From Aeromicrobium endophyticum (GTDB lineage Bacteria > Actinomycetota > Actinomycetes > Propionibacteriales > Nocardioidaceae), in the NCBI RefSeq assembly GCF_003586285.1, contig NZ_QUBR01000003.1:1-64000 (forward strand): a stretch of 64,000 nt of DNA, written 5' to 3'. The translations under genes and the position numbers were made by a program. The notes under the pieces are model-generated. The model worked only from the letters and a program-made list of their open reading frames with translations. It searched no databases and was not told the origin of the DNA. This document shows positions 1-64,000 of this stretch, in pieces; positions within the stretch are counted from its first letter, which is position 1; each line of letters begins with the position of its first letter.

Positions 1-53
1 GGGGTGCGTCCTGTCTTGGTCTCGACGGCGTCGAGGTAGGCCTGGAACGACAT
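1..53 (-). CDS. DUF4287 domain protein, N-terminal fragment
   Basis: Only the first 17 or so codons lie in the window, read leftwards from an ATG at 51-53. The start reads MSFQAYLDAVETKTGRTP, which matches the opening of the small DUF4287 family (proteins beginning MSFQAYLD..TKTGK.P). An AGGAGA ribosome site sits just upstream of the ATG. The function of the family is unknown. The assignment rests on these few residues only. Confidence 0.6.
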   Translation of the reverse strand, partial: MSFQAYLDAVETKTGRT

Positions 54-113
54 GGGGGTCTCCTGTCACGGGATGGCTTCTCGTCAGTTCTATCGCGCGG
101 AGGGGGCGTCCAC

Positions 114-119
114 TACCCT
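114..119 (+). promoter_or_regulatory. -10 box of a leaderless promoter for prs
   Basis: TACCCT ends exactly six bases before the GTG start at 126. This matches the -10 position of leaderless actinobacterial transcripts, whose first base is the start codon. No ribosome site is visible. The same geometry recurs at other genes in this window. Confidence 0.5.
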
Positions 120-125
120 CGTGGC

Positions 126-1103
126 GTGAGTCAGATCGTGGTCTTCTCCGGAAGTGCGCACCGCCCCCTTGCCGAGAAGATCTGCTCCGAGCTCGGGCAG
201 CCCCTGTCGGCGTCCGACACGTTGCGGTTCAGCAACGACTGCCTCCAGGTGCAGCTGCTGGCCAACTGCCGCAAGAAGGACGTCTTCATCATCCAGCCGC
301 TGGTGCCTCCCACGCAGGACCACCTGATGGAGCTGCTGCTGATGATCGACGCGGCCCGCGGTGCCAGCGCTGACTCGGTCACCGCCGTCATCCCGCACTA
401 CGCCTACGCGCGCTCCGACAAGAAGGACGCCTCGCGCATCTCGATCGGCGGACGGCTCGTGGCCGACATGCTGACCACCGCGGGCGCCGACCGGGTCGTC
501 ACGATGACGCTGCACGCGCCGCAGGTCCACGGCTTCTTCAGCGTCCCCGTCGACCACCTCACCGCGATCGGCGAGCTCGCCGACCACTACCGCAGCCGCG
601 ACCTCACCGACACCGTCGTGGTGTCGCCCGACCTCGGCAACGCCAAGACGGCGTCGCTGTTCGCCCGCCTGCTCGGCGTCCCCGTGGCGGCCGGCAGCAA
701 GCAGCGCCAGGCCGACGACAAGGTCGTGATCGACGCGATCGTCGGCGACGTGGCCGGCAAGAAGGCCATCGTGCTCGACGACGAGATCGCCACCGGCGGG
801 TCGATCATCGAGCTGATGAACAAGCTCGAGGAGGAGGGCTGCACCGAGGCCTCCGTGGCGTGCACGCACGGACTGTTCACGGGCAACGCCGTCGAGCGCC
901 TGCGCAACCACGCCTCGATCACCGAGGTCGTCACCACCGACACCGTCCCGCCGCCGGCCGACTGGCCCGAGCTGCAGGTGCGATCGGTCGCCGGGCTGTT
1001 CGCCGAGGCCATCGCCCGCATCCACGCGGGGGAGTCGGTGTCGTCGCTGTTCGACGGCGTCGACCCCGCGCACGCACCGCCGCAGCCCAAGCTCCCGCTC
1101 TGA
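126..1103 (+). CDS. prs: Ribose-phosphate pyrophosphokinase-like protein (PRPP synthase)
   Basis: Predicted cytosolic enzyme making PRPP from ribose 5-phosphate and ATP for nucleotide, histidine and tryptophan synthesis. The 325-residue protein has the usual length and two phosphoribosyltransferase-type domains. The ATP-side segment [11 protein letters not shown] lies near residues 104-114, and the PRPP-binding loop [11 protein letters not shown] near 216-226. The loop differs from the usual DDMIDTGGT, and the flexible catalytic loop has KQRQ (near 202-205) where canonical enzymes have KRR. It may therefore be a divergent or second PRPP synthase. The GTG start at 126 fits the [10 protein letters not shown] beginning and a leaderless promoter. 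The gene stands alone, ahead of the murI operon. Confidence 0.85.
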
Positions 1104-1173
1104 CGACCGCTCGGGTGTGATGTCCGTCGATCCGCTGTTGCCGAGACCCGCGAGGCACGTAGGGTCGTGGCTT

Positions 1174-1980
1174 GTGGACGCACCCATCGGCATCTTCGAC
1201 TCGGGCTTCGGCGGCCTGACGGTGGCCCGAGCCGTCCTCGACCAGCTGCCGCACGAGCCGGTCCTGTACCTCGGCGACACCGCACGGCAGCCGTATGGGC
1301 CCAAGCCGATCTCCGAGGTCCGCGAGTACGCGCTCGAGTGCCTCGACCACCTCGTCGACCAGGGCGTCAAGGCCTTGGTCATCGCCTGCAACTCCGCCAG
1401 CGCCGCGGTGCTGCGGGACGCCCGCGAGCGCTACGACGTCCCCGTGGTCGAGGTCATCGTGCCCGCCACCCGCCGCGCCGTCCGCGCCACCCGCAACGGC
1501 ATCGTCGGCGTCATCTGCACCGAGGCCACCGCGACGTCGCGGGCCTACGACGACGCGTTCGCCGCCAACCCCGGCATCACGCTGCACACGCAGCCCTGCC
1601 CGGTCTTCGTCGACCTCGTCGAGCAGGGCGTCACCAGCGGCCCCGAGCTGCTCGCGGCGGCCGAGACGTACCTGCGCCCGCTGGTCGACCGGGGGGTCGA
1701 CACGCTGGTGCTCGGGTGCACCCACTACCCGTTGCTGACCGGCGTACTGTCCTACGTCATGGGTGACGGTGTCACGCTCGTCTCGAGCGCCGAGGAGACG
1801 GCCAAGGACGTGTACGGGCTGCTCGTCCGCGACAACCTCGAGCGAGACCGCGAGCTGCCGGCCCCGAAGCACCGGTTCCTGACGACCGGGCGGCCCGACG
1901 ACTTCGCCCAGCTCGGTCGCCGGTTCCTCGGCCCGGAGATCGTCTCGGCCGAGCAGTTCTCGTGGGTGGGGGTGTCATGA
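1174..1980 (+). CDS. murI: Glutamate racemase
   Basis: Converts L- to D-glutamate for peptidoglycan precursors in the cytosol. The protein opens with the family signature [13 protein letters not shown]. The two catalytic cysteines are visible in IACNSAS (Cys72) and LGCTHYPLL (Cys182). With the GTG at 1174 it is 268 residues, the normal length. Longer in-frame starts exist but would place unrelated residues before the signature. The stop overlaps the ATG of the next gene (ATGA), so the two are translationally coupled. It is followed by an MBL phosphodiesterase, rph and rdgB, the same order as around Rv1338 in M. tuberculosis. Confidence 0.95.
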
Positions 1981-2738
1981 AGCTGACCGTCATCGGTTGC
2001 GCCGGCTCGTTCGCCGGGCCCGACTCGCCCGCCAGCTGCTACCTCGTCGAGGCGCCGCACGAGGGCAGCACGTACCGCCTGCTGATCGACCTCGGCAGCG
2101 GCGCGTTCGGCCCGCTCCAGCGGCACAGCACGATCCGTGACATCGACGCGATCGCGCTGTCGCACCTGCACGCCGACCACTGCTTCGACATGTCGGGCTT
2201 CTACGTCGTCAGCCGCTACCACCCGCAGGGCGCCTTCGACCGCATCCCGGTGCACGCGCCCGAGGGGGCCGGCGACTTCCTCGTCGCGGCGTACGGCGAG
2301 GAGGAGCGCAGCGGCATGAGCGAGCAGTTCGCCTTCAGCCCGTGGCAGGACGGCGCGACCGTGCAGCTGGGCCCCTTCAGCGTCACGTCGGTGCTGGTCA
2401 ACCATCCCGTCCCGGCGTTCGCGATGCGCATCGCGACCGCCGACCACGCGATCGCCTACTCGGGCGACACGGGGCCCTGCGACGCGCTGGTCGACCTCGT
2501 CGACGGCGTCGACCTGTTCCTGTGCGAGGCGTCGTTCGTCGAGTCGGGCGACAACCCGCCCAACCTGCACCTGACGGGTGCCGAGGCCGGGCACTACGCG
2601 ACGGTCGGCTCGGTCGGACGCCTGCTCGTCACGCACATCCCCACCTGGACGTCTCGTGACGAGGTCGAGGCCGACGTGCGGACGACGTGGGACGGCCCCT
2701 ACGACATCGTCACGGCCGGGGCGACGTACGAGCTCTGA
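1977..2738 (+). CDS. MBL-fold hydrolase, Rv1339-like cyclic-nucleotide phosphodiesterase
   Basis: A 253-residue metallo-beta-lactamase-fold protein with the metal-binding motif HLHADHCFD (residues 63-71) and later His/Asp ligands ([14 protein letters not shown]). It belongs to the RNase Z-like branch. Its place between murI and rph matches M. tuberculosis Rv1339, a member described as an atypical class II cAMP phosphodiesterase. Substrate assignment here is by synteny and family only. The ATG at 1977 overlaps the murI stop and was preferred to an ATG 15 bases upstream because the family begins [11 protein letters not shown]. Confidence 0.8.
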
Positions 2739-2777
2739 GCACGTCCGCCGTCCGAGCGGCAGGTCGGACCCGGCCGA

Positions 2778-2783
2778 TAGGCT
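2778..2783 (+). promoter_or_regulatory. -10 box of a leaderless promoter for rph
   Basis: TAGGCT ends six bases before the ATG at 2790 and no ribosome site is present. This suggests a separate leaderless start for rph-rdgB inside the murI cluster. Confidence 0.45.
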
Positions 2784-2789
2784 CGCGGC

Positions 2790-3509
2790 ATGACTCGTGA
2801 AGACGGCCGCGCCGCCGACCAGCTCCGCCCCGTGACCATCACCCGCAACTGGCTCGACCACGCGCAGGGCTCGTGCCTGATCGAGTTCGGCAAGACCAAG
2901 GTGCTGTGCGCCGCGAGCGCCAGCGAGGGCGTGCCGCGGTGGCGCAAGGGCTCGGGCCTCGGCTGGGTCACGGCCGAGTACGCGATGCTGCCGCAGGCCA
3001 CCCACGACCGCTCCGCCCGTGAGTCGGTCAAGGGCCGCATCGGCGGACGCACCCACGAGATCTCGCGGCTGGTGGGTCGCTCGCTGCGCATGGCGATCGA
3101 CTATAAAGCGCTCGGCGAGAACACCATCACGATCGACTGCGACGTGCTGCAGGCCGACGGCGGCACCCGCACCGCAGCCATCACCGGCGCCTACGTGGCA
3201 CTGTTCGACGCCGTCGAGCACCTGCGCGCCAAGGGAGCCCTCGCGGGCGAGCCGCTCGTCGAGTCGGTGGCGGCGATCAGCGTCGGCATCATCGATGGCG
3301 TGCCGCTGCTCGACCTGCCCTACGTCGAGGACGTCCGCGCCGAGACCGACATGAACGTCGTCATGACCGGCTCGGGCAAGTTCGTCGAGGTGCAGGGCAC
3401 GGCCGAAGGTGCTCCGTTCGACAAGGCCGAGCTCGACGCCCTGCTCGAGCTGGCCGCCAAGGGCTGCGTCGACCTGACGCGTCTGCAGAACGAGGCCCTC
3501 GGCCGATGA
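2790..3509 (+). CDS. rph: Ribonuclease PH
   Basis: Phosphate-dependent 3'-5' exoribonuclease that trims tRNA 3' ends. The 239-residue protein is full length and carries the core segments [31 protein letters not shown] and the phosphate-binding region [16 protein letters not shown]. It forms a hexamer in known members. The gene overlaps rdgB by the sequence ATGA, a coupling common in actinobacteria. Confidence 0.96.
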
Positions 3510-4120
3510 GCCCCCGCGTCGTCCTGGCGTCCAACAACGCCAAGAAGCTCGCCGAGCTGCGCCGCATCCTCGAGCCGCTGGTGCCCGGCATCGAGGTGCT
3601 GGGGCTCGGCGACTTCCCGCCCTACGACGAGCCGGCCGAGACCGAGCCGACCTTCGAGGGCAATGCCCTCATCAAGGCGCGGGCCTGCCTGGCCGTCACG
3701 GGCCTGCCGTCGCTGGCCGACGACTCCGGCCTGTGCGTCGACGCGCTCAACGGCATGCCGGGTGTGCTGTCGGCGCGCTGGTCGGGCGTTCCCAAGGCCG
3801 AGGGTGGCGACGCGGCCAACAATCGTCTGCTGCTCAGCCAGCTCTCCGAGGTGCCGCCCGAGCGTCGCACGGCTCGCTTCGTGTGCGTCATGGCGCTGTG
3901 CACGCCCGACGGCCGAGAGATCGTGCAGGACGGCGCGATGACCGGACGCGTCCTGGCGGCCGAGCACGGGGGAGGCGGCTTCGGCTACGACCCGCTGTTC
4001 GCCGCCGACGGCTTCGACGTCTCGACCGCCGAGCTGACGCCGGCCGACAAGGATCGCATCAGCCACCGCGGCAAGGCGCTCACCGCGATGGCGCCGGCCA
4101 TCGTGGCCGCACTGACCTAG
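3506..4120 (+). CDS. rdgB: Non-canonical purine NTP pyrophosphatase (RdgB/HAM1)
   Basis: Hydrolyses dITP, ITP and XTP to monophosphates and so keeps deaminated purines out of DNA and RNA. The 204-residue protein shows the family's N-terminal [13 protein letters not shown], the active-site block [13 protein letters not shown] and the C-terminal [10 protein letters not shown]...SHRGKAL. Its start overlaps the rph stop. Its last codons overlap the convergent SGNH hydrolase gene by four bases, so no terminator separates them. Confidence 0.95.
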
Positions 4121-4836
4121 ACGGCGGGCTGCGCCGGCTTCTCGAGGGCTCGGATCACGCGTCGCGCGATCGCGAGGCTGCCGGCACGGTTGGGGTGGAT
4201 CCCGTCGATCACGCGGTCGGCGGTCAGCGCGCCCCGCGTGCTGACGAACTGCATGCCGTGCAGGCGCGCCTCCGCGGCGATGATGCGCGTCACGCGCACA
4301 CCGTCGGACCGGTCGAGCGGACCCCACGGAGGGCCCAGCACCACGATGCGCGTCGAGCTGGGCAGATAGGTCTTGAGCACGCCGAGGTAGGTGCTGACCG
4401 CGCGGCGCACCTCGTCGTCCGTCGACGTCTGGAACACCCCGCGGACGCAGCGGGCCCAGTCGTTGCGGCCGCCCTCGACGATCAGGATCGAGGGGGCGTC
4501 GCCCAGGAAGGCATCGGGACGGTCGATGAACCGGTTGCCCGTGCACCGGTGCCCCGGACGCAGGTACCCCGATCCCGACTGCGCGTAGGTGCGCACGCTG
4601 GCGTCGAAGTGCCGGCCCGTGACGCTCCACCAGGCCTGGTCGGCGTCGCCGGGACGGTCGTTGTAGCGGGCGCTGATCGAGTCGCCCACGACGACGATGC
4701 CCTGCGGAGCGAGACGTGAGACCGGCTGGGTCTGACCGCCCTGAGCGCCCTGCCAGGCCACGAACGGGCCGATGAGCAGGGCGAGCACGAGTGCGACGAC
4801 GGCAGAGCGGTGCCTGGACCTGCGTGGTGTTCTCAT
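4117..4836 (-). CDS. Secreted or membrane-anchored SGNH/GDSL hydrolase
   Basis: A 239-residue protein with a basic N-terminus and a hydrophobic segment (residues 12-28), so it is probably exported or anchored. The SGNH blocks are visible: GDS with the nucleophile Ser (51-53), GGRND (122-126) and the catalytic pair in DGIHPN (Asp211/His214). Members hydrolyse esters of lipids, polysaccharides or cell-wall acyl groups. The substrate is not evident here. The gene stands alone and converges on rdgB. Confidence 0.8.
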   Translation of the reverse strand: MRTPRRSRHRSAVVALVLALLIGPFVAWQGAQGGQTQPVSRLAPQGIVVVGDSISARYNDRPGDADQAWWSVTGRHFDASVRTYAQSGSGYLRPGHRCTGNRFIDRPDAFLGDAPSILIVEGGRNDWARCVRGVFQTSTDDEVRRAVSTYLGVLKTYLPSSTRIVVLGPPWGPLDRSDGVRVTRIIAAEARLHGMQFVSTRGALTADRVIDGIHPNRAGSLAIARRVIRALEKPAQPAV

Positions 4837-4975
4837 CGTGCTTCTTTCGTCCCGAGAACTGAACTGTACGTCGCAGGCGGCGCCGACCGGAGCGAAGACG
4901 ACATGTCGTCGCGCACATCGCGAAAAATAGCTCGAACGGACTATGCGGAGGCGGCTGCTCCGGTAGACGGGCTGC

Positions 4976-5440
4976 TCACTCCGGCAGGGCGAAACCCTGC
5001 TGACGCCACGCCTCGAAGACCGCGACGGAGGCGGTGTTGGCCAGGTTCATCGACCGCCGTCCGGGCAGCATCGGCAGCCGGACGCGGGCGGTCAGGCGGG
5101 GGTCGTCGAGCACCTCCTGCGGCAGCCCGGTCGGCTCGGCCCCGAACATCAGGACGTCTCCGGGCCGGTATGCCACGTCGGTGTAGACCTGCTCGCCCTT
5201 GGCGGTGAACGCGAAGACGCGGCCCGGTGCCAGCGCCGCGAGGGCGGTGTCGAGATCGGGGTGCACCGTCATGACGGCCAGGTCGTGGTAGTCGAGCCCG
5301 GCCCGCTTGAGCTTGGACTCGGAGAGGTCGAAGCCCAACGGCTCGACGAGGTGCAGCTCGGCCCCCGTGACCGCGGCCAGCCGGATGGCCGCCCCGGTGT
5401 TGCCCGCGATGCGCGGCTCGTGGAACAGGATGCGGAACAT
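4976..5440 (-). CDS. trmL: tRNA (cytidine(34)-2'-O)-methyltransferase, SPOUT family
   Basis: Predicted to 2'-O-methylate the wobble base of certain tRNAs using SAM. The 154-residue protein is typical TrmL length. It has the SPOUT knot segments MFGAEPTGLP and LPMLPGRRSMNLANTASVAVFEAW near the C-terminus and the N-terminal HEPRIAGNTGAAIR. The ATG at 5438-5440 shares one base with the stop of the upstream BenE gene (TGATG), so translation is probably coupled. A much longer frame extends upstream but is only an antisense or shadow reading of BenE. Confidence 0.92.
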   Translation of the reverse strand: MFRILFHEPRIAGNTGAAIRLAAVTGAELHLVEPLGFDLSESKLKRAGLDYHDLAVMTVHPDLDTALAALAPGRVFAFTAKGEQVYTDVAYRPGDVLMFGAEPTGLPQEVLDDPRLTARVRLPMLPGRRSMNLANTASVAVFEAWRQQGFALPE

Positions 5441-6648
5441 CAGCGGTGCCTCCCGGTGGGACGCCGCAGGACCAGGTGCACGACGAGACCGGCGATCAGG
5501 GCCCAGAAGGCCGAGCCGATGCCGAGGATCGTGATGCCCGATGCCGCGACGAGGAATGTGATGACGGCGGCCTCGCGACCGGCGGGCTCGGACACCGCGC
5601 CCTCGAAGGCCGCGGCCAGGGTGCCGAGCAGCGCGAGACCGGCGACCGTCGCGATGACCCCGACCGGTGCGACGGCGACCAGCGCCGCGAGGGCGGCCGA
5701 GGTGACCGCGAGCACGACGTACGTCCAGCCGCCCGACTGCGCGGCGATCCACCGGCGCTGCGGATCGGGGCCGGCCGGTGGCCCGCCGGCGAGGGCGGCG
5801 CTGATGGCGGCCAGGTTGACCGAGTGTCCGCCGGACGAGGCACCCAGCATCGTCGCGGCGCCCGCGGTCACGAGCGAGTCGCGCCACGGCACGTCGTAGC
5901 CGAGCGACTTCATGATGGCGAAGCCCGGGACGTTCTGCGACGCCATCGTGACGACGTACAGCGGCAGCGCGATGCCGACCAGTGCGGCCCAGCTCCAGTG
6001 CGGCGTCGTGAACGTCAGCTGGGGGAGCAGGTCGGAGCCGGCGATCGTCGTGCCGGTGCGGATCATGTCGACGCCGATCACGACGCCTGCCGCCACGAAG
6101 GCTGCGGGCGCGGCCCAGCGGGGCACGAACCTGACACCGGCGAGCCACACCACCACGACGGGCAGGATCGTCCACGGATCGTCGCGCAGGGCCCCGACCG
6201 GCGCCAGGCACAGCTCGAGCAGCACGCCGGCCAGCATGGCCTGCGCGATCGGTGCGGGGATCAGGCCGATCAGGCGCCCGAGGGCGGGCCACAGGCCGGT
6301 GAGGACGTAGGCGGCCCCGGCCACCAGGAAGGCGCCGACCGCGACGGCCCAGCCGCCGTCGGGGGTCGCGGTGCCGGCGAGCAGTGCCGCGCCCGGGGTC
6401 GACCACGCCAGCACCACGGGGATGCGGTGCCGCCGGCTCAACCAGATCATGCCGGCCGCCTGCGTCAGGCACATCACGAGGAGCCCGGACGCGGCCTGCG
6501 CCGACGTCGCACCGACCGCGTGCAGCCCGGTCAGCACCACCGCGAACGAGCTGGTGTATCCCACGAGCACCGCGATGATGCCGGCGCTGATCGGCTGCTG
6601 GAGCCCGCCGCTGCCTGGGCCGCCGGCCACCTCCCGCTCCATGGCCAC
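5440..6648 (-). CDS. BenE-family benzoate/H+ symporter-like membrane protein
   Basis: A 402-residue polytopic protein with about 11-12 hydrophobic helices and BenE-type segments such as PISAGIIAVLVGYTSSFAVVL and LYVVTMASQNVPGFAIMKSLGY (given here in parts). Known members import benzoate with protons. No aromatic-ring degradation genes lie nearby, so the substrate is uncertain. It is co-transcribed with trmL, which it overlaps. The ATG codon at 6648 was taken as the start; a second ATG lies two codons later. Confidence 0.85.
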   Translation of the reverse strand: MAMEREVAGGPGSGGLQQPISAGIIAVLVGYTSSFAVVLTGLHAVGATSAQAASGLLVMCLTQAAGMIWLSRRHRIPVVLAWSTPGAALLAGTATPDGGWAVAVGAFLVAGAAYVLTGLWPALGRLIGLIPAPIAQAMLAGVLLELCLAPVGALRDDPWTILPVVVVWLAGVRFVPRWAAPAAFVAAGVVIGVDMIRTGTTIAGSDLLPQLTFTTPHWSWAALVGIALPLYVVTMASQNVPGFAIMKSLGYDVPWRDSLVTAGAATMLGASSGGHSVNLAAISAALAGGPPAGPDPQRRWIAAQSGGWTYVVLAVTSAALAALVAVAPVGVIATVAGLALLGTLAAAFEGAVSEPAGREAAVITFLVAASGITILGIGSAFWALIAGLVVHLVLRRPTGRHR

Positions 6649-6700
6649 TCACCCTAGGGCACCGTGCGCCGTGACCCTCGCGACCCTAGACTCACCGACC

Positions 6701-7126
6701 ATGGCCACTCCCCAGCGCGTCCACGTCGTCCACACCTTCGCGTCCGACCCGGCAACGGTCTTCGCCAAGCTGTCCGAGCACGAGAACCTCGGCCCCGTCC
6801 TCGGCGCGAAGATCCGCCGGGTCAGGGACGGCGACACGACCCGCAACGGCGCGGGCTCCACCCGCAGCGTCAAGGTCGGCCCGCTGCCGGCCTTCCACGA
6901 GACCACCACGCTGGCCGAGCCCGACTCGCTGATCGAGTACGAGATCACCCAGGGCAGCCCGCTCAAGGGCCACTGGGGGCGGCAGATCCTGACCCCGCTG
7001 CCCGGTGGCGGCACCCAGCTCGACTACACGATCGGCTTCGACGTCCCGGTGCCCGGCGCCGCCGCCCTGGTCGGCGCCGTGCTGCAGAAGAACATCGCCA
7101 AGGGCATCGGCAAGCTCACCCCGTAG
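6701..7126 (+). CDS. SRPBCC-family (START-like) protein
   Basis: A 141-residue protein of the SRPBCC or polyketide-cyclase-like fold: an N-terminal strand VHVVHTFASDPATVFAKLSEHENLG and a C-terminal helix after GAAALVGAVLQKN. Members bind small hydrophobic ligands. The function here is unknown. The ATG at 6701 follows a TAGACT -10-like box by eight bases, so expression may be leaderless. It is divergent from BenE. Confidence 0.75.
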   Translation: MATPQRVHVVHTFASDPATVFAKLSEHENLGPVLGAKIRRVRDGDTTRNGAGSTRSVKVGPLPAFHETTTLAEPDSLIEYEITQGSPLKGHWGRQILTPLPGGGTQLDYTIGFDVPVPGAAALVGAVLQKNIAKGIGKLTP

Positions 7127-7151
7127 TGAACGTGCCCGTCCTTCCGCACCG

Positions 7152-8051
7152 ATGACGTCGACGCTCGAGCGCTCCGGCCTGCGCCCGGTCGCCTTCGTCG
7201 TGGTCGCGGCCGTGTGCTTCGGCACGACCGGGACGGCCCAAGAGCTCGGCCCCGACGAGGCCACCAGCAGCGCCGTGGGGTTGAGCCGGATCGTGGTCGG
7301 CGGACTGCTGCTGGGCCTGGCGGCGTGGTGGGCCGCACGACGTCCGGGCGCACGCCTGCCGCGGATCGGCTGGTCGCAGCGCGGCACGGTGCTGGTCGCC
7401 GGAGCGGCCGTGCTCGCCTACCAGCCGATGTTCTTCGCCGGGACCCGCCTCAACGGTGTCGCGGTCGGGGCCGTCGTGACGCTCGGGGCCGCGCCGGTGC
7501 TGACGGGCCTGCTCGAGTGGGTGCTCACGCGCCGGGTGCCGTCGCGTGCCTGGTTCGCCGGGACGGGCGCCGCCGTCGTGGGGGTCGTCCTCATCGGGGG
7601 CCTGGTCGACGGGGGAGCGCGGCAGGTCAGCCTCGCGGGCCTGGCCGGCTCGGCAGGTGCGGCGCTCGCGTACGCGGTCTACACGCTGGCCGTCAAGCGG
7701 CTGCTCACCGACGGCTGGGGTGCGACGGTGGCGATCGGCGGCGTGTTCGCGACGGCCGCGGTGATGGGCGCACCCCTGTTGCTGCTGGTCGACCTGGCCT
7801 GGCTCGGGAGCGCCCCGGGGGTGGGCCTGGTGGTGTGGCTCGCCGTGGTGACGGTCGTCGTCGCGTACGTGCTGTTCGCGACCGGGCTGCGGGCCCTGCC
7901 CGCGTCGACGGTCTCGACGCTCACGCTCGTGGAGCCCCTGACGGCGTGCGTGCTGGGCGTGGCCGTGCTGGGCGAGCGTCTCTCGACCCAGGGGTGGGTC
8001 GGTCTGGCCGTGCTGCTCGGCGGGGTGACGGTGCTCGCCGTCAGGCGCTGA
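7152..8051 (+). CDS. EamA-family (DMT superfamily) transporter
   Basis: A 299-residue membrane protein with ten predicted helices in two EamA repeats (about residues 10-140 and 150-295). The second repeat carries the usual STVSTLTLVEPLTACVLG and LGERLSTQGWVG region. Members export amino acids or other metabolites. The substrate is not predictable. Its stop overlaps the convergent hypothetical gene by 11 bases. Confidence 0.85.
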   Translation: MTSTLERSGLRPVAFVVVAAVCFGTTGTAQELGPDEATSSAVGLSRIVVGGLLLGLAAWWAARRPGARLPRIGWSQRGTVLVAGAAVLAYQPMFFAGTRLNGVAVGAVVTLGAAPVLTGLLEWVLTRRVPSRAWFAGTGAAVVGVVLIGGLVDGGARQVSLAGLAGSAGAALAYAVYTLAVKRLLTDGWGATVAIGGVFATAAVMGAPLLLLVDLAWLGSAPGVGLVVWLAVVTVVVAYVLFATGLRALPASTVSTLTLVEPLTACVLGVAVLGERLSTQGWVGLAVLLGGVTVLAVRR

Positions 8052-8466
8052 GGCGCTCCCAGAGGCGCGCCGTCTCGGCCTCGACGTCGCCGGGATGGAT
8101 CTGCTGCACGTTGCGCCCGCCCCGTGCGAACGTCTGCGAGACGGCCGCCGGCACGAGCGAGGGGTCGACCGGCTGGTCGATCCAGTCGCAGTCGCGGACG
8201 TTCACGAGGTCGACGGCGGCACCGCCGGCGTCGTGCCGCAGTGGGCCGGTGAGGCGTCCGACGTACGCCCGGCCGTCGGGGTGCCGGGTCCAGACGAACG
8301 CCCCGACGGGGGCGGCTGCGAACCGGTCGAGCCGCCGCTCGGCCCTCTCGTCGGTGGCCTCGCCCATCCCGACCACGCCCAGCCGCAGCGCCCGCTCGAC
8401 GGCTGCGGCGTGGTCGACGTCGTCGCGGCGCGACCGCAGGGGCGTGCGGTAGACGGGATCGGTCAC
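8041..8466 (-). CDS. Conserved hypothetical protein, 141 aa
   Basis: I do not recognise this soluble protein. It starts at a GTG (8464-8466) with VTDPVYRTPLRSRRDDVDH and has no signal peptide or membrane segment. The middle (AFVWTRHPDGRAYVGRLTGP) and end (FARGGRNVQQIHPGDVEAET) look like ordered conserved blocks. Codon use matches the neighbours, which supports a real gene. Longer in-frame starts run into the AIM24 gene and are unlikely. Confidence 0.65.
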   Translation of the reverse strand: MTDPVYRTPLRSRRDDVDHAAAVERALRLGVVGMGEATDERAERRLDRFAAAPVGAFVWTRHPDGRAYVGRLTGPLRHDAGGAAVDLVNVRDCDWIDQPVDPSLVPAAVSQTFARGGRNVQQIHPGDVEAETARLWERLSA

Positions 8467-8474
8467 GGACGCGC

Positions 8475-9209
8475 CTAGCTCAGGATGCCGCCGAGGATGC
8501 CGCCGCCGACGGCCGCCGCGGCCACGTTGCCGCCGTTGCCCCCGCCCTGCTGGGGGTACGCCGGGCCCTCGGACGGCTGCACGACGACGAAGCCGGGGCC
8601 CTGGAAGGCGTACTGGAACGCCTCGCCCGAGCCGCCGCGCAGCGACGACCGCATGGTCATGCTGTTGTGCAGCTGCGGCTGCAGGTTGGCCGACCAGCAC
8701 ACGGCCGCGTTGATGTCGACGTACGTGGGCTGCTGCGAGCAGTCGAGGATCATCGGGTCGCCGTCAGCCACGAGGGCCACCTGGCCGGTGCCGTTGACGA
8801 CCGTGTTGAACAAGCCGCCCGCGGCCACGCCGACGCCCTTGACGCGCCGGATGTCGTGGTCGAGCGAGGCGTCGAACGCCAGCAGGTTGCGACCGTTGAT
8901 CGTGATGCCGTCGCCCTCGAGGTTGAGGACGAAGACGTTCTTGGCGGTGTCGGCGAAGAACACCTCGCCCTGGCCGGCCACTGTCATGAGCGGGTTGTCC
9001 TCGCTGGTGACGACCTTCTTCATCAGCTTGCCGATGCTGCCGGCCGACTTGTGCTCGAACGTGACCTGGCCCTGGTAGGCGACCATGACGCCCTTGGTGG
9101 CGAGCACCGGAGCACCCAGCGTCACCTTGAGCATGCGGGGGTTCTGCAGCGTGAATCGCTCGGAGGTCTGCACCTCGAGGTTGGCCTGGGAGAACAGATC
9201 GGACTTCAT
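8475..9209 (-). CDS. AIM24-family protein
   Basis: A 244-residue all-beta AIM24/TerD-like protein. It opens MKSDLFSQANLEVQTSERF and carries typical blocks such as GEVFFAD, NLEGDGITINGRNLLAFDASL and GTGQVALVADGDP. The C-terminus (residues 215-244) is a Gly/Ala/Gln-rich hydrophobic tail. The role of bacterial members is unclear. The ATG at 9207-9209 was chosen. The longer frame upstream crosses the tRNA-Leu gene on the other strand. Confidence 0.85.
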   Translation of the reverse strand: MKSDLFSQANLEVQTSERFTLQNPRMLKVTLGAPVLATKGVMVAYQGQVTFEHKSAGSIGKLMKKVVTSEDNPLMTVAGQGEVFFADTAKNVFVLNLEGDGITINGRNLLAFDASLDHDIRRVKGVGVAAGGLFNTVVNGTGQVALVADGDPMILDCSQQPTYVDINAAVCWSANLQPQLHNSMTMRSSLRGGSGEAFQYAFQGPGFVVVQPSEGPAYPQQGGGNGGNVAAAAVGGGILGGILS

Positions 9210-9295
9210 GGCGTGCCTTTCTGGGCGTGGTGACCTGACAACGAACGGCGGCTCCGCGAAGTGCCGCAGGCCCGGACCCCTATTCTGGGGGCCTG

Positions 9296-9377
9296 GCCGA
9301 TGTGGTGGAACTGGTAGACACGCAGGATTTAGGTTCCTGTGTCTTCGGACGTGCAGGTTCAAGTCCTGTCATCGGCA
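9296..9377 (+). tRNA. tRNA-Leu (anticodon TAG)
   Basis: A full cloverleaf can be folded. The acceptor arms GCCGATG (9296-9302) and CATCGGC (9370-9376) pair perfectly. The anticodon stem GCAGGA/TCCTGT encloses TTTAGGT with anticodon TAG, a long class II variable arm (GTCTTCGGAC) follows, and the T-arm reads GCAGGTTCAAGTCCTGT. The discriminator base is A at 9377. CCA is not encoded. Confidence 0.95.
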
Positions 9378-9513
9378 CTCGGCACTTATCGTCGGTCGCT
9401 GTGGAGCAGGCTGTCACTGACTACGAGAGATCAGCCCCCGGTACTTCGGACTGACTGCACCCGCCACGGTTTAGAGACTGCCGAATAGCTGACTCAAGCG
9501 GCATGTTCGCCGC

Positions 9514-9786
9514 CTAGGGCACGGTGGGGTCGGACCGCTGAGCTTCCGATGTCGGCGCACCTTCGGTCTTGCGTTGCCTACGATCAATCTGTTTGCGCGT
9601 GGGGTTGTTCCGGAGCCAGATGGCGACGTCGACCGCGACCAGCACGACAGCCGTGACGGCCGTTGCTGCCACCCGATCAAGCCCAGCGACGATCGCGACG
9701 ACCGTGCTTAGCCCGACGATCGCAAAGTAGACACCGATCCGTCCTGCGGTCGATCGGCTTCGAAGGTGATGACTCAATGTCTGCAT
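9514..9786 (-). CDS. Small hypothetical membrane protein, 90 aa
   Basis: I do not recognise it. From the ATG at 9784-9786 the protein has two hydrophobic stretches (about residues 20-36 and 44-60), then a charged tail NNPTRKQIDRRQRK, which suggests two membrane helices with a cytoplasmic C-terminus. A GGAG site lies six bases before this ATG, whereas the longer start at 9822 has none. Codon use is a little less GC-biased than the neighbours. Confidence 0.5.
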   Translation of the reverse strand: MQTLSHHLRSRSTAGRIGVYFAIVGLSTVVAIVAGLDRVAATAVTAVVLVAVDVAIWLRNNPTRKQIDRRQRKTEGAPTSEAQRSDPTVP

Positions 9787-9992
9787 TTTCGCTCCGATCG
9801 TCCCTGGGGGAAAGGCTGCCACGATGACGCTCCTGACGCATCACTGTGCGGTCGCCGGCGGGTCTACCCAAGGGTGTACGTGCCCGACTTGCGCGGTCCC
9901 AGTCCCAGGGCTCGAGCTCGCCATCCTTGACGTGGGATTGGCACTTCCTCGCCGACTCGCGAGGGTGGTGACCACGAGCCGTTGTGGCGTGG

Positions 9993-10011
9993 TTAGGATT
10001 GCCTTGCCTGA
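9993..10011 (+). promoter_or_regulatory. Candidate iron-dependent repressor (DtxR/IdeR) box
   Basis: The 19-mer TTAGGATTGCCTTGCCTGA resembles the DtxR/IdeR consensus TTAGGTTAGGCTAACCTAA, with both outer half-sites largely kept and mismatches in the centre. It lies 70 bases before the siderophore-uptake operon, where iron repression is expected. The call combines resemblance and context. Confidence 0.5.
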
Positions 10012-10080
10012 CCTGGTCGTCGAGCCCTCCCGCCGATGATCGTCCGCCCCTTCGTGCTCCCTGTGAAAGGTTGCTGCCGC

Positions 10081-11010
10081 ATGCGCTCATCGTCGTCCAG
10101 AGGACCTCTGGTCCTTGCGTCCGCCGCCACGATCCTGGGTCTGCTGATGGCCGGCTGTTCGTCCGAGTCGGGGAGCGACGGCTCCTCGGACGCGTCGGGC
10201 ACCCGTGCCGTCGAGCACGCCCGCGGCACCGCGAACGTGCCGGACGAGCCGAAGCGCGTGGTGGTGCTCGAGCCGGTCGAGCTCGACACGGCCGTCGCGC
10301 TGGGCGTCACGCCCGTGGGCGCTGCCGTCGCGAGCAATGTCGCGGGCGTGCCCGGCTACCTGGGCGTCGACGGGATCGAGCCGGTCGGCACCGTGCCGGA
10401 GCCGGACCTCGAGGCCATCGCGGCCCTGAAGCCCGACCTGATCATGGGCACCGAGTCGCGGCACTCCAAGCTCTACCAGCAGCTCGACGCGATCGCCCCC
10501 ACGGTCTTCATGAAGACCCAGGCCGACCCCTGGCAGGACAACGTCCGCCTCATCGGACAGGCGCTCGGACAGGAGGACGAGGCGCAGGACCTCCTCGACG
10601 GCTTCAACGACCGGTGTGCGGAGATCAAGGGCCGGTTCGGTCTCGAGGGGACGACGGCCAACCTGGTCCGCCCCCGGGACGAGACCACGCTGAGCCTCTA
10701 CGGACCTGCCTCGTTCGCCGGCGGTGCCCTGCAGTGCACCGGCATGACCATCCCTGACCGGACGTGGGAGGACGGCCTGCAGGCGGACATCTCGCCCGAG
10801 AACGTCCTCGACGCGAAGGCCGACCACGTGTTCGTCACCACCAACGACGTGGACGACGAGTCGACCGTCCCCGCGGCGATCACCCGCAACGCCGACGAGT
10901 TCCCGTCGGTAACCCTGGTCGACACGAGCTACTGGGTCTCCGGCGTCGGTCCCAAGGGCGGCGAGCTCGTGCTCGACGACATCGAGAAGTTCCTCGAAGC
11001 GCAGCAGTGA
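10081..11010 (+). CDS. Ferric-siderophore ABC transporter, substrate-binding lipoprotein
   Basis: A 309-residue lipoprotein that should capture an iron-siderophore outside the membrane. The signal peptide (residues 1-23) ends in a lipobox LMAGC. The mature part has the class III binding-protein fold: PKRVVVLEPVELDTAVALG at the start, PDLEAIAALKPDLIMG and a long linking helix. The ATG at 10081 has a GAAAGG ribosome site; an upstream in-frame start adds residues that would spoil the signal peptide. Its stop overlaps the GTG of the first permease. It leads a five-gene iron operon. Confidence 0.9.
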   Translation: MRSSSSRGPLVLASAATILGLLMAGCSSESGSDGSSDASGTRAVEHARGTANVPDEPKRVVVLEPVELDTAVALGVTPVGAAVASNVAGVPGYLGVDGIEPVGTVPEPDLEAIAALKPDLIMGTESRHSKLYQQLDAIAPTVFMKTQADPWQDNVRLIGQALGQEDEAQDLLDGFNDRCAEIKGRFGLEGTTANLVRPRDETTLSLYGPASFAGGALQCTGMTIPDRTWEDGLQADISPENVLDAKADHVFVTTNDVDDESTVPAAITRNADEFPSVTLVDTSYWVSGVGPKGGELVLDDIEKFLEAQQ

Positions 11011-12059
11011 CGGTGGTCCAGCCCATGCCCCCGCGTCAGTGGGAGCTCGGGCGGTCGGCGCGCCGGGGCCGGACCCTGCTCGGCGTGACGGGCCTGCTCG
11101 CGCTGCTGGTGCTCGCGGTGGCGCTGTCGCTGATGGTGGGCTCGAACCCGCTGTCCCCGCGGACCGTGCTCGACGTGCTGCAGGGCGGCGGCTCGTCCGA
11201 GGCGCGCTACGTCGTGCGCGAGCTGCGGGTGCCCCGGACGGTCGCCGGCGTGGTCGTGGGCGTCGCGCTGGGGGTCTCGGGCGCCCTGATCCAGGCCTTC
11301 ACCCGCAATCCGCTCGCCGATCCGGGCATCCTGGGGGTCAACGCCGGGGCGGCCTTCGCCGTCACCCTCGGGGTCGCGTTCCTGGGGGTGCGCGACATCT
11401 CGTCGTTCGTGTGGCTGGCGTTCGCCGGCGCGCTCGTCGTCACGGTCGGGGTCTACCTGATCGGATCGTCGGGCCGCGGCGCTGCCGATCCGATCCGCCT
11501 CACGCTCGCCGGTGTGGCCCTGGGGGCGGTGTTCTCAGGCATGACGACGGGCATGACGCTGAGCGATCCCGACGCGTTCGAGCAGATGCGGTCGTGGAAC
11601 GCCGGCTCGCTGCTGGGCCGCGGCTTCGACGTGCTGCTGCCGGTGTCGCCGTTCATCGTCGTCGCCGTGCTGGGCGCGTTCGTCCTCGCGCCGGGCCTGA
11701 ACGCCCTGTCGCTCGGCGAGGACGTCGCCCGGGCGCAGGGGGCGAACGTGGCGGGCCTGCGCATCGGCGTCATCGTCGCGGTGACGGTGCTGGCCGGCGC
11801 GGCAACGGCGCTGGCCGGGCCGATCGCGTTCATCGGGCTGATGGTGCCGCACGTGGCCCGGTGGGTGTTCGGCGTCGACCAGCGGGTCATCGTGACGGTC
11901 TCGGTCGTCCTGGCGCCGGTGGTCGTGCTGCTGTCGGACGTCCTCGGACGCGTGCTGATCGCCCCGGCCGAGATACCGGTGGGCATCGTCACGGCCTTCG
12001 TCGGCGCGCCCGTCCTGATCGTCCTCGCCCGCCGACGGAAGGCCAGCACCCTCTCATGA
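11007..12059 (+). CDS. Ferric-siderophore ABC transporter, FecCD permease 1
   Basis: A 350-residue FecCD-family permease with about nine or ten helices. Family blocks include RVPRTVAGVVVGVALGVSGA, TRNPLADPGILGVNAGAAF and the ATPase-contact loop around PIAFIGLMVPHVARW. The GTG start at 11007 overlaps the stop of the binding protein (GTGA), as does its own stop with the second permease. The two permeases are expected to form a heterodimer. Confidence 0.93.
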   Translation: MTVVQPMPPRQWELGRSARRGRTLLGVTGLLALLVLAVALSLMVGSNPLSPRTVLDVLQGGGSSEARYVVRELRVPRTVAGVVVGVALGVSGALIQAFTRNPLADPGILGVNAGAAFAVTLGVAFLGVRDISSFVWLAFAGALVVTVGVYLIGSSGRGAADPIRLTLAGVALGAVFSGMTTGMTLSDPDAFEQMRSWNAGSLLGRGFDVLLPVSPFIVVAVLGAFVLAPGLNALSLGEDVARAQGANVAGLRIGVIVAVTVLAGAATALAGPIAFIGLMVPHVARWVFGVDQRVIVTVSVVLAPVVVLLSDVLGRVLIAPAEIPVGIVTAFVGAPVLIVLARRRKASTLS

Positions 12060-13120
12060 GCCTGATCCGTGACGTGCCGCCGATCGATGTCGGCTACCGG
12101 TCGTCCGTGCTCCGTGCGGGCCCGTTCGTCGTGTCGCTGCGGCGACGCAGCCTGGTCGTCGCGACCGTCTTCGTCGCGGTGGTCCTGACCCTCGGCGTCG
12201 TGGCGCTGGGGCTCGGCACCTACCCGCTGGCGCCCGACGCCGTCGTCAGGACGCTGCTGGGCGGGGGCACCGAGCTCGACCGCATCGTGGTGTTCGACTG
12301 GCGCCTCGCCAGGACCCTCGCCGCCATCGTGCTCGGCGGGTTCCTCGGCATCGCCGGTGCGGTCTTCCAGACCGTGACCCGCAACCCGCTCGCGAGCCCG
12401 GACATCCTGGGGCTCTCGAACGGCGCCTTCACCGGGATGCTCCTGACCGTCGTGCTCTTCTCGGCGTCGTGGCCGCTCGTCACGGCCGGCGGGGTGGCCG
12501 GCGGGCTCGTCACGGCGGTGGTGATCTGGGCGCTCGCCCACCGAGGCGGCACGCAGGGTTTCCGGCTGATCGTCATCGGCATCGGCGTGGCCGCGATGCT
12601 GTCGTCGGCCAACACGTGGATGCTGCTCGAGGTCGAGCTCGACACCGCCATGTTCGCCTCGGCGTGGGGTGCGGGCACGCTCAACGGGGTGGCCGGCGCG
12701 CCGCTGGCCGGTGCGGTCGCGTGCGGCGTCCCGCTCGTCGCCGTGCTGGTCGTCCTGGCGCCACGGCTGCGGCAGCTCGACCTGGGCGACGACGTCGCGA
12801 CGGCGACGGGGGCGCGTCCCGGACTGGTGCGCGCGCTCTCGCTGCTGGTCGCCGTGGGCCTCGTGTCGGTCTCGACGGCGGTGATCGGGCCGGTCGCCTT
12901 CATCGCGCTGGCCGCGCCGCAGATCGCACGGCGCGTCGCCGGCACCCCATACATCCCGCTGACGGTCTCGGCCCTCGTCGGGGCGTGCCTGCTGCTCGTC
13001 TCCGACCTGGTCGCCCAGCACGTCCTGCCGGTGGCCCTGCCGGCCGGCGTCGTGACCGTGTCGGTCGGAGGCCTCTACCTCGTCGTCACCATCATCCAGG
13101 AGATCCGCCGCCGTGCCTGA
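12056..13120 (+). CDS. Ferric-siderophore ABC transporter, FecCD permease 2
   Basis: A 354-residue second FecCD permease. Diagnostic parts are TRNPLASPDILGLSNGA, QLDLGDDVATATGA and VIGPVAFIALAAPQIARR. The N-terminus (residues 1-35) is longer and cytoplasmic. The ATG at 12056 overlaps the preceding stop, and the gene overlaps the ATPase start by eight bases. Confidence 0.93.
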   Translation: MSLIRDVPPIDVGYRSSVLRAGPFVVSLRRRSLVVATVFVAVVLTLGVVALGLGTYPLAPDAVVRTLLGGGTELDRIVVFDWRLARTLAAIVLGGFLGIAGAVFQTVTRNPLASPDILGLSNGAFTGMLLTVVLFSASWPLVTAGGVAGGLVTAVVIWALAHRGGTQGFRLIVIGIGVAAMLSSANTWMLLEVELDTAMFASAWGAGTLNGVAGAPLAGAVACGVPLVAVLVVLAPRLRQLDLGDDVATATGARPGLVRALSLLVAVGLVSVSTAVIGPVAFIALAAPQIARRVAGTPYIPLTVSALVGACLLLVSDLVAQHVLPVALPAGVVTVSVGGLYLVVTIIQEIRRRA

Positions 13121-13976
13121 GCCCACGCCCCCGACGACCCCACCAGCCCCGACCGCTCCCTCGGAGGGCGTGAGCCGGCTGCGGGCCGACGCCGTCACCC
13201 TCGGCTACGACGACCGTCCGGTCATCGAGGGGCTCACCGCGGCGATCCCCGACGGCTCGTTCACCGTGATCATCGGCCCCAACGCCTGCGGCAAGTCGAC
13301 GCTCCTGCGCGGCCTCTCCCGCCTGCTCAAGCCCGGAGCGGGGCAGGTCGTGCTGGACGGCACGGAGATCAGGAGCCTGCCCGCCAAGGACGTCGCCCGC
13401 CGCCTCGGCCTGCTCCCGCAGTCGGCGATCGCGCCGGACGGCATCACGGTCGCCGATCTCGTGGCCCGCGGTCGCTACCCCCACCAGGGTCTGCTGCGGC
13501 AGTGGTCGACGGTCGACGAGCAGGCGGTCGCCGACGCGCTCGACGCGACCGGCACCCGCGGGCTGGCACCGCGCCGGGTCGACGAGCTGTCGGGCGGGCA
13601 GCGGCAGCGCGTCTGGGTCGCGATGGTGCTCGCCCAGCAGACCGACCTGCTGCTGCTCGACGAGCCGACCACCTTCCTCGACATCGCGCACCAGGTCGAG
13701 CTGATGGAGCTCTTCGCGCACCTGAACCGCACCGGGCGCACGATCGTCGCGGTGCTGCACGACCTCAACCACGCCGCGCGGTACGCCGACCACATCATCG
13801 CGATGCGCGACGGCCGCATCGTGGCCTCGGGTGCCCCGTCGGAGGTCGTCACCAGCTCCCGGGTCGAGGAGGTCTTCGACCTGCCCAACATCGTGATCGA
13901 GGACCCCGTCACGGGAGGGCCCCTCGTCGTGCCGCGCGGCGCACCCGTGACGGCCACCTCCGGGGCTCGACCGTGA
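13113..13976 (+). CDS. Ferric-siderophore ABC transporter, ATP-binding protein
   Basis: A 287-residue FepC/FhuC-type ATPase. It has Walker A GPNACGKST (about residue 52), the signature LSGGQRQR, Walker B LLLLDEPTTFLD and the switch histidine in VLHDLNHA. The proline-rich first 20 residues are unusual but precede a normal fold. The GTG at 13113 lies inside the end of permease 2. Its own stop overlaps the start of the siderophore-interacting protein. Confidence 0.95.
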   Translation: MPEPTPPTTPPAPTAPSEGVSRLRADAVTLGYDDRPVIEGLTAAIPDGSFTVIIGPNACGKSTLLRGLSRLLKPGAGQVVLDGTEIRSLPAKDVARRLGLLPQSAIAPDGITVADLVARGRYPHQGLLRQWSTVDEQAVADALDATGTRGLAPRRVDELSGGQRQRVWVAMVLAQQTDLLLLDEPTTFLDIAHQVELMELFAHLNRTGRTIVAVLHDLNHAARYADHIIAMRDGRIVASGAPSEVVTSSRVEEVFDLPNIVIEDPVTGGPLVVPRGAPVTATSGARP

Positions 13977-14833
13977 CCCCGCCTCCGGCGCAGGGACGGC
14001 CGTGGGAGTACAGCGCCTTCCCGGTCCGGGTCGCGCGCAAGGAGCAGCTCTCGCCGGGGTTCGTCCGCGTCACGCTCGCGGGGCCCGCGCTGCGCGACTT
14101 CGCGCCGTGGGGGCTGGACCAGCGCATCAAGCTCGTGCTGCCCATGGCAGACGGCTCCACGCCCGAGTTCGGCCTGCTGCAGCAGCCGACCCCCCACCCG
14201 AAGGTCTGGTACGCCCGCTGGAAGGCGCTTCCCGAGCACCGTCGCAACCCGCTGCGCACCTACACCCCGTCCGCGATCCGCCCCGAGGCCGCCGAGGTCG
14301 ACGTCGACCTGTTCATCCACCAACCGGCGGGCCCCGCCTCGACGTGGGCGCTCACCTGCGCTCCCGGTGACGAGCTGGTCATCACCGGGCCCGACGTCCG
14401 CGCGGGATATACGGGATACGGCATCGCCTACACGCCGCCGTCGCCGCCCACGCGGTTGCTGCTCGTCGGCGACGAGTCGGCCCTGCCCGCGATCGGCAAC
14501 ATCCTCGCGGCACGACCCGCCGGGACCCCGGCCGACGTGCTGATCGAGCTCGCCGACCCCGCCGACGACATCCTCACGGCGACCGCCGACGCCCGCATTC
14601 ACCTCGTCGAGCCGGACTCCGCCGGGGCGAGCGGGCTCGAGGCCGCGGTCGAGCGCTGGGCCACCGATCACGGGCGCGACGTCGTGGACGATCCGGGCGC
14701 GTACGTCTGGATCGCCGGGGAGTCGGGCACCACCACCCGCGTCCGTGCGCACCTGGTCGACCGGCTCGGGGTCGACAAGCGCCGCGTGGCGTTCCTCGGC
14801 TACTGGAGGCTCGGCGGACCGCTGGTCGGGTAG
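13973..14833 (+). CDS. Siderophore-interacting protein (ferric-siderophore reductase)
   Basis: A 286-residue cytosolic flavoprotein of the SIP family (ViuB-like) that should release iron by reducing the ferric siderophore. It has the FAD-binding N-terminal barrel with RTYTPSAIR, then LLVGDESALPAIGNIL and the C-terminal VWIAGESGTTTRVRAHL and GYWRLG typical of the family. The GTG start overlaps the ATPase stop. The operon thus covers capture, import and iron release, but no siderophore biosynthesis genes are in the window. Confidence 0.92.
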   Translation: MTPPPAQGRPWEYSAFPVRVARKEQLSPGFVRVTLAGPALRDFAPWGLDQRIKLVLPMADGSTPEFGLLQQPTPHPKVWYARWKALPEHRRNPLRTYTPSAIRPEAAEVDVDLFIHQPAGPASTWALTCAPGDELVITGPDVRAGYTGYGIAYTPPSPPTRLLLVGDESALPAIGNILAARPAGTPADVLIELADPADDILTATADARIHLVEPDSAGASGLEAAVERWATDHGRDVVDDPGAYVWIAGESGTTTRVRAHLVDRLGVDKRRVAFLGYWRLGGPLVG

Positions 14834-14891
14834 TCGGCCGGAGAACCCGCCGGCAGCCCTCACGCTCACCGCCTGTCACGCTCACCGCCCC

Positions 14892-16061
14892 TCACGTGCG
14901 CAGCGCCTCGGTGGGCGAGAGTCGGGCGGCGAGCATCGCGGGGTAGAGCCCTGCGAGCGCGCCGATCGCCATGGCTCCGACGAAGCCACCGGCCATCGCG
15001 ACCACGGGGATGACCGGTGGCCAGCCCTGCAGCGCGGCGAAGCCGGCGGTCCCGAGACACCCGAGCAGCAGCCCGGCCGCGCCGCCGAGGGTGGACAGGG
15101 CGATCGCCTCGGTGACGAACTGGAGCCGGATGTCGAGCCGCGTGGCGCCCAGCGCCTGCCGCATGCCGATCTCGCGGCGGCGCTCCATCACGCTGACGAT
15201 CATCGTGTTGGCGACGCCGATGCCACCGACCACCAGCGCGACCGCGGCCAGGCCGAGGAACAGGGCCGAGAACGTCCCTTGCGTCGCCCGCTTGGCCGCC
15301 AGCGCGTCCGAAGGTCGCGAGACGCTGATCATGCCGGCCAGCTCGGGCTCGAGCGTCGCCGGCAGCACGGCGCTGACGGCCTCCACCTGCGACTCCTCCG
15401 CGCGCAGGTAGACGACGGTGGGGTGCCCGTCCAGACCGAGGGACGCCTGGGCCGTCGACCAGTCGACGAGCGCCGCCTGGTCGAGCTCGGGGGCCAGCGG
15501 CGTCGGTGCCAGGACGCCGACGACCGTGAGCCAGGTGGAGCCCACCAGGACGCGCACGGGACGGGTGGGGTCGACGTGCGTGATGCCGAGCCACTCGGCG
15601 GCGCTGCTGCCCAGCACGACCGTCGGCAGCCCCGCGGGGGCCAGGAACGTCCCCGAGGCGACCGTGCCGCGCACGACCTCGACGAGGTCGGGCGTGGCCG
15701 CCAGCGCCACGATGCCGACCGTCTGGTTGGGATCGGCCAGATCAGTGCGCAGCACCCGCGCGCCCAGGTTCGCGACCGCCGAGGCGTCCTTGACCGGCCC
15801 GATGCGCCGCACCATGGCAGCAGCGTCGACCGGCAGTTTCGGAGGGTCGTCCGTGGCCGACGAGGCCTGGGCGACCAGGACGTCGGTGCCGAGGGCCGTC
15901 AGGCGGCGGTCGAGGTCGGCCTGCCCGCTGGCCGGGATGCCGGTCACGAGTGCGAGCGTCGCGATGCCGAGCGCGATGCCGGTCGCGCTCATGACGGCAC
16001 GGCCCGGTCGCCGGGTCACCCCGAGCCAGCCCAGGGCGATGGCGTCGACGAGGCGCCTCAT
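14892..16061 (-). CDS. ABC transporter permease, MacB/FtsX type
   Basis: A 389-residue permease with the MacB topology: one helix near residues 20-42, a large extracytoplasmic domain (about 45-265), then three helices near 270-385. The [28 protein letters not shown] block (quoted in overlapping parts) marks the FtsX domain. It overlaps the ATPase gene by four bases. Last gene of an efflux operon that also encodes a lipoprotein, an adaptor and an ATPase. Confidence 0.9.
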
Positions 16062-16717
16062 GCGCTCAGCCGTCCGTCGCAGATCTCGATGCAGCGCGAG
16101 AACGTCGCGGCGATCGCGGCGTCGTGGGTGATGAGCGCGATCGTGGTGCCGTCGGCGTTCAGCTCGCCGAACAGCTCGAGCACCGAGCGGCCGGTCCGCT
16201 GGTCGAGCGCTCCCGTCGGCTCGTCGGCCAGCAGCAGCGACGGCCGGTTCACGACCGCGCGGGCGATGCCGACGCGCTGCCGCTCCCCGCCCGAGAGCTC
16301 CTGCGGGCGGTGGGTGGCACGAGCGGCGAGCCCCACCCGGGCCAGCGCCTCGGCGGCCAGCGGGCGTCGCTCCCGCCGGGGGGTGCCGGTGTAGACCAGG
16401 CCCGTCGCGACGTTCTCGAGGGCCGTCAGGCGATCGTCGAGGTGCGCCTGCTGGAAGACGAAGCCGAGGTCGTGCGCGCGCAGCCGGCTGACGGCGGCAT
16501 CGACCATCGACGTCGTCTCGTGCCCCGCGACGTGCACCGTGCCGGTGGTGGGACGGTCGAGCGTGCCCATGAGGTGCAGCAGCGTCGACTTGCCGGAGCC
16601 CGACGGGCCGATGATGGCCAGGTCGTCGCCGGCCTCGATGCGCAGGTCGACGTCGCGCAGCGCGTGGACCCCGCCGGGGTACTCCTTGCCCACGCCCTCG
16701 AGCAGCAGCACGCTCAT
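16058..16717 (-). CDS. ABC transporter ATP-binding protein, MacB/LolD type
   Basis: A 219-residue ATPase with Walker [10 protein letters not shown], signature [14 protein letters not shown] and Walker [13 protein letters not shown], the DEPTGALD form being typical of MacB/LolD-type systems. It should power the adjacent FtsX permease in exporting or extracting a substrate at the membrane. The ATG at 16717 overlaps the adaptor stop. Confidence 0.94.
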
Positions 16718-17826
16718 CGCGCGACCACGACCTTCGCGCCCTGCTCGATGCCGGTCACCTCGACGTCGCCGTCGGCCACGAGGCCGAGGGTCACCGGCAC
16801 CAGCGCTCCGCCGGGGCGCTCGAGCGCGTAGCCGCCGCCGGCGAGCGCCAGCAGCGCGCTGGCCGGCACGTGCAGGACGTCGCGGCGGGCCGCGATCACG
16901 AGCACGCCGGTGACGGGGGCGGCCGGTCCCAGGTCGGCCGTGCCGCGGGCGCGCACCGTGATCGGCGCGGAGACCGGTGCCCCCGACTGAGGATCCTCGA
17001 CGGGCGAGCCGACGGCCGTCACGCGCGTCCGCACGGTCGTGCCGTCGGCGAGCGTCACCTCGACGGGACGTCCCACGGCGACCTCGACGCCCTGGGGGGC
17101 GTCGAGCGTCACCACCGACCGGGTGCTCGTCACGGTCAGGACGTCCGCGGCCGCCGGGCTGCCGACCGTCGCCGTCACGCCGGCCACCCGCAGCGTGCCG
17201 CGGCTGACCACGACGGTGTCGGGCCCGAGCACGCCGGTGCGCTCGCCGTCGTGATCGGCCTGCCACCGCTCGACCGCGGAGACCAGCGCCCCCGAGTAGA
17301 CGGCACCGTCGGTCGGACCGCCGTAGTAGCCGAGGGCAGCCAAGTTCGTGGCCACCAGGTCGACGTCGTTGCCGCGCAGCGGACCGTCGGGGGATGGGTC
17401 GCCCCCCGAACCGACGTCGCCGTCCTTGTCGTGCGCGTCGCCCGAGGGCTTCTTCTCGTCGGATGACGTCGGTGGTGCCTGCGGGGGAGCGAGCTGGCGG
17501 TAGAGCGGCAGCGTGCCGTGGAACAGGGCGACGGGCTGGTCGTCCACGCGGTACAGCTGCTCGCCGCGCGCGACGGTGTCGCCAGGCGACGGCAGCCACG
17601 TGACGATGCCCTCGCCCGATCCGGTGATGGTGCGGGGGACGCTGTGGCCGACCCGGCCCGTCAGCCGCTGCTCCTGCCGGATCGTCCCCTTCTCGACCGT
17701 GACGGTGGGTCGTGCGGCGGTGCGCTTCTCGGCACGGTCGGGCCCGCGGTCGGACACGGCCCAGGCCGTCCCGCCGACGACCGTGACCGTGGCGGCCAGC
17801 GCGGCGACCCACACACGCGTGTTCAC
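16714..17826 (-). CDS. Efflux adaptor with peptidoglycan-binding domain
   Basis: A 370-residue membrane-anchored protein with an N-terminal helix (residues 6-24). It is followed by a lipoyl/barrel-like adaptor part ([19 protein letters not shown]), a charged linker, a PG_binding_1-like segment ([36 protein letters not shown]) and C-terminal beta domains. This arrangement is common for actinobacterial MacA-like partners of MacB transporters. The GTG start at 17826 overlaps the upstream lipoprotein stop. Confidence 0.85.
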
Positions 17827-18452
17827 CGCTGGAACGAGGAGAGCAGGCAGCTCTTCTCGAGCTGGGAGGTGTCGTCCGGGACGGAGCGCCCTTCCTGGTA
17901 CGTCCAGTCGAGGTTGTCGTCGTTGAGCAGCGTGACGTGCAGGCCGCCGTCGGCGAGGCACGCGACGTAGGCCAGCGACTGGTCGTGGAAGCGTGGATTG
18001 CTGCCGGACTCCAGCTCCACGGGCATGACGGGCAGCTTCGACAGGCAGGCCGCGCTTGCCGACGCGGGCACGGGGTCGCCGACGAACGGGCCGACGGGCT
18101 TGCCGTCCGCGCCCTCGCCGGCCGCCGCCGCCACGGAGCCGCTGTCGCCGCCGCGTCCGCCGTCGCCGGGCTTGATCTCGGGTGCCCCGTGGTCGATCAG
18201 GCACTGGCTGTAGGCCGACTGGATCGCCGTGCGGCGCTGGTCGGTGTCGTCGAGCCGGAACTGCGGACGTCCCTTCGTGGGGCCGGAGTCGTCGGACGGA
18301 CCGTCGGAGGTGGCCGGCCGGTCCGTGGCCTGGGCCTGCGACGAGGCGGCCGGGTCGGGGACGTCGGCGACCCGAGCGGCGTCGGATCCAGACGAGCAGG
18401 CGGTCAGCAGGGCAGTCGCGGCGAGGGCCGCGCACAGGTGGATGAGCTTCAT
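17823..18452 (-). CDS. Cysteine-containing lipoprotein linked to ABC efflux operon
   Basis: A 209-residue predicted lipoprotein with a signal peptide ending LLTAC. The mature part has a Ser/Asp/Pro-rich linker and two segments of the form A-x-x-x-C-L followed by a distal cysteine: [11 protein letters not shown] ... AACLSKL, and [11 protein letters not shown] ... [10 protein letters not shown] similar C-L-x-x-x-G ... C segment occurs in the sensor domain of the divergent histidine kinase. The start at 18452 gives a clean signal peptide; an ATG seven codons upstream does not. Function unknown; probably a substrate- or signal-binding subunit. Confidence 0.75.
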
Positions 18453-18519
18453 GGTCCCGAGGCTGTCGGGCAACTGTCAGGAACCTGTCAGGACAGTGTT
18501 CGCTGCCGGTCAGCGAACC

Positions 18520-18525
18520 TAGACT
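18520..18525 (+). promoter_or_regulatory. -10 box of a leaderless promoter for the two-component system
   Basis: TAGACT ends six bases before the GTG at 18532 and there is no ribosome site. It lies in the 79-bp divergent region shared with the efflux operon. Confidence 0.5.
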
Positions 18526-18531
18526 GGGCGC

Positions 18532-19209
18532 GTGTCGAGGATCCTGGTCGCCGAGGACGATCCCAAGCAGGCCGAGCTGATCCGGCGCTACGCTGTTGCC
18601 GAGGGGCACGTCGTCACCGTCGTCGGCGACGGCCGTGCCGCGGTCGACGAGGTGCGCCGGCACACCCCCGACCTGCTGGTGCTCGACGTCATGATGCCGC
18701 GGCTCGACGGCCTGGACGTCTGCCGGATCCTGCGCGGCTCGCCGGGTCTCGCGGACCTGCCGATCCTCGTGCTCACGGCGCGACGCGGCGAGGACGACCT
18801 GCTGACGGGGCTCGACCTCGGAGCCGACGACTACCTCACCAAGCCATACTCGCCGCGCGAGCTGATGGCCCGGTCGCGGGCGCTCCTGCGCCGTTCGCGG
18901 GTGTCGCCGGCCACGGCGTCGCGTCCGCTGACGGTCGGGGCCCTGACGATCACCCCGGCCACGCGGTCGGTCGTGTTCCGCGGCCTCGACGTCGAGTGCA
19001 CCCCGGGCGAGTTCGCGCTGCTCGAGACGCTGGCGGGCGAGGCCGAGAGGGTCTTCACCCGCGACCAGCTGCTGCGGGCCGTCCACGGGCTCGACGCCTA
19101 CGTGTCGCGGCGGACGGTCGACGTGCACGTCGCCAACCTGCGCAAGAAGCTCGACCCGAGCCTGATCCGCACCGCGTACGGCGTGGGCTACTCGATGTCG
19201 GTCCTGTGA
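18532..19209 (+). CDS. OmpR/PhoB-family response regulator
   Basis: A 225-residue DNA-binding regulator. The receiver domain (1-118) has the acidic pocket AEDD, phosphorylation site Asp52 in LVLDVMMPRLDG and Lys104 in LTKPY. The winged-helix domain (about 130-222) ends with RTVDVHVANLRKKL and RTAYGVGYSM. It overlaps the kinase gene (GTGA). Divergence from the efflux operon suggests that operon is its target. Confidence 0.94.
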   Translation: MSRILVAEDDPKQAELIRRYAVAEGHVVTVVGDGRAAVDEVRRHTPDLLVLDVMMPRLDGLDVCRILRGSPGLADLPILVLTARRGEDDLLTGLDLGADDYLTKPYSPRELMARSRALLRRSRVSPATASRPLTVGALTITPATRSVVFRGLDVECTPGEFALLETLAGEAERVFTRDQLLRAVHGLDAYVSRRTVDVHVANLRKKLDPSLIRTAYGVGYSMSVL

Positions 19210-20885
19210 GGGTCCCGTGGCACCGCTCCCTGTTCGTGCGCCTGTTCCTGCTCGGGGCGATCACGGCGCTGGTGGCCGTCGTGGCGGCGACCTGGGCGAC
19301 GGCACGCTCGACGACCGTCGCGGTGCAGGAGCAGCAGCAGCAGTCGCTCGAGGCGGAGGCCGCGACCTACGACGCGCTGATGGGGTACGCGGCGACGCAC
19401 CCGTCCTGGGACGGCGCTCAGCGCCTGGTCGACCGCCTGGCGTCCGCGTCGGGCCAGCCCGTGACCGTGACCGACCGGTCGGGCCGGGTGCTGGTGCGGT
19501 CGCAGGGGGCGCCGTCGCGCGCCCTCCCGCCGTCGTCGGCGCGTGCGGTGATCGACCCCCTGGACGTCGACGTCGCCCTGCTGTCGAGCGCGAGCCCGAC
19601 GGCCACCGCCACGCCGACGCCCGAGCCGGCCAGCGTCCCCGGCGGCGGTGGCGGTCGGTGCTCCGACCCCGACGTGGTGGCGGAGTGCGCGCGCTACGAG
19701 GTCCCTGCCCGCAGCGCGGTCGATCCTCGTGCGGCGCGCCGGCTCGAGGACGGGGGCCGCGCCGAGTGGACGGCTGTCGTCGACGGCGCCGACAGCTGTC
19801 TCGCGGCAGCGGGCCTCGAACCGCTCCTGGCGCTGACGGACGAGTTCACGGCGCTCGTGCCGTACCGCACGTCACGCACCACGGTGGCGCGCTGCGTCGA
19901 CTCCTCGCTGCGCGAGGTGCTGTCGACGTCCGTGGCGCCTCCGGCCCTGCTGATGACCGGGTCGGCCAGCGCCGCCCCGTCCGTGCTGTGGGACCTGTCA
20001 GGCGGCGCGCGGCTGCGCATCGGCCTGCTGGCCGCGCTCGTGCTGGTCGTGACACTGGCGCTGTCGGCCCTGCTGGCCGGCCACGTGGTCCGTCCGCTGC
20101 GCGGCATGGCGACGGCCGCGCGCCGCGCCGGCGACGGCGACCTGAGCGCACGGGTGCCCGCCGACCGCCGCGCCGACGAGGTCGGCGAGCTCGCCCGCGC
20201 CTTCAACGCGATGGCCGACCGGCGTGAGCGGTCCGAGGACGCCCGGCGCCGGCTGGTCTCCGACGTCTCCCACGAGCTGCGCACCCCGATCGCCAACGTC
20301 CGGGGCTGGCTGGAGGCGGCCCAGGACGGGCTCGCGACGCTCGACCGTCAGCTCATCGACTCCCTGCACGAGGAGACGCTGCACCTGCAGCGGCTGACCG
20401 ACGACCTGCACGACCTCGCCCTCGCCGAGGCGGGCGAGCTGCGGCTGTCGCCGGTGACCATCGACCTCGCCGAGATGCTCGCGCAGGTCGCCGCCTCGTT
20501 CCCGTCACCGCGTCTCTCGGTGGTCTGCCAGCCGGACGCGACGATCTGGGCCGATCCGGTCAGGATGCGCCAGGTGGTGCTCAACCTGCTGGCCAACGCC
20601 CTGCGCCACACGCCCGACGACGGCAAGGTCGTGCTGGCCGGGGCACCGGGCACGATCACGGTGACCGACACGGGCGAGGGCATCCCGGCCGACGACCTGC
20701 CGCACGTCTTCGACCGGTTCCGGCGGGTCGACCCGTCGCGCACCCGCGCCACGGGCGGCACCGGCCTGGGCCTGGCGATCGTCAAGCAGATCGTCGACGC
20801 GCACGGTGGAAGCGTCACGATCGACTCCGTGGTGGGGGAGGGGACGACCGTGACGGTGCGCATCCCGGTGCGTGACGAGGTCTGA
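19206..20885 (+). CDS. Sensor histidine kinase with cysteine-containing extracytoplasmic domain
   Basis: A 559-residue kinase: helix 1 (about 9-32), an extracytoplasmic domain of some 235 residues, helix 2 (about 270-292), HAMP (to about 345), HisKA with His356 in DVSHELRTPIANV, and HATPase with NLLANALRHT and GTGLGLAIV. The sensor part contains CSDPDVVAEC (152-161) and a segment DSCLAAAGLEPLL...VARCVDSSL (197-235) that resembles the C-terminal part of the divergent lipoprotein. It may therefore sense the same ligand. The GTG start overlaps the regulator stop. Confidence 0.93.
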   Translation: MRVPWHRSLFVRLFLLGAITALVAVVAATWATARSTTVAVQEQQQQSLEAEAATYDALMGYAATHPSWDGAQRLVDRLASASGQPVTVTDRSGRVLVRSQGAPSRALPPSSARAVIDPLDVDVALLSSASPTATATPTPEPASVPGGGGGRCSDPDVVAECARYEVPARSAVDPRAARRLEDGGRAEWTAVVDGADSCLAAAGLEPLLALTDEFTALVPYRTSRTTVARCVDSSLREVLSTSVAPPALLMTGSASAAPSVLWDLSGGARLRIGLLAALVLVVTLALSALLAGHVVRPLRGMATAARRAGDGDLSARVPADRRADEVGELARAFNAMADRRERSEDARRRLVSDVSHELRTPIANVRGWLEAAQDGLATLDRQLIDSLHEETLHLQRLTDDLHDLALAEAGELRLSPVTIDLAEMLAQVAASFPSPRLSVVCQPDATIWADPVRMRQVVLNLLANALRHTPDDGKVVLAGAPGTITVTDTGEGIPADDLPHVFDRFRRVDPSRTRATGGTGLGLAIVKQIVDAHGGSVTIDSVVGEGTTVTVRIPVRDEV

Positions 20886-20887
20886 CC

Positions 20888-21355
20888 TCAGGCGTCGAGG
20901 CCGAGGTCCTTGCGCAGCTTGGCGACGTGACCCGTGGCCTTGACGTTGTACTGGGCCACCTGCACGGTGCCGTCCTCGACGACGAACGTCGAGCGGATGA
21001 CGCCCTGCACGACCTTGCCGTAGAGCTTCTTCTCGCCGAAGGCGCCCCACGCGGTGAGCACCTCCTTGTCGGGGTCGGACAGCAGCGTGATCGTGAGGCC
21101 GTCGCGCTCGCGGAACTTCGCCAGCTTCTCGGGCTTGTCGGGCGAGATGCCCAGCACGGTGTAGCCCTCGGCCTGCAGGCGGTCGATGGAGTCGCTGAAG
21201 TCGCAGGCCTGCTTGGTGCAGCCCGGTGTCATCGCCGCGGGGTAGAAGTACACGATGACCTTGCCCGTCTGCTCCGACAGCGTGACCGGCTGACCGGTGT
21301 CGTCGGTGAGGGTGAAGTCGGGTGCGGCGTCGCCTGGCTGCAGTCGGGTCGTCAT
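20888..21355 (-). CDS. bcp: Thiol peroxidase, Bcp/PrxQ-type peroxiredoxin
   Basis: A 155-residue thioredoxin-dependent peroxidase. The peroxidatic Cys46 and resolving Cys51 lie in MTPGCTKQACDF, the five-residue spacing of the PrxQ class. It reduces hydrogen peroxide and organic hydroperoxides in the cytosol. It is convergent with the histidine kinase gene, only two bases apart. Confidence 0.95.
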   Translation of the reverse strand: MTTRLQPGDAAPDFTLTDDTGQPVTLSEQTGKVIVYFYPAAMTPGCTKQACDFSDSIDRLQAEGYTVLGISPDKPEKLAKFRERDGLTITLLSDPDKEVLTAWGAFGEKKLYGKVVQGVIRSTFVVEDGTVQVAQYNVKATGHVAKLRKDLGLDA

Positions 21356-21430
21356 GCGGACTATCCTGACGTACGTGTGCGGGTCACCGGCCCGCACCTC
21401 CGTGAACGTCCGAGATGAGCGAGGCACCAC

Positions 21431-21679
21431 GTGGCGAACGCCAAACCCGATGATCTGGTCGACGAGATCGATGAGATCCGCGATCGCCTGGCCGACACGG
21501 TCGACGCCCTGATCGACCGGACCAACCCCAAGAACATCGCGCGCCGCAGCCTGGCCGACCTCAAGGCCCGCTTCGTCGACGAGACCGGCTCGCCGCGCCT
21601 CGAGACGATCGGCCCGCTCGTGGGCGGTGCGATCGTGGTCATCGCGGGCATCGTCGTGGTCCGCCGACTGCTGCGCTGA
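21431..21679 (+). CDS. DUF3618 small membrane protein
   Basis: An 82-residue protein with an amphipathic charged N-terminal half (DDLVDEIDEIRDRLADTVDALIDRTNP) and one C-terminal membrane helix (residues 60-77). This matches DUF3618 proteins, which begin with a helix of the I-x-x-x-R-x-x-L-x-x-T-V/L-D-A-L type. Function unknown. GTG start at 21431. The FUSC gene follows 29 bases later. Confidence 0.8.
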   Translation: MANAKPDDLVDEIDEIRDRLADTVDALIDRTNPKNIARRSLADLKARFVDETGSPRLETIGPLVGGAIVVIAGIVVVRRLLR

Positions 21680-21707
21680 CCATGCCGAGCCGGATGCCGG
21701 TCGTCTC

Positions 21708-22826
21708 GTGAGCTCGTCCCGCGACGTCCCGCTGCGACGCATCCGCCTGCGGCGTCCGGAGGTGAGCCTCGAGGACCGTCTGCGGCTCGTCCGCAAGCGG
21801 TGGCGTCTGCTGCTGCGGCTCAGCGTCTCGACGGCGCTGGCGTTCTTCATCTCGACGCACCTGCTGGGGCACTCGCAGGCCTTCTTCGCACCCATCTCGG
21901 CCGTCATCGTCATCGTCGCCGGTGCGGGCGTGCGGGCGCGCACCCTGTTCGAGCTGGTGTGCGGGGTGGCGCTGGGGGTGCTGGTCGGCGAGATCCTGAT
22001 CCTCACGATCGGCCGCGGCACCTGGCAGATCGCGCTGGTGGTCGTGCTGACCGTCGTCATCAGCACGCTCGTGGGCATCAAGGGTCTGGCGCTGACGCAG
22101 GCCGCCAACTCGGCCGTGCTGCTGGCCGCGGTGGTGCCGGCCGCCAACGCCGGCAACCCCGCCGTCACCCGCTTCCTCGACGCCTTCATCGGCGGGTGCT
22201 GCGGCCTGGCCATGATCCTGCTGGTGCCGCGCAACCCCGTGCGCGACATCGACACCGAGACGCAGGAGCTGCTGCGCCGGCTGTCCGCGGTGCTCTCGCG
22301 GTGCGCCGAGGCGATGCGGCTGGCCGACGCCGACCTGGCCGAGAAGGCCCTCGCCGAGGCGCGGGCGATGCAGCCCGACCTGCAGGCGCTCGAGTCGACG
22401 GCCGTCAACGTCACCGAGATCGCCAAGATGTCGCCGATGCGCTGGAAGCAGCGCGACCACCTCGACCTCTACGTCGGTGCGGTCAGGGACCTCGACAACG
22501 CGATCCGCGACGCCCGCGTGCTGGCCCGGCGCACCTCGGCGATGCTGCGCCACGGCGAGGCGGCACCCGCCGACATGCACCTGGCGATCGACTGCCTGGC
22601 CCGGGCCGTCGAGATCTTCGCCGACGACCTGTCGGAGCACGACGACTTCGCCGAGGCTCGCGAGCAGCTGGTCGAGGCCGCGCGCATCGCGGTGACGGCG
22701 CTGCCCGCCGCGATGACGATGAACTCCGCGGCGATCGCGGCCCAGGTGCGCTCGCTCGCCGCCGACCTGCTCTACGCCAGCGGCGCGACCCGCGACGAGA
22801 TCGACCACAGCCTCGACTTCGACTGA
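21708..22826 (+). CDS. FUSC-family inner-membrane protein
   Basis: A 372-residue protein with an N-terminal membrane part (about residues 38-160, six helices) containing FFAPISAVIVIVAGAGVRAR and a C-terminal cytosolic helical part. This is the aromatic-acid-exporter-like FUSC fold. The substrate is unknown. The GTG at 21708 is the most reasonable start; a longer frame begins inside the DUF3618 gene. Confidence 0.82.
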   Translation: MSSSRDVPLRRIRLRRPEVSLEDRLRLVRKRWRLLLRLSVSTALAFFISTHLLGHSQAFFAPISAVIVIVAGAGVRARTLFELVCGVALGVLVGEILILTIGRGTWQIALVVVLTVVISTLVGIKGLALTQAANSAVLLAAVVPAANAGNPAVTRFLDAFIGGCCGLAMILLVPRNPVRDIDTETQELLRRLSAVLSRCAEAMRLADADLAEKALAEARAMQPDLQALESTAVNVTEIAKMSPMRWKQRDHLDLYVGAVRDLDNAIRDARVLARRTSAMLRHGEAAPADMHLAIDCLARAVEIFADDLSEHDDFAEAREQLVEAARIAVTALPAAMTMNSAAIAAQVRSLAADLLYASGATRDEIDHSLDFD

Positions 22827-22835
22827 GCGAGACCC

Positions 22836-22895
22836 GAGCGAGCTCTGCGAGCGACCGGTCGAGCTGGTCGAGGTGTGAGCGAGCTCTGCGAGCGA
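22836..22895. repeat. Two copies of a 19-bp direct repeat
   Basis: GAGCGAGCTCTGCGAGCGA occurs at 22836-22854 and, unchanged, at 22877-22895. Between the copies lies GGTCGAGCTGGTCGAGG, itself an imperfect tandem repeat. The unit sits in a 113-bp spacer between convergent genes, a usual place for dispersed intergenic repeats in related genomes. It may also help to end transcription. Confidence 0.6.
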
Positions 22896-22939
22896 GCCTC
22901 GAATACCGGTGAGCGATCAGGCTCGCGGGGTGAGCTCGC

Positions 22940-24304
22940 TCAGCCCTCGGCGAACCCCGGCAGGGACTCCTCGAGGATCGCGCGGAACGGGGCGGTGGCG
23001 CCCAGCTGGCTGAGCACGCCGATGCCCCCGATCCACACCCGGTGGATCAGCAGGTACTGCGGCGGCAGGTTGATCTTCATCGCCGTGCCCATGCCCTCGG
23101 CGGTGGGGGCACTGACGCGCAGGGTCTGCTCGCGCATCCACTCGCGGCTGAACGTGAACCGCTCGACCCGGGCCGGCTCGACGAACGGGCCGATGTAGCG
23201 GGCGATCGTGTCGGCATCGAGATCGGTCTTCGACTTCAGGAACCCCTCGTCGCGCAGCCCTCCGAGGACGCTGTCGTAGTCGCCGTCGACGGCGTGCCGC
23301 AGCAGGCGTCCCATCGAGACGGGCAGGCCCTCCGGCAGTCGGGCCACGGCTCCGAAGTCGACGACGCCGAGCTTGCCGTCGGGCATGATGCGGAAGTTGC
23401 CGGGGTGCGGGTCGGCGTGCAGCATGCCGGCCCGGCGCGGGCCGGCGAACAGGAACCGGACGTACGCCTCGCCATAGCGATCGCGCTCGTCCTGGGTGCC
23501 GGAGGTGATGACGTGCGCGAGCGACGAGTCGCTCTCGAGCCACGTCGACACCAGGGCGCGCTCGGTGTGCGCGACGGGCTCGGGCACGACGATGTCGCTG
23601 TCGCCGTTGAACTCGGCGGCGAAGAGCCCCTGGGCGCTGGCCTCGAGGCTGTAGTCGAGCTCTTCGGCCACCCGGTCCTGCAGCTCCTTGACGAGCGGCT
23701 TGACGTCGAGACCCGGGGCGATGACGCCGAACAGGCGCGCCAGGCGCGAGATCTGCTTGAGGTCGGAGATCAGCGCCTTGGCCGCGCCGGGGTACTGCAG
23801 CTTGACGGCGACCTCGCGCCCGTCGTGCCACGTGGCGCGGTGCACCTGCCCGATGGACGCCGATGCGGCGGGGCGGTCGGCGAACGTCGGGAAGCTGTCG
23901 CGCCAGTCGGGGCCGAACTCCTCAGCCATGACCCGGTGGACGGTGCCGGGGGGCATGGGAGGAGCGGAGTCCTGCAGCTTGACCAGCGTCTCGCGGTAGG
24001 GCCCGATGAATTCCTCGGGCAGCGCCGCCTCGAAGATGCTCATGGCCTGACCGAACTTCATGGCCCCGCCCTTGAGCTGACCGAGGACGCTGAAGATCTG
24101 GTCTGCGGTGCGCCGCTGCACCTCGTCGAGCACGAGGTTGGCGGGGGTGCCGACGATGCGCTTGCCGAGGCCGAGCGTCGTCCGTCCGGCAAAGCCCACC
24201 GGGAGGGATGCGAGTCGCGCGGTGCGGGCGAACGTGCTCGAGCTGATCGGGCGGCCGGTCTGCCGGCGGTCCTGGTCGGGATCCTTCTCGAACTTGTCGG
24301 ACAC
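22940..24304 (-). CDS. ABC1/AarF (UbiB-like) atypical kinase
   Basis: A 454-residue protein of the ABC1/UbiB family. It has the inhibitory KxGQ-like motif in GGAMKFGQAMSIFEAALP, the Ala-rich loop ASASIGQVHRA in place of a Gly-rich loop, the ion-pair lysine in VAVKLQYPG and the metal-binding HADPHPGNF and VVDFGA motifs. Members act on isoprenoid or lipid metabolism through an ATPase-like activity. The syntenic mycobacterial gene is Rv3197. The GTG at 24304 is preceded by TATCCT at six bases, so it is probably leaderless. Confidence 0.88.
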   Translation of the reverse strand: MSDKFEKDPDQDRRQTGRPISSSTFARTARLASLPVGFAGRTTLGLGKRIVGTPANLVLDEVQRRTADQIFSVLGQLKGGAMKFGQAMSIFEAALPEEFIGPYRETLVKLQDSAPPMPPGTVHRVMAEEFGPDWRDSFPTFADRPAASASIGQVHRATWHDGREVAVKLQYPGAAKALISDLKQISRLARLFGVIAPGLDVKPLVKELQDRVAEELDYSLEASAQGLFAAEFNGDSDIVVPEPVAHTERALVSTWLESDSSLAHVITSGTQDERDRYGEAYVRFLFAGPRRAGMLHADPHPGNFRIMPDGKLGVVDFGAVARLPEGLPVSMGRLLRHAVDGDYDSVLGGLRDEGFLKSKTDLDADTIARYIGPFVEPARVERFTFSREWMREQTLRVSAPTAEGMGTAMKINLPPQYLLIHRVWIGGIGVLSQLGATAPFRAILEESLPGFAEG

Positions 24305-24310
24305 CTCGTC

Positions 24311-24316
24311 AGGATA
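24311..24316 (-). promoter_or_regulatory. -10 box of a leaderless promoter for the AarF-like gene
   Basis: On the minus strand TATCCT ends six bases before the GTG at 24304. No ribosome site is present. Confidence 0.45.
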
Positions 24317-24330
24317 GTCCGCATCGGGCA

Positions 24331-25155
24331 CTATGCCGCGCTGAGCAGCGCGCACGTGCAACGGTGGTGGAAGGCGACGGGCCACACGTCGCGGTGGTCG
24401 TGCTCCGGTCCGACGACCAGGCAGCGTCCGGCTGTGCGCAGGGGCCGCTCGTCGAGCAGGGCGACGACCTCGGCCGCGATCTCGACCGCCGCGGCGTGCA
24501 GCGCCAGGCCGGGCAGGCCGGACGGCTGCGCGGTGGGTAGCCGGCGGCCCAGCTGCGGCACGATGGCCGACCAGGCGGGGTCCCAGTCGGCACGGTGCAG
24601 GTCGTGGCACGTGATGCACGGCGTGAGCCCGGGCCGCACGAAGGGCCCGACGCGCACCCGGTCCTCGTCGATCACGACAGGCAGGTGGTCGAGGCCCAGC
24701 TGAGAGGCCTTCTCGAAGACCGACCGGGCGGCCTCGCCGTGGGACACGATCACCAGCACCTCGGGATCGGTCGACGCGACGTCGTGGATGCCGGACGAGG
24801 CGAGGACCGCGTGCGTGGCGGCGACCAGCTGGGAGGTCGCGCCGGAGAAGATGAAGCCGACGGGGCGGTGCGAGCGCGGCCGCCGTCCGGCCTCGGCCGC
24901 GGCTGCGTCGACCACCGCTCCCACGGCACGCAGGTGGGTCAGCAGGTCGCCGAGGTCGGCGGCGAGGTGGGGGATGTCGCGGGCCACGATCGCCTCGATG
25001 CGGGCGAAATCGCGCACCCCGTCGAGGAGCCGGAGCAGCTCGGCCAGGCCCGGTCGGTCGGCCAGGACGATGCCCGGTGCCGTGCCGACCTGCAGGTGCC
25101 GAGCGTCGCGGCGCACCAGGACGGCGCCGGGTCGCAGCACGGGGCGGAAGGACAT
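24331..25155 (-). CDS. Cyclodehydratase-like (TOMM/ThiF-type) protein
   Basis: A 274-residue protein resembling the E1-like cyclodehydratase or leader-binding proteins of TOMM peptide clusters. It starts with a winged-helix-like part (RPVLRPGAVLVRRDARHLQVG, LLDGVRDFARI), then a nucleotide-fold region and CITCHDLHRADWDPAW (about 185-200), with a second pair HHRCTC at the C-terminus. The two Cys pairs suggest a zinc site. No precursor peptide, dehydrogenase or YcaO partner is nearby. The syntenic mycobacterial gene is Rv3196. Start at ATG 25155 chosen; a GTG 16 codons upstream lacks a ribosome site. Confidence 0.72.
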   Translation of the reverse strand: MSFRPVLRPGAVLVRRDARHLQVGTAPGIVLADRPGLAELLRLLDGVRDFARIEAIVARDIPHLAADLGDLLTHLRAVGAVVDAAAAEAGRRPRSHRPVGFIFSGATSQLVAATHAVLASSGIHDVASTDPEVLVIVSHGEAARSVFEKASQLGLDHLPVVIDEDRVRVGPFVRPGLTPCITCHDLHRADWDPAWSAIVPQLGRRLPTAQPSGLPGLALHAAAVEIAAEVVALLDERPLRTAGRCLVVGPEHDHRDVWPVAFHHRCTCALLSAA

Positions 25156-25303
25156 GCCGACAGCCTGGTGCGGCGGACCTCCGGCCGCCAACCGCTCGTC
25201 CACAGCGACACGACGCGCGTGGCGCGCGTCGTCATGGACGGTGCAATGGCGACGGTGACGCGTACGCTGAGAGTGACCAGCATCACATTCTCAGGAGGCT
25301 GCA

Positions 25304-25462
25304 ATGTCGGAAACGTGGAGCGGCGAGTTCTACTGCGTCAAGTGCAAGGACAAGCGCGAGACGAGCGGTGAGGTGCAGGTGAGCGACAAGGGCACGCGGA
25401 TGGCCAAGGGCATCTGTCCGGTGTGCGGCACCAAGCTCAACCGCATCCTCGGCAAGGCCTGA
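25304..25462 (+). CDS. DUF5679 small zinc-ribbon protein, 52 aa
   Basis: A short gene with a strong AGGAGG ribosome site at 25293-25298 and an ATG at 25304. The protein carries two CxxC knuckles, CVKC (11-14) and CPVC (38-41), so it should bind one zinc ion. It resembles the conserved actinobacterial DUF5679 family, whose role is unknown. It is divergent from the cyclodehydratase-like gene and ends before a long hairpin. Confidence 0.85.
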   Translation: MSETWSGEFYCVKCKDKRETSGEVQVSDKGTRMAKGICPVCGTKLNRILGKA

Positions 25463-25480
25463 TCTGCGGACGCGAGAGAG

Positions 25481-25529
25481 GGGCTCTCGCCGACGCTTGC
25501 CTTCCCCTGCGAGCGTCGCGCGAGAGCCC
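25481..25529 (+). terminator. Long hairpin after the DUF5679 gene
   Basis: GGGCTCTCGC-CGACGCT (25481-25497) pairs with AGCGTCG-C-GCGAGAGCCC (25512-25529), interrupted by one extra base. The stem has about 17 pairs and the loop 14 bases. No T-run follows, as is common in high-GC genomes. Confidence 0.65.
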
Positions 25530-25585
25530 TGTCGTCGTGACCGTAGGGGTGTGCCACCCATTCGTCAACCGACTTCACCGAACTG

Positions 25586-25736
25586 TTGTCCACGCTTGTG
25601 GATAACGCTGGGGACAAGCTGTGGGGCGCGCCGAGGAGCGTGTGGACGACGACGTGCACAAGCTGTGGAGAAGCTGGGGATGAACATGTTCGAAACCCTC
25701 TGACCTGCGGTGATGAGGCATCACCACTGTGGAGAA
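25586..25736. promoter_or_regulatory. Cluster of DnaA-box-like 9-mers
   Basis: Six near-consensus sites lie in 151 bp: TTGTCCACG (25586), TGTGGATAA (25597, reverse of TTATCCACA, perfect), TGGGGACAA (25609), TGTGGACGA (25641) and TGTGGAGAA (25664 and 25728). All but the perfect one differ by a single base from TTGTCCACA or TTATCCACA on one strand. The spacer (25463-25768) otherwise holds only the hairpin and a -10 box. No dnaA or dnaN gene is near, so this is not an obvious oriC. Confidence 0.55.
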
Positions 25737-25756
25737 CATCCAGAATCAGCACCCGG

Positions 25757-25762
25757 TAGATT
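25757..25762 (+). promoter_or_regulatory. -10 box of a leaderless promoter for the DUF45 peptidase
   Basis: TAGATT ends six bases before the GTG at 25769. It lies just downstream of the DnaA-box-like cluster, so DnaA binding could affect this promoter. Confidence 0.5.
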
Positions 25763-25768
25763 GCTGGT

Positions 25769-26260
25769 GTGGCCACGGTGGAGATCCGACGCAGCACGCG
25801 TCGCAAGCGCACCGTCCGTGCCTATCGCGAGGGCGACACGATCATCGTGCTGATGCCCGCGCACCTGCCGAAGTCCGTCGAGGACGAGCACGTCCGCACG
25901 CTGGTCACGCGGCTCGAGCAGCGCGAGCAGCGCGCACGCCCGAGCGACGACGAGCTGCTCGGGCGGGCGGGCGAGCTGTCGCGCGCCTGGCTCGACGGGG
26001 CAGCCGTCCCGTCGTCGGTGCGCTGGGTCACCACCATGGAGAAGCGCTGGGGGTCGTGCTCGAGCGACGACCGCAGCATCCGGCTGTCCCACCGCCTGAA
26101 GGGCATGCCGTCGTACGTGGTCGACTACGTGCTGCTGCACGAGCTGGCTCACCTGATCGAGCCCAATCACAGCGCCCGGTTCTGGGCGCTGGTCGACGTG
26201 CACCCGCAGGCGGCGAAGGCTAAGGGCTTCCTCGAAGGCGTCTCGTGGCAGCAGCGATGA
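25769..26260 (+). CDS. YgjP/DUF45-type zinc metallopeptidase-like protein
   Basis: A 163-residue protein with the zinc motif HELAH (residues 124-128) and a third ligand His134 in EPNHSARFW. The preceding EKRWGSCSS is also a family hallmark. These mark DUF45/YgjP (WLM/M48-like) proteins. The substrate is unknown. The gene overlaps the convergent Nudix gene by 41 bases. Confidence 0.88.
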
Positions 26261-26771
26261 GGTCGCGGACCGACTGATCGACGTCGGGCAGGTCGTCGAG
26301 GCCGAACCACGCGAGGTCGGCCGACTCCTCGCTGATGACCTCGCGGGCACCCGGCGGGGCGACGGCGACGTACTGCACGTCGAGGTGGTGGGAGGGGCGG
26401 ATCGGTCCGCACGACGGCACCTCGTGCAGCGAGAGCAGGACGGGGACGGCGTCGAGGGCCAGGTCGGGGATGCCGCTCTCCTCGCGGCCCTCGCGCTGAG
26501 CGGCGCCGACCAGGGTGGTGTCGTCGGGCTCGCAGTGGCCGCCGGTCTGCAGCCACCGACCGATGCGGCGGTGCAGCGTCAGCAGCACCTGCTGGGCGTC
26601 GGCCGACACGATCAGCGCGCTCGCGGTGAGGTGGTCGGGGTGGCAGTCGCGACTCATCGCGTCGGGATGGCGCTCGAGGTGCGCGAGATAGAGCTGCCTG
26701 AGCCGGTCCTGCTCGGCGTCGGGTGCAGGCCAAGCGGTGAGGACGTCGTGCGCGTCGGCGCGCAGCGTCAC
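26220..26771 (-). CDS. Nudix hydrolase
   Basis: A 183-residue protein with a Nudix box around [18 protein letters not shown] followed by GREESGI; the core REx2EE is kept. Members cleave nucleoside diphosphates linked to other groups. The exact substrate cannot be told. The GTG start overlaps the stop of the metalloprotease gene (GTGA). The last 41 bases overlap the convergent DUF45 gene. Confidence 0.88.
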
Positions 26772-28060
26772 TCCTTGCCGTCCTGGTCGTCCGGGTCGGT
26801 GCCGTCGAGCAGCTCGCCGAGGGCGGCGTCGAAGTCGTCGTCGCTCTGCGAGCGCTTCTCGCCCTGCGCGAAGCCCAACGGGTCGTCGAGGTCGGACGCG
26901 TCGGGCATCAGGTCGGGGTGGCTCCACACGGCGTCGCGGGCCTCGGGGCCCTGACGGTCGCGGATCGCGGCCCACAACGAGGTCGCCTCGCGCAGCTTGC
27001 GGGGGCGCAGCTCGAGCCCCACGAGCGCGGCGAACGTCTGCTCGGCGGGGCCGCCGGTGGCCCGGCGGCGGCGCATGGCCTCGGCCAGGGGAGTCGCGGC
27101 GGGCATGCGGCCGGCGGTGGCCTGGGCCACGACCTCGTCGACCCAGCCCTCGATGAAGGCCAGGAGTGTCTCGAGACGGTCGAGCGCGCGCTGCTGCTCG
27201 GCCGTGCGCTCGGGCTCGAACAGCCCGCCGGCGAGCGCCTGCTGGATGTCTTCGGGTCGCGAGGGGTCGAGGCCGCGCATCTGCGACTCGATGGCCTCGA
27301 CATCGATGCGGGTGCCTCGGCCGTACTCCTCGATCGCGCCGACCAGGGCGGACCGCAGCCAGGGTGAGTGCTGGAAGAGACGGTGGTGGGCGCACTCGCG
27401 CAGCACGATGTAGAGCAGCACGTCGGAGGCCGGGTGCTCCAGCCCCTGGCCGAACGCCTCGACGCCCGACGGGATGACGGCCGCGACGCGCTCGCGTCCG
27501 AGCGGCAGGCCGATGTCGGTCGACGACACGACCTCGCCGGCCAGCCCGCCGAGTGCCTGACCGACCTGCTGGCCGAACATCGCGCCGCCGGCCTGCGACA
27601 GCATGCCCATGAGCGGACCGGCCATCGCCTTGGCCTCGTCGGGCAGCGCATCGCCCATGGCCGTGACGACGTGCTGCGCGATCGGCTCGACGAGCTGCTG
27701 CCACGTCTCGGAGGTGGCCTCGATCCACTCGGCCTTGCTCCACGCCGTCGCGGTGGTGGCGCCGGCCGGGAACGAGGTGGCGGTGTCGAGCCACGACTCG
27801 GCCAGCCGCGCGGCGTCGTCGACGGCGCCCTGCTGGGCGGCGTTGGGGCTCGGGTCGGGGCCGGCCGCGGCCAGCGTCTGGCGGGCGACGTCCTTGGCCA
27901 GGTCGAAGTTGACGCTGCCCTCGTGCGGCGCGAACATGCGCTGCATCTGACCCATGATCTGGTTCATGTCGATCTGACCGCTCGAGAACGCCCCGAAGAT
28001 CTGCTCCATCGGGGTGCCCTTGAAGGGGTTCTGAGCGTCGTCCTTGTCGTCATCGGCCAT
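26768..28060 (-). CDS. Zinc-dependent metalloprotease-like protein (DUF2342/COG5282)
   Basis: A 430-residue soluble protein of the actinobacterial DUF2342 family. It has the family's FGAFSSGQIDMNQIMGQMQ start, the putative zinc region VLRECAHHRLF (about residue 210) and the C-terminal LRPRKLREATSLWAA. The expected HExxH is not strictly present, so peptidase activity is uncertain. The M. tuberculosis counterpart by synteny is Rv3195. TACTGT lies six bases before the ATG, suggesting a leaderless start. Confidence 0.85.
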   Translation of the reverse strand: MADDDKDDAQNPFKGTPMEQIFGAFSSGQIDMNQIMGQMQRMFAPHEGSVNFDLAKDVARQTLAAAGPDPSPNAAQQGAVDDAARLAESWLDTATSFPAGATTATAWSKAEWIEATSETWQQLVEPIAQHVVTAMGDALPDEAKAMAGPLMGMLSQAGGAMFGQQVGQALGGLAGEVVSSTDIGLPLGRERVAAVIPSGVEAFGQGLEHPASDVLLYIVLRECAHHRLFQHSPWLRSALVGAIEEYGRGTRIDVEAIESQMRGLDPSRPEDIQQALAGGLFEPERTAEQQRALDRLETLLAFIEGWVDEVVAQATAGRMPAATPLAEAMRRRRATGGPAEQTFAALVGLELRPRKLREATSLWAAIRDRQGPEARDAVWSHPDLMPDASDLDDPLGFAQGEKRSQSDDDFDAALGELLDGTDPDDQDGKE

Positions 28061-28066
28061 GGCACC

Positions 28067-28072
28067 ACAGTA
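28067..28072 (-). promoter_or_regulatory. -10 box of a leaderless promoter for the DUF2342 gene
   Basis: On the minus strand TACTGT ends six bases before the ATG at 28060. The following bases contain no ribosome site. Confidence 0.45.
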
Positions 28073-28144
28073 CCGAGTGGTGCCGCCGAAACCCCGGGCT
28101 CGCTGTTCGCCCTACGATGAATCCACCGGCTCAGAGAGGAAACC

Positions 28145-28567
28145 GTGACTGCCGTACGACTGGTCGACATCCGCGACACGCCCCTGAGCCTGGACGAGGT
28201 GTACGCGGCGGTCAGCGATCCGGCTGCCGGCGGCATCTGCGTCTTCGTCGGCACGGTGCGCGACCACGACGGCGGTCAGGCCGTCAGCGCGCTGGGCTAC
28301 TCGTCCCACCCCACCGCCGTCGACCGCCTGCGCGAGGTGGCCGAGCGCATCGCGGGGGAGTGCGACGTCGTGGCGCTGGCCGGCGTGCACCGCGTGGGCG
28401 ACCTCGACATCGGCGACCTCGCCGTGGTGGTGGGTGCCTCGGCCGCGCACCGGGCCGACGCCTTCGAGGCGTGCCGGCGGCTGATCGACGAGCTCAAGAC
28501 CGACGTGCCCGTCTGGAAGCACCAGACCTTCGCGTCGGGCGACGCCGAGTGGGTGCACCCGCACTAG
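28145..28567 (+). CDS. moaE: Molybdopterin synthase catalytic subunit MoaE
   Basis: A 140-residue MoaE. Family features include ICVFVGTVRDH, the AVDRLREVAERI helix, HRVGDLDIGDLAVVV and the catalytic region KTDVPVWKHQTF with its lysines. It transfers sulfur from MoaD to precursor Z to make molybdopterin. No moaD or other moa gene is in the window. GTG start at 28145 with an AGAGAGGA ribosome site. Confidence 0.95.
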   Translation: MTAVRLVDIRDTPLSLDEVYAAVSDPAAGGICVFVGTVRDHDGGQAVSALGYSSHPTAVDRLREVAERIAGECDVVALAGVHRVGDLDIGDLAVVVGASAAHRADAFEACRRLIDELKTDVPVWKHQTFASGDAEWVHPH

Positions 28568-28599
28568 ACGCGGGTGGGCCGCTGGTTGGCCCGACTCAC

Positions 28600-28605
28600 T
28601 AGGAT
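28600..28605 (+). promoter_or_regulatory. -10 box of a leaderless promoter for the Lon-PDZ protease
   Basis: TAGGAT ends six bases before the GTG at 28612. No ribosome site is present. Confidence 0.5.
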
Positions 28606-28611
28606 TCCCCT

Positions 28612-29682
28612 GTGTCCGACCCCACGCGGCTGAGCCGTCGCTACTCGACGATGGTCGTGGCGACGATCTCCCTCATCGTGCTGACGTGCGCGGCCTACCT
28701 CATCCCGATGCCGTACGTGACGATGCGTCCCGGCCCGGCGTTCAACACCCTCGGCCAGTTCGACGACAAGGACATGTTCACCTTCGGCCAGGGCGTCAAG
28801 ACGTATCCGACGAGCGGCGCGCTCGACTTCACGACCGTCTCGGTGACCCGTGCCGACACCCGCCTGTCGCTGGCCGACGCCGTCCGCGCCTACTTCGACC
28901 GCGACGTGGCCGTGGTGCCGAAGTCGCTGGTCTACCCCGACAACCAGACCGCCAAGCAGTCGACGGCCGTCTCGGCCGCACAGCTCGATGGCTCGAAGGA
29001 CTCGTCGCGGGTGGCCGCGCTGCGGGCCGCGGGGTACACCGTCACCGGACGCCCGCAGGTCGCCGCGCTGGTGCCGGGCGGTGCTGCCGCGAAGCTGCTG
29101 AAGGTCGGCGACGTCATCACGCAGGTCGACGGCACGAAGGTCGCCAGCTCCGAGGAGGCGGTCGCCGCGATCGCCACCAAGACACCCGGGCAGCCGGTCG
29201 CCGTCACGGTCGAGCGCGGCGGCAGGACCCAGACGATCGAGGTCACGACGCGCGCCGACGAGCGCGATCCCAAGGTGCCGCGCATCGGCGTCTCGCTGGG
29301 CACCAAGTACACCTACCCGATCCAGATCGACAACAACGTCGGCCGCGAGATCGGCGGCCCGAGCGCGGGCACGATGTTCGCGCTGGCCATCTACGACAAG
29401 CTCACCCCCGGCGAGCTCACGGGCGGCAGGAAGATCGCCGGCACCGGCGAGATGAGCGCCGACGGCGTCGTCGGTCCCATCGGTGGCATCCGCCAGAAGA
29501 TGCGCGGCGCCGCCAACGCCGGGGCGTCGATCTTCCTGGTCCCGCAGGCCAACTGCTCCGAGGCGCTCGACGGCGACGACGACGGCCTGAAGCTCGTCAA
29601 GATCACTCAGCTCTCCGATGCGATCTCGTCGCTGAAGGCGCTGGCCGACGACCCCGACGCGAAGGTTCCCGCATGCAGCTGA
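28612..29682 (+). CDS. Membrane-anchored PDZ and Lon-type serine protease
   Basis: A 356-residue protein: one N-terminal membrane helix (12-32), an extracytoplasmic region, a PDZ domain (about 145-215) and a C-terminal Lon protease domain with the Ser251/Lys296 dyad in GGPSAGTMFAL and GGIRQKMRGA. It lacks an ATPase domain. It matches the Rv3194c family and should degrade or process envelope proteins. It overlaps the PPA1309-type gene by ten bases. Confidence 0.92.
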   Translation: MSDPTRLSRRYSTMVVATISLIVLTCAAYLIPMPYVTMRPGPAFNTLGQFDDKDMFTFGQGVKTYPTSGALDFTTVSVTRADTRLSLADAVRAYFDRDVAVVPKSLVYPDNQTAKQSTAVSAAQLDGSKDSSRVAALRAAGYTVTGRPQVAALVPGGAAAKLLKVGDVITQVDGTKVASSEEAVAAIATKTPGQPVAVTVERGGRTQTIEVTTRADERDPKVPRIGVSLGTKYTYPIQIDNNVGREIGGPSAGTMFALAIYDKLTPGELTGGRKIAGTGEMSADGVVGPIGGIRQKMRGAANAGASIFLVPQANCSEALDGDDDGLKLVKITQLSDAISSLKALADDPDAKVPACS

Positions 29683-30191
29683 TGCCCGACTCGCCCCTGC
29701 GCCGTGCCGCCCTCGAGGTCGAGGCGTACGTCGGCGCCGAGGGGTGGGACCAGTCCCCGCGGCTCTTCGCGCTCGTCCCGACCGCCGACCTGATCGCGCG
29801 TGAGCCTGCGCTCGCCGACCAGCTGTCGTCCGACCTGGACGGCATCACGCCCGTCGAGCAGGAGCTCGACCCCACCCGCGAGCTCGAGGACCTGCTCACC
29901 GAGATCGAGTGGCCCGACGCCGTCATCGGCTGCGCGGCCGTCATCGAGCGCATCATGCTGCCGCCCGAGGCCGAGGAGTCCCTGCCGGACGACCCCGAGG
30001 CCCTGGTCGCCGCGGCCGCCGCGCACCCCGACCGGCAGGAGGTGCGCCTCGTGGCTGCCGTCACCCGCGACGGCCGCTCGCACAGCGCCGTCCGCGCTCG
30101 TCAGCCTCTCGAGGCCGAGCTGCTGGAGGGCCCCGACCTCGTCCCCGGCCTGATCGAGCACCTCCGCGGCACGCTGACCGCGGCCCCTTGA
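29673..30191 (+). CDS. PPA1309-family conserved protein
   Basis: A 172-residue acidic soluble protein with the family blocks LRRAALEVEAYVGAEGWDQ, RLFALVPT and IEWPDAVIGCAAVIER. The family is named from Cutibacterium (Propionibacterium) acnes and is restricted to actinobacteria. Its function is unknown. The ATG at 29673 lies inside the end of the Lon-PDZ gene, and the position before UPF0182 is conserved in relatives. Confidence 0.85.
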   Translation: MQLMPDSPLRRAALEVEAYVGAEGWDQSPRLFALVPTADLIAREPALADQLSSDLDGITPVEQELDPTRELEDLLTEIEWPDAVIGCAAVIERIMLPPEAEESLPDDPEALVAAAAAHPDRQEVRLVAAVTRDGRSHSAVRARQPLEAELLEGPDLVPGLIEHLRGTLTAAP

Positions 30192-30226
30192 CCTAGAGTC
30201 TTAAGCCACCCCTACCCAGGAGACCC

Positions 30227-33160
30227 GTGAGCGACATCTTCGGAACACCCCGACCCCGAGAGCCGCGTCCCCCGTCGGGGCGTCGCCAGAAGGTCCTGGT
30301 CCCGACCCTGATCACCCTGGCCGTCCTGCTGTTCCTCGGCTCGATCTTCACGAGCGTGTGGACCGACCGTCTGTGGTTCAAGTCCGTCGGCTACGGCGAG
30401 GTGTTCCGCAGCGTCCTGTTCACGCGGATCTCGATGTTCGTGGCGATGGGCCTGATCTTCGGCCTGTTCGTGATGGTCAACCTCTACCTGGCCTACCGCA
30501 CGCGTCCGCAGTCGGTGCCGGCCCGCCGCGACGACCCGGCCTACCGCTACCGGCTCGCGCTGACGCCCATCCTCAAGCCCATCGGCATCGGCGTGTTCGT
30601 GATCCTGACGGCCTTCAGCGGCTCGGTCGGCGCGAGCCACTGGGACACCTTCAAGATGTGGCGCAACGGCACGTCGTTCGGCACCAAGGACCCCCAGTTC
30701 GGCAAGGACGTCGGCTTCTACGTCTTCGACTACCCGTGGTGGCGCTTCGTCACGTCGTTCTCGTTCGCGATGATCATCGTGACGGTGCTCGCGGTCGTGT
30801 TCGTCAACTACGTGTACGGCGGCATCCGCATCGCGGGCCGCGGCCCCAAGCTCACGCGCGCCACGCAGATCCAGCTCTCGGTGCTCGTGGGGCTCGGCAT
30901 CCTGACGCGCGCCGTCTCGTACTACCTCGACCGGTTCGGCCTGCTGGTCTCCAACGGCGGCGTGGTCGACGGTGCCGCGTTCACCGACGTCAACGCCCGC
31001 ATCCCCGCCAAGAACATCCTGATCTGGGTGGCGATCGTGTGCGCGGTGCTGTTCTTCGCCTCGGTCGCGATCCGCTCGTGGGCGCTGCCGGCGATCGGCC
31101 TCGGGCTGCTGGCGGTCACCTCGATCCTGCTCGGGGCGGTGTGGCCCGCGATCATGCAGGGCTTCCAGGTCAAGCCGTCCGAGCCCGACAAGGAGGGGCC
31201 GTACATCGCCAGGAACATCGAGGCGACGCGGCAGGCCTACGACGTGGCCGACACCGAGGTCGAGTCGTACTCGGCCAAGACCGAGCTCACCGACTCCGAG
31301 CTGGCCGCCAGCGCCGAGTCGCGCGTCAGCACCCGTCTGCTCGACCCCACGTTGATCTCGGACGCCTTCGAGCAGCTGCAGCAGGTGCGCGGCTACTACT
31401 CCGTGCCGACGACGCTCGACGTCGACCGCTACAAGCTGCCGGGCGACGACACGCCGCAGGACACCATCATCGCGGCGCGCGAGCTCGACCTGAGCGGTCT
31501 GCAGAGCTCGCAGCGCAACTGGGCGAACGACCACACGGTCTACACGCACGGCTACGGCATCATCGCGGCGCGGGGCAACCAGCGCGGTGAGAACGGCGAG
31601 CCCGTGTTCACCGCGAAGGACATCCCGCAGGCCGGTGAGATCACCACCAAGGTGCCGCCGCGCATCTACTTCGGCGAGAAGTCTCCCTCGTACTCGATCG
31701 TCGGGCGGCCCAAGGGCGCCGAGCCGATCGAGGTCGACATCCCGCGCAGCGGTGCGGCGGGCGAGGGTGGTGGCAAGGCGAGCGTCACCCAGAACACGTA
31801 CGACGGCAAGGGCGGCGTCCCGATCGGCGGCTTGTTCAACAAGATGCTCTACGCCTTCAAGTTCGCCGAGCCCAACATCGTGCTGTCGAGCCGGGTCAAC
31901 TCCGACTCCAAGATCCTGTACGACCGCGAGCCTCGCGACCGCGTCAAGAAGGTCGCACCCTGGCTGACGGTCGACGGCGACTCGTACCCCGCCGTCGTCG
32001 ACGGACGCGTGGTCTGGATCGTCGACGGCTACACGACCAGCAACTCGTACCCCTACTCGCAGCACCGCTCGCTGCGCGAGGCCACGGCCGACACGCTGAC
32101 CAACGGCGAGTCGCAGGCGGCGCTGCCGACCGACCAGGTCAACTACATGCGCAACTCCGTCAAGGCCGTCGTCGACGCGTACGACGGCTCGGTCAAGCTC
32201 TACGAGTGGGACACCAAGGACCCGGTGCTCAAGACCTGGAAGAAGGTCTTCCCGGGGATCGTCGAGCCCAAGGCGTCGATCGACCAGGGCCTGCTCGAGC
32301 ACCTGCGCTACCCGGTCGACCTGTTCAAGGTGCAGCGCGACGTGCTGCAGCGCTACCACGTCACCGACGCGCAGGCGTTCTACAACGACGACCAGCGCTG
32401 GAAGGTCCCCGAGGACCCGACGGCGCCCAGCAGCTCGACGGCCCTGCAGCCGCCGTACTACCTGTCGACCGCGACGCCCGGCGAGGAGAGCCCGAAGTTC
32501 AGCCTCACGAGCGTCTACCTGCCCAACAAGCGGCAGAACCTCGCGGCGTTCGTCTCGGTCAACTCCGAGGCGACCGACACCGAGGACTACGGCAAGATGC
32601 AGATCCTGCAGCTGTCGAGCGGCAGCCAGGTCGACGGCCCCAGCCAGATCGCCAACCAGCTGCAGACCGACAACGGCGTCACCCAGGCGCTGCTGCCGTT
32701 CAAGCAGGCCGGCACCGACATCCAGTACGGCAACCTGCTGACCCTGCCGGTCGGCGGAGGACTGCTGTACGTCCAGCCGGTCTACATCAAGCGTCAGGCC
32801 GCTGAGGGAACCTATCCGCAGCTGCAGTACGTGCTGGCCTCGTTCGGCGACAACGTGGGCTTCGGCAACACGCTCGACGAGGCGCTACGGGTCGCCCTGG
32901 GGCTCGACGAGGGCACCCCTGACGCGAATCCCGACACGGGCACCGGTGGTGGCACAGGTACCGGCACCCCGCCGGCGACCGAGACGCCGACCGGCGACCA
33001 GACCGCGTCGCAGCTTCTCGACCAGGCGAACGAGTACTACGAGCAGGCGCAAAAGGCGCTCAAGGACGGTGACCTGGCGCTCTACCAGCAGCGCATGGAC
33101 CAGGTCGGCCAGGCGGTCACCGACGCCAAGAAGGCCGTCGACGAGGCAGCCAAGAAGTAG
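30227..33160 (+). CDS. UPF0182-family large membrane protein
   Basis: A 977-residue protein with seven predicted helices in the first third (about 25-310) and a large extracytoplasmic part with conserved blocks such as VSPW-like KVAPWLTVDGDSYPAVVDG and YMRNSVKAVVDAYDG. The last 95 residues are a Gly/Thr/Pro linker and a charged helical tail. The family (Rv3193c) is universal in actinobacteria but its role is unknown. GTG start with an AGGAGA site. Confidence 0.92.
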   Translation: MSDIFGTPRPREPRPPSGRRQKVLVPTLITLAVLLFLGSIFTSVWTDRLWFKSVGYGEVFRSVLFTRISMFVAMGLIFGLFVMVNLYLAYRTRPQSVPARRDDPAYRYRLALTPILKPIGIGVFVILTAFSGSVGASHWDTFKMWRNGTSFGTKDPQFGKDVGFYVFDYPWWRFVTSFSFAMIIVTVLAVVFVNYVYGGIRIAGRGPKLTRATQIQLSVLVGLGILTRAVSYYLDRFGLLVSNGGVVDGAAFTDVNARIPAKNILIWVAIVCAVLFFASVAIRSWALPAIGLGLLAVTSILLGAVWPAIMQGFQVKPSEPDKEGPYIARNIEATRQAYDVADTEVESYSAKTELTDSELAASAESRVSTRLLDPTLISDAFEQLQQVRGYYSVPTTLDVDRYKLPGDDTPQDTIIAARELDLSGLQSSQRNWANDHTVYTHGYGIIAARGNQRGENGEPVFTAKDIPQAGEITTKVPPRIYFGEKSPSYSIVGRPKGAEPIEVDIPRSGAAGEGGGKASVTQNTYDGKGGVPIGGLFNKMLYAFKFAEPNIVLSSRVNSDSKILYDREPRDRVKKVAPWLTVDGDSYPAVVDGRVVWIVDGYTTSNSYPYSQHRSLREATADTLTNGESQAALPTDQVNYMRNSVKAVVDAYDGSVKLYEWDTKDPVLKTWKKVFPGIVEPKASIDQGLLEHLRYPVDLFKVQRDVLQRYHVTDAQAFYNDDQRWKVPEDPTAPSSSTALQPPYYLSTATPGEESPKFSLTSVYLPNKRQNLAAFVSVNSEATDTEDYGKMQILQLSSGSQVDGPSQIANQLQTDNGVTQALLPFKQAGTDIQYGNLLTLPVGGGLLYVQPVYIKRQAAEGTYPQLQYVLASFGDNVGFGNTLDEALRVALGLDEGTPDANPDTGTGGGTGTGTPPATETPTGDQTASQLLDQANEYYEQAQKALKDGDLALYQQRMDQVGQAVTDAKKAVDEAAKK

Positions 33161-33165
33161 CGGCG

Positions 33166-33181
33166 TCCCCGCAGGCGGGGC
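33166..33181 (+). terminator. Short hairpin between UPF0182 and ilvA
   Basis: CCCCG-CAGG-CGGGG forms a five-pair GC stem immediately after the UPF0182 stop. It lies between convergent genes. Weak but well placed. Confidence 0.35.
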
Positions 33182-33197
33182 CTAGGAGCCGGGCAGC

Positions 33198-34460
33198 TCA
33201 GATCAAGTAGTGGAACATCGGGCTGCCCGGCTCGACCCGCTCGACGCCGAGCGGGCTGTCGTCCAGACGTCCGAGCAGCCCGGCCAGGTCTTCTGCCCGG
33301 GCGAGCTCGATGCCGATCAGCGCCGGACCGTTCTCGCGGTTGTTGCGCTTGACGTAGTCGAACAGCGTGATGTCGTCGTCGGGGCCGAGGATCTCGTCGA
33401 GGAACCGGCGCAGCGCGCCGGGCTCCTGCGGGAAGCTGACGAGGAAGTAGTGCTTGAGCCCGCGGTGGATCAGCGAGCGCTCGAGGATCTCGCCGTAGCG
33501 GCTGATGTCGTTGTTGCCTCCCGACACGACGCACACGACGGTCGAGCCCGGCTCGACGTCGATCAGGCCGTCGAGGGCGGCGGTCGCGAGCGCGCCCGCG
33601 GGCTCGGCGATGATGCCGTCCGACTGGTAGAGGAGCAGCATCTCGGTGCAGAGGTGTCCCTCGTCGACGGTGACCATCGTCGCGCCGGCGTCGCGCACCA
33701 GCGGGAACGTGTGCCGGCCGACGGTGCCGACCGCGGCACCGTCCACGAACGGGTCGACGCTCTCGATCGCCACCGGGGCACCGGCGGCGAGGGCCGCGGT
33801 CATGGAAGCTGCGCCCTGCGGCTCGACGCCGACGATGCGGGTGCTGGGGTGACGCTCGTCCATCCACGTCGACATGCCGGCGATGAGACCGCCGCCGCCC
33901 ACCGGCAGCACCACCAGGTCGGGGGCCGAGCCGAGCTGGTCGACGATCTCGCTGGCGACGGTGCCCTGCCCGTCGATCGTCCGCGGGTCGTCGAAGGCCG
34001 GGACGAGGGCGGCGCCCGTGGCCACGGAGTCGTCGTGAGCGGCTCTGAACGCGTCCTCGTAGGAGTCGCCGACGACGACCACCTCGACGCCGCTGCCGCC
34101 GAGGGTGACGATGCGCTCACGCTTCTGGCGCGGGGTGGTGCCGGGCACGAAGATGCGTCCGTGCACCCCGAGGCGACGGCACGCGAGGGCGACGCCTTGG
34201 GCGTGGTTGCCGGCGCTCGCGCACACGACGCCGCGGGCGCGGGTGTCGTCGTCGAGCTGCACGATGAGGTTGTAGGCCCCGCGGATCTTGTACGACCGCA
34301 CGGGCTGGAGGTCTTCGCGCTTGAGCCACACCTGCGCCCCGGTGGCCCGCGACAGCCGGGCGTTGAGCTCGAGCGGTGTGCGGCTGACCACCTCGGCGAC
34401 GCGGACGGCGGCCTGGTCGATCGAGGCGGCGGTGACGGGGGAGAGGGGTGTCGGACTCAC
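33198..34460 (-). CDS. ilvA: Threonine ammonia-lyase with a C-terminal ACT-like domain
   Basis: A 420-residue PLP enzyme making 2-oxobutanoate from threonine for isoleucine synthesis. The PLP lysine is Lys58 in SYKIRGAYN, the Gly-rich phosphate loop is PVGGGGLIAG and the C-terminal ACT-like domain is about 335-420 (HYFLVSFPQEPGALRRF). A single such domain suggests the shorter class; feedback control is possible. GTG at 34460 was chosen. An in-frame TTG three codons upstream is the alternative; neither has a clear ribosome site. Confidence 0.9.
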   Translation of the reverse strand: MSPTPLSPVTAASIDQAAVRVAEVVSRTPLELNARLSRATGAQVWLKREDLQPVRSYKIRGAYNLIVQLDDDTRARGVVCASAGNHAQGVALACRRLGVHGRIFVPGTTPRQKRERIVTLGGSGVEVVVVGDSYEDAFRAAHDDSVATGAALVPAFDDPRTIDGQGTVASEIVDQLGSAPDLVVLPVGGGGLIAGMSTWMDERHPSTRIVGVEPQGAASMTAALAAGAPVAIESVDPFVDGAAVGTVGRHTFPLVRDAGATMVTVDEGHLCTEMLLLYQSDGIIAEPAGALATAALDGLIDVEPGSTVVCVVSGGNNDISRYGEILERSLIHRGLKHYFLVSFPQEPGALRRFLDEILGPDDDITLFDYVKRNNRENGPALIGIELARAEDLAGLLGRLDDSPLGVERVEPGSPMFHYLI

Positions 34461-34571
34461 GTCGTCCAACGCTAGACCTGCTGCGATCCCGGCCGTCTGG
34501 CGGTGTCCGGCGCCGACTCGTCGACCCGATTTGGTGCCACGGACGTCGGCCTGTAATGTTGTCTTCAGCGA

Positions 34572-34648
34572 CGCGGGGTGGAGCAGCTCGGTAGCTCGCT
34601 GGGCTCATAACCCAGAGGTCACAGGTTCAAATCCTGTCCCCGCTACCA
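34572..34648 (+). tRNA. Initiator tRNA-Met (anticodon CAT)
   Basis: The gene starts CGCGGGGTGGAGCAG, has anticodon stem GCTGGG/CCCAG with three G:C pairs below the CAT loop and ends CCCCGCTACCA with CCA encoded. The first base is unpaired with position 72 (C with T), and the three G:C pairs of the anticodon stem are present, both initiator hallmarks. Its 3' end is the integration site of the island to the right. Confidence 0.95.
34626..34648 (+). other. Attachment site 1 (att core inside tRNA-Met)
   Basis: The last 23 bases of the tRNA gene, from TTCAAATCC to CGCTACCA, recur with one mismatch at 52607-52629 and two mismatches at 53799-53821. Integration into the T-arm and acceptor end of tRNAs is typical for tyrosine integrases, and the tRNA is restored at one end. 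Confidence 0.8.
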
Positions 34649-34650
34649 CC

Positions 34651-34688
34651 ACGAAGGCCCTCACAGTCTCAACTGTGAGGGCCTTCGT
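34651..34688 (+). terminator. Perfect 16-bp hairpin after tRNA-Met
   Basis: ACGAAGGCCCTCACAG (34651-34666) and CTGTGAGGGCCTTCGT (34673-34688) are perfect complements around a six-base loop. It starts three bases after the tRNA, so it should end its transcript. Confidence 0.75.
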
Positions 34689-34799
34689 CATGTGCGCAAG
34701 CATTCTCGGCATCGTCATCTGGCAGTTCGACCTCTTGAGACGTGGCTGGGGGCCTCAGGAGTGCCTCGCTCTCGCGATGCCTGGCCCCACCAAGGCCCC

Positions 34800-34848
34800 T
34801 GGGTGGCTCTGTCAGGGTGTGGTTGGCATCACACCGACGTCCTACCTT
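34800..34848 (+). promoter_or_regulatory. Regulon promoter, copy A (SDR operon)
   Basis: TGGGTGGCTC, TCAGGGTGTGG and a -10-like TACCTT at 34843 form this copy. The 23-base block is shared with sites at 38689, 40740 and 44475, and the -10 T lies 24 bases after the GTGG in all four. GGGTGG and GGGTGTGG form a direct repeat 14 bases apart, upstream of and overlapping the -35 region, as expected for an activator site. Confidence 0.75.
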
Positions 34849-34897
34849 CGTGATCTGGGTCTCAAGTGACCGTACGTGGTCGGACGGAGGAGTTGAC

Positions 34898-35740
34898 ATG
34901 GGCAGAGTGGACGGCAAGGTTGCGCTGATCACTGGAGCGGCGCGCGGTCAGGGTCGGGCACACGCCAAGAGGCTGGCGGAGGAGGGTGCCGACGTCATCC
35001 TGCTCGACCTCTGCCGAGCGGTCACTGGGGTCCGCTACCCGGCTGCCACCGAGGACGACTTCGCCGAGACGATCGACCTCGTCAAGAGTCTCGGCCGCCA
35101 GGTCGTCTCGCACGTGGGCGACGTGCGCAGCAATGAGGATGTGGACAAGGTCGTCGCGGACGGGCTACAGACGTTGGGACACATCGACGTCGTGGTGGCC
35201 AATGCGGGCGTGACGTTGCTCGCGCCCGGGTGGGAGATCACGGAGGCGGACTGGCAGACGCAGATCGACATCAACCTGACCGGCAGCTGGCGCGTGGCCA
35301 ATGCCGTCATCCCGTCGATGATCGAGGCCGGCAGGGGTGGTTCGATCATGTTCACGACGTCTGGCGTGGTCGCCGGAGGAGTCGGCAACATGGCGCACTA
35401 CTCGGCCACCAAGCACGGACTCATCGGCATCACCAAGGAGCTCGCGCTCGAGCTGGCGCCCTACGGGATCCGGGTCAACACCCTGCAGCCGACGGCTGTC
35501 AACACGCACATGATGGACAACGAAGTCATGTGGAACCTGTTCACGCCGGGACAGGACGATGCCACTCCGGAGGCTCGACGACAGGGAATGCTCGACATCC
35601 TCGTCCGGACGCACCCGCAGGCCGTGCCGTGGATCGAGCCCGAGGACATGGCGAACGGGGCGCTCTGGCTGGCCTCTGACGAGTCCCGGCGGGTCACCGG
35701 CACGGCTCTCATCATCGACGCCGGGCTCTCGGGCCACTAG
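34898..35740 (+). CDS. SDR-family dehydrogenase, mycofactocin-coupled type
   Basis: A 280-residue short-chain dehydrogenase. The cofactor loop is TGAARGQGR (12-20) and the active site is Tyr168/Lys172 in YSATKHG. Between beta-2 and the next helix it has a ~24-residue insertion (about 39-62, DLCRAVTGVRYP...), the hallmark of the SDR group that holds NAD tightly and uses mycofactocin as electron carrier. It should oxidise an alcohol or hydroxyacid. The ATG at 34898 has a GGAGGAG site. First gene of an operon with an MDR dehydrogenase, an isomerase and a regulator. Confidence 0.88.
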   Translation: MGRVDGKVALITGAARGQGRAHAKRLAEEGADVILLDLCRAVTGVRYPAATEDDFAETIDLVKSLGRQVVSHVGDVRSNEDVDKVVADGLQTLGHIDVVVANAGVTLLAPGWEITEADWQTQIDINLTGSWRVANAVIPSMIEAGRGGSIMFTTSGVVAGGVGNMAHYSATKHGLIGITKELALELAPYGIRVNTLQPTAVNTHMMDNEVMWNLFTPGQDDATPEARRQGMLDILVRTHPQAVPWIEPEDMANGALWLASDESRRVTGTALIIDAGLSGH

Positions 35741-35804
35741 GACTCTCCACCACGAGGGCGATCAAGCCCGAACGATGCACGGCAATCAGCGAAGGACCAG
35801 TGAC

Positions 35805-36878
35805 ATGAGTAGCAACACCAACGATGGAGCAGCACAGAACGACGCCCGAGCCGTCTGGTTCGTGGCGCCCCGAGAGGTCGAGCTCCGAAGCGAGCCGATC
35901 GGCGCGCCGGGTCCGGAGGACATCAACGTCCGCGCGATCACATCCCTGGTGAGTGCCGGCACCGAGATGAGCGTCTACCACGGGACGGCAGGCTCGAAGG
36001 ACGCCGTCGACCTGCCTACGACCGGGGGAAGCTTCCCCTTCCCGCTCAAGTTCGCGTACCAGATCGTCGGCGAGGTTGAGGAGGCCGGCGACCGGTCGGG
36101 GTTCTCTGTCGGCGATCGTGTGTTCGCCTATCATCCGCACCAGGAGCTCTTCACCATCGGCGGCACCTCGGGATTCGTCTTCCCGGTGCACGGGGAGGCG
36201 AGCGCCGAGCAGGCTGCCTTCACCAACCTGTACAGCGTCGCGTACAACGCGCTCCTGGACACGCCGGTCCGCATCGGCGACGTGGTCGTCGTCTCGGGCC
36301 TCGGCGTGATCGGCACGTTCTTGGCGCACCTGTGTCGAGCCGACGCTGGGACGCTCATCCTCGTCGACCCGATGCCCAGTCGTCGGGAGCGGGCCGCGTG
36401 GATCGGTGCCGATGCCGTCGTCTCGCCGGACGAGGCCGCTGCCGTCATCGAAGAGCTCTCCGCTGGGCGAGGCAATGATCTGTGGTTCGAGGCCAGCGGG
36501 GCGCCTGCTGCCCTGCAGTCGGCCGTCGACAACACAGGTCAGGAAGGGACTATCACCGTTGTGTCGTTCTACGGCAACAAGCCGGTGACCCTGCAGCTCG
36601 GGCTGCAGTTCCACTTCCGTCGTCAGCGGATCGTGAGCAGCCAGATCAGCTCGATCGGATCGGGGCTCCAGCCGCGGTGGGACTGGGTGCGCCGCTACGA
36701 CGTCGCCCAGAACAGGCTCGCGAGCTTCGACGTCGACAAGTTGGTCACGCATCGGGTGTCGATCGACGACGCGTCGGACGCCTACCGGCTGATCGACCAG
36801 CATGCCGACGAGACGCTGGCGGTGCTGCTCGACTATCCACGCATCCCTTCCTCTGCACGATCGACCCAAGGAGCATGA
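35805..36878 (+). CDS. MDR-family (zinc-binding-type) dehydrogenase
   Basis: A 357-residue medium-chain dehydrogenase with a GroES-like N-terminal domain and a Rossmann domain (VVVSGLGVIGTFLAHLCRA, about 165-183). The usual zinc motif GHE is replaced by FAYQIVGEVEEAG, so the catalytic zinc is probably not bound in the standard way, as in several sugar or BchC-like members. It should act on a polyol or hydroxy compound. ATG at 35805, 64 bases after the SDR gene. Confidence 0.82.
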   Translation: MSSNTNDGAAQNDARAVWFVAPREVELRSEPIGAPGPEDINVRAITSLVSAGTEMSVYHGTAGSKDAVDLPTTGGSFPFPLKFAYQIVGEVEEAGDRSGFSVGDRVFAYHPHQELFTIGGTSGFVFPVHGEASAEQAAFTNLYSVAYNALLDTPVRIGDVVVVSGLGVIGTFLAHLCRADAGTLILVDPMPSRRERAAWIGADAVVSPDEAAAVIEELSAGRGNDLWFEASGAPAALQSAVDNTGQEGTITVVSFYGNKPVTLQLGLQFHFRRQRIVSSQISSIGSGLQPRWDWVRRYDVAQNRLASFDVDKLVTHRVSIDDASDAYRLIDQHADETLAVLLDYPRIPSSARSTQGA

Positions 36879-36880
36879 CC

Positions 36881-37762
36881 ATGTCCTCCCACTCCCCGCT
36901 CTACTCCGTCTGCCCGCTGACCATGCCCGACACGACGTTCGAGGCGGACCTCGAGCTGGTGCGTGCGTCGGGCGCGTCCGGCATCGGCATCGCGGAGGGC
37001 AAGCTGCGCGACGGCGAGGACCGGGCGCAGCTGGCCGCGTTGAAGGCTTCCGGCTTGAGGGTCGCCGGAGGGATCCCGGCCAATCTCGCACCGCTCCCGC
37101 TGCGGCCTCCGGTCATGTACCCGGGGCCCGACGACCCGGCTGTCCGCATCGGCCTGCTGCGCGAGTCCGTCGAGCGACTGGCGGCCTTCGGCCCCGACTG
37201 CATCGTCGTCACGACCGGCTCGTCGGAGGGCTACTCGAAGGACGAGGCCTGGAGCATCGCGGCCGACGGCATCCGCGACGTCGCGCGGGTCGCCGCCGAC
37301 CTAGGGACCAGGCTTGCTGTGGAGGTCGTCCGCGGCGACCTGGGGTTCGATGCCTCCTTCGTCCGGACCTTGACCGAGGCGTCGGAGTTCATCGAGCTGG
37401 TGGGCGAGCCCTCCGTCGGTCTGTGCTACGACGTCTACCACGTCTGGGACTCTCCCGATCTCCTGCAGCAGACCGAGCAGCTCGCCGCCCAGACCTTCCT
37501 CGTCCAGGTCAGCGACTGGCCCGACCCGCCGCGCTCGCTCGCGGACCGCCGCATCCCGGGCGAAGGCATCATCGATCTGCCGGCGATCTTCGGCGCGCTC
37601 CAGCGTGGCGGCTACGACGGCTGGTACGAGCTCGAGATCTTCTCCGACGACGGCCGCTGGGGCGACGACTTCCCGGACTCGCTGTGGAAGCTGCCGCCGG
37701 CAGAGCTCCTGGACCGCAGCCAGCAGGCCTTCGACCTGCTGTGGGCGAAGCGAGCCCAGTGA
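36881..37762 (+). CDS. Sugar-phosphate isomerase/epimerase-like TIM barrel
   Basis: A 293-residue AP_endonuc_2-type TIM barrel. Metal-ligand candidates are Glu in LAVEVVRGDL, Asp/His in CYDVYHVWD, the QVSDWPDPP region and Glu in WYELEIFSDD near the end. Members isomerise sugars or keto-acids or cleave inosose-type compounds. The ATG at 36881 has AAGGAG seven bases upstream; the ATG at 36875 overlaps the preceding stop but lacks spacing. Confidence 0.82.
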   Translation: MSSHSPLYSVCPLTMPDTTFEADLELVRASGASGIGIAEGKLRDGEDRAQLAALKASGLRVAGGIPANLAPLPLRPPVMYPGPDDPAVRIGLLRESVERLAAFGPDCIVVTTGSSEGYSKDEAWSIAADGIRDVARVAADLGTRLAVEVVRGDLGFDASFVRTLTEASEFIELVGEPSVGLCYDVYHVWDSPDLLQQTEQLAAQTFLVQVSDWPDPPRSLADRRIPGEGIIDLPAIFGALQRGGYDGWYELEIFSDDGRWGDDFPDSLWKLPPAELLDRSQQAFDLLWAKRAQ

Positions 37763-37808
37763 GGTTCCGATCCTGATCGCGGTGCTCCACCGGGTGCATA
37801 CTGACTCG

Positions 37809-38666
37809 ATGGAGCGGTCCGACGTCGCCAAGGAGCTAGGACACTTCCTGCGCACCCGCCGCGAGCGCCTCGGTCCCGAGGGTGACGGCGGCAGCCGGCG
37901 TACCCAGGGCCTGCGTCGTGAGGAGGTCGCCGAGAACGCCGCGGTCAGCCGCGAGTACTACACGAAGCTCGAGCAGGGGCGCGCCCTCAACCCGTCACCG
38001 GAGGTGCTCGAGGCGGTGGCTGCGGCGCTGCTGCTGACGACCGACGAGGTCATGTACGTGCAGGACCTCGCGTCGCTGATGCGGGGTGGGGGCGTGTCGG
38101 ACCGGGCAGAGGCGGACGACGCACCTGACCAGGTGGGTTTTCGCCTGCTCGACGCCATCAGGGACCGTCCCGCCTGGGTGGTCGACCACCGGTTGGACAT
38201 CACGTCGTGGAACGACATGGCGTGTGAGCTGCTGGTCGACTTCGGGTCGCTGCCGCCGCAGCAACGCAACCTGTCGTGGTTGGTGTTCACGCATCCTGTG
38301 GTGCGATCGCGGTGCGTGGAGTGGGGTGACGTCGCACGTCAGAACGTCGCGCTCCTCCGGGGCGGTGCCGGACGTCATCCGAACGACCCGCGCATCGCTC
38401 AGCTGGTGGGCGAGCTGACCGAGCGAAGCAGCTCCTTCGCTCGGTTGTGGGCCTCGCACGACGTGCTGGGCAGGAACTTCGGATCCCGCGCCTTCGAGCA
38501 CCCTCGCGCCGGCCGATTCGAGGTGGCCTACGACGCCCTGCGCCTCCCCGGGCCTTCGGATCGTCATCTGACGGTGTACTCCGCTCGCGACGCAGTCGGG
38601 GAGCAGGCGCTGCGGGTGATGAGGTCGATCTGCGACGCGTCCGAGATGGCCGCTTCGCACCGTTGA
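37809..38666 (+). CDS. XRE-family regulator with MmyB-like ligand domain
   Basis: A 285-residue regulator: helix-turn-helix (about 7-75, containing GLRREEVAENAAVSREYYTKLEQG) and a MmyB-like ligand-binding domain (about 100-270, containing VVDHRLDITSWNDMACELLVDF). MmyB domains are related to PAS folds and may bind fatty acids or other small ligands. As the only regulator gene in the island it is the best candidate to act at the four shared promoter elements. It ends 22 bases before copy B. Confidence 0.9.
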   Translation: MERSDVAKELGHFLRTRRERLGPEGDGGSRRTQGLRREEVAENAAVSREYYTKLEQGRALNPSPEVLEAVAAALLLTTDEVMYVQDLASLMRGGGVSDRAEADDAPDQVGFRLLDAIRDRPAWVVDHRLDITSWNDMACELLVDFGSLPPQQRNLSWLVFTHPVVRSRCVEWGDVARQNVALLRGGAGRHPNDPRIAQLVGELTERSSSFARLWASHDVLGRNFGSRAFEHPRAGRFEVAYDALRLPGPSDRHLTVYSARDAVGEQALRVMRSICDASEMAASHR

Positions 38667-38688
38667 GCTTCACCTGACGTCCGCGCCG

Positions 38689-38737
38689 TGGGTGGTCCTG
38701 TCAGGGTGTGGCTCACGTCTCACGGAGCGCCTTACGG
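38689..38737 (+). promoter_or_regulatory. Regulon promoter, copy B (CocE gene)
   Basis: TGGGTGGTCC, TCAGGGTGTGG and TTACGG at 38732 keep the same spacing as copies A, C and D. About 145 bases of leader follow before the CocE start; nothing else was recognised in it. Confidence 0.72.
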
Positions 38738-38882
38738 TGGCGCTTGGTCCAGGTCGAATCCTCGACGGACGTTCACCATCGATCCGAAGTTGGTCCCCGC
38801 TCCGTCCGGCCACTGCGTTCTCGCAGGCCGGCGCTCCACGGCGACTCGCGGCCTTCTCGGCGCACTCACGAAGGACATCCCC

Positions 38883-40649
38883 ATGGTTTCAACCGTAGGT
38901 TCAGCTCGTCGCGGCGACGAGAACGTCGTCCAGGCGGACGGGATGCAGATCGAGTACGACGTGCCCATCCCGATGTCCGACGGGACGATCCTGCGAGCCA
39001 ATGTGTTCCGGCCGATCGGCGACGGCGAGTTCCCCGTGCTGATGAGCTACGGGCCCTACGGCAAGGACCTGCCGTTCCAGGACGCCTACCCCAGGCAGTT
39101 CGACGCGATGGTCAAGGCACACCCGGAGATCGCAGTGGGGACGACCGGCAAGCACCAGGTCTGGGAGCTGGCTGACCCGGAGCGCTGGGTGCCGCTCGGC
39201 TACGCCCTGGTCCGCGTGGACGCGCGGGGATCGGGTCGCTCACCCGGCTTCATCGACAGCTTCGCGTCGCAGGAGACCCGTGACTTCTACGAGTGCATCG
39301 AGTGGGGCGGGACGCAACCGTGGTCGAACGGCAAGGTCGGTCTGAGCGGCATCTCGTACTACGCCATCAACCAGTGGGCCGTCGCCGCTCTGCAGCCGCC
39401 TCACCTTGCTGCGATCTGCCCCTGGGAGGGCATGGTCGACTGGTATCGCGACGCCAACTACCACGGAGGAATCCCCAGCTCGTTCTTCCCGCGGCTGTAC
39501 GGCGTCCAGATCGAGACCGTGCAGCACGGCCTGGGGACCCGGGGGCAGAAGAACGAGCGCCTGGGCGTGCTCGTCTCGGGTGATGTCGACCTCGGCGAGG
39601 ACGAGCTCGGCGCACGTCGAGCCGACGTCGCCCAGGAGCTGCGCCAGCATCCCTTCATCGACTCGTACTGGCGGGACCGGAGCGCCGATCTCTCCAAGGT
39701 CCACGTGCCCGTGCTGTCGGCGGGCAACTGGGGCGGGCAGGCGCTGCACCTGCGCGGCAACATCGCCGGCTTCGTCGAGTCGGCCTCGGAGCAGAAGTGG
39801 TTGGAGGTCCACGGGGAGGCTCACTGGACCCTCTACTACTCGGACTACGGGGTCGACCTGCAGCGCCGGTTCTTCGACTACTTCCTCAAGGACGAGGGGG
39901 ACTGGTCGCACGAGCAGCCACCGGTCTCGCTGAACATCCGCCACCCCGACGAGACGTTCGAGCTCCGGGCAGAGCAGGAGTGGCCCATCGCCCGGACCGA
40001 CTGGACCACCTACTACCTCGACGCGGCAGACAACGCGCTGTCTCTCGACCCGCGTCCTCAGCCGTCCGAGATCACGTACGAGCCCTTCGGTCCCGGCGTG
40101 ACCCTGCTGACGCCCGCCTTCGAGGAGGCCACGGAGATCACCGGGCCCGTAGCTGCGAAGCTCTTCGTCTCGTCGGAGAGCGAGGACACCGACCTCTTTC
40201 TGGTGCTGCACCTCATCGACCCGGATGGCGCCGAGGTGCTCTTCGAGGGCGCGACCGAGCCGAGGCATCCTCTCTCGCAGGGGTGGCTCCGTGCTTCTCA
40301 CCGGGCACTGGACTCTGCGAGGAGTCTGCCCTACCAACCGGTGCATCCGCACGACGCGGCGGTTCCGCTCGTGCCCGGTGAGACGTACGAGCTCGACGTG
40401 GAGATCTGGCCCACCTGCATCGTCGTCCCGCCTGGGTGCAGGATCGCCCTCAGCGTCCTCGGTCGGGACTTCGACCACGGACGGGAAGGCCTCCCGACGG
40501 CCTATGGTGTCGAGATGCGAGGGTCGGGCGTCAACGTCCACGACGACCCGGTGGCGCGGTCGGCAGACGTCTACAACCGCCCGGTGACGCTGAGGTCGGG
40601 CGGGGCCCACCCTTCGTATCTGCTTCTCCCGGTGGTTCCGCCTGCCTGA
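38883..40649 (+). CDS. CocE/NonD-family hydrolase (first copy)
   Basis: A 588-residue alpha/beta hydrolase with the C-terminal jelly-roll (X-Pro dipeptidyl-peptidase C) domain from about residue 350. The likely nucleophile is Ser158 in GLSGISYYA, with the oxyanion region VRVDARGSGRS and a later His in HGEAHW. CocE members cleave esters or amides such as cocaine or beta-lactam-like side chains. The longer frame from 38688 reads through promoter B, so the ATG at 38883 with GAAGGA upstream was chosen. Probably cytosolic. Confidence 0.88.
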   Translation: MVSTVGSARRGDENVVQADGMQIEYDVPIPMSDGTILRANVFRPIGDGEFPVLMSYGPYGKDLPFQDAYPRQFDAMVKAHPEIAVGTTGKHQVWELADPERWVPLGYALVRVDARGSGRSPGFIDSFASQETRDFYECIEWGGTQPWSNGKVGLSGISYYAINQWAVAALQPPHLAAICPWEGMVDWYRDANYHGGIPSSFFPRLYGVQIETVQHGLGTRGQKNERLGVLVSGDVDLGEDELGARRADVAQELRQHPFIDSYWRDRSADLSKVHVPVLSAGNWGGQALHLRGNIAGFVESASEQKWLEVHGEAHWTLYYSDYGVDLQRRFFDYFLKDEGDWSHEQPPVSLNIRHPDETFELRAEQEWPIARTDWTTYYLDAADNALSLDPRPQPSEITYEPFGPGVTLLTPAFEEATEITGPVAAKLFVSSESEDTDLFLVLHLIDPDGAEVLFEGATEPRHPLSQGWLRASHRALDSARSLPYQPVHPHDAAVPLVPGETYELDVEIWPTCIVVPPGCRIALSVLGRDFDHGREGLPTAYGVEMRGSGVNVHDDPVARSADVYNRPVTLRSGGAHPSYLLLPVVPPA

Positions 40650-40680
40650 CGGGCGCGCACCCGCGCTGCTCCGTGATCTC

Positions 40681-40712
40681 GCGCCATCGTCGGCAACTGT
40701 CGACGGTGGCGC
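40681..40712 (+). terminator. Hairpin after the first CocE gene
   Basis: GCGCCATCGTCG pairs with CGACGGTGGCGC around eight bases, with one G-T pair in a 12-pair stem. It separates the CocE unit from promoter C. Confidence 0.65.
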
Positions 40713-40739
40713 GACGTCGTTGGATCCTCGGACGAAACG

Positions 40740-40788
40740 TGGGTGGCTCTCGCAGGGTGTGGTTGAGATCACATCGGCGCTCTAACGT
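40740..40788 (+). promoter_or_regulatory. Regulon promoter, copy C (ABC importer)
   Basis: TGGGTGGCTC, GCAGGGTGTGG and TAACGT at 40783 keep the spacing of the other copies. The transporter gene starts 75 bases after the -10 box. Confidence 0.75.
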
Positions 40789-40863
40789 CCCTGTGACGAG
40801 TCAACAGGAGTTGATCCTCGCGCCAGGGCCGTCTCGGGGTGCCCCCACGATCTAGGAGCAAGA

Positions 40864-41922
40864 ATGAGTCACTTCCCAGGCAAGCCGCGCCTCGTGAGCC
40901 GAGCGGCCGTCGCAGGCGCCCTCGTCGTCCTGAGCCTGACGGGATGTGCCGCGACCTCGGACGGCGGGGGAGCCGCTGCGAAGGGCGACGCCGACAGCAA
41001 GGTCAACGTGGCCGTGCTCAACTGCACGGCTGCCCCGTACTGCGTGGCGGGCAACGACGCCCTGACCGGTGAGACGGCCACGCTCGGCGTCAAGGCCAAG
41101 ATGTACGACGCCGTGTTCGACCCCGCGAAGACGGTCTCCTCGTGCAAAGACGCGATCGCGTCCCGCAAGTACAACGTCATGGTGATCAACTCGGCCATCC
41201 CCTCGGCGAGCGTCGCCTGCGCGACGGCGGCGAAGGCCGCCGGCGTCCCGGTCATCGGGATGTTCGGTCCGATCGGCACGGACACTGCCCATGCCGAGCC
41301 GACCACGCCCGGCGTGCTGTCGCAGGTCCTCGTCCCCCTCGACACGCAGGTGGACACCCTGATCGACGACATCGTCGTCCCGGCTTGCGCGAACAAGAAT
41401 CCGTGCGAGATCGGCTGGCTCAGAACCACCAAGAGCCTCCCGCAGGGCGACGCGATCATCGACAAGAAGCTCAGCGCAGCACTCAAGGTGCACACCAACT
41501 TGAAGCTCGTCGGCGAGGTCTCGTCGGAGACCGAGGTCGGAGCTGCCGTCACTGCCACGAAGACCTTCCTGCAGAAGGACCCAGGCCTCGACCTCATCCT
41601 GTCCTACGCGACTCAGGGGACCTCGGGCGCGATCACCGCGTTGAAGGCCGAGGGCAAGGCGCCGGGCGAGGATGTCCTCATCGCCACGGCCGGCGGCAGC
41701 CAGGACGTCATGGCCGCCATGCGACGCGGCGAGGTCTACGGCACCATCGTCAACCTGCCTGCCACGGAGATGAAGATCGCTGTCGGACTCGCCGCGGACG
41801 TCGTGCGCGGCAAGAAGATCCCCACCTCCGTTGACCCCCTCGAGTCCGCCGGTCTTCCGCGAGCCATCACCCAGACGAACCTCAAGGACTTCCCCGACTT
41901 CGAGGGCGAGTACACCCAGTGA
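40864..41922 (+). CDS. Sugar-type ABC transporter substrate-binding lipoprotein
   Basis: A 352-residue lipoprotein with a signal peptide ending LTGC and a periplasmic-binding-protein type I fold (RbsB-like): VAVLNCTAAPYCVAGND, VMVINSAIPSASVAC and a second lobe with DLILSYATQGTSGAITAL and VLIATAGGSQDVMAAM. Four cysteines in the mature part (in NCTAAPYC, SSCKD, VACATA and PACANKNPC) may form disulfides. Ligand unknown. It heads a coupled importer operon. Confidence 0.88.
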   Translation: MSHFPGKPRLVSRAAVAGALVVLSLTGCAATSDGGGAAAKGDADSKVNVAVLNCTAAPYCVAGNDALTGETATLGVKAKMYDAVFDPAKTVSSCKDAIASRKYNVMVINSAIPSASVACATAAKAAGVPVIGMFGPIGTDTAHAEPTTPGVLSQVLVPLDTQVDTLIDDIVVPACANKNPCEIGWLRTTKSLPQGDAIIDKKLSAALKVHTNLKLVGEVSSETEVGAAVTATKTFLQKDPGLDLILSYATQGTSGAITALKAEGKAPGEDVLIATAGGSQDVMAAMRRGEVYGTIVNLPATEMKIAVGLAADVVRGKKIPTSVDPLESAGLPRAITQTNLKDFPDFEGEYTQ

Positions 41923-43469
41923 ATGTCGACACCGTGCTCGACGCTGCGAGCGAGCGGTCCTCGGTCGCCCACCGGGGGCTGGCGCTCACCGTCGAGGGGA
42001 TCGAGAAGAGGTACGGAGCGATCCACGCGCTCAAGGGCGTCTCGTTGTCCATCGAGGCCGGCGAGGTGCGTGGTCTGGTGGGTGAGAACGGCGCCGGCAA
42101 GTCGACCCTGGGCAAGATCGTGGCAGGAGTGGTCGCTCCCGACGCCGGAGAGATGTGGGTGGACGGCGATCCTCTTCGTCTTCGCAGCGCCGCGGACGCC
42201 TTGGCACACGGCATCTCGATCGTGGCCCAAGAGCTGGCGGTGGTGCCCCACCTGACCGTCGCCGAGAACGTCATGCTGGGCCGCGAACCCCGCCGCGGAC
42301 TCGCTGTCGACCACAAGGAGCTGCGGTCACGGTTCCTGGAGCTGAGCGAGCAGGTCGGGTTCTCGCTCGACCCTGGGGCGCGCCTGGGCACGCTTCGCAA
42401 GAGCGAGCAGCAGAAGGCAGAGATCCTGCGGGCCGTGGCCCGGGACGCACGCCTGATCGTCATGGACGAGCCGACGGCCGCCCTGAGCTCCGACGAGGCG
42501 CGACAGCTCGTCGCGGCGACACGCCGACTGGCCGCCGAGGGTCGCACGATCGTGTTCGTGTCGCATCACCTCGACGAGGTCCTGGCGGTCTGCGACAACA
42601 TCACCGTCCTGCGCGACGGGCGGTTCGTCCGGACCGGTCCGTCCGAGTCGGAGACCGCTGACTCCCTCGTCACGTCGATGCTGGGCCAGCACCTCGCGTC
42701 CGAGTACCCGGTCAAGTCCACGCCGAGTCGTACCGGGACGCCTGCGCTGAAGGTCGCCGAGCTGAGCTCGTCGACGGGGCTGCGAGACGTGAATTTCGAG
42801 ATCTGGCCCGGGGAGGTGGTCGGGATCGCAGGCCTCGTGGGAAGCGGGCGCAGCGAGCTGGCACGGGCGGTCTTCGGCGCGGATGCGCACGACGGCGTCG
42901 TCCAGATCGACGGCGAGCGGACCCGCATCACGTCGGTGCGCGCGGCGATCGATGCCGGCATCGCCATGCTGCCCGAGAACCGCAAGGAGCTCGGTCTGCT
43001 GCTGGAACGGTCGGTCACCGAGAACATCAGCATCCCCCGGCTGAGCAGCCTCACCCGATTCTCCCGGGTGAGCAGGAGCGCCGAGCGGCAATCGGTCGGC
43101 GCCATGCTGGAGAAGGTCGGCGTCCGCGCATCGGCCGCGGATGCCCCGGTCGGGACGCTCTCGGGCGGCAACCAGCAGAAGGTCATGTTCGCGAAGTGGC
43201 TCATGACGTCGCCGAGGATCTTCATCGCGGACGAGCCGAGCCAGGGCGTGGATGTCGGCGCCAGGGCGCGCATCTATGAGCTCATCGCCGAGATGGCCCA
43301 GCAAGGCATGGCCGTGCTGATCATCTCCTCGGAGCTCGAAGAGGTCATCGGGTTGGCACATCGTGTGCTGGTCATGAGGAAGGGACAGATCGTGAGCGAG
43401 CTCGCCGACGAGTCGGTGCAGGCAGAGACCATCTTGGGACACGCGTTCGGAACGGCGGCCGCATCATGA
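41919..43469 (+). CDS. Sugar-type ABC transporter ATPase, two-domain (RbsA/MglA type)
   Basis: A 516-residue fused double ATPase. The first domain has Walker A GENGAGKST and Walker B LIVMDEPTAALS, with the degenerate signature LRKSEQQKAEI. The second has the typical degenerate Walker A GLVGSGRSE, signature LSGGNQQKV and FIADEPSQGVD. This pattern is normal for the CUT2 class. The GTG start overlaps the preceding stop. Confidence 0.94.
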   Translation: MNVDTVLDAASERSSVAHRGLALTVEGIEKRYGAIHALKGVSLSIEAGEVRGLVGENGAGKSTLGKIVAGVVAPDAGEMWVDGDPLRLRSAADALAHGISIVAQELAVVPHLTVAENVMLGREPRRGLAVDHKELRSRFLELSEQVGFSLDPGARLGTLRKSEQQKAEILRAVARDARLIVMDEPTAALSSDEARQLVAATRRLAAEGRTIVFVSHHLDEVLAVCDNITVLRDGRFVRTGPSESETADSLVTSMLGQHLASEYPVKSTPSRTGTPALKVAELSSSTGLRDVNFEIWPGEVVGIAGLVGSGRSELARAVFGADAHDGVVQIDGERTRITSVRAAIDAGIAMLPENRKELGLLLERSVTENISIPRLSSLTRFSRVSRSAERQSVGAMLEKVGVRASAADAPVGTLSGGNQQKVMFAKWLMTSPRIFIADEPSQGVDVGARARIYELIAEMAQQGMAVLIISSELEEVIGLAHRVLVMRKGQIVSELADESVQAETILGHAFGTAAAS

Positions 43470-44452
43470 CCGTCGACCAGGACCGCGTCGAGCTGCGCGC
43501 AGCGCATCAGAAGATCCTCCGAGACGTCTCGCCGGCCAAGGTGGCCAGGGAGTACGCCGTCCTCCTGCTGTCGGTGCTCCTGTTCCTCTACCTGTCGTTC
43601 GCGGCCGACAACTTCTTCACCGCCGTGAACCTGCGCAACGTCGCCAGCCAGTCGGCCATCCTCGGCATCATGGCCAGCGCGGCGACCCTGCTGATCGTGG
43701 CCGGCAACTTCGACCTGTCGGTGGGTGCGATCTTCGCAGCCTCTGGAATCGTCACGGTGCTGGTCGTCGAGAGCTCGTCGATGCCCGTCGGAGTGGCTGC
43801 GGGTCTGCTCACCGGAATGGTCCTGGGCCTGCTCAACGGCGTGATCGTCACCCGATTCGGCGTGAACTCGTTCATCGCGACCCTGGCCTCGAGCCTGGTC
43901 ATCGGCGGCGTGATCCTGGTGATCACCGGCGGCGAGAACACCGACACGACCAACATCTCCTTCATCACCATGTCTGCTCGCCAGTTCCTGGGACTCGACC
44001 TGATGACCTGGGTGTTCATCGTCTGGGCGCTCCTGCTCGGCTACGTGCTGGCCCGATCGATCTACGGCCGCTACATGTACGCGGCGGGAGGCAGTGCCGT
44101 CGCCGCTCAGCTCTCCGGCGTCTCGGTGACCGGCATCCGGACGGCGACGTTCGTCGTGAGCGGACTCGGCGCCGCGATCGCGGGCATCCTGTCGGCATCG
44201 CAGTCCGGGAGCGTCCCGGTCACCGCAGGCTCGAACCTCGTGCTCATCAGCATCGCCGCCGTGGTCGTGGGAGGCACCAGCATCTGGGGAGGGGACGGTG
44301 CGGTGTGGAGGACGGTGGTCGGGGTCGTCTTCCTCTCCCTCATCGACAACGGCTTCAACCTGCTCGACCTGGATCCGCTGTACGGGAACATCGTCTACGG
44401 AAGCATCATCCTGGTCGCCGCGGCCATCGACGCCCAGGCTCGGCGTCGATGA
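43466..44452 (+). CDS. Sugar-type ABC transporter permease (RbsC-like)
   Basis: A 328-residue CUT2-class permease with about nine or ten helices. It contains NFDLSVGAIFAASG, GVNSFIATLASSL and VVVGGTSIWGGDGAVWRT. A single permease gene implies a homodimer. It overlaps the ATPase stop (ATGA) and ends the importer operon. Confidence 0.93.
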   Translation: MTVDQDRVELRAAHQKILRDVSPAKVAREYAVLLLSVLLFLYLSFAADNFFTAVNLRNVASQSAILGIMASAATLLIVAGNFDLSVGAIFAASGIVTVLVVESSSMPVGVAAGLLTGMVLGLLNGVIVTRFGVNSFIATLASSLVIGGVILVITGGENTDTTNISFITMSARQFLGLDLMTWVFIVWALLLGYVLARSIYGRYMYAAGGSAVAAQLSGVSVTGIRTATFVVSGLGAAIAGILSASQSGSVPVTAGSNLVLISIAAVVVGGTSIWGGDGAVWRTVVGVVFLSLIDNGFNLLDLDPLYGNIVYGSIILVAAAIDAQARRR

Positions 44453-44474
44453 CGCCCGCGCTGTCGAGGCGACC

Positions 44475-44523
44475 TGGGTGGCTCCATCAGGGTGTGGTTG
44501 GCGGCCAACGGGAGCCGTACGTT
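44475..44523 (+). promoter_or_regulatory. Regulon promoter, copy D (MBL-E2 operon)
   Basis: TGGGTGGCTC, TCAGGGTGTGG and TACGTT at 44518 again keep the fixed spacing. The first gene of the six-gene operon begins 62 bases after the -10 box. Confidence 0.75.
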
Positions 44524-44584
44524 CGGAGAGGCCAGCACGGCCACTGCGCCGCGTCGCTGCGGACAGGACCGGAAGGACTCCCAC

Positions 44585-45520
44585 ATGAGTGAGCGATCCA
44601 TCGTGGACGACGGCCTCTTGACCGAGGTCGCGGACGGTGTGTGGGCGTGGACCCAGGGCGATGGGTCCTGGTGGATCAACAACGCCGGCCTGATCGCAGG
44701 CGACGACGGCGACGTCCTCGTCGACACCTGCGCCACCGAAGCACGGACCAGGCGGTTCCTGGATCACGTGACGGCGGTGCGGCCCGACGCGTCGATCCGT
44801 TTCGCGGTCAACACCCATCTCCACGGCGACCACACACACGGCAACAGCCTCCTGCCGGCCACCACCAGCATCGTCGGGCACGCGCTGATGAGGCTCGGTC
44901 TGGCCGATGACGTGATCATCGACGGGTGTCCGCCGTTCTGGAGCCCGGTCCCCGACTGGGGCCATGTGACCAAGCGGCTGCCGACCGTCACCTATCAGGA
45001 CCGGCTCGTACTCCACAGTGGGACCAGAGAGGTGCACGTCCTCCATCCGGGATTCGCGGCGCACACCCCCGGCGACTCGGTGGCGTTCGTGCCGGACGCG
45101 GGCGTCCTCTTCGCAGGAGACCTGCTGTTCCACGGCGTCACGCCGCTGGTCTTCATGGGGTCTCTCGACGGTGCTCTCCGTGCGTTGGACTGGATGGCGG
45201 AGTTCGACGCTGACGTCGTGGTGCCGGGCCACGGAGGCGTCCTCCGGCGCCAAGACCTCGATGCGGTCCTGGAGACCCACCGCAGGTACTACCGGTTCAT
45301 CCAGAGCACGGCCCGGGACGGCTTGGCGGCTGGACTCTCCCCGCTGGAGGCGGCCCGCCGTTCCGATCTCGGTGACCTCGCGTCGTTGCCCGACTCCGAG
45401 CGCGTCGTGCTGAACCTGCACCGCGCGTACGCGGAGACGTCCGACTGGCCGTTCGACCTCCTCGCGGCGTTCGAGGACGCAGTGCTCTACAACGGCTCTC
45501 CCCTCCCGACATCGGTCTGA
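44585..45520 (+). CDS. MBL-fold metallohydrolase
   Basis: A 311-residue metallo-beta-lactamase-fold enzyme with the metal motif NTHLHGDHTHGN (HxHxDH, about residues 76-87), later ligands in TPGDSVAF and FAGDLLF and the final His in VPGHGGV. The C-terminal ~90 residues are helical. It may hydrolyse a thioester, lactone or ester in the pathway. ATG at 44585 with GAAGGA upstream; a longer frame starts inside promoter D. Confidence 0.88.
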   Translation: MSERSIVDDGLLTEVADGVWAWTQGDGSWWINNAGLIAGDDGDVLVDTCATEARTRRFLDHVTAVRPDASIRFAVNTHLHGDHTHGNSLLPATTSIVGHALMRLGLADDVIIDGCPPFWSPVPDWGHVTKRLPTVTYQDRLVLHSGTREVHVLHPGFAAHTPGDSVAFVPDAGVLFAGDLLFHGVTPLVFMGSLDGALRALDWMAEFDADVVVPGHGGVLRRQDLDAVLETHRRYYRFIQSTARDGLAAGLSPLEAARRSDLGDLASLPDSERVVLNLHRAYAETSDWPFDLLAAFEDAVLYNGSPLPTSV

Positions 45521-45545
45521 CCGACCCACGCGACTAGGACACGAC

Positions 45546-46508
45546 ATGCGATTCATGACATTCTCCGACGACGGCGACGAGCGGCTGGCCGTCGCCGACG
45601 GAGACACGGTCCACGCCCTCGCTGAGGGGACCACGCTCCTGGGTCTGCTGCGCCAAGGCGGAGACGCTCTGCGCCGAGCGGGTGAAGACGCGTTGGCGCA
45701 GCTCGGCGAAGGGTTGTCGCCCGACACGCTCGAGGTGCTGGCACCGATCCCGACGCCACCGACGGTTCGGGACTTCATGACCTTCGAGCAGCACGTGGAG
45801 GGCGCCATCCGGCTGGCCGATCCCGAAGCGACGGTGCCGGAGCAGTGGTACACCGCGCCGATCTTCTACTTCACCAACCCCTACGCCACCGTGGGCCCCT
45901 ACGACGACGTGCCGCTGCCGCCCGAGGAGACGCTGTTCGACTTCGAGCTCGAGGTCGCCGCCGTCGTCGGCGGGTCGGGGCGGGACCTCGGCGTCGCCGA
46001 GGCCGAGGACCTCATCGCCGGCTACATGATTCTCAACGACTGGTCTGCTCGTTCGATCCAGTTCAAGGAGATGACCGTGCGCCTGGGCCCCTCGAAGGGC
46101 AAGGACTCGGCGACCTCGATGGGACCCTGGTTCGTCACGCCGGACGAGCTGGAACCCTTCAGGCACGGAACGGCCTTCGACCTGTCCATGCGTGCGTATG
46201 TGAACGGCGAGCTCATCGGCACGGACACGTGGTCGAACATGGCCTTCAGCTACGGACAGATGATCGCCTACGCGTCGCGCGGTACCGAGGTGCGCCCGGG
46301 CGACGTGTTCGGGTCCGGCACGGCCGGGGACGGATGCCTGGCCGAGGCGTGGGGCAACAAGGGGTACGACGCCCACTCGCCATTGGCTCCCGGTGACGTC
46401 GTCACGCTCGAGGTCGACGGGCTCGGGACGCAGCGATCGACGATCGTCGTCCGCTCGCAGCCGGCCCGCGGCACCGAGATCTACCGGACCGAAGCCGCCC
46501 GCCGGTGA
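45546..46508 (+). CDS. Fumarylacetoacetate hydrolase (FAH)-family protein
   Basis: A 320-residue FAH-family protein. Metal ligands are suggested by FDFELEVAAVVG (two Glu) and LNDWSAR (Asp); SMGPWFVTPDEL and the C-terminal PLAPGDVVTLEVDG are also typical. Members hydrate, decarboxylate or cleave C-C bonds of keto-acids, often downstream of ring opening. It could act on a beta-diketo or oxaloacetate-like intermediate. Confidence 0.9.
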   Translation: MRFMTFSDDGDERLAVADGDTVHALAEGTTLLGLLRQGGDALRRAGEDALAQLGEGLSPDTLEVLAPIPTPPTVRDFMTFEQHVEGAIRLADPEATVPEQWYTAPIFYFTNPYATVGPYDDVPLPPEETLFDFELEVAAVVGGSGRDLGVAEAEDLIAGYMILNDWSARSIQFKEMTVRLGPSKGKDSATSMGPWFVTPDELEPFRHGTAFDLSMRAYVNGELIGTDTWSNMAFSYGQMIAYASRGTEVRPGDVFGSGTAGDGCLAEAWGNKGYDAHSPLAPGDVVTLEVDGLGTQRSTIVVRSQPARGTEIYRTEAARR

Positions 46509-46723
46509 GCGCCTTCGCCCGATGGCTGGGCATCCGCCGGGCCGGGCGCCCACACGTGTCGAACCACGAGGAGCGCGTCTCAGGAGCTCCGCGCGACACC
46601 CACGAGGCGCCTTCCTTCATCGAGGCGATGAGCGCGTGCGCACTGGCGCACGGAGTCTCGCTGCAGGAGCTCGAGCTGCCCCGCGAACGTGAACCAGGAG
46701 GTCGACCATGGAGTTCCCGCTGA
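46505..46723 (+). CDS. Small hypothetical ORF between FAH and ligase, 72 aa
   Basis: The GTG at 46505 overlaps the FAH stop (GTGA) and the ORF runs 16 bases into the ligase gene. It fills a 200-bp gap in an otherwise tight operon. The protein is basic at first, then has a helix-forming part SFIEAMSACALAHGVSLQELEL. No motif is recognised. It may be a real coupled gene or chance. Confidence 0.4.
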   Translation: MSAFARWLGIRRAGRPHVSNHEERVSGAPRDTHEAPSFIEAMSACALAHGVSLQELELPREREPGGRPWSSR

Positions 46724-48231
46724 CCATCAAGGACTTTCTCGACCGAGCGGTGAACGTCTACCCCGAGCGCGTCGCCGTGGTCGACGAAGCCGATCAGCCC
46801 GCGCCCTCAATGGGCAGCCTGACGTACCGGGACGTCGACCGTCTCGCTCGCTCGCAGGCCGTCGCGCTCGACGACATGGGCGTGCCGGTCGGAGGGCGCG
46901 TCGCCGTGCTCTCGCAGAACTCAGCCCGGCTGCTCATCTCTTTCTTCGGCGTGTCGAGCTGGGGCCGCGTGCTCGTGCCGGTCAACTTCCGCCTCGCTCG
47001 TCCCGAGGTCGACTACATCCTGCAGCAGTCAGGTGCCGAGGTGTTGCTCGTCGATCCCGAGCTCGTCCACCTGGTGGATCCGGACCTGCCGGTCCGCACC
47101 ATCGTCTTCGGCGACACCGACGACCTGCTCTGGAACCGCACGGGCGAGCCCCGGCACTGGCCGGGTGACGAGTCGGCACCGGCCACGATCAACTACACCT
47201 CGGGCACCACGTCGAAGCCCAAGGGGGTCGTCCTGACCCACCGCAACCTGTGGCTGAACGCGACCACGTTCGGCTGGCACGTCGGCTTGAACGATGATGA
47301 CGTCTACCTCCACACGCTGCCGATGTTCCACGCGAACGGGTGGGGGATGCCGTACGCGACGAGTGCGATGGGAGTCGAGCAGGTCGTCCTGCGCAAGGTC
47401 GACGGCGCGGAGATCCTCCGGCGCGTCCAGCGCCACGGAGTGACGCTCCTGTGCGCCGCGCCTGCCGTGCTGACGGCCGTGCTCGAAGCAGCGCGGGACT
47501 GGGAGGGTGAGGTGCCCGGCCGGGCCAGACTGCGGGCCGTCGTGGCTGGCGCGCCACCGCCCACCAGGACGATCGAGCGCATCAGGGACGAGCTGGGCTG
47601 GGAGTTCATCCAGATCTACGGCCTGACCGAGACGTCCCCGTTGCTGACCGTAAACCGTATGCGGGCCGAGTGGCGCGACGAGCCGCGGGAGCGACAGGCG
47701 CGGCTGCTGGGCCGGCAGGGCGCCCCGGCCCTCGGGGTTCGCCTGGCCACTGACCCCTCGGGCGAAGTGCTCGCCCAAGCCAACCAGTGCATGGCCGGCT
47801 ACTGGGAGATGGACCAGCAGACGGCGGATGCTCAGGTCGGAGGGTGGTTTCACACCGGTGACGGAGGAGTGCTGGAGGACGGCTACCTGACGATCGTCGA
47901 TCGCAAGAAGGACGTCATCGTCTCGGGAGGCGAGAATGTCTCCTCCATCGAGGTCGAGGACGTGCTCCTGTCCCACCCGTCCGTGCGCGAGGCGGCGGTC
48001 ATCGGCATCCCCGACGAGAAGTGGGGGGAGCTCGTCACGGCGCTGCTCGTGACCGACGAGCACGTCGACGAGTCGGAGCTGATGCAGCACTGCCGTGAAC
48101 GACTTGCCGGCTACAAGTGCCCCAAGCGCATCGAGTTCAGAAAGAACCTGGAACGGACCGCGACGGGCAAGCTCCAGAAGTTCAAGCTGCGTCAGCCCTA
48201 CTGGCGCGACCGCACCGTACAGGTGAACTAG
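46708..48231 (+). CDS. Acyl-CoA synthetase/AMP-dependent ligase
   Basis: A 507-residue ANL-family ligase. The ATP loop is NYTSGTTSKPKG, then IYGLTETSPL, YLTIVDRKKDVIVSGGEN and the C-terminal catalytic lysine in RTATGKLQKFKLR. It should adenylate a carboxylate and form its CoA thioester. The substrate is not evident, but long-chain and aromatic acids are common in this branch. ATG at 46708 has an AGGAGG site. Confidence 0.92.
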   Translation: MEFPLTIKDFLDRAVNVYPERVAVVDEADQPAPSMGSLTYRDVDRLARSQAVALDDMGVPVGGRVAVLSQNSARLLISFFGVSSWGRVLVPVNFRLARPEVDYILQQSGAEVLLVDPELVHLVDPDLPVRTIVFGDTDDLLWNRTGEPRHWPGDESAPATINYTSGTTSKPKGVVLTHRNLWLNATTFGWHVGLNDDDVYLHTLPMFHANGWGMPYATSAMGVEQVVLRKVDGAEILRRVQRHGVTLLCAAPAVLTAVLEAARDWEGEVPGRARLRAVVAGAPPPTRTIERIRDELGWEFIQIYGLTETSPLLTVNRMRAEWRDEPRERQARLLGRQGAPALGVRLATDPSGEVLAQANQCMAGYWEMDQQTADAQVGGWFHTGDGGVLEDGYLTIVDRKKDVIVSGGENVSSIEVEDVLLSHPSVREAAVIGIPDEKWGELVTALLVTDEHVDESELMQHCRERLAGYKCPKRIEFRKNLERTATGKLQKFKLRQPYWRDRTVQVN

Positions 48232-48325
48232 CTCCACCGGCCCTCGCGCACCGGCACGGTGCGAGACGCGATCGACCCATGTCGATGCGCGCAGTTCTGC
48301 ACGACCTCAACCACGAAGGATCGCC

Positions 48326-50665
48326 ATGACACAGACCAGTCCGTCCAATGCCTCGGGCGAGTCGACCGACACAGACCTGCTGCGGCAGGTCGCGGAGCGG
48401 GCCAGGTGGATCTCGACTGCCATCGTCGACGCGGCCAACCGAGGACGCCCCAACGAGTCGGGTGTCAAGGTGGGTGGGCATCAGGCGTCGAGCGCGTCGA
48501 TGGTGGAGATCATGGTGTCGTTGTGGTTCTCGGAGCTGACGAGCATCGACCGGGTGTCGGTCAAGCCGCACGCGTCGCCGGTTCTCCACGCCATCAACTA
48601 CCTGCTGGGCGACCTGGATGAGAAGTACCTGTCGACGTTGCGGGCGAAGGGTGGTCTGCAGTCGTATCCGAGCCGTCGCAAGGATCCGGACACGGTCGAC
48701 TTCTCGACCGGTTCTGTGGGTATCGGCGCGACGGCGGCGTTGTGGGCGGCGATGTCGCACCGGTACGTGAGCTCACACTTCGCGACTGCCCCTCCGGCAG
48801 GCCGGTTCGTGAGCCTGTTGGGTGACGCCGAGCTGGACGAGGGGGCGATCTGGGAGGCCGTCGCTGACCCGTCCGTCGCGCGCCTCGGCGAGCTGCTGTG
48901 GATCGTCGACCTCAATCGACAGTCACTCGACCGAGTCGTGCCTGACGTCCAGATCCATCGTCTGATGGGGATGTTCGAGGCGGCCGGATGGCAGGTGATC
49001 ACCCTGAAGTGGGGTCGAGCGATCGCGGAGCTGTTCGGGCGGCCTGGGGGCGATGAGCTGCGGCGGCGTCTGGAGGACATGCCGAACGAGGAGTACCAGC
49101 GGCTGCTGCGCGTGGATTCGTCCGAGATCGCCGACCGCATCATCGGCCCGAACGGGAGTGAGCAGCTGCGAGGACTTCTGGTCTCGCTGTCGGCGGCCGA
49201 GCTGGCGCATGCGGTGCGTGATCTGGGCGGCCACGACATCGGGTTGCTGCTGGACACGTACCGGACGGTCGACTCGACCCGCCCGACGATCATCTTCGCC
49301 TACACCGTCAAGGGGCGTGGTCTGCCGACCGAGGGCCATCCGAACAACCACTCGGCGCTGCTGACGGGCGAGCAGATGCTGGAGCTGGCGCGAGTCTCGG
49401 GCGCGGACGTGGACCACCCGTGGGCCAGGTTCGCGGCCGGGTCGCCGGCGGCGAGACTGTGCGACGCGCGAGGCTCCGACATGGCGCGCGCCCCTGTCGT
49501 CACGCAGCCGACGGGACAGGTCCCGGTCCGGTTGGGGCGGTCGCACAAGGCACCGGTCTCGACGCAAGCCGCTCTGGGCCGCTTCCTCGCGGACTTCAAG
49601 CGGTCGGCACCCGAGATCGCGGCCCGCGTCGTGACGTGCAGCCCCGACGTCGCGTCATCGACGAACCTGGGCGGCTGGATCAACAAGACCGGGGTGTGGT
49701 CGGTGCAGGACCGGCTCGACTGGTTCGCCGACGACACCGAGCGGGTCCTCAAGTGGTCCGAGGTCACCAGCGGCCAGCACATCGAGCTGGGCATCGCCGA
49801 GGTCAACCTCGTGAGCCTGTTGGGCGAGCTCGGCGCCACCTGGTCACGCTGGGGCGAGCGGCTGATCCCCATCGCGACCCTCTACGACCCGTTCGTCTCT
49901 CGGGCACTCGAGCCCTGGTCGTACGGGATCTACTCGGGTGGGCAGTCGATCATCATCGGCACCCCGTCGGGGGTGACGCTGGCCCCTGAGGGTGGGGCGC
50001 ACCAGTCGATCACCACTCCGTCGATCGGGTTGGAGCAGCCCGAGTGCATCGCCTGGGAACCGGTGTTCGCCCAGGACCTGGAGTGGTGCATGCTCGCCGC
50101 GATGGCCCAGGTCGGCATCCAGGGCGGCACGTCGTCGTACTTCCGGCTGTCGACCAGACCGGTCGACCAGGCGCTGGCGTCGCTGCCCGAGGACGACGTG
50201 ATGCTGGAGCGACGTCGCCGGCAGGCCGTCGCCGGTGGGTACCGCATCACGACCCACGACCCAGCCGACGAGCAGGTCACCCTGGTCGGGGTCGGCGCGA
50301 TCCTGCCGGAGGTCATCGCGGCTGCGGACGCGCTGGCCGACCAAGGGATCACGGCGGGAGTCGTCTGCCTGACGAGCCCTGATCTGGTGTTCCGGTCGTT
50401 CAACCAGCGCGGGTCCATCGGCCAGACCCGCGGCGACGACATCATCAGCACCCTGTTCCCCGCGTCGTGCCCGGCACCACTCGTGACCGTCCTGGACGGC
50501 CACCCGCACACGCTGTCGTTCCTCGCCGGAGCCCGCGGCGACCGCATCCGCTGCCTCGGAGTCACCGACTTCGGCCAGTCCACCGGCCTCGAGGACGCCT
50601 ACCGACTCCACGGCATCGACACCGGCGCGATCGCCGACGCGGCGCTCACCCTGATCGGCCGATGA
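48326..50665 (+). CDS. Transketolase-like 2-oxoacid dehydrogenase E1 (AceE-like)
   Basis: A 779-residue thiamine-diphosphate enzyme of the homodimeric pyruvate dehydrogenase E1/transketolase type. The cofactor motif starts at GDAELDEGAIWEA (166-178) and ends DLNRQSLD (195-202), with GGHQASSASMVEI near 50-62. It is about 110-120 residues shorter than the housekeeping AceE. The E2 gene overlaps its stop, so together they should convert a 2-oxo or alpha-diketo compound to an acyl-CoA. No E3 gene is here. GAAGGA site before the ATG. Confidence 0.85.
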   Translation: MTQTSPSNASGESTDTDLLRQVAERARWISTAIVDAANRGRPNESGVKVGGHQASSASMVEIMVSLWFSELTSIDRVSVKPHASPVLHAINYLLGDLDEKYLSTLRAKGGLQSYPSRRKDPDTVDFSTGSVGIGATAALWAAMSHRYVSSHFATAPPAGRFVSLLGDAELDEGAIWEAVADPSVARLGELLWIVDLNRQSLDRVVPDVQIHRLMGMFEAAGWQVITLKWGRAIAELFGRPGGDELRRRLEDMPNEEYQRLLRVDSSEIADRIIGPNGSEQLRGLLVSLSAAELAHAVRDLGGHDIGLLLDTYRTVDSTRPTIIFAYTVKGRGLPTEGHPNNHSALLTGEQMLELARVSGADVDHPWARFAAGSPAARLCDARGSDMARAPVVTQPTGQVPVRLGRSHKAPVSTQAALGRFLADFKRSAPEIAARVVTCSPDVASSTNLGGWINKTGVWSVQDRLDWFADDTERVLKWSEVTSGQHIELGIAEVNLVSLLGELGATWSRWGERLIPIATLYDPFVSRALEPWSYGIYSGGQSIIIGTPSGVTLAPEGGAHQSITTPSIGLEQPECIAWEPVFAQDLEWCMLAAMAQVGIQGGTSSYFRLSTRPVDQALASLPEDDVMLERRRRQAVAGGYRITTHDPADEQVTLVGVGAILPEVIAAADALADQGITAGVVCLTSPDLVFRSFNQRGSIGQTRGDDIISTLFPASCPAPLVTVLDGHPHTLSFLAGARGDRIRCLGVTDFGQSTGLEDAYRLHGIDTGAIADAALTLIGR

Positions 50666-51732
50666 CCGTGAACGTTCCTGTCGTGCTGCCCGCGCTCGGA
50701 GAAGCCATCGAGAGCGCCACCATCTCGGTGTGGCTGAAGGCCGTGGGCGATGCCATCGCCCTGGGCGAGCCACTGGTCGAGGTCTCCACCGACAAGGTGG
50801 ACTCGGAGATCGAGTCCACCGCCGAGGGGGTGCTGCTCGAGATCCGCGTCGAGGAGAACGACGTTGCTGCCGTGGGCGACGTCATCGCGGTCATCGCGGT
50901 CGAAGTGCAAGAGCCGGCACCGGTCGCACCGGACGCGCCTGCCCCTCACGTCCCCGCGGCAGAGCCGCCGGCTCCTGCAGGCCCGCTGCCCGACGACGAC
51001 TCGTCCGTCGGAGACGTCGCCCTGAAGGGCACGACCCAGAAGATGACACGGCTCAGGAAGACGATCGCCAGCAGGATGGTCGCGTCCCTGCAGGGCTCGG
51101 CGCAGCTCACCACGATCGTGGAGGTCGACGTCACCGAGGTGGGGAGGCTGCGACGGCAGCACAACAGCTCGCTGACGCCCGGCGAGGGCGTCAAGCTGTC
51201 GTACCTCCCGTTCATCGCGGCGGCTGCCCTTGGCGGCCTGCAGGCGTATCCGCAGGTGAACAGCACGGTGGACATCGAGTCCGGGACCATCACCTATCCC
51301 GCCGCGGAACATCTCGGGATCGCCGTGGACACGGACAAAGGGTTGTTCGTGCCCGTCATCCGAGATGCCGGTTCCATGACGGTGACGGAGCTCGCGGCAC
51401 GGATCGCCGACCTCGCCGAGCGCACACGGACCAACCGCGTGGGCGTCGACGACCTGACCGGCGGGACCTTCACGATCACCAACACGGGCAGCAGGGGCGC
51501 CTTGATGGACACGCCCATCATCAATCAGCCCCAGGTCGCCATCCTGGGCGCCGGGGTCGTGACCCGCCGCCCCGTGGTCCATGGCCGGGAGGGCGTGGAC
51601 GAGAGCATCGCGATCCGCAGCATGGTGTACCTCTCCCTGACGTACGACCACCGTGTCGTCGACGGCGCCGACGCCGCGCGATACCTCTCCGACGTCAAGG
51701 CGAGGCTCGAACGCGCGTCCTTCGACATCTGA
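50662..51732 (+). CDS. Lipoyl E2 acyltransferase lacking the E3-binding domain
   Basis: A 356-residue dihydrolipoamide acyltransferase. The lipoyl domain covers about 1-80 with Lys45 in STDKVDSEI. A Pro/Ala/Asp linker (82-120) is followed directly by the catalytic domain (about 125-356), with His330 and Asp334 in YDHRVVDGADAARYL. The peripheral subunit-binding domain normally between the two is absent. It overlaps the E1 stop (ATGA). It should pass the acyl group from E1 to CoA. Confidence 0.9.
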   Translation: MTVNVPVVLPALGEAIESATISVWLKAVGDAIALGEPLVEVSTDKVDSEIESTAEGVLLEIRVEENDVAAVGDVIAVIAVEVQEPAPVAPDAPAPHVPAAEPPAPAGPLPDDDSSVGDVALKGTTQKMTRLRKTIASRMVASLQGSAQLTTIVEVDVTEVGRLRRQHNSSLTPGEGVKLSYLPFIAAAALGGLQAYPQVNSTVDIESGTITYPAAEHLGIAVDTDKGLFVPVIRDAGSMTVTELAARIADLAERTRTNRVGVDDLTGGTFTITNTGSRGALMDTPIINQPQVAILGAGVVTRRPVVHGREGVDESIAIRSMVYLSLTYDHRVVDGADAARYLSDVKARLERASFDI

Positions 51733-52332
51733 CGAACAGATGAGCGGCGCGCAGGCCGTGGTCGGCCTCGCTGGAAGCATCGGTGGCGCGCCGTGCGGCA
51801 TCCACTGCTGCGCCGAGGTGGGCCAGTGCTGCTCGAACAGCTCCCGCACGGTCGTGATCATTCGAGCGACGTTGTCCAGTGCCGGCTGTCCGGTCGTGGC
51901 ATGAAAGATGGCGTACGACAGCACGTCCTCCAGCTCCCACGTCCCGAGGTCGCGCAGCATCAGGAGCCACGCGTCGACCGCGCCCGGCACCGCGGCGGCC
52001 AGGGCGCCGGAACCTGGCACCATCGTGAGCCCCTCGTCGCGCAGGTGCTGGATCGAGGCTCCGCTGGGTGCGGGCCCTTGGCCCATCAGCACCTTGGGTG
52101 TTCCTTCGACGGGCGCGACCAGTGCGACTAGATCACCGCCCGGCCCGTTGAGGTGCGGTTCGACGACGTGCAGGACGAAGGCCGCCGAGACGGCCGCGTC
52201 AAAAGCATTGCCACCGCGCTCCAGCACCGACTGCGCCGTCGCCGTTGCCGTCCAGTGGGTTGTGGCGCTCATGCCGAATGTGCCGGTCAGCTCCGGCCGG
52301 GCGCTGAACGGGGCGTGCGACGTGACAGGCAT
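51733..52332 (-). pseudogene. Gamma-glutamyltransferase family protein, N-terminal fragment
   Basis: From the ATG at 52332 (AGGGAG site upstream) about 190 residues match the start of gamma-glutamyltransferase-like proteins: ATAQSVLERGGNAFDAAVSAAF, VVEPHLNGPGGD and the region to RELFEQHWPTSA. Normal members are near 550-600 residues. The frame then runs antisense into the E2 gene, so the rest, including the autocleavage Thr, is missing. The breakpoint lies close to the E2 stop, which suggests deletion or joining of segments. Confidence 0.75.
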
Positions 52333-52466
52333 GGGCAGCTCCCTGAGACGGTCGACCAAACCTGGTCTACGGATGAACCGTCACTGAAGCAGTCGTCCGC
52401 GCGCGACGGCGGGCGCAGTTCGCACCGTGAAATGAGAGTTGTGTGACCTCGGCGACAAGGGGCCCT

Positions 52467-52630
52467 CTAGGGGGCGTGACCTCAGCGTGACCTGACGCCC
52501 GTCATATCCCGTGACCTTCTGTCCGGTTCTGCCACGACCAGGATGGGCCCGCGGCAGCCTGTAATCCTCACCATCTCAAGGCAAACTAGGCAGCCGCGTG
52601 ACCAGCTTCAAGTCCTGTCCCCGCTACCAC
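52467..52630 (+). repeat. att arm repeat, copy 1
   Basis: About 160 bp related to 53660-53822. Shared blocks are GTGACCTC, TATCCCGTGACCTTC, CCCGCGGCAGCCTGTA and AGCCGCGTG, ending in the 23-bp att core. Intervening bases differ, so the two copies have diverged. They probably contain arm sites for the integrase. Confidence 0.75.
52607..52629 (+). other. Attachment site 2
   Basis: TTCAAGTCC...CCCCGCTACCA repeats the tRNA-Met 3' end at 34626-34648 with a single A-to-G change. It marks the right end of the 18-kb cargo segment. Confidence 0.8.
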
Positions 52631-52631
52631 G

Positions 52632-52671
52632 AACAGGGTCTGATCGGCAGAGATGCTGATCAGGCCCTGTT
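52632..52671 (+). terminator. Hairpin after att site 2
   Basis: AACAGGGTCTGATC and GATCAGGCCCTGTT pair with one G-T pair around 12 bases and are followed by TTCTTAT. This resembles a tRNA terminator, as if carried along with the att region. Confidence 0.7.
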
Positions 52672-52693
52672 TCTTATCGGGCTGATTCCCGAC

Positions 52694-53690
52694 TTACTCC
52701 CCAAGAACGATCCGCAGAACGCGCTTCTTCGGGAGGGCCATCACGTCGGCGGCACGAGTCGGCGCGGTCTTGCGCCCCACGAACCGTGCTGTGACATTGA
52801 CGTCCGCGTGACGGAGCTGGTTGGCGATCTCGGCAAGCACAGCGCCGGTGGCGTCCAACCATGATGCGACCGTGCGACGGAACGTGCGAGTCCCGGCCCA
52901 TCGCACGTCGGCGGACTGGAATACGAATCAGGCGTAGTCATGCGACATCGTTGCTACGCGCCCACGGTGGCATCGGACGAGGGCGACGTCGAGTGGCTTC
53001 GCCGACTCACACCGCAGACGTTGCGGGTCGTAGCGGCAGCTCGGCGCGGGTGATGGCGCAGGGCGTGCCACTTCCATGGGGATGGCCGACGGTGTCCCTG
53101 GTTCGGGAGAACCCGGAGCCTTTGGATGCGTTCGCGGGGCAGGTGTCGGGACTACTGACCGACTGGCGAACACGTTGCCGCAGTGATGTGGTTCTGGTCG
53201 TCCCGCACGATGGTGAGGTCTGAGTGCGCAGAGCAAAGAGTTCATCTTCACGGAGCCGCACCGAGCTGAGATCGAGACCGCGAAGGACCGCTGCGCCAGC
53301 ATGGCCTTGACGAGCAGGGCGACATCGGTCGCGGCGAGCAGATGGTGCGCGTGCCTGGGAGCTGGTGCCGCGGCTGTTCGTCTCGCGGCGCGTCCGGGCG
53401 GCCGGGTTGAATGTGATCATTCGGTGTTCTACGCCGAGGCCGGGCACAGCGCTCAGGAGGTCCTCGGACTGCTCCCGATGTCTGGCACCGGCCGCGAGGG
53501 TGATGTGCCAGATGGCGACATCGGTGGCGGTCAGGTCGGTGACGGGTTTGGTGCCGATGCTGTGGCGGATAGAGCGGCCCCATTGGTAGGAGTAGAGGAC
53601 GATGGTGCCTTGCCTGAGGTCGCCTCCGTCGAGGTAGCCGACGAACAGGTCGTTGCTCCCTAGGGCCGTGACCTCCGCGTGGCCCGGCAT
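52694..53690 (-). pseudogene. Decayed tyrosine integrase
   Basis: The C-terminal part (52694-52906) reads ASWLDATGAVLAEIANQLRHADVNVTAR, clearly the end of an actinobacterial tRNA-type integrase. The catalytic Tyr is Phe (ARFVGRK) and the HxxR box reads TRTFRRT without its His. The core-binding domain is found in another frame at about 53240-53690 (VLYSYQWGRSIRHSIGTKPV, LTATDVAIWHITL). The middle is scrambled by frameshifts. Its 3' end faces att site 2, as in functional int-attP units. Confidence 0.8.
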
Positions 53691-53822
53691 CCGTCGTATC
53701 CCGTGACCTTCCATCCACGTCCGCCATTGGCAAAACCAGCCCGCGGCAGCCTGTAGGTGTTGCAATCACTGGCCAAACAAAGAAGCCGCGTGGCCAACTT
53801 CAAATCCTGTCCCCGGTGCCAC
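53660..53822 (+). repeat. att arm repeat, copy 2
   Basis: Direct repeat of 52467-52630, with the same order of conserved blocks ending in att site 3. With copy 1 it brackets the integrase remnant. Confidence 0.75.
53799..53821 (+). other. Attachment site 3
   Basis: TTCAAATCC...CCCCGGTGCCA matches the tRNA-Met 3' end with two changes near its end. It is the outermost copy seen in the window. Confidence 0.72.
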
Positions 53823-53852
53823 ACGAGGTTGCGACTGCAGCTTCATCTCAAG

Positions 53853-53877
53853 GCCTTCCGGACATGATCTGGAAGGC
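53853..53877 (+). terminator. Hairpin after att site 3
   Basis: GCCTTCC and GGAAGGC pair, extended by three inner pairs (one G-T), around a five-base loop. All three att copies are followed by such a hairpin. From here to 54100 no gene or motif was recognised. Confidence 0.55.
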
Positions 53878-54100
53878 GTTCAGTGTTTGCCGATCGATTG
53901 GTCGCCCGGGGGAAGCGCAGCCATGAGCCGCGAGCGCGAGTAGCGGGTCAGCCGGCCGGGGTGTCCTGGCCTCCACGAGCGGGGACATGCTGCGGCGCGT
54001 GGAGAAGCGGGTGGCCATCCGTGGCGGCCGAGCCGACGAGAACGGCGTGACGAGCGCCAGGGTGAACTTCGGGCAGGCGGCGCATATCTGACGATAATTA

Positions 54101-54130
54101 TTGACGCACGAACATTTGAACTCGTAAGAT
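54101..54130 (+). promoter_or_regulatory. Sigma-70-type promoter for the second CocE operon, with operator-like half site
   Basis: TTGACG (54101) and TAAGAT (54125) are separated by 18 bases. Inside the spacer lies ATTTGAACT (54114-54122), which resembles the arms of the inverted repeat at 62850-62881. A repressor bound there would block this promoter. The first gene starts 81 bases after the -10 box. Confidence 0.6.
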
Positions 54131-54211
54131 TGTCGGCACGACTCAGATGCCCGGCACCGGGTGCTCCACCCAGCGCCGACTCCGGCGCGACATTCAGTCA
54201 GGACGTGAGCG

Positions 54212-56026
54212 ATGGCGACGACGACCGTGGATCCGACACGACGTGATTCATACCCTCCCGACGATCAGATCGAGCGGTTCGCGTCGATCTACATCGAGGT
54301 GCGCGACGGCACGCGGTTGGCTGCTGACATCTACCTGCCTCCCGGCAGGCCACAGAGGCTGGCAAGTCTCCTCGTCTTCACTCCGTACTACCGCCGGATG
54401 GCAGGCCCGGACGACGGCTCGCGGCTGTCGCACCAAGTGGACAAGGATGTGAAGTTCTTCTGCGGGCACGGGTACGCGTTGGTCATCGTCGACGTACGAG
54501 GCACGGGAGCATCTTTCGGCACGCGGCCGGCGTTCCGATCGCCGCAGGAGCGCGACGACTATTACGACGTCACCGACTGGGTCGTCGCGCAGGATTGGTC
54601 GGACGGAACGGTCGGCGCCTTCGGGGCCTCATACTCCGGCGCCGCCGCGGACTTCCTTGCTTCCACCCAGCATCCGGCTGTGAAGGCTGTCGTGCCGGGC
54701 TTCGCGATCTGGGACACGTACACGGACATGTTCTATCCCGGGGGTCTTCTCTCTCGGACTCTGACAGATCAATACGGACCGATGGTCCGGGCTCTCGACA
54801 CGGACGACCGCGAGGCCCTGTCCGCCTTCCCCTTGTATGAAGGAGTGCCGATGACTGGGCCGGCATCGGTCGATGCCGACATCGACGGCGCGCTGTTGCG
54901 CGAGGCGGTCCTGGGTCATCAAGCCAACTTCGACATGGCCCACTACATCCGTCAGATCTCGTGCCGTGACGATGCACCCCCCTTCCAAGAAGAGCTGACT
55001 GCTGAGGCCATCAGCCCGAGCGCGTACGCGACGGGAACGAGCGCTGCCGTTCTCGCGGTGTCCGGGTGGTTCGACGGGGCCGGGTACTGCGACGGGGCGG
55101 TGCGCCGCGCTGCCGCACGCGCGGGCGACGCGACGCATCTGCTCATCGGGCCGTGGGATCACTGCGCCTACAACGCGAACGTCAGCCCGTTCGAAGCGGA
55201 TGCGAGCTTCGACTTCTCGCTCGATCAGGAGTACCTGGACTTCTTCGACCACTACCTCAGGGGGCGGGCGAACGGCTTCGGGGAACGAGCCAGGGTCCGC
55301 TATTACACCCTCGGAGCGGGGGAGTGGAAGTCTTCTGAGAACTTTCCTCCGTCCACCAGTCACCGGCACGAGCTGTTCCTGACGCCGGAAGCGGAACTGT
55401 TGCCCACGCCGCCGCACGAGGGAGAGACGTCCTATGAAGTGGACCTGCGGGCGACATCTGGGAGCGACACCAGGCATCGGCTCGGTGTCCTTCCGCGCGT
55501 CGATGAGTACTACGCCGACTGGGACGGCCGCACCGACGTGATGCACCGGTTTTCGACGCCTCCGTTGCGGTCGGCGGTCACCATCACCGGCTACCCCGAA
55601 CTGACCTTGACGATGAGGACGTCAACCCGCGATGCCGCGTTGTTCGTCTACCTCGAGGACGTCGATCCGGACGGTAGGGCGCGCTATGTGACGGAGGGGA
55701 CGCTGCGTCTCGCCTTCGCAGGCTCTAGCTACGTCGACACTGATGGGAACGTTCGTCGTGACTTCCGGAGGGCCGATCTGTGTCCCGTCCCCGACGAGGG
55801 CGTGAACTTCAGCCTGACGTTGTCGCCGACATCGTGGAAGGTCGGAGCGGGCCACCGGCTCCGTCTGGCCATCAGCGGGTGCGACGTCGACAACTTCGCG
55901 CATGTGCCGGTCGGGCAGGTCCCACGCTTCTCCTTCCTCCATGGACAGCGCACGCCGTCGATGCTGCGGCTGCCGAGCTGCGACGCCGAGGGTGTCCTCC
56001 CAATTGCGGCTCGAGGAATGGAGTGA
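54212..56026 (+). CDS. CocE/NonD-family hydrolase (second copy)
   Basis: A 604-residue hydrolase of the same family as 38883-40649 but clearly divergent. The nucleophile is Ser140 in GAFGASYSGAA, VIVDVRGTGAS precedes it, the Asp is probably in the VLAVSGWFDGAGY region and the His in IGPWDHCAYN. The C-terminal domain begins near residue 360. No signal peptide is seen. Codon use is less GC-biased than the backbone. The MFS gene follows five bases later. Confidence 0.88.
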   Translation: MATTTVDPTRRDSYPPDDQIERFASIYIEVRDGTRLAADIYLPPGRPQRLASLLVFTPYYRRMAGPDDGSRLSHQVDKDVKFFCGHGYALVIVDVRGTGASFGTRPAFRSPQERDDYYDVTDWVVAQDWSDGTVGAFGASYSGAAADFLASTQHPAVKAVVPGFAIWDTYTDMFYPGGLLSRTLTDQYGPMVRALDTDDREALSAFPLYEGVPMTGPASVDADIDGALLREAVLGHQANFDMAHYIRQISCRDDAPPFQEELTAEAISPSAYATGTSAAVLAVSGWFDGAGYCDGAVRRAAARAGDATHLLIGPWDHCAYNANVSPFEADASFDFSLDQEYLDFFDHYLRGRANGFGERARVRYYTLGAGEWKSSENFPPSTSHRHELFLTPEAELLPTPPHEGETSYEVDLRATSGSDTRHRLGVLPRVDEYYADWDGRTDVMHRFSTPPLRSAVTITGYPELTLTMRTSTRDAALFVYLEDVDPDGRARYVTEGTLRLAFAGSSYVDTDGNVRRDFRRADLCPVPDEGVNFSLTLSPTSWKVGAGHRLRLAISGCDVDNFAHVPVGQVPRFSFLHGQRTPSMLRLPSCDAEGVLPIAARGME

Positions 56027-56031
56027 CGGAC

Positions 56032-57363
56032 ATGGCTGAGAGCGATCGCACGCTGCTGCACGACATCCCTGACAGCCTGTACCGGAAGGTGGCCTGGCGC
56101 ATCCTTCCCGTCGTGGGGATGGGGTACTTCATCGCCATCATCGACCGCACCAATATCGGCTTGGCCAAGCTGGAGATGTCTGCAGACATCGGCTTGTCGG
56201 CCGGTGCCTACGGTCTGGGTGCTGGCATCTTCTTCATCTTCTACTGCTTGTTCGAACCATTCAGCAACCTGATCATGGAGAAGGTGGGAGCGCGCGTCTG
56301 GATCACTCGCATCCTCGCAACGTGGGGAGTCGTCACGGTTGCAACCGGTTTCGTCCAGAACACCGGCCAGTTCTACGTGGCTCGTATCTTGCTCGGTATC
56401 GCCGAGGCGGGTTTCTACCCCGGGATGGTCTTCTATCTTGCGCTCTGGTTCCCTCGCCTCCGGCTGACCCGGGCGCTGTCCTTGATGGTGATCGCCAGTC
56501 CTCTGGCCTCCATGTCGGCTGGCCCTGTCTCGGGTTGGATGATCGAGACGTTCCACCAGGCAGGGTCACTCCAGGGGTGGCAGTGGATGTTCATCATCCA
56601 AGGCATCCCTGCCGTCCTCCTCGCGGCGGTCTTCTTCCTCACCATGTCGAACGCACCACAGGATGCGCCTTGGCTTGTGTCAAGCGAGAAGGAGGCCCTG
56701 CGCAAGGCCGTGACTGTTTCACGAGAAGACCGAGCTGGACAGAGCTTGGGCCTGCGCCTCAAGGACGCCATCTGTAAGCCGCACGTCTGGCTCCTCGGTG
56801 TGCTTCTTGGGACGAACTACCTCGGTGTCTACGCGGTGATCTTCTGGCTCCCGACGATCATCGCTGACGAGGGCATCAAAGACGTCGGGACCGTCGGTTG
56901 GCTGTCGGCGATTCCTTGGGGTTGCGCAGTAGTGGCCACCGTCATCGCAGGACGAGTGGGTGACAGGAGCCAAAATCACTCGAGGTTGGCATTCGCATCG
57001 ATGACGTTGGCGTCTCTGGGCCTCGCAGCGTCGGTGCTCCTGGACGGGGGGTTGGTGATGACGCTGGTGAGCCTGTCCTGCGCTGCGGCCTTCCTCCTTG
57101 CGAGTGCGCCGATGATCTGGACGATTGCCAACGTCAGACTCGCTGACGCAGCCGGTGCGGCCGCCGGCATCGCCTTGATCAACTCCATCGCGTCGATCGG
57201 GTCGTTCCTGGGCCCGTACTTGCTGGGTCTCGGACGCGACCTGGCCGGTTCCGACACCGTCCCCATGGTCGCCATCGCTGTCGTCGGATTGGCCGGCGGG
57301 TTTCTCGCACTGCGCGTCGGGCATGACAACAAAGCCCTCGACTCACGAGCCGTGACCTCGTGA
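56032..57363 (+). CDS. MFS transporter, anion:cation symporter (ACS) type
   Basis: A 443-residue protein with 12 predicted helices. The first helix carries YFIAIIDRTNIGLAKL, helices 4-5 GIAEAGFYPGMVFYLALWFP and the second half DVGTVGWLSAIPWGCAVV, as in ACS carriers for phthalate, tartrate or hexuronates. It should import the substrate of this operon or its product. ATG at 56032 has GGA upstream. Its stop overlaps a small ORF. Confidence 0.9.
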   Translation: MAESDRTLLHDIPDSLYRKVAWRILPVVGMGYFIAIIDRTNIGLAKLEMSADIGLSAGAYGLGAGIFFIFYCLFEPFSNLIMEKVGARVWITRILATWGVVTVATGFVQNTGQFYVARILLGIAEAGFYPGMVFYLALWFPRLRLTRALSLMVIASPLASMSAGPVSGWMIETFHQAGSLQGWQWMFIIQGIPAVLLAAVFFLTMSNAPQDAPWLVSSEKEALRKAVTVSREDRAGQSLGLRLKDAICKPHVWLLGVLLGTNYLGVYAVIFWLPTIIADEGIKDVGTVGWLSAIPWGCAVVATVIAGRVGDRSQNHSRLAFASMTLASLGLAASVLLDGGLVMTLVSLSCAAAFLLASAPMIWTIANVRLADAAGAAAGIALINSIASIGSFLGPYLLGLGRDLAGSDTVPMVAIAVVGLAGGFLALRVGHDNKALDSRAVTS

Positions 57364-57551
57364 GAGACCCAGCCCGTCTGGCCACCTTGCGCGGCATCGG
57401 CACATCCCGGCAGCTTCTTGGAGCCAGTCGTGTCGAACTCTTGGTGTCCCTGCTCGAGGAAGCGATGGGTCTCGAGGCCCATCGATTCGGTGCACTGAAT
57501 GCGCTCAGTAACGAGGTTCCTGGCAAGGACGACACTCAGGTAGCGGCATGA
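57360..57551 (+). CDS. Small hypothetical ORF between MFS and dehydrogenase, 63 aa
   Basis: The GTG at 57360 overlaps the MFS stop (GTGA) and the end overlaps the ATG of the dehydrogenase (ATGA). Double coupling suggests it is translated. The protein is soluble and probably helical (SRVELLVSLLEEAMGLEAHR), with no recognised motif. The similar setting of the 72-aa ORF at 46505 is notable. Confidence 0.5.
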   Translation: MRDPARLATLRGIGTSRQLLGASRVELLVSLLEEAMGLEAHRFGALNALSNEVPGKDDTQVAA

Positions 57552-58816
57552 ACGGCCCGCTCGAACCCCGTCAGAACAATCCGCTGGTCAACGCTCGCGC
57601 CCAGCTCGAGGCGACAGTCGATCTCCTGGGTTACGACCGATCCACCTATGAGCACCTCGCAACTCCACGGCGAGAGCTGACGGTCGCGGTGCCGCTGCGC
57701 CGGGATGACGGGTCGGTCGAGCTCCTGACGGGTCACCGCGTACAGCACAACTTCTCCCGCGGTCCGACGAAGGGCGGTCTTCGCTTCAGCAGCGACGTCA
57801 CGCTCGACGAGGTGCGTGCTCTGGCGATGTGGATGACATGGAAGTGCGCCTTGGTCGACCTGCCCTACGGAGGGGCGAAAGGCGGGGTCCGCATCGATCC
57901 GCGCGGCTATTCGACAGGGGAGATCGAGAGAGTGGCTCGACGGTACACCAGCGAGATCATGCCGATCCTCGGTCCTGCGACGGACATCCCGGCGCCGGAC
58001 ATCGGCACCGATGACCGCGTCATGGCCTGGATGATGGACACCTACTCGGTCAACAACGGACACACGGAACTCGGTGTCGTCACGGGTAAACCTGTGGCTC
58101 TCGGTGGATCACTGGGGCGCGCCAGCGCTACGTCCCGAGGGGTGGCGCACCTGGCCCTGCGAGCCATGGAGCTTCGCGAGCTGGACCCGGGATCGTCGAC
58201 CGCTGCCGTTCAAGGCTTCGGCAAGGTAGGCCGCGAGGCTGCCCGGTTCCTGTGGGACGAAGGCGTCACGGTGGTCGCGATCAGCGATCAGTTCGGCGCG
58301 ATCTACAGCAGAGCGGGCCTGGACATACCGGCCGTCGAGGAGCACGTCGCCGTGCACGGCACGGTGGTCGACTTTGCCGATGCCGACCGCATGTCGGCAC
58401 GCGACGAGTTGTTGGAGCTCGCCGTGGACGTCCTCGTCCCTGCGGCAGTGGAGGGCGTCATCCACGAAGGAAATGCCGAGCGCATCCGTGCCTCGATCAT
58501 CGTGGAAGGAGCGAACGGTCCCACGACGATCGCAGCTGACGCTGTCCTGCAGGCAGAGGGACGACTGGTCGTCCCGGACATCCTGGCCAACGCCGGTGGC
58601 GTCGTCGTCTCGTACTTCGAATGGGTGCAGGCGAATCAGGCGTACTGGTGGCGGGAGACCGAGGTGCGGGAGCGCATGACCGAGCGGCTGGACACTGCGT
58701 GGTCCCGCGTGTCGGCTCTGTCGCAGGATCGTGCCGTGTCGCTGCGCGCAGCCGCAAACATGCTGGCCGTCAGGACGGTCGTCGAGGCTCACCAGGCGCG
58801 CGGCCTGTACCCCTAA
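57548..58816 (+). CDS. Glu/Leu/Phe/Val-family dehydrogenase
   Basis: A 422-residue NAD(P)-dependent amino-acid dehydrogenase. Substrate-side residues are in GPTKGGLRFS and KCALVDLPYGGAKGG, the catalytic Asp in IPAPDIGTD, and the nucleotide fold in AAVQGFGKVGREAARFL. The length and hexamer-type layout fit glutamate dehydrogenase. Amination or deamination linked to the amino-acid importer nearby is possible. The start overlaps the small ORF. Confidence 0.92.
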   Translation: MNGPLEPRQNNPLVNARAQLEATVDLLGYDRSTYEHLATPRRELTVAVPLRRDDGSVELLTGHRVQHNFSRGPTKGGLRFSSDVTLDEVRALAMWMTWKCALVDLPYGGAKGGVRIDPRGYSTGEIERVARRYTSEIMPILGPATDIPAPDIGTDDRVMAWMMDTYSVNNGHTELGVVTGKPVALGGSLGRASATSRGVAHLALRAMELRELDPGSSTAAVQGFGKVGREAARFLWDEGVTVVAISDQFGAIYSRAGLDIPAVEEHVAVHGTVVDFADADRMSARDELLELAVDVLVPAAVEGVIHEGNAERIRASIIVEGANGPTTIAADAVLQAEGRLVVPDILANAGGVVVSYFEWVQANQAYWWRETEVRERMTERLDTAWSRVSALSQDRAVSLRAAANMLAVRTVVEAHQARGLYP

Positions 58817-59009
58817 GTCCACCAGGAGTGCTGGTCGTGGCGTGGAGGTGCAGTGGACGGTTCAGCCGGCCTCCGCCAGGAGCGCCGACGGTTGCGGATG
58901 CTCGGTCGACAGCATCTGGGAAGCCGCCGATCTACAGGGGACACGTCGGCGCGCTTCAGCACTGCCACGACGCGGTCGTTCGAACAGAGCCCTCTCGGGG
59001 TCGAACGAA

Positions 59010-59044
59010 GGGAGCCGTCGCACATCGGGTGTGCGACGGCTCCC
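59010..59044. terminator. Perfect 15-bp hairpin between convergent operons
   Basis: GGGAGCCGTCGCACA and TGTGCGACGGCTCCC pair perfectly around TCGGG. It lies between the dehydrogenase stop and the stop of the convergent subunit-3 gene and can serve both strands. Confidence 0.8.
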
Positions 59045-59055
59045 CGGTGCTCTCA

Positions 59056-59517
59056 TCAGCCTGACGGAGTCGGCCGATAGATCTTCCCGCGGTCGAGGAC
59101 GGGTTGGAGGAGGTCCGGGCTGAGCCACCGTTCGGCTTCGCCTACGCCGATGGGACTTGGGCGCCGGCCGGTGTATCCCAGGGCCGCCCATACTTCTGGG
59201 GCCGTCAGGTAGCGGCCCAACACCAAGGTCCTCAGTGCTTCGTAGGCTTCGAGGTCGTCCTGCTGGAGTACCTGCAGGTAGCTCCCCATGTCGTGTTCTG
59301 CCGCGCTGTCCAAGCATGACTGGATGGTTCGTCGCCACGGGCGAAGTTCCTGCAGGACGAGCTCGAGGATCGATCCGTCTGAGTCGACGGCGTCGACGGG
59401 CGGAAAAGTGGAGCCGTCGGGCAGGAACCATGCGGCGACGTCGAGCATGGTCGCGTGCTGGTTGCTCGTGAGCGTGAAGGGCTCGGAGACCCCTCGGTAG
59501 TTTGGCGGCATGTTCAC
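59056..59517 (-). CDS. Gluconate 2-dehydrogenase subunit 3-like protein
   Basis: A 153-residue protein resembling subunit 3 of membrane sugar dehydrogenases: FTLTSNQHATMLDVAAWFLPDG at the start and YEALRTLVLGRYLTAPEVWAALGY near the end. Such subunits pair with GMC-type FAD subunits. Unlike many family members it has no Tat signal, so the complex may be cytosolic or rely on the partner. GTG at 59517 has AGGAGG seven bases upstream and overlaps the GMC stop. Confidence 0.82.
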   Translation of the reverse strand: MNMPPNYRGVSEPFTLTSNQHATMLDVAAWFLPDGSTFPPVDAVDSDGSILELVLQELRPWRRTIQSCLDSAAEHDMGSYLQVLQQDDLEAYEALRTLVLGRYLTAPEVWAALGYTGRRPSPIGVGEAERWLSPDLLQPVLDRGKIYRPTPSG

Positions 59518-61172
59518 GAGGCCACCTCCTGGTCGGCGGCCCGGCGGACCAGCTCGGTGACGCCCCGGAGAGCCAATGCGGCGATCGTGTTGGTCGGGTT
59601 GACCCCTCCGCTCGTGACGTAGAGGCTTCCGTCAGCGATCCAGAGGTTCGACACGTCGTGAGCGCGGCCGAACGGGTCGGTCACGGAGGTCTCGGGATCC
59701 GTGCCCATCCGCGCAGTTCCGAGGAGGTGCCCCGGCTGGTCTGGCATGACGTCATGGAGGATAACGTCACGTGCGCCCGATGCATGAAGCGCTTCCTCGG
59801 CCTTGCGGAGGTTCCATGCGACCATGTCGATGTTGTTCTGGTCGCGCCTGTACGTCACTTTCGCCGCCGGGACACCGTGACGATCGGTGGCTACGGGATC
59901 GAGCGTGACTCTGTTGTCCTCGTGTGGGAGGTCCTCGGTGAGAATGACGAGCAGCACGGAATGTCCCATCACTCGCTTGATGTGATCCAGGAGTTCTTCA
60001 CCACGAGTGTCGCGATCGGCCGGTGCCAGCAAGTCGCTGGTGACGAGAGGCCCGCTGGTCGGCATGGAGAGCCATTTGGCTCCACGCACGAAGCCGCGAG
60101 AGACATCGGTCTCGTAGAACTCGTACGAATGGATGTTCTGTCCCGCGGGGCCGCGCCACGACGTCATGTCTTCGTCGAAGACTCCTACAGCCATCGCGGT
60201 CGGGTGCAGCATGAGGTTGCGGCCGACGAGGTCGCTGGAGTTTGCAAGGCCATTGGGGTGTGCTGCGGACGTGGAGTTCAGCAGGAGTCGAGGCGTACCG
60301 ATCCCGTTGGCCGCCATGACGACGAGATCCGTGCGTAGCCGTCGTTGCACGCCGTTGCGGTCCGAGAACACGACCCCGGTGGCGAGGCCCTTCGCGTTCG
60401 TCGTCACCTCGCTCACCCATGCGCCCGTCACGAGTGTCGTGCCTGCCTTGAGCGCGGCTGGCCAATGGGTGATGTCGACGCTCGCCTTGGAGCCGTTCGG
60501 GCAGCCGGCTTCGCACGTCCCATATCGGACGCACGGCACCAGGTCGCCGATGGTCGACTGCGTGATCGCGTTGGGCGCAGGCCACCAGCTGTAGCCCAGT
60601 GCATTGAAGCCTTCGGCGAGCTTGCGACCGTAAGCATTGATGGGCAGTGCCGGGTTCGGGGCGGCGGGACCATCTGGGTACGCAGGGTCACCGGGCATGG
60701 CGGAAACAGCGAACTCCGCTTCGGTCCGGACGTAGTAGGGCGCAAGATCCTCGTACGTCAGCGGCCAGTCGTCTGCGACTCCGTCCAGCGTCCTGACTCG
60801 AAAGTCGCTGGGCAGCATCCGCGGAAAATGACCGCCGTAATGAATGGTGCCTCCGCCAACGGCGTTGTACATCACGGGAATGACGTCCGCTTCGCTGGTG
60901 TCCACCGGGTAGTCCGAGGGCAGCTTGCGGATGTTCCCGTTCTTGTGCCAGGTGCCGTACATGGAGACCTCGTACTCTTGGCGGTTGCCGGTGTACTCGG
61001 CCGTGCCGACCCAGTCGCCCTGCTCCAGGCAGACGACGTGGAATCCCCACGACGCCAGATACTTCGCGTAGACCGCTCCGGAAGGTCCTGCTCCGATGAT
61101 GACGACGTCGGCGACATCATCGGGTGAGGCGTCGAATGCGGTCGCATCGTAGGTGCCGCGGCGAATGGTCAC
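59514..61172 (-). CDS. GMC-family FAD-dependent oxidoreductase
   Basis: A 552-residue GMC oxidoreductase. The FAD fold is VVIIGAGPSGAVYAKYLAS (23-41), the Cys-rich block CVRYGTCEAGCPNGSKAS is typical of the gluconate-dehydrogenase-like group, and the catalytic part is HLLGTARMGTDP with VNPTNTIAALALRG at the end. It should oxidise a sugar, polyol or alcohol. No signal peptide. GTG at 61172 overlaps the aldehyde dehydrogenase stop. Confidence 0.92.
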   Translation of the reverse strand: MTIRRGTYDATAFDASPDDVADVVIIGAGPSGAVYAKYLASWGFHVVCLEQGDWVGTAEYTGNRQEYEVSMYGTWHKNGNIRKLPSDYPVDTSEADVIPVMYNAVGGGTIHYGGHFPRMLPSDFRVRTLDGVADDWPLTYEDLAPYYVRTEAEFAVSAMPGDPAYPDGPAAPNPALPINAYGRKLAEGFNALGYSWWPAPNAITQSTIGDLVPCVRYGTCEAGCPNGSKASVDITHWPAALKAGTTLVTGAWVSEVTTNAKGLATGVVFSDRNGVQRRLRTDLVVMAANGIGTPRLLLNSTSAAHPNGLANSSDLVGRNLMLHPTAMAVGVFDEDMTSWRGPAGQNIHSYEFYETDVSRGFVRGAKWLSMPTSGPLVTSDLLAPADRDTRGEELLDHIKRVMGHSVLLVILTEDLPHEDNRVTLDPVATDRHGVPAAKVTYRRDQNNIDMVAWNLRKAEEALHASGARDVILHDVMPDQPGHLLGTARMGTDPETSVTDPFGRAHDVSNLWIADGSLYVTSGGVNPTNTIAALALRGVTELVRRAADQEVAS

Positions 61173-62671
61173 TGCTCTCCTTGGTGGTCTTCGTGCCTGC
61201 TCTCGGCCAGCACGACGTGCTTGAAACGGGTGTAGTCGTCCAGGCCCAACGTGGACATGTCCCGGCCGTAGCCGGACATGCCGAAGCCGTTCCACGGCAT
61301 CTCCGAGGCCAGGGTCAGGTGACTGTTGACCCAGACGGTCCCGAAGTCCAGAGCGCTGGTCATTCGCAGAGAGCGTCCTAGGTCGTGGGTCCAGACCGAC
61401 GCGGACAGACCGTAGCTGCCGAGGTTGGCGAGCGCGAGAGCTTCGTGATCGTCGCTGAATGTCTCGACCGTGACGACGGGTCCGAAGATCTCCTGACCAA
61501 GGATGTCGGCGTCTGGACGTGCATGAGTGATGATGGTCGGTTCGAAGAAGTAGCCAGCGCGGTCCACGCGGCGACCTCCGGTGGCGATCGTCGCGCCGTC
61601 CTCTCGTGCTTGCCGGACCATCCCCTCGACGCGCGCGAGGTGCTGCACGCTGATGAGCGGGCCGAGCTCGGCCGCTTCCGCGGCGGGATCGCCGAGGGTG
61701 ACCTGCTGCCACTGTCCGACCAGCAGCGCAACCAGGTCGTCGTGGACTGCCTGGTGGCAGAGCACGCGCGTTGCTGCTCCGCACTCCTGTCCGGAGTTCC
61801 AGAGGCCCGCCGAGCGAAGGGTTCGGGCGACCTCGTCAAGATCAGCGTCTTCGAAGACGAGGACGGGTGCCTTCCCGCCCAGTTCAAGGTGCACCCTCTT
61901 GAGGTTCGAGCTCGCGGATCGGGCCACGGCTTGGCCGCTCGCCACGCTTCCGGTGAGAGAGACCAGGGCGATACCCGGGTGCGTGGCAATCGCCTCTCCC
62001 ACCTCTGTACCCGTGCCAAGGACCACGTTCAGCACGCCAGCGGGGAGTATGTCTGCCGCGAGTTCGGCGAGCATCAAGGTGGTCAGCGGCGTGAGCTCGG
62101 ACGGTTTGAGGACGACGGTGTTACCGGCTGCCAGCGCCGGCGCGATCTTCCACACCGCCATCATCAGCGGGTAGTTCCATGGAGCGATGGCTCCGACGAC
62201 GCCGAGGGGCTCTCGGCGCACGATGGACAAGTGGCCTCGGACGTACTCGCCCGGGGCGGGTGTCTGGGCGGTTCTGCACGCCCCGGCGAAGAAGCGCAAC
62301 GCGTCGGACGCGCCGAGGATCTCCTCGGCAGCCACAGCGATCGGCTTGCCACCGTTCAGGGACTCGAGCTGGACGAGCGTGTCGGCATGGGCGTCGATCG
62401 CGTCCGCCAGACGAAGCAGGTGGCCTGCTCGTTCGGCCGCGGTCGTCCTCGCCCATTGGTGTTGCGCCCTTGTCGCGGCGTCGACTGCGCGATGGACGTC
62501 TTCCGCACCACCAAGGGCGCAGGCGCCGAGGGATGTGCCATCGGCCGGGTTGACCAGCTGCGCGGAGGGCCCCGTGGTGGGTGTGAATCGATTGTCGATG
62601 AAATGGGTGCGCGGTAGTCGCACGGCTCTCGCTCTCGCCGCGCGAAGCTCGGTGCTGTCGTGGTCAGTCAT
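61169..62671 (-). CDS. Aldehyde dehydrogenase, aminobutyraldehyde/betaine-aldehyde type
   Basis: A 500-residue NAD(P)-dependent aldehyde dehydrogenase with cofactor loop GSVASGQAVA, catalytic Glu263 in LELGGKAP and Cys297 in NSGQECGAATR. APWNYPLMMAVWKIAPAL is typical of the amino-aldehyde branch. It should oxidise the aldehyde made by the GMC enzyme. ATG at 62671 with AGGAG seven bases upstream; a longer frame to 62800 lacks such a site. Confidence 0.92.
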   Translation of the reverse strand: MTDHDSTELRAARARAVRLPRTHFIDNRFTPTTGPSAQLVNPADGTSLGACALGGAEDVHRAVDAATRAQHQWARTTAAERAGHLLRLADAIDAHADTLVQLESLNGGKPIAVAAEEILGASDALRFFAGACRTAQTPAPGEYVRGHLSIVRREPLGVVGAIAPWNYPLMMAVWKIAPALAAGNTVVLKPSELTPLTTLMLAELAADILPAGVLNVVLGTGTEVGEAIATHPGIALVSLTGSVASGQAVARSASSNLKRVHLELGGKAPVLVFEDADLDEVARTLRSAGLWNSGQECGAATRVLCHQAVHDDLVALLVGQWQQVTLGDPAAEAAELGPLISVQHLARVEGMVRQAREDGATIATGGRRVDRAGYFFEPTIITHARPDADILGQEIFGPVVTVETFSDDHEALALANLGSYGLSASVWTHDLGRSLRMTSALDFGTVWVNSHLTLASEMPWNGFGMSGYGRDMSTLGLDDYTRFKHVVLAESRHEDHQGEQ

Positions 62672-62849
62672 GGAGGTGCTCCTGGTGTTGGGTGCCGCGA
62701 GCTCGGCGTGAGGAATGTCTGGGCTGGGTCGCGTCGGCGCGACACCGAGACGAGGGATCGCAGCGGTGGTGAGCGCGTAGCGGCGCAACCGTCGAGTCAT
62801 GAGTAAGGCAGGTGTTGCCTGGCTCGTGAAGGACGTTCAGGTCTGCCGG

Positions 62850-62881
62850 ACTTCAAATGTACGCACTCGAATATTTGAAGT
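62850..62881. promoter_or_regulatory. Inverted-repeat operator candidate upstream of the aldehyde dehydrogenase operon
   Basis: ACTTCAAAT (62850-62858) and ATTTGAAGT (62873-62881) are perfect inverted arms 14 bases apart. ATTTGAA also occurs in the promoter at 54101-54130, next to the same ACGCAC word. A shared regulator for both arms of the second module is inferred. Its gene is not in the window. Confidence 0.55.
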
Positions 62882-63136
62882 CAATGATGAGGATCCTTGC
62901 GGGGGAGGGGGTTCGCCGGGCACGTGCAGTGGACGTCCGTGCTGTCTCCCGCCGGACCTTCCGATGGTGCGAGTCGACCAACGTGTCGGCGAGCGGCGTC
63001 GGAGGTCTGTTCAGCGGTCGGCGCCTGGCGCGGCGCCGACCATCACGGCCACGAGGTGAGGCGGCCGCGGCTGGTGAGTCGCTCGTCAGGGTGCTGACGC
63101 GTGGCAGATCGGCGGGGGACCAGCAGCGTCCCGCGG
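62882..63136. other. Non-coding stretch, nothing recognised
   Basis: Together with the operator region it separates the aldehyde dehydrogenase operon from the amino-acid ABC genes. An open frame across it has Arg-rich low-complexity content and no ribosome site, so it is not called. No RNA gene or hairpin was seen. Confidence 0.4.
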
Positions 63137-63907
63137 TCAGGCGGAGACGCGCGCAAGGAACTGACGGGTGCGGGGATGCTGTGGGTTGCCGATGACCTGC
63201 CCCGGTGAGCCGGATTCGATGATGCGCCCTCCGTCCATGAACACGACCTCGTCGGCCACCTCCTTCGCGAAGGACATCTCGTGCGTGACCACGACCATCG
63301 TCATGCCGTCTCGTGCCAGCTCGGTCATCACCTGCAGGACGTCGCCGACGAGCTCGGGGTCAAGTGCGCTCGTCGGTTCGTCGAAGAGCATGACGCGTGG
63401 CTTCATCGCCAACGCTCGTGCGATGGCGACACGCTGCTGTTGGCCGCCGGACAGGCGCGCGGGGTACTGGTCGACTTTCTCGCTCAGTCCGACTCGTTCA
63501 AGAAGTTCACGTGCCGTCTGGCGGGCCTCCTTGCGAGGCACGCCCTTCACCTGCACCGGACCTTCCGCGACGTTCTCCAGCACGGTTCGATGCGGGAACA
63601 GGTTGAAGCGCTGGAACACCATGCCGATGTCTGCGCGCTGGGCGGCGAGAGCATGTTCGCGGAGCTCGTGGAGCGTGCCGTCGACCTCGCGATACCCGAT
63701 GGGCTCGCCGTCGACCCAGATCTCGCCCTCGTCCATCGTCTCGAGCCGGTTGATGCACCGGAGGAAGGTGCTCTTGCCGGCGCCGGAAGCGCCGAGCAGG
63801 ACCACCACCTTGCCGCGCTCGACCGTCAGGTCGATGCCGCTGAGCACCTCGTTGGTTCCGTACCTCTTCCGGACGCCGATGGCGCGGACGATGATGTCGT
63901 CATTCAC
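63137..63907 (-). CDS. Polar amino-acid ABC transporter ATP-binding protein
   Basis: A 256-residue GlnQ/HisP-type ATPase: Walker [10 protein letters not shown], the class-specific [13 protein letters not shown], signature [14 protein letters not shown], Walker [15 protein letters not shown] and the switch histidine in [10 protein letters not shown]. It should energise uptake of an amino acid or related compound. GTG at 63907 overlaps the permease stop. Confidence 0.94.
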
Positions 63908-64000
63908 GACGTGATCTCCTCAGCCCTACGGACGGGCGGGGTGTAGAGGGACTTGCCGACCCGGGTGAGCAGCGCCCGTGAGCCGCCCCCGTCTCGGGTG
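63904..64000 (-). CDS. Amino-acid ABC transporter permease, C-terminal fragment
   Basis: Only the last 31 codons are in the window, ending [22 protein letters not shown], a cytosolic tail. The stop overlaps the ATPase start (GTGA), as usual for permease-ATPase pairs. Identity is inferred mainly from position. Confidence 0.5.

Follow-up and report, generated by a model that had tools for sequence, protein, structure and literature searches.

XRE-type regulators usually bind palindromes. Those of the MmyB/MltR type (PF17765; 3pxp) are numerous in actinobacteria, where a single genome can have as many as 17 matches. In the available parts of PMC3406030, the family is proposed to consist of signal-switched activators; of the 16 paralogues in S. 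coelicolor, half adjoin SDR and MDR genes, and 15 are divergent from a putative target gene. MsrR of C. glutamicum is described, in the accessible text of PMC7532634, as a thiol-based repressor of a divergent locus. Operators or target sets of MmyB-type XRE regulators were almost absent from the literature searched, as far as its accessible text extends (including PMC3406030, PMC12565409, PMC7532634 and PMC10717218), and we found there no operator of the form reported here. Regulators that have operators of their own are familiar as a type of system; the 49-bp operator form appears to be undescribed in that literature.

The locus analysed here lies in a 64,000-nucleotide stretch of Aeromicrobium endophyticum DNA (the window). 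Its regulator has the same two-domain architecture and fold as the MmyB/MltR family, and it shares a gene group with SDR and MDR genes, much as in S. coelicolor. In contrast to the divergent arrangement in S. coelicolor, the gene is co-directional with its putative targets and is the last gene of its operon, and several operons carry the site. The B-boxes suggested for MmyB are pseudo-palindromic, according to the source text available, whereas no significant palindrome was found in the element here, a comparison that covers symmetry only. Like MsrR, as presented in the accessible part of PMC7532634, the protein is an actinobacterial regulator of the XRE type, and its putative targets are local and include its own operon. 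However, MsrR is a thiol-based repressor of a divergent locus, and here the regulator is co-directional and would activate.

Copies and anatomy of the element

A sequence-only reading had described four copies of a block, all on the + strand, each before a separate transcription unit (Table 1). We recovered the same four: the pattern TGGGTGGCNCNNTCAGGGTGTGG, allowing up to three mismatches, had exactly four matches in the window, compared to a mean of 0.00 in shuffles. The literal string given in that reading is matched exactly by copies 1 and 4; copy 2 differs by two bases (TCC for CTC) and copy 3 by one (GCAGG for TCAGG). Across the complete 4.03-Mb genome (4 contigs), exact matches to TGGGTGGNNCNNNCAGGGTGTGG were limited to the four sites, in agreement with the claim that no copy lies outside the island. 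At three mismatches TGGGTGGNNCNNNCAGGGTGTGG found four extra loci compared to ten with a reversed control. The four extra loci scored at most -2.5, and none was a full element. The reading that one 49-bp predicted promoter element, in four near-identical copies, defines a small, island-confined regulon is thereby supported.

Table 1. Features of the island and its ends (window positions)
Feature	Position	Strand	Remarks
tRNA-Met	34572..34648	+	left island end
Element copy 1	34800..34848	+	before SDR-ADH-TIM-XRE operon; -10-like hexamer TACCTT 34843-34848
Mycofactocin-coupled SDR oxidoreductase (TIGR03971)	34898..35740	+	operon 1
Zinc-type MDR dehydrogenase	35805..36878	+	operon 1
Xylose-isomerase-like TIM-barrel protein	36875..37762	+	operon 1
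XRE-type HTH + MmyB/MltR ligand-binding domain regulator	37809..38666	+	last gene, operon 1
Element copy 2	38689..38737	+	before CocE; hexamer TTACGG 38732-38737, or TACGGT one base later
CocE/NonD family hydrolase (TIGR00976)	38883..40649	+	operon 2
Element copy 3	40740..40788	+	before ABC importer operon; hexamer TAACGT 40783-40788
Ribose-type ABC importer	40864..44452	+	operon 3; binding protein 40864-41922, ATPase 41919-43469, permease 43466-44452
Element copy 4	44475..44523	+	before MBL-FAH-ACS-E1-E2 operon; hexamer TACGTT 44518-44523
Operon 4	44585..51732	+	MBL-fold hydrolase 44585-45520, FAA hydrolase 45546-46508, AMP-ligase 46708-48231, AceE-like E1 48326-50665, lipoyl E2 50662-51732
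tRNA-Met 3'-end copy	52603..52630	+	28 nt, 93%, E 7.8e-6; likely right attachment site

Ten sites from three genomes define a conserved unit of 49 bp, tGGGTGGCTC-N3-CAGGGTGTGG-yTGnCnTCnCA-N9-TAnnnT. Conservation covers p0-p33 and the TAnnnT at p43-48 (T in 10/10 sites, A in 9/10, last T in 9/10); p34-42 and the flanks outside the unit are variable. The block of the sequence-only reading was correct as far as it was listed, but it was too short, as conservation continues through TGnCnTCnCA. Its spacing rule was accurate: the hexamer T lies 24 bases on from the G of GTGG in the four window copies and in the six sites from other genomes.

It is extremely improbable that no regulator is involved and that the copies are repeat remnants, recently duplicated sequence, or a G-quadruplex or RNA feature. 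In favor of this reading, the block is rich in G and contains four short runs of it. However, the flanks of the copies have nothing in common, fixed and variable positions alternate, the spacing to TAnnnT is maintained across genera, and the only Rfam match in 34000-54500 is the tRNA. The same Rfam result ruled out a riboswitch or RNA leader.

Internal symmetry was at chance level. The inner GGGTGG/GGGTGTGG direct repeat noted earlier did not hold up: the best alignment, at an offset of 14, pairs equal letters at 8 of the 17 conserved positions, and we reject the repeat as evidence because 47% of shuffles of the conserved letters reach this value (P ~0.47), as expected for such G-rich sequence. 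The best palindrome in the element has 5/8 pairs, which 50% of shuffles attain (P ~0.5); a CRP-like palindrome, TGTG-N8-CACA, was not the top-scoring one. We also considered a phage-borne element, and viral_contigs contained no exact match to the 22-mer of the element (CTC fixed).

The island and its gene groups

The gene groups are as previously described (Table 1). Their division into separate transcription units was drawn from the gaps between them and the element copies. No consensus promoter was found in 34500-52700, and between the operons neither such a promoter nor a terminator-like site.

The island, which extends from the tRNA-Met to the copy of its 3' end, was likely acquired. Like known tRNA-integrated genomic islands, it has the tRNA gene at one end and the 28-nt copy at the other; it differs from them in that just a weak integrase remnant is seen, a 70-aa ORF at 52694-52906 (-) with a PF00589 match below cut-off (E 0.051). 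A second, weaker copy of the tRNA-Met 3' end is at 53799-53826.

The label "catabolic" fits the enzyme families of the island genes, and we predict from these that the island breaks down some compound. A mycofactocin radical SAM gene (TIGR03962) is present elsewhere in the genome. Cyclitol and sugar-acid routes were considered; the IolM- and IolO-like scores were weak and under the curated cut-offs, and we therefore claim no substrate.

Occurrence of the element with the XRE orthologue

Two other searchable genomes have an orthologue of the XRE regulator (73-79% identity), and both carry the element. A Nocardioides-like genome, G324, has two copies, and Amycolatopsis pithecellobii has four, one of them unlinked and in front of an amidohydrolase-CocE operon. 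In G324 the element was kept although the SDR and ABC importer genes are absent from the surrounding 38 kb. Operon 4 has no element copy of its own in either A. pithecellobii or G324.

We found that true sites were well separated from all others by a position weight matrix built with one genome left out at a time. The ten true sites scored 29.7-57.3. The best score was 4.1 elsewhere in the window and 4.0 across a control set of 36 loci (281 kb), of which 28 surround MmyB paralogues or distant homologues. (The distant homologues, at 33-41%, made up nine of the ten loci in one locus set and were used as controls.) For the weakest true site, the score was 45.4 when the matrix included that site and 29.7 when its genome was excluded.

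The motif search of relatives that had been proposed found look-alikes that lack the rest of the 49-bp unit. A 22-mer scan of the 391 genomes of the order yielded 42 places in 36 genomes. Six of these were true sites; the 36 others, one exact (in G288) and 35 with one mismatch, all scored 13.4 or less with the matrix. Seven more look-alike loci, from other scans, scored 15.4 or less. At least two exact 22-mer copies were present only in the A. endophyticum genome and G324. Each of the remaining 34 genomes had one or two such places, exact or with one mismatch; 13 of these genomes belong to the same family as A. endophyticum, and no orthologue was found in them.

The orthologue had the same distribution. 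Among 341 genomes of the family it was found in two, the same two that have at least two exact 22-mer copies. In the genus of A. pithecellobii, it was found in 1 of 19 genomes, and the 22-mer (up to one mismatch) in that same genome. Where both were scanned, the genomes with repeated exact copies and those with the orthologue were the same. This pairing was checked in three genomes, one of which is the source of the motif, with approximately 15 further orthologues listed on other contigs, and co-occurrence separates the XRE gene only incompletely from the other island genes. Searches that lacked a positive control found no orthologue in the 297 genomes of one further family (f20) or the 22 of another (f23). 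A search of genome contigs with the single XRE protein also found none, the patterns being too specific. A plasmid-borne orthologue was rejected, as all 22 records were below 60% identity.

The candidate regulator and its mode of action

The XRE/MmyB gene, named earlier as the likely regulator, is the best candidate: the element accompanies its orthologue in 3/3 searchable genomes and is absent from control MmyB loci. The protein has an N-terminal XRE HTH (PF13560/PF01381) and a C-terminal MLTR_LBD domain (PF17765, E 1.4e-47), all above cut-offs. A fold search recovered the overall fold of MltR (3pxp), and a PDB sequence search gave HTH relatives only. Of the 13 island proteins put through the family scans, this one alone gave a DNA-binding domain. 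All three orthologues have the recognition-helix stretch VSREYYTKLEQGRA in common, and it occurs in 0/28 paralogue or distant-homologue loci. The XRE protein likely binds the element.

It is quite unlikely that some other factor, an alternative sigma or a global activator coded elsewhere, reads the element and that the XRE protein regulates something else. The -10 lies inside the block at fixed spacing, as in a sigma-specific promoter, and the screen for regulators covered the 13 island proteins. However, conservation extends to p0 (about -55), past a sigma footprint, and GTGG is separated from the hexamer by 20 nt, a long spacing for a -35. Moreover, sets of exact copies go together with the XRE orthologue, and are absent from hundreds of relatives expected to share a chromosomal factor.

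With moderate confidence, we favor the explanation that the MmyB-type XRE regulator binds the shared 49-bp element and activates the four operons on sensing a ligand. It would bind beside RNA polymerase, occupying about -55 to -22 (with the hexamer T as -12), and would make up for the missing -35 contact in the manner of a class II activator. Its PAS-like domain would sense the ligand, perhaps the pathway's substrate or one of its intermediates, and all four operons, including the regulator's own, would be switched on. The regulator would act in trans, because of the unlinked copy in A. pithecellobii.

Several features fit a class II promoter. The site overlaps the -35 region at a fixed distance from the -10 in 10/10 sites (predicted starts), and no sigma-70 -35 was found 16-18 nt from the hexamer, where all ten sites have 2-3/6 matches, the same as random positions. 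The earlier term "promoter/activator element" fits the fixed spacing and the missing -35; these favor an activator, and activation itself is our inference. Lambda CII sites are TTGC direct repeats. Class II activator promoters such as those of CII likewise have a site over the -35 region, fixed spacing and a poor -35; the sequence and protein family differ from those here, where activation is predicted.

The XRE protein might instead act as a repressor, sitting on the element across the -35/-10 spacer until a pathway compound releases it, a reading that we consider unlikely. The element would span about -55 to -22 and so overlap the promoter, and autoregulated catabolic repressors are common. 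MsrR, an XRE regulator, represses its neighbours, according to the accessible part of PMC7532634. However, the spacing is fixed in 10/10 sites, and operators of repressors usually lie at differing distances from the -10; there is also no recognizable -35 for unaided polymerase.

For this regulator clade, ten sites that match are now available from three genomes, together with a defined geometry and a prediction of action in trans. The regulon also groups catabolic pathway genes, including a predicted mycofactocin-dependent oxidoreductase, which aids the search for the substrate. More tentatively, the clade may consist of substrate-sensing activators that work on a long, asymmetric 49-bp composite promoter; regulator and promoter may have spread with the island across actinobacterial genera, and the promoter may have recruited unlinked operons and new transporters to the regulon. 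The recruits in that case would be the amidohydrolase-CocE operon in Amycolatopsis and an amino-acid permease in the Nocardioides-like genome. The amidohydrolase also led us to consider N-heterocycle degradation as the pathway.

Copies of the element

We found four copies of the element, a predicted 49-bp promoter unit. As a sequence-only reading had claimed, all were on the + strand, each ahead of one operon (see table); shuffles gave a chance expectation of 0. The predicted transcription starts lay 43 to ~140 nt ahead of the start codons of the four operons. That reading had also seen no copy outside the island, and a fifth exact copy was indeed absent from the whole 4.03-Mb genome. With three mismatches allowed, the genome gave 4 extra matches compared with 10 for a reversed control pattern, and the loci of those 4 scored at background level.

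Features of the island and of related loci (window coordinates unless a locus is named)
Feature	Position	Strand	Content or note
tRNA-Met	34572-34648		
Hairpin	34651-34688		near-perfect, ~38 nt
Element, operon 1	34800	+	mycofactocin-coupled SDR (TIGR03971, above cut-off), zinc-type MDR, TIM-barrel protein, XRE/MmyB regulator
ARAGORN tRNA-Glu call	37696-37785		likely false
Regulator	37809-38666	+	last gene of operon 1
Element, operon 2	38689	+	CocE/NonD hydrolase
Element, operon 3	40740	+	ribose-type ABC importer
Element, operon 4	44475	+	MBL-fold hydrolase, FAA hydrolase, AMP-ligase, AceE-like E1, lipoyl E2
Gamma-glutamyltranspeptidase	51745-52359	-	N-terminal part (PF01019 positions 2-150 of 512)
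Copy of tRNA-Met 3' end	52603-52630		28 nt
Short ORF like tyrosine recombinase C-terminal end	52694-52906	-	PF00589, E 0.051 (weak); adjoins first tRNA copy
Second copy of tRNA-Met 3' end	53799-53826		weaker
Second CocE-type protein	54212-56026		
G324 amino-acid permease	L069 13961-15403	-	
Amidohydrolase + CocE homologue (A. pithecellobii)	L087 5899-9125		unlinked operon with element

When 391 genomes of the order were scanned (172 from the family of the window, by hand count of rows), a Nocardioides-like relative, G324, was picked up by motif alone. Only this genome and that of the window had at least two exact copies of the 22-mer, the core search pattern. One G324 copy was ahead of ADH-TIM-XRE genes and the other ahead of CocE. 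Amycolatopsis pithecellobii was picked up by the regulator protein alone. In its locus the element preceded the SDR, CocE and ABC importer genes (1, 2 and 0 mismatches, respectively), and one additional exact copy, on another contig, lay directly ahead of an amidohydrolase gene and a homologue of the island CocE (54% identity). This unlinked operon hints at a pathway for an amide, ester or N-heterocycle. The 22-mer was found in A. pithecellobii only, out of 19 genomes of its genus. Among 394 genomes of the class, a stricter pattern with one mismatch allowed gave the window's genome and three single matches.

In the order scan, 34 further genomes had one or two 22-mer places each at ≤1 mismatch, with a single exact match (G288); the reversed control pattern gave scattered matches too. 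The rest of the element was missing at all 36 look-alike places, and their loci scored ≤13.4 compared with ≥29.7 for true sites. The matrix came from ten sites (four in the window's genome, two in G324, four in A. pithecellobii), each scored with its own genome left out (29.7-57.3). The best non-site score was 4.1 in the window and 4.0 across 36 control loci (281 kb). Of these, 28 surrounded MmyB paralogues or distant homologues at 33-44% identity, and 19 of the 28 covered only 1.5 kb each side; the recognition-helix stretch VSREYYTKLEQGRA, common to the three orthologues, occurred in none of the 28. The other eight, from seven family genomes that lack the orthologue, surrounded CocE homologues (49-55%). 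In one control genome (G391) an amidohydrolase gene (66%) adjoins the CocE homologue, the same pair as in the unlinked A. pithecellobii operon, and the element was absent there (best score 2.0).

Anatomy of the element

Alignment of the ten sites gave a conserved unit (p0-p48) of tGGGTGGCTC-N3-CAGGGTGTGG-yTGnCnTCnCA-N9-TAnnnT, with almost no information in either flank. In the -10-like hexamer (p43-48), T43 was conserved in 10/10 sites and A44 and T48 in 9/10 each; the nine bases ahead of it were unconstrained except for a partial preference at p41. This interleaving of fixed and free positions across three genera suggests selection rather than recent copying. If the hexamer is the -10, the conserved block would span about -55 to -22. 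We found no -35 at 16-18 nt from the hexamer (2-3 of 6 matches, the same as random positions). A hexamer resembling TTGnC (3-5 of 6) was present 14 nt away, a spacing too short for sigma-70. An inner direct repeat, proposed earlier, did not hold up: neither it nor any palindrome within the unit exceeded shuffles of the conserved letters.

Regulator and regulon

The regulator orthologues formed a sharp clade. A search of 5.8 billion proteins listed 120 matches, among which 17 proteins besides the query's own entry were 73-87% identical (in one case with just 78% of the query aligned); one further match had 75% identity over 57%, and the next listed had ≤45%. Carriers include A. pithecellobii, Nocardioides sp. 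AN3, Actinoplanes sp. NPDC049265 and a Nocardioides alkalitolerans MAG. Whole-genome searches (E ≤ 1e-80) placed the orthologue in 2 of 341 family genomes (the window's own and G324), with no other member of the window's genus among them carrying it, and in 1 of 19 genomes of the A. pithecellobii genus.

Family scans of the 13 island proteins found a DNA-binding domain in the regulator only. A mycofactocin radical SAM gene scored over its family cut-off in all three genomes. We inferred the operon limits, because neither a consensus promoter nor a terminator turned up between the gene groups in a simple scan. The ARAGORN tRNA-Glu call, within the end of the TIM-barrel gene ahead of the regulator, had no Rfam match at gathering.

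The way the regulon varies between genomes supports the view that the element is the unit of control. A. pithecellobii carries no separate element for operon 4, which comes ~54 nt after the permease gene. The G324 locus has an amino-acid permease gene closely behind CocE, downstream of the same element; SDR and ABC importer were absent from the 38 kb read around the locus. The permease occupies the transporter slot held by the ABC importer in the window. Thus the uptake system differs between window and G324 whereas the regulon is the same.

Sets of a regulator plus its operators are of a known kind. The novelty appears to lie in the sequence of the operator, in the rigidity of its geometry and in its pairing with a clade of MmyB type; no operator of this form was found in the literature searched, which covered few subscription journals.

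Island boundaries and origin

The 3' end of the tRNA-Met recurs twice downstream. The gene and these copies are probably the attachment sites for an 18-kb island, beyond which there may be a further segment of 1.2 kb. All four elements and their operons lie between the tRNA and its copy. The short ORF beside the first copy is apparently a decayed integrase. Because the island is tRNA-bounded and the orthologue is absent from the rest of the genus, horizontal acquisition is likely, which would explain the element's confinement to the island. No tRNA was found in the relatives' loci.

At the end of the island, the gamma-glutamyltranspeptidase fragment, convergent with E2, is by its domain coverage a truncated gene. 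The second CocE-type protein is encoded beyond the tRNA copies, with no element ahead. The hairpin lies directly 3' of the tRNA-Met, lacks a T-run and is possibly the terminator of the tRNA.
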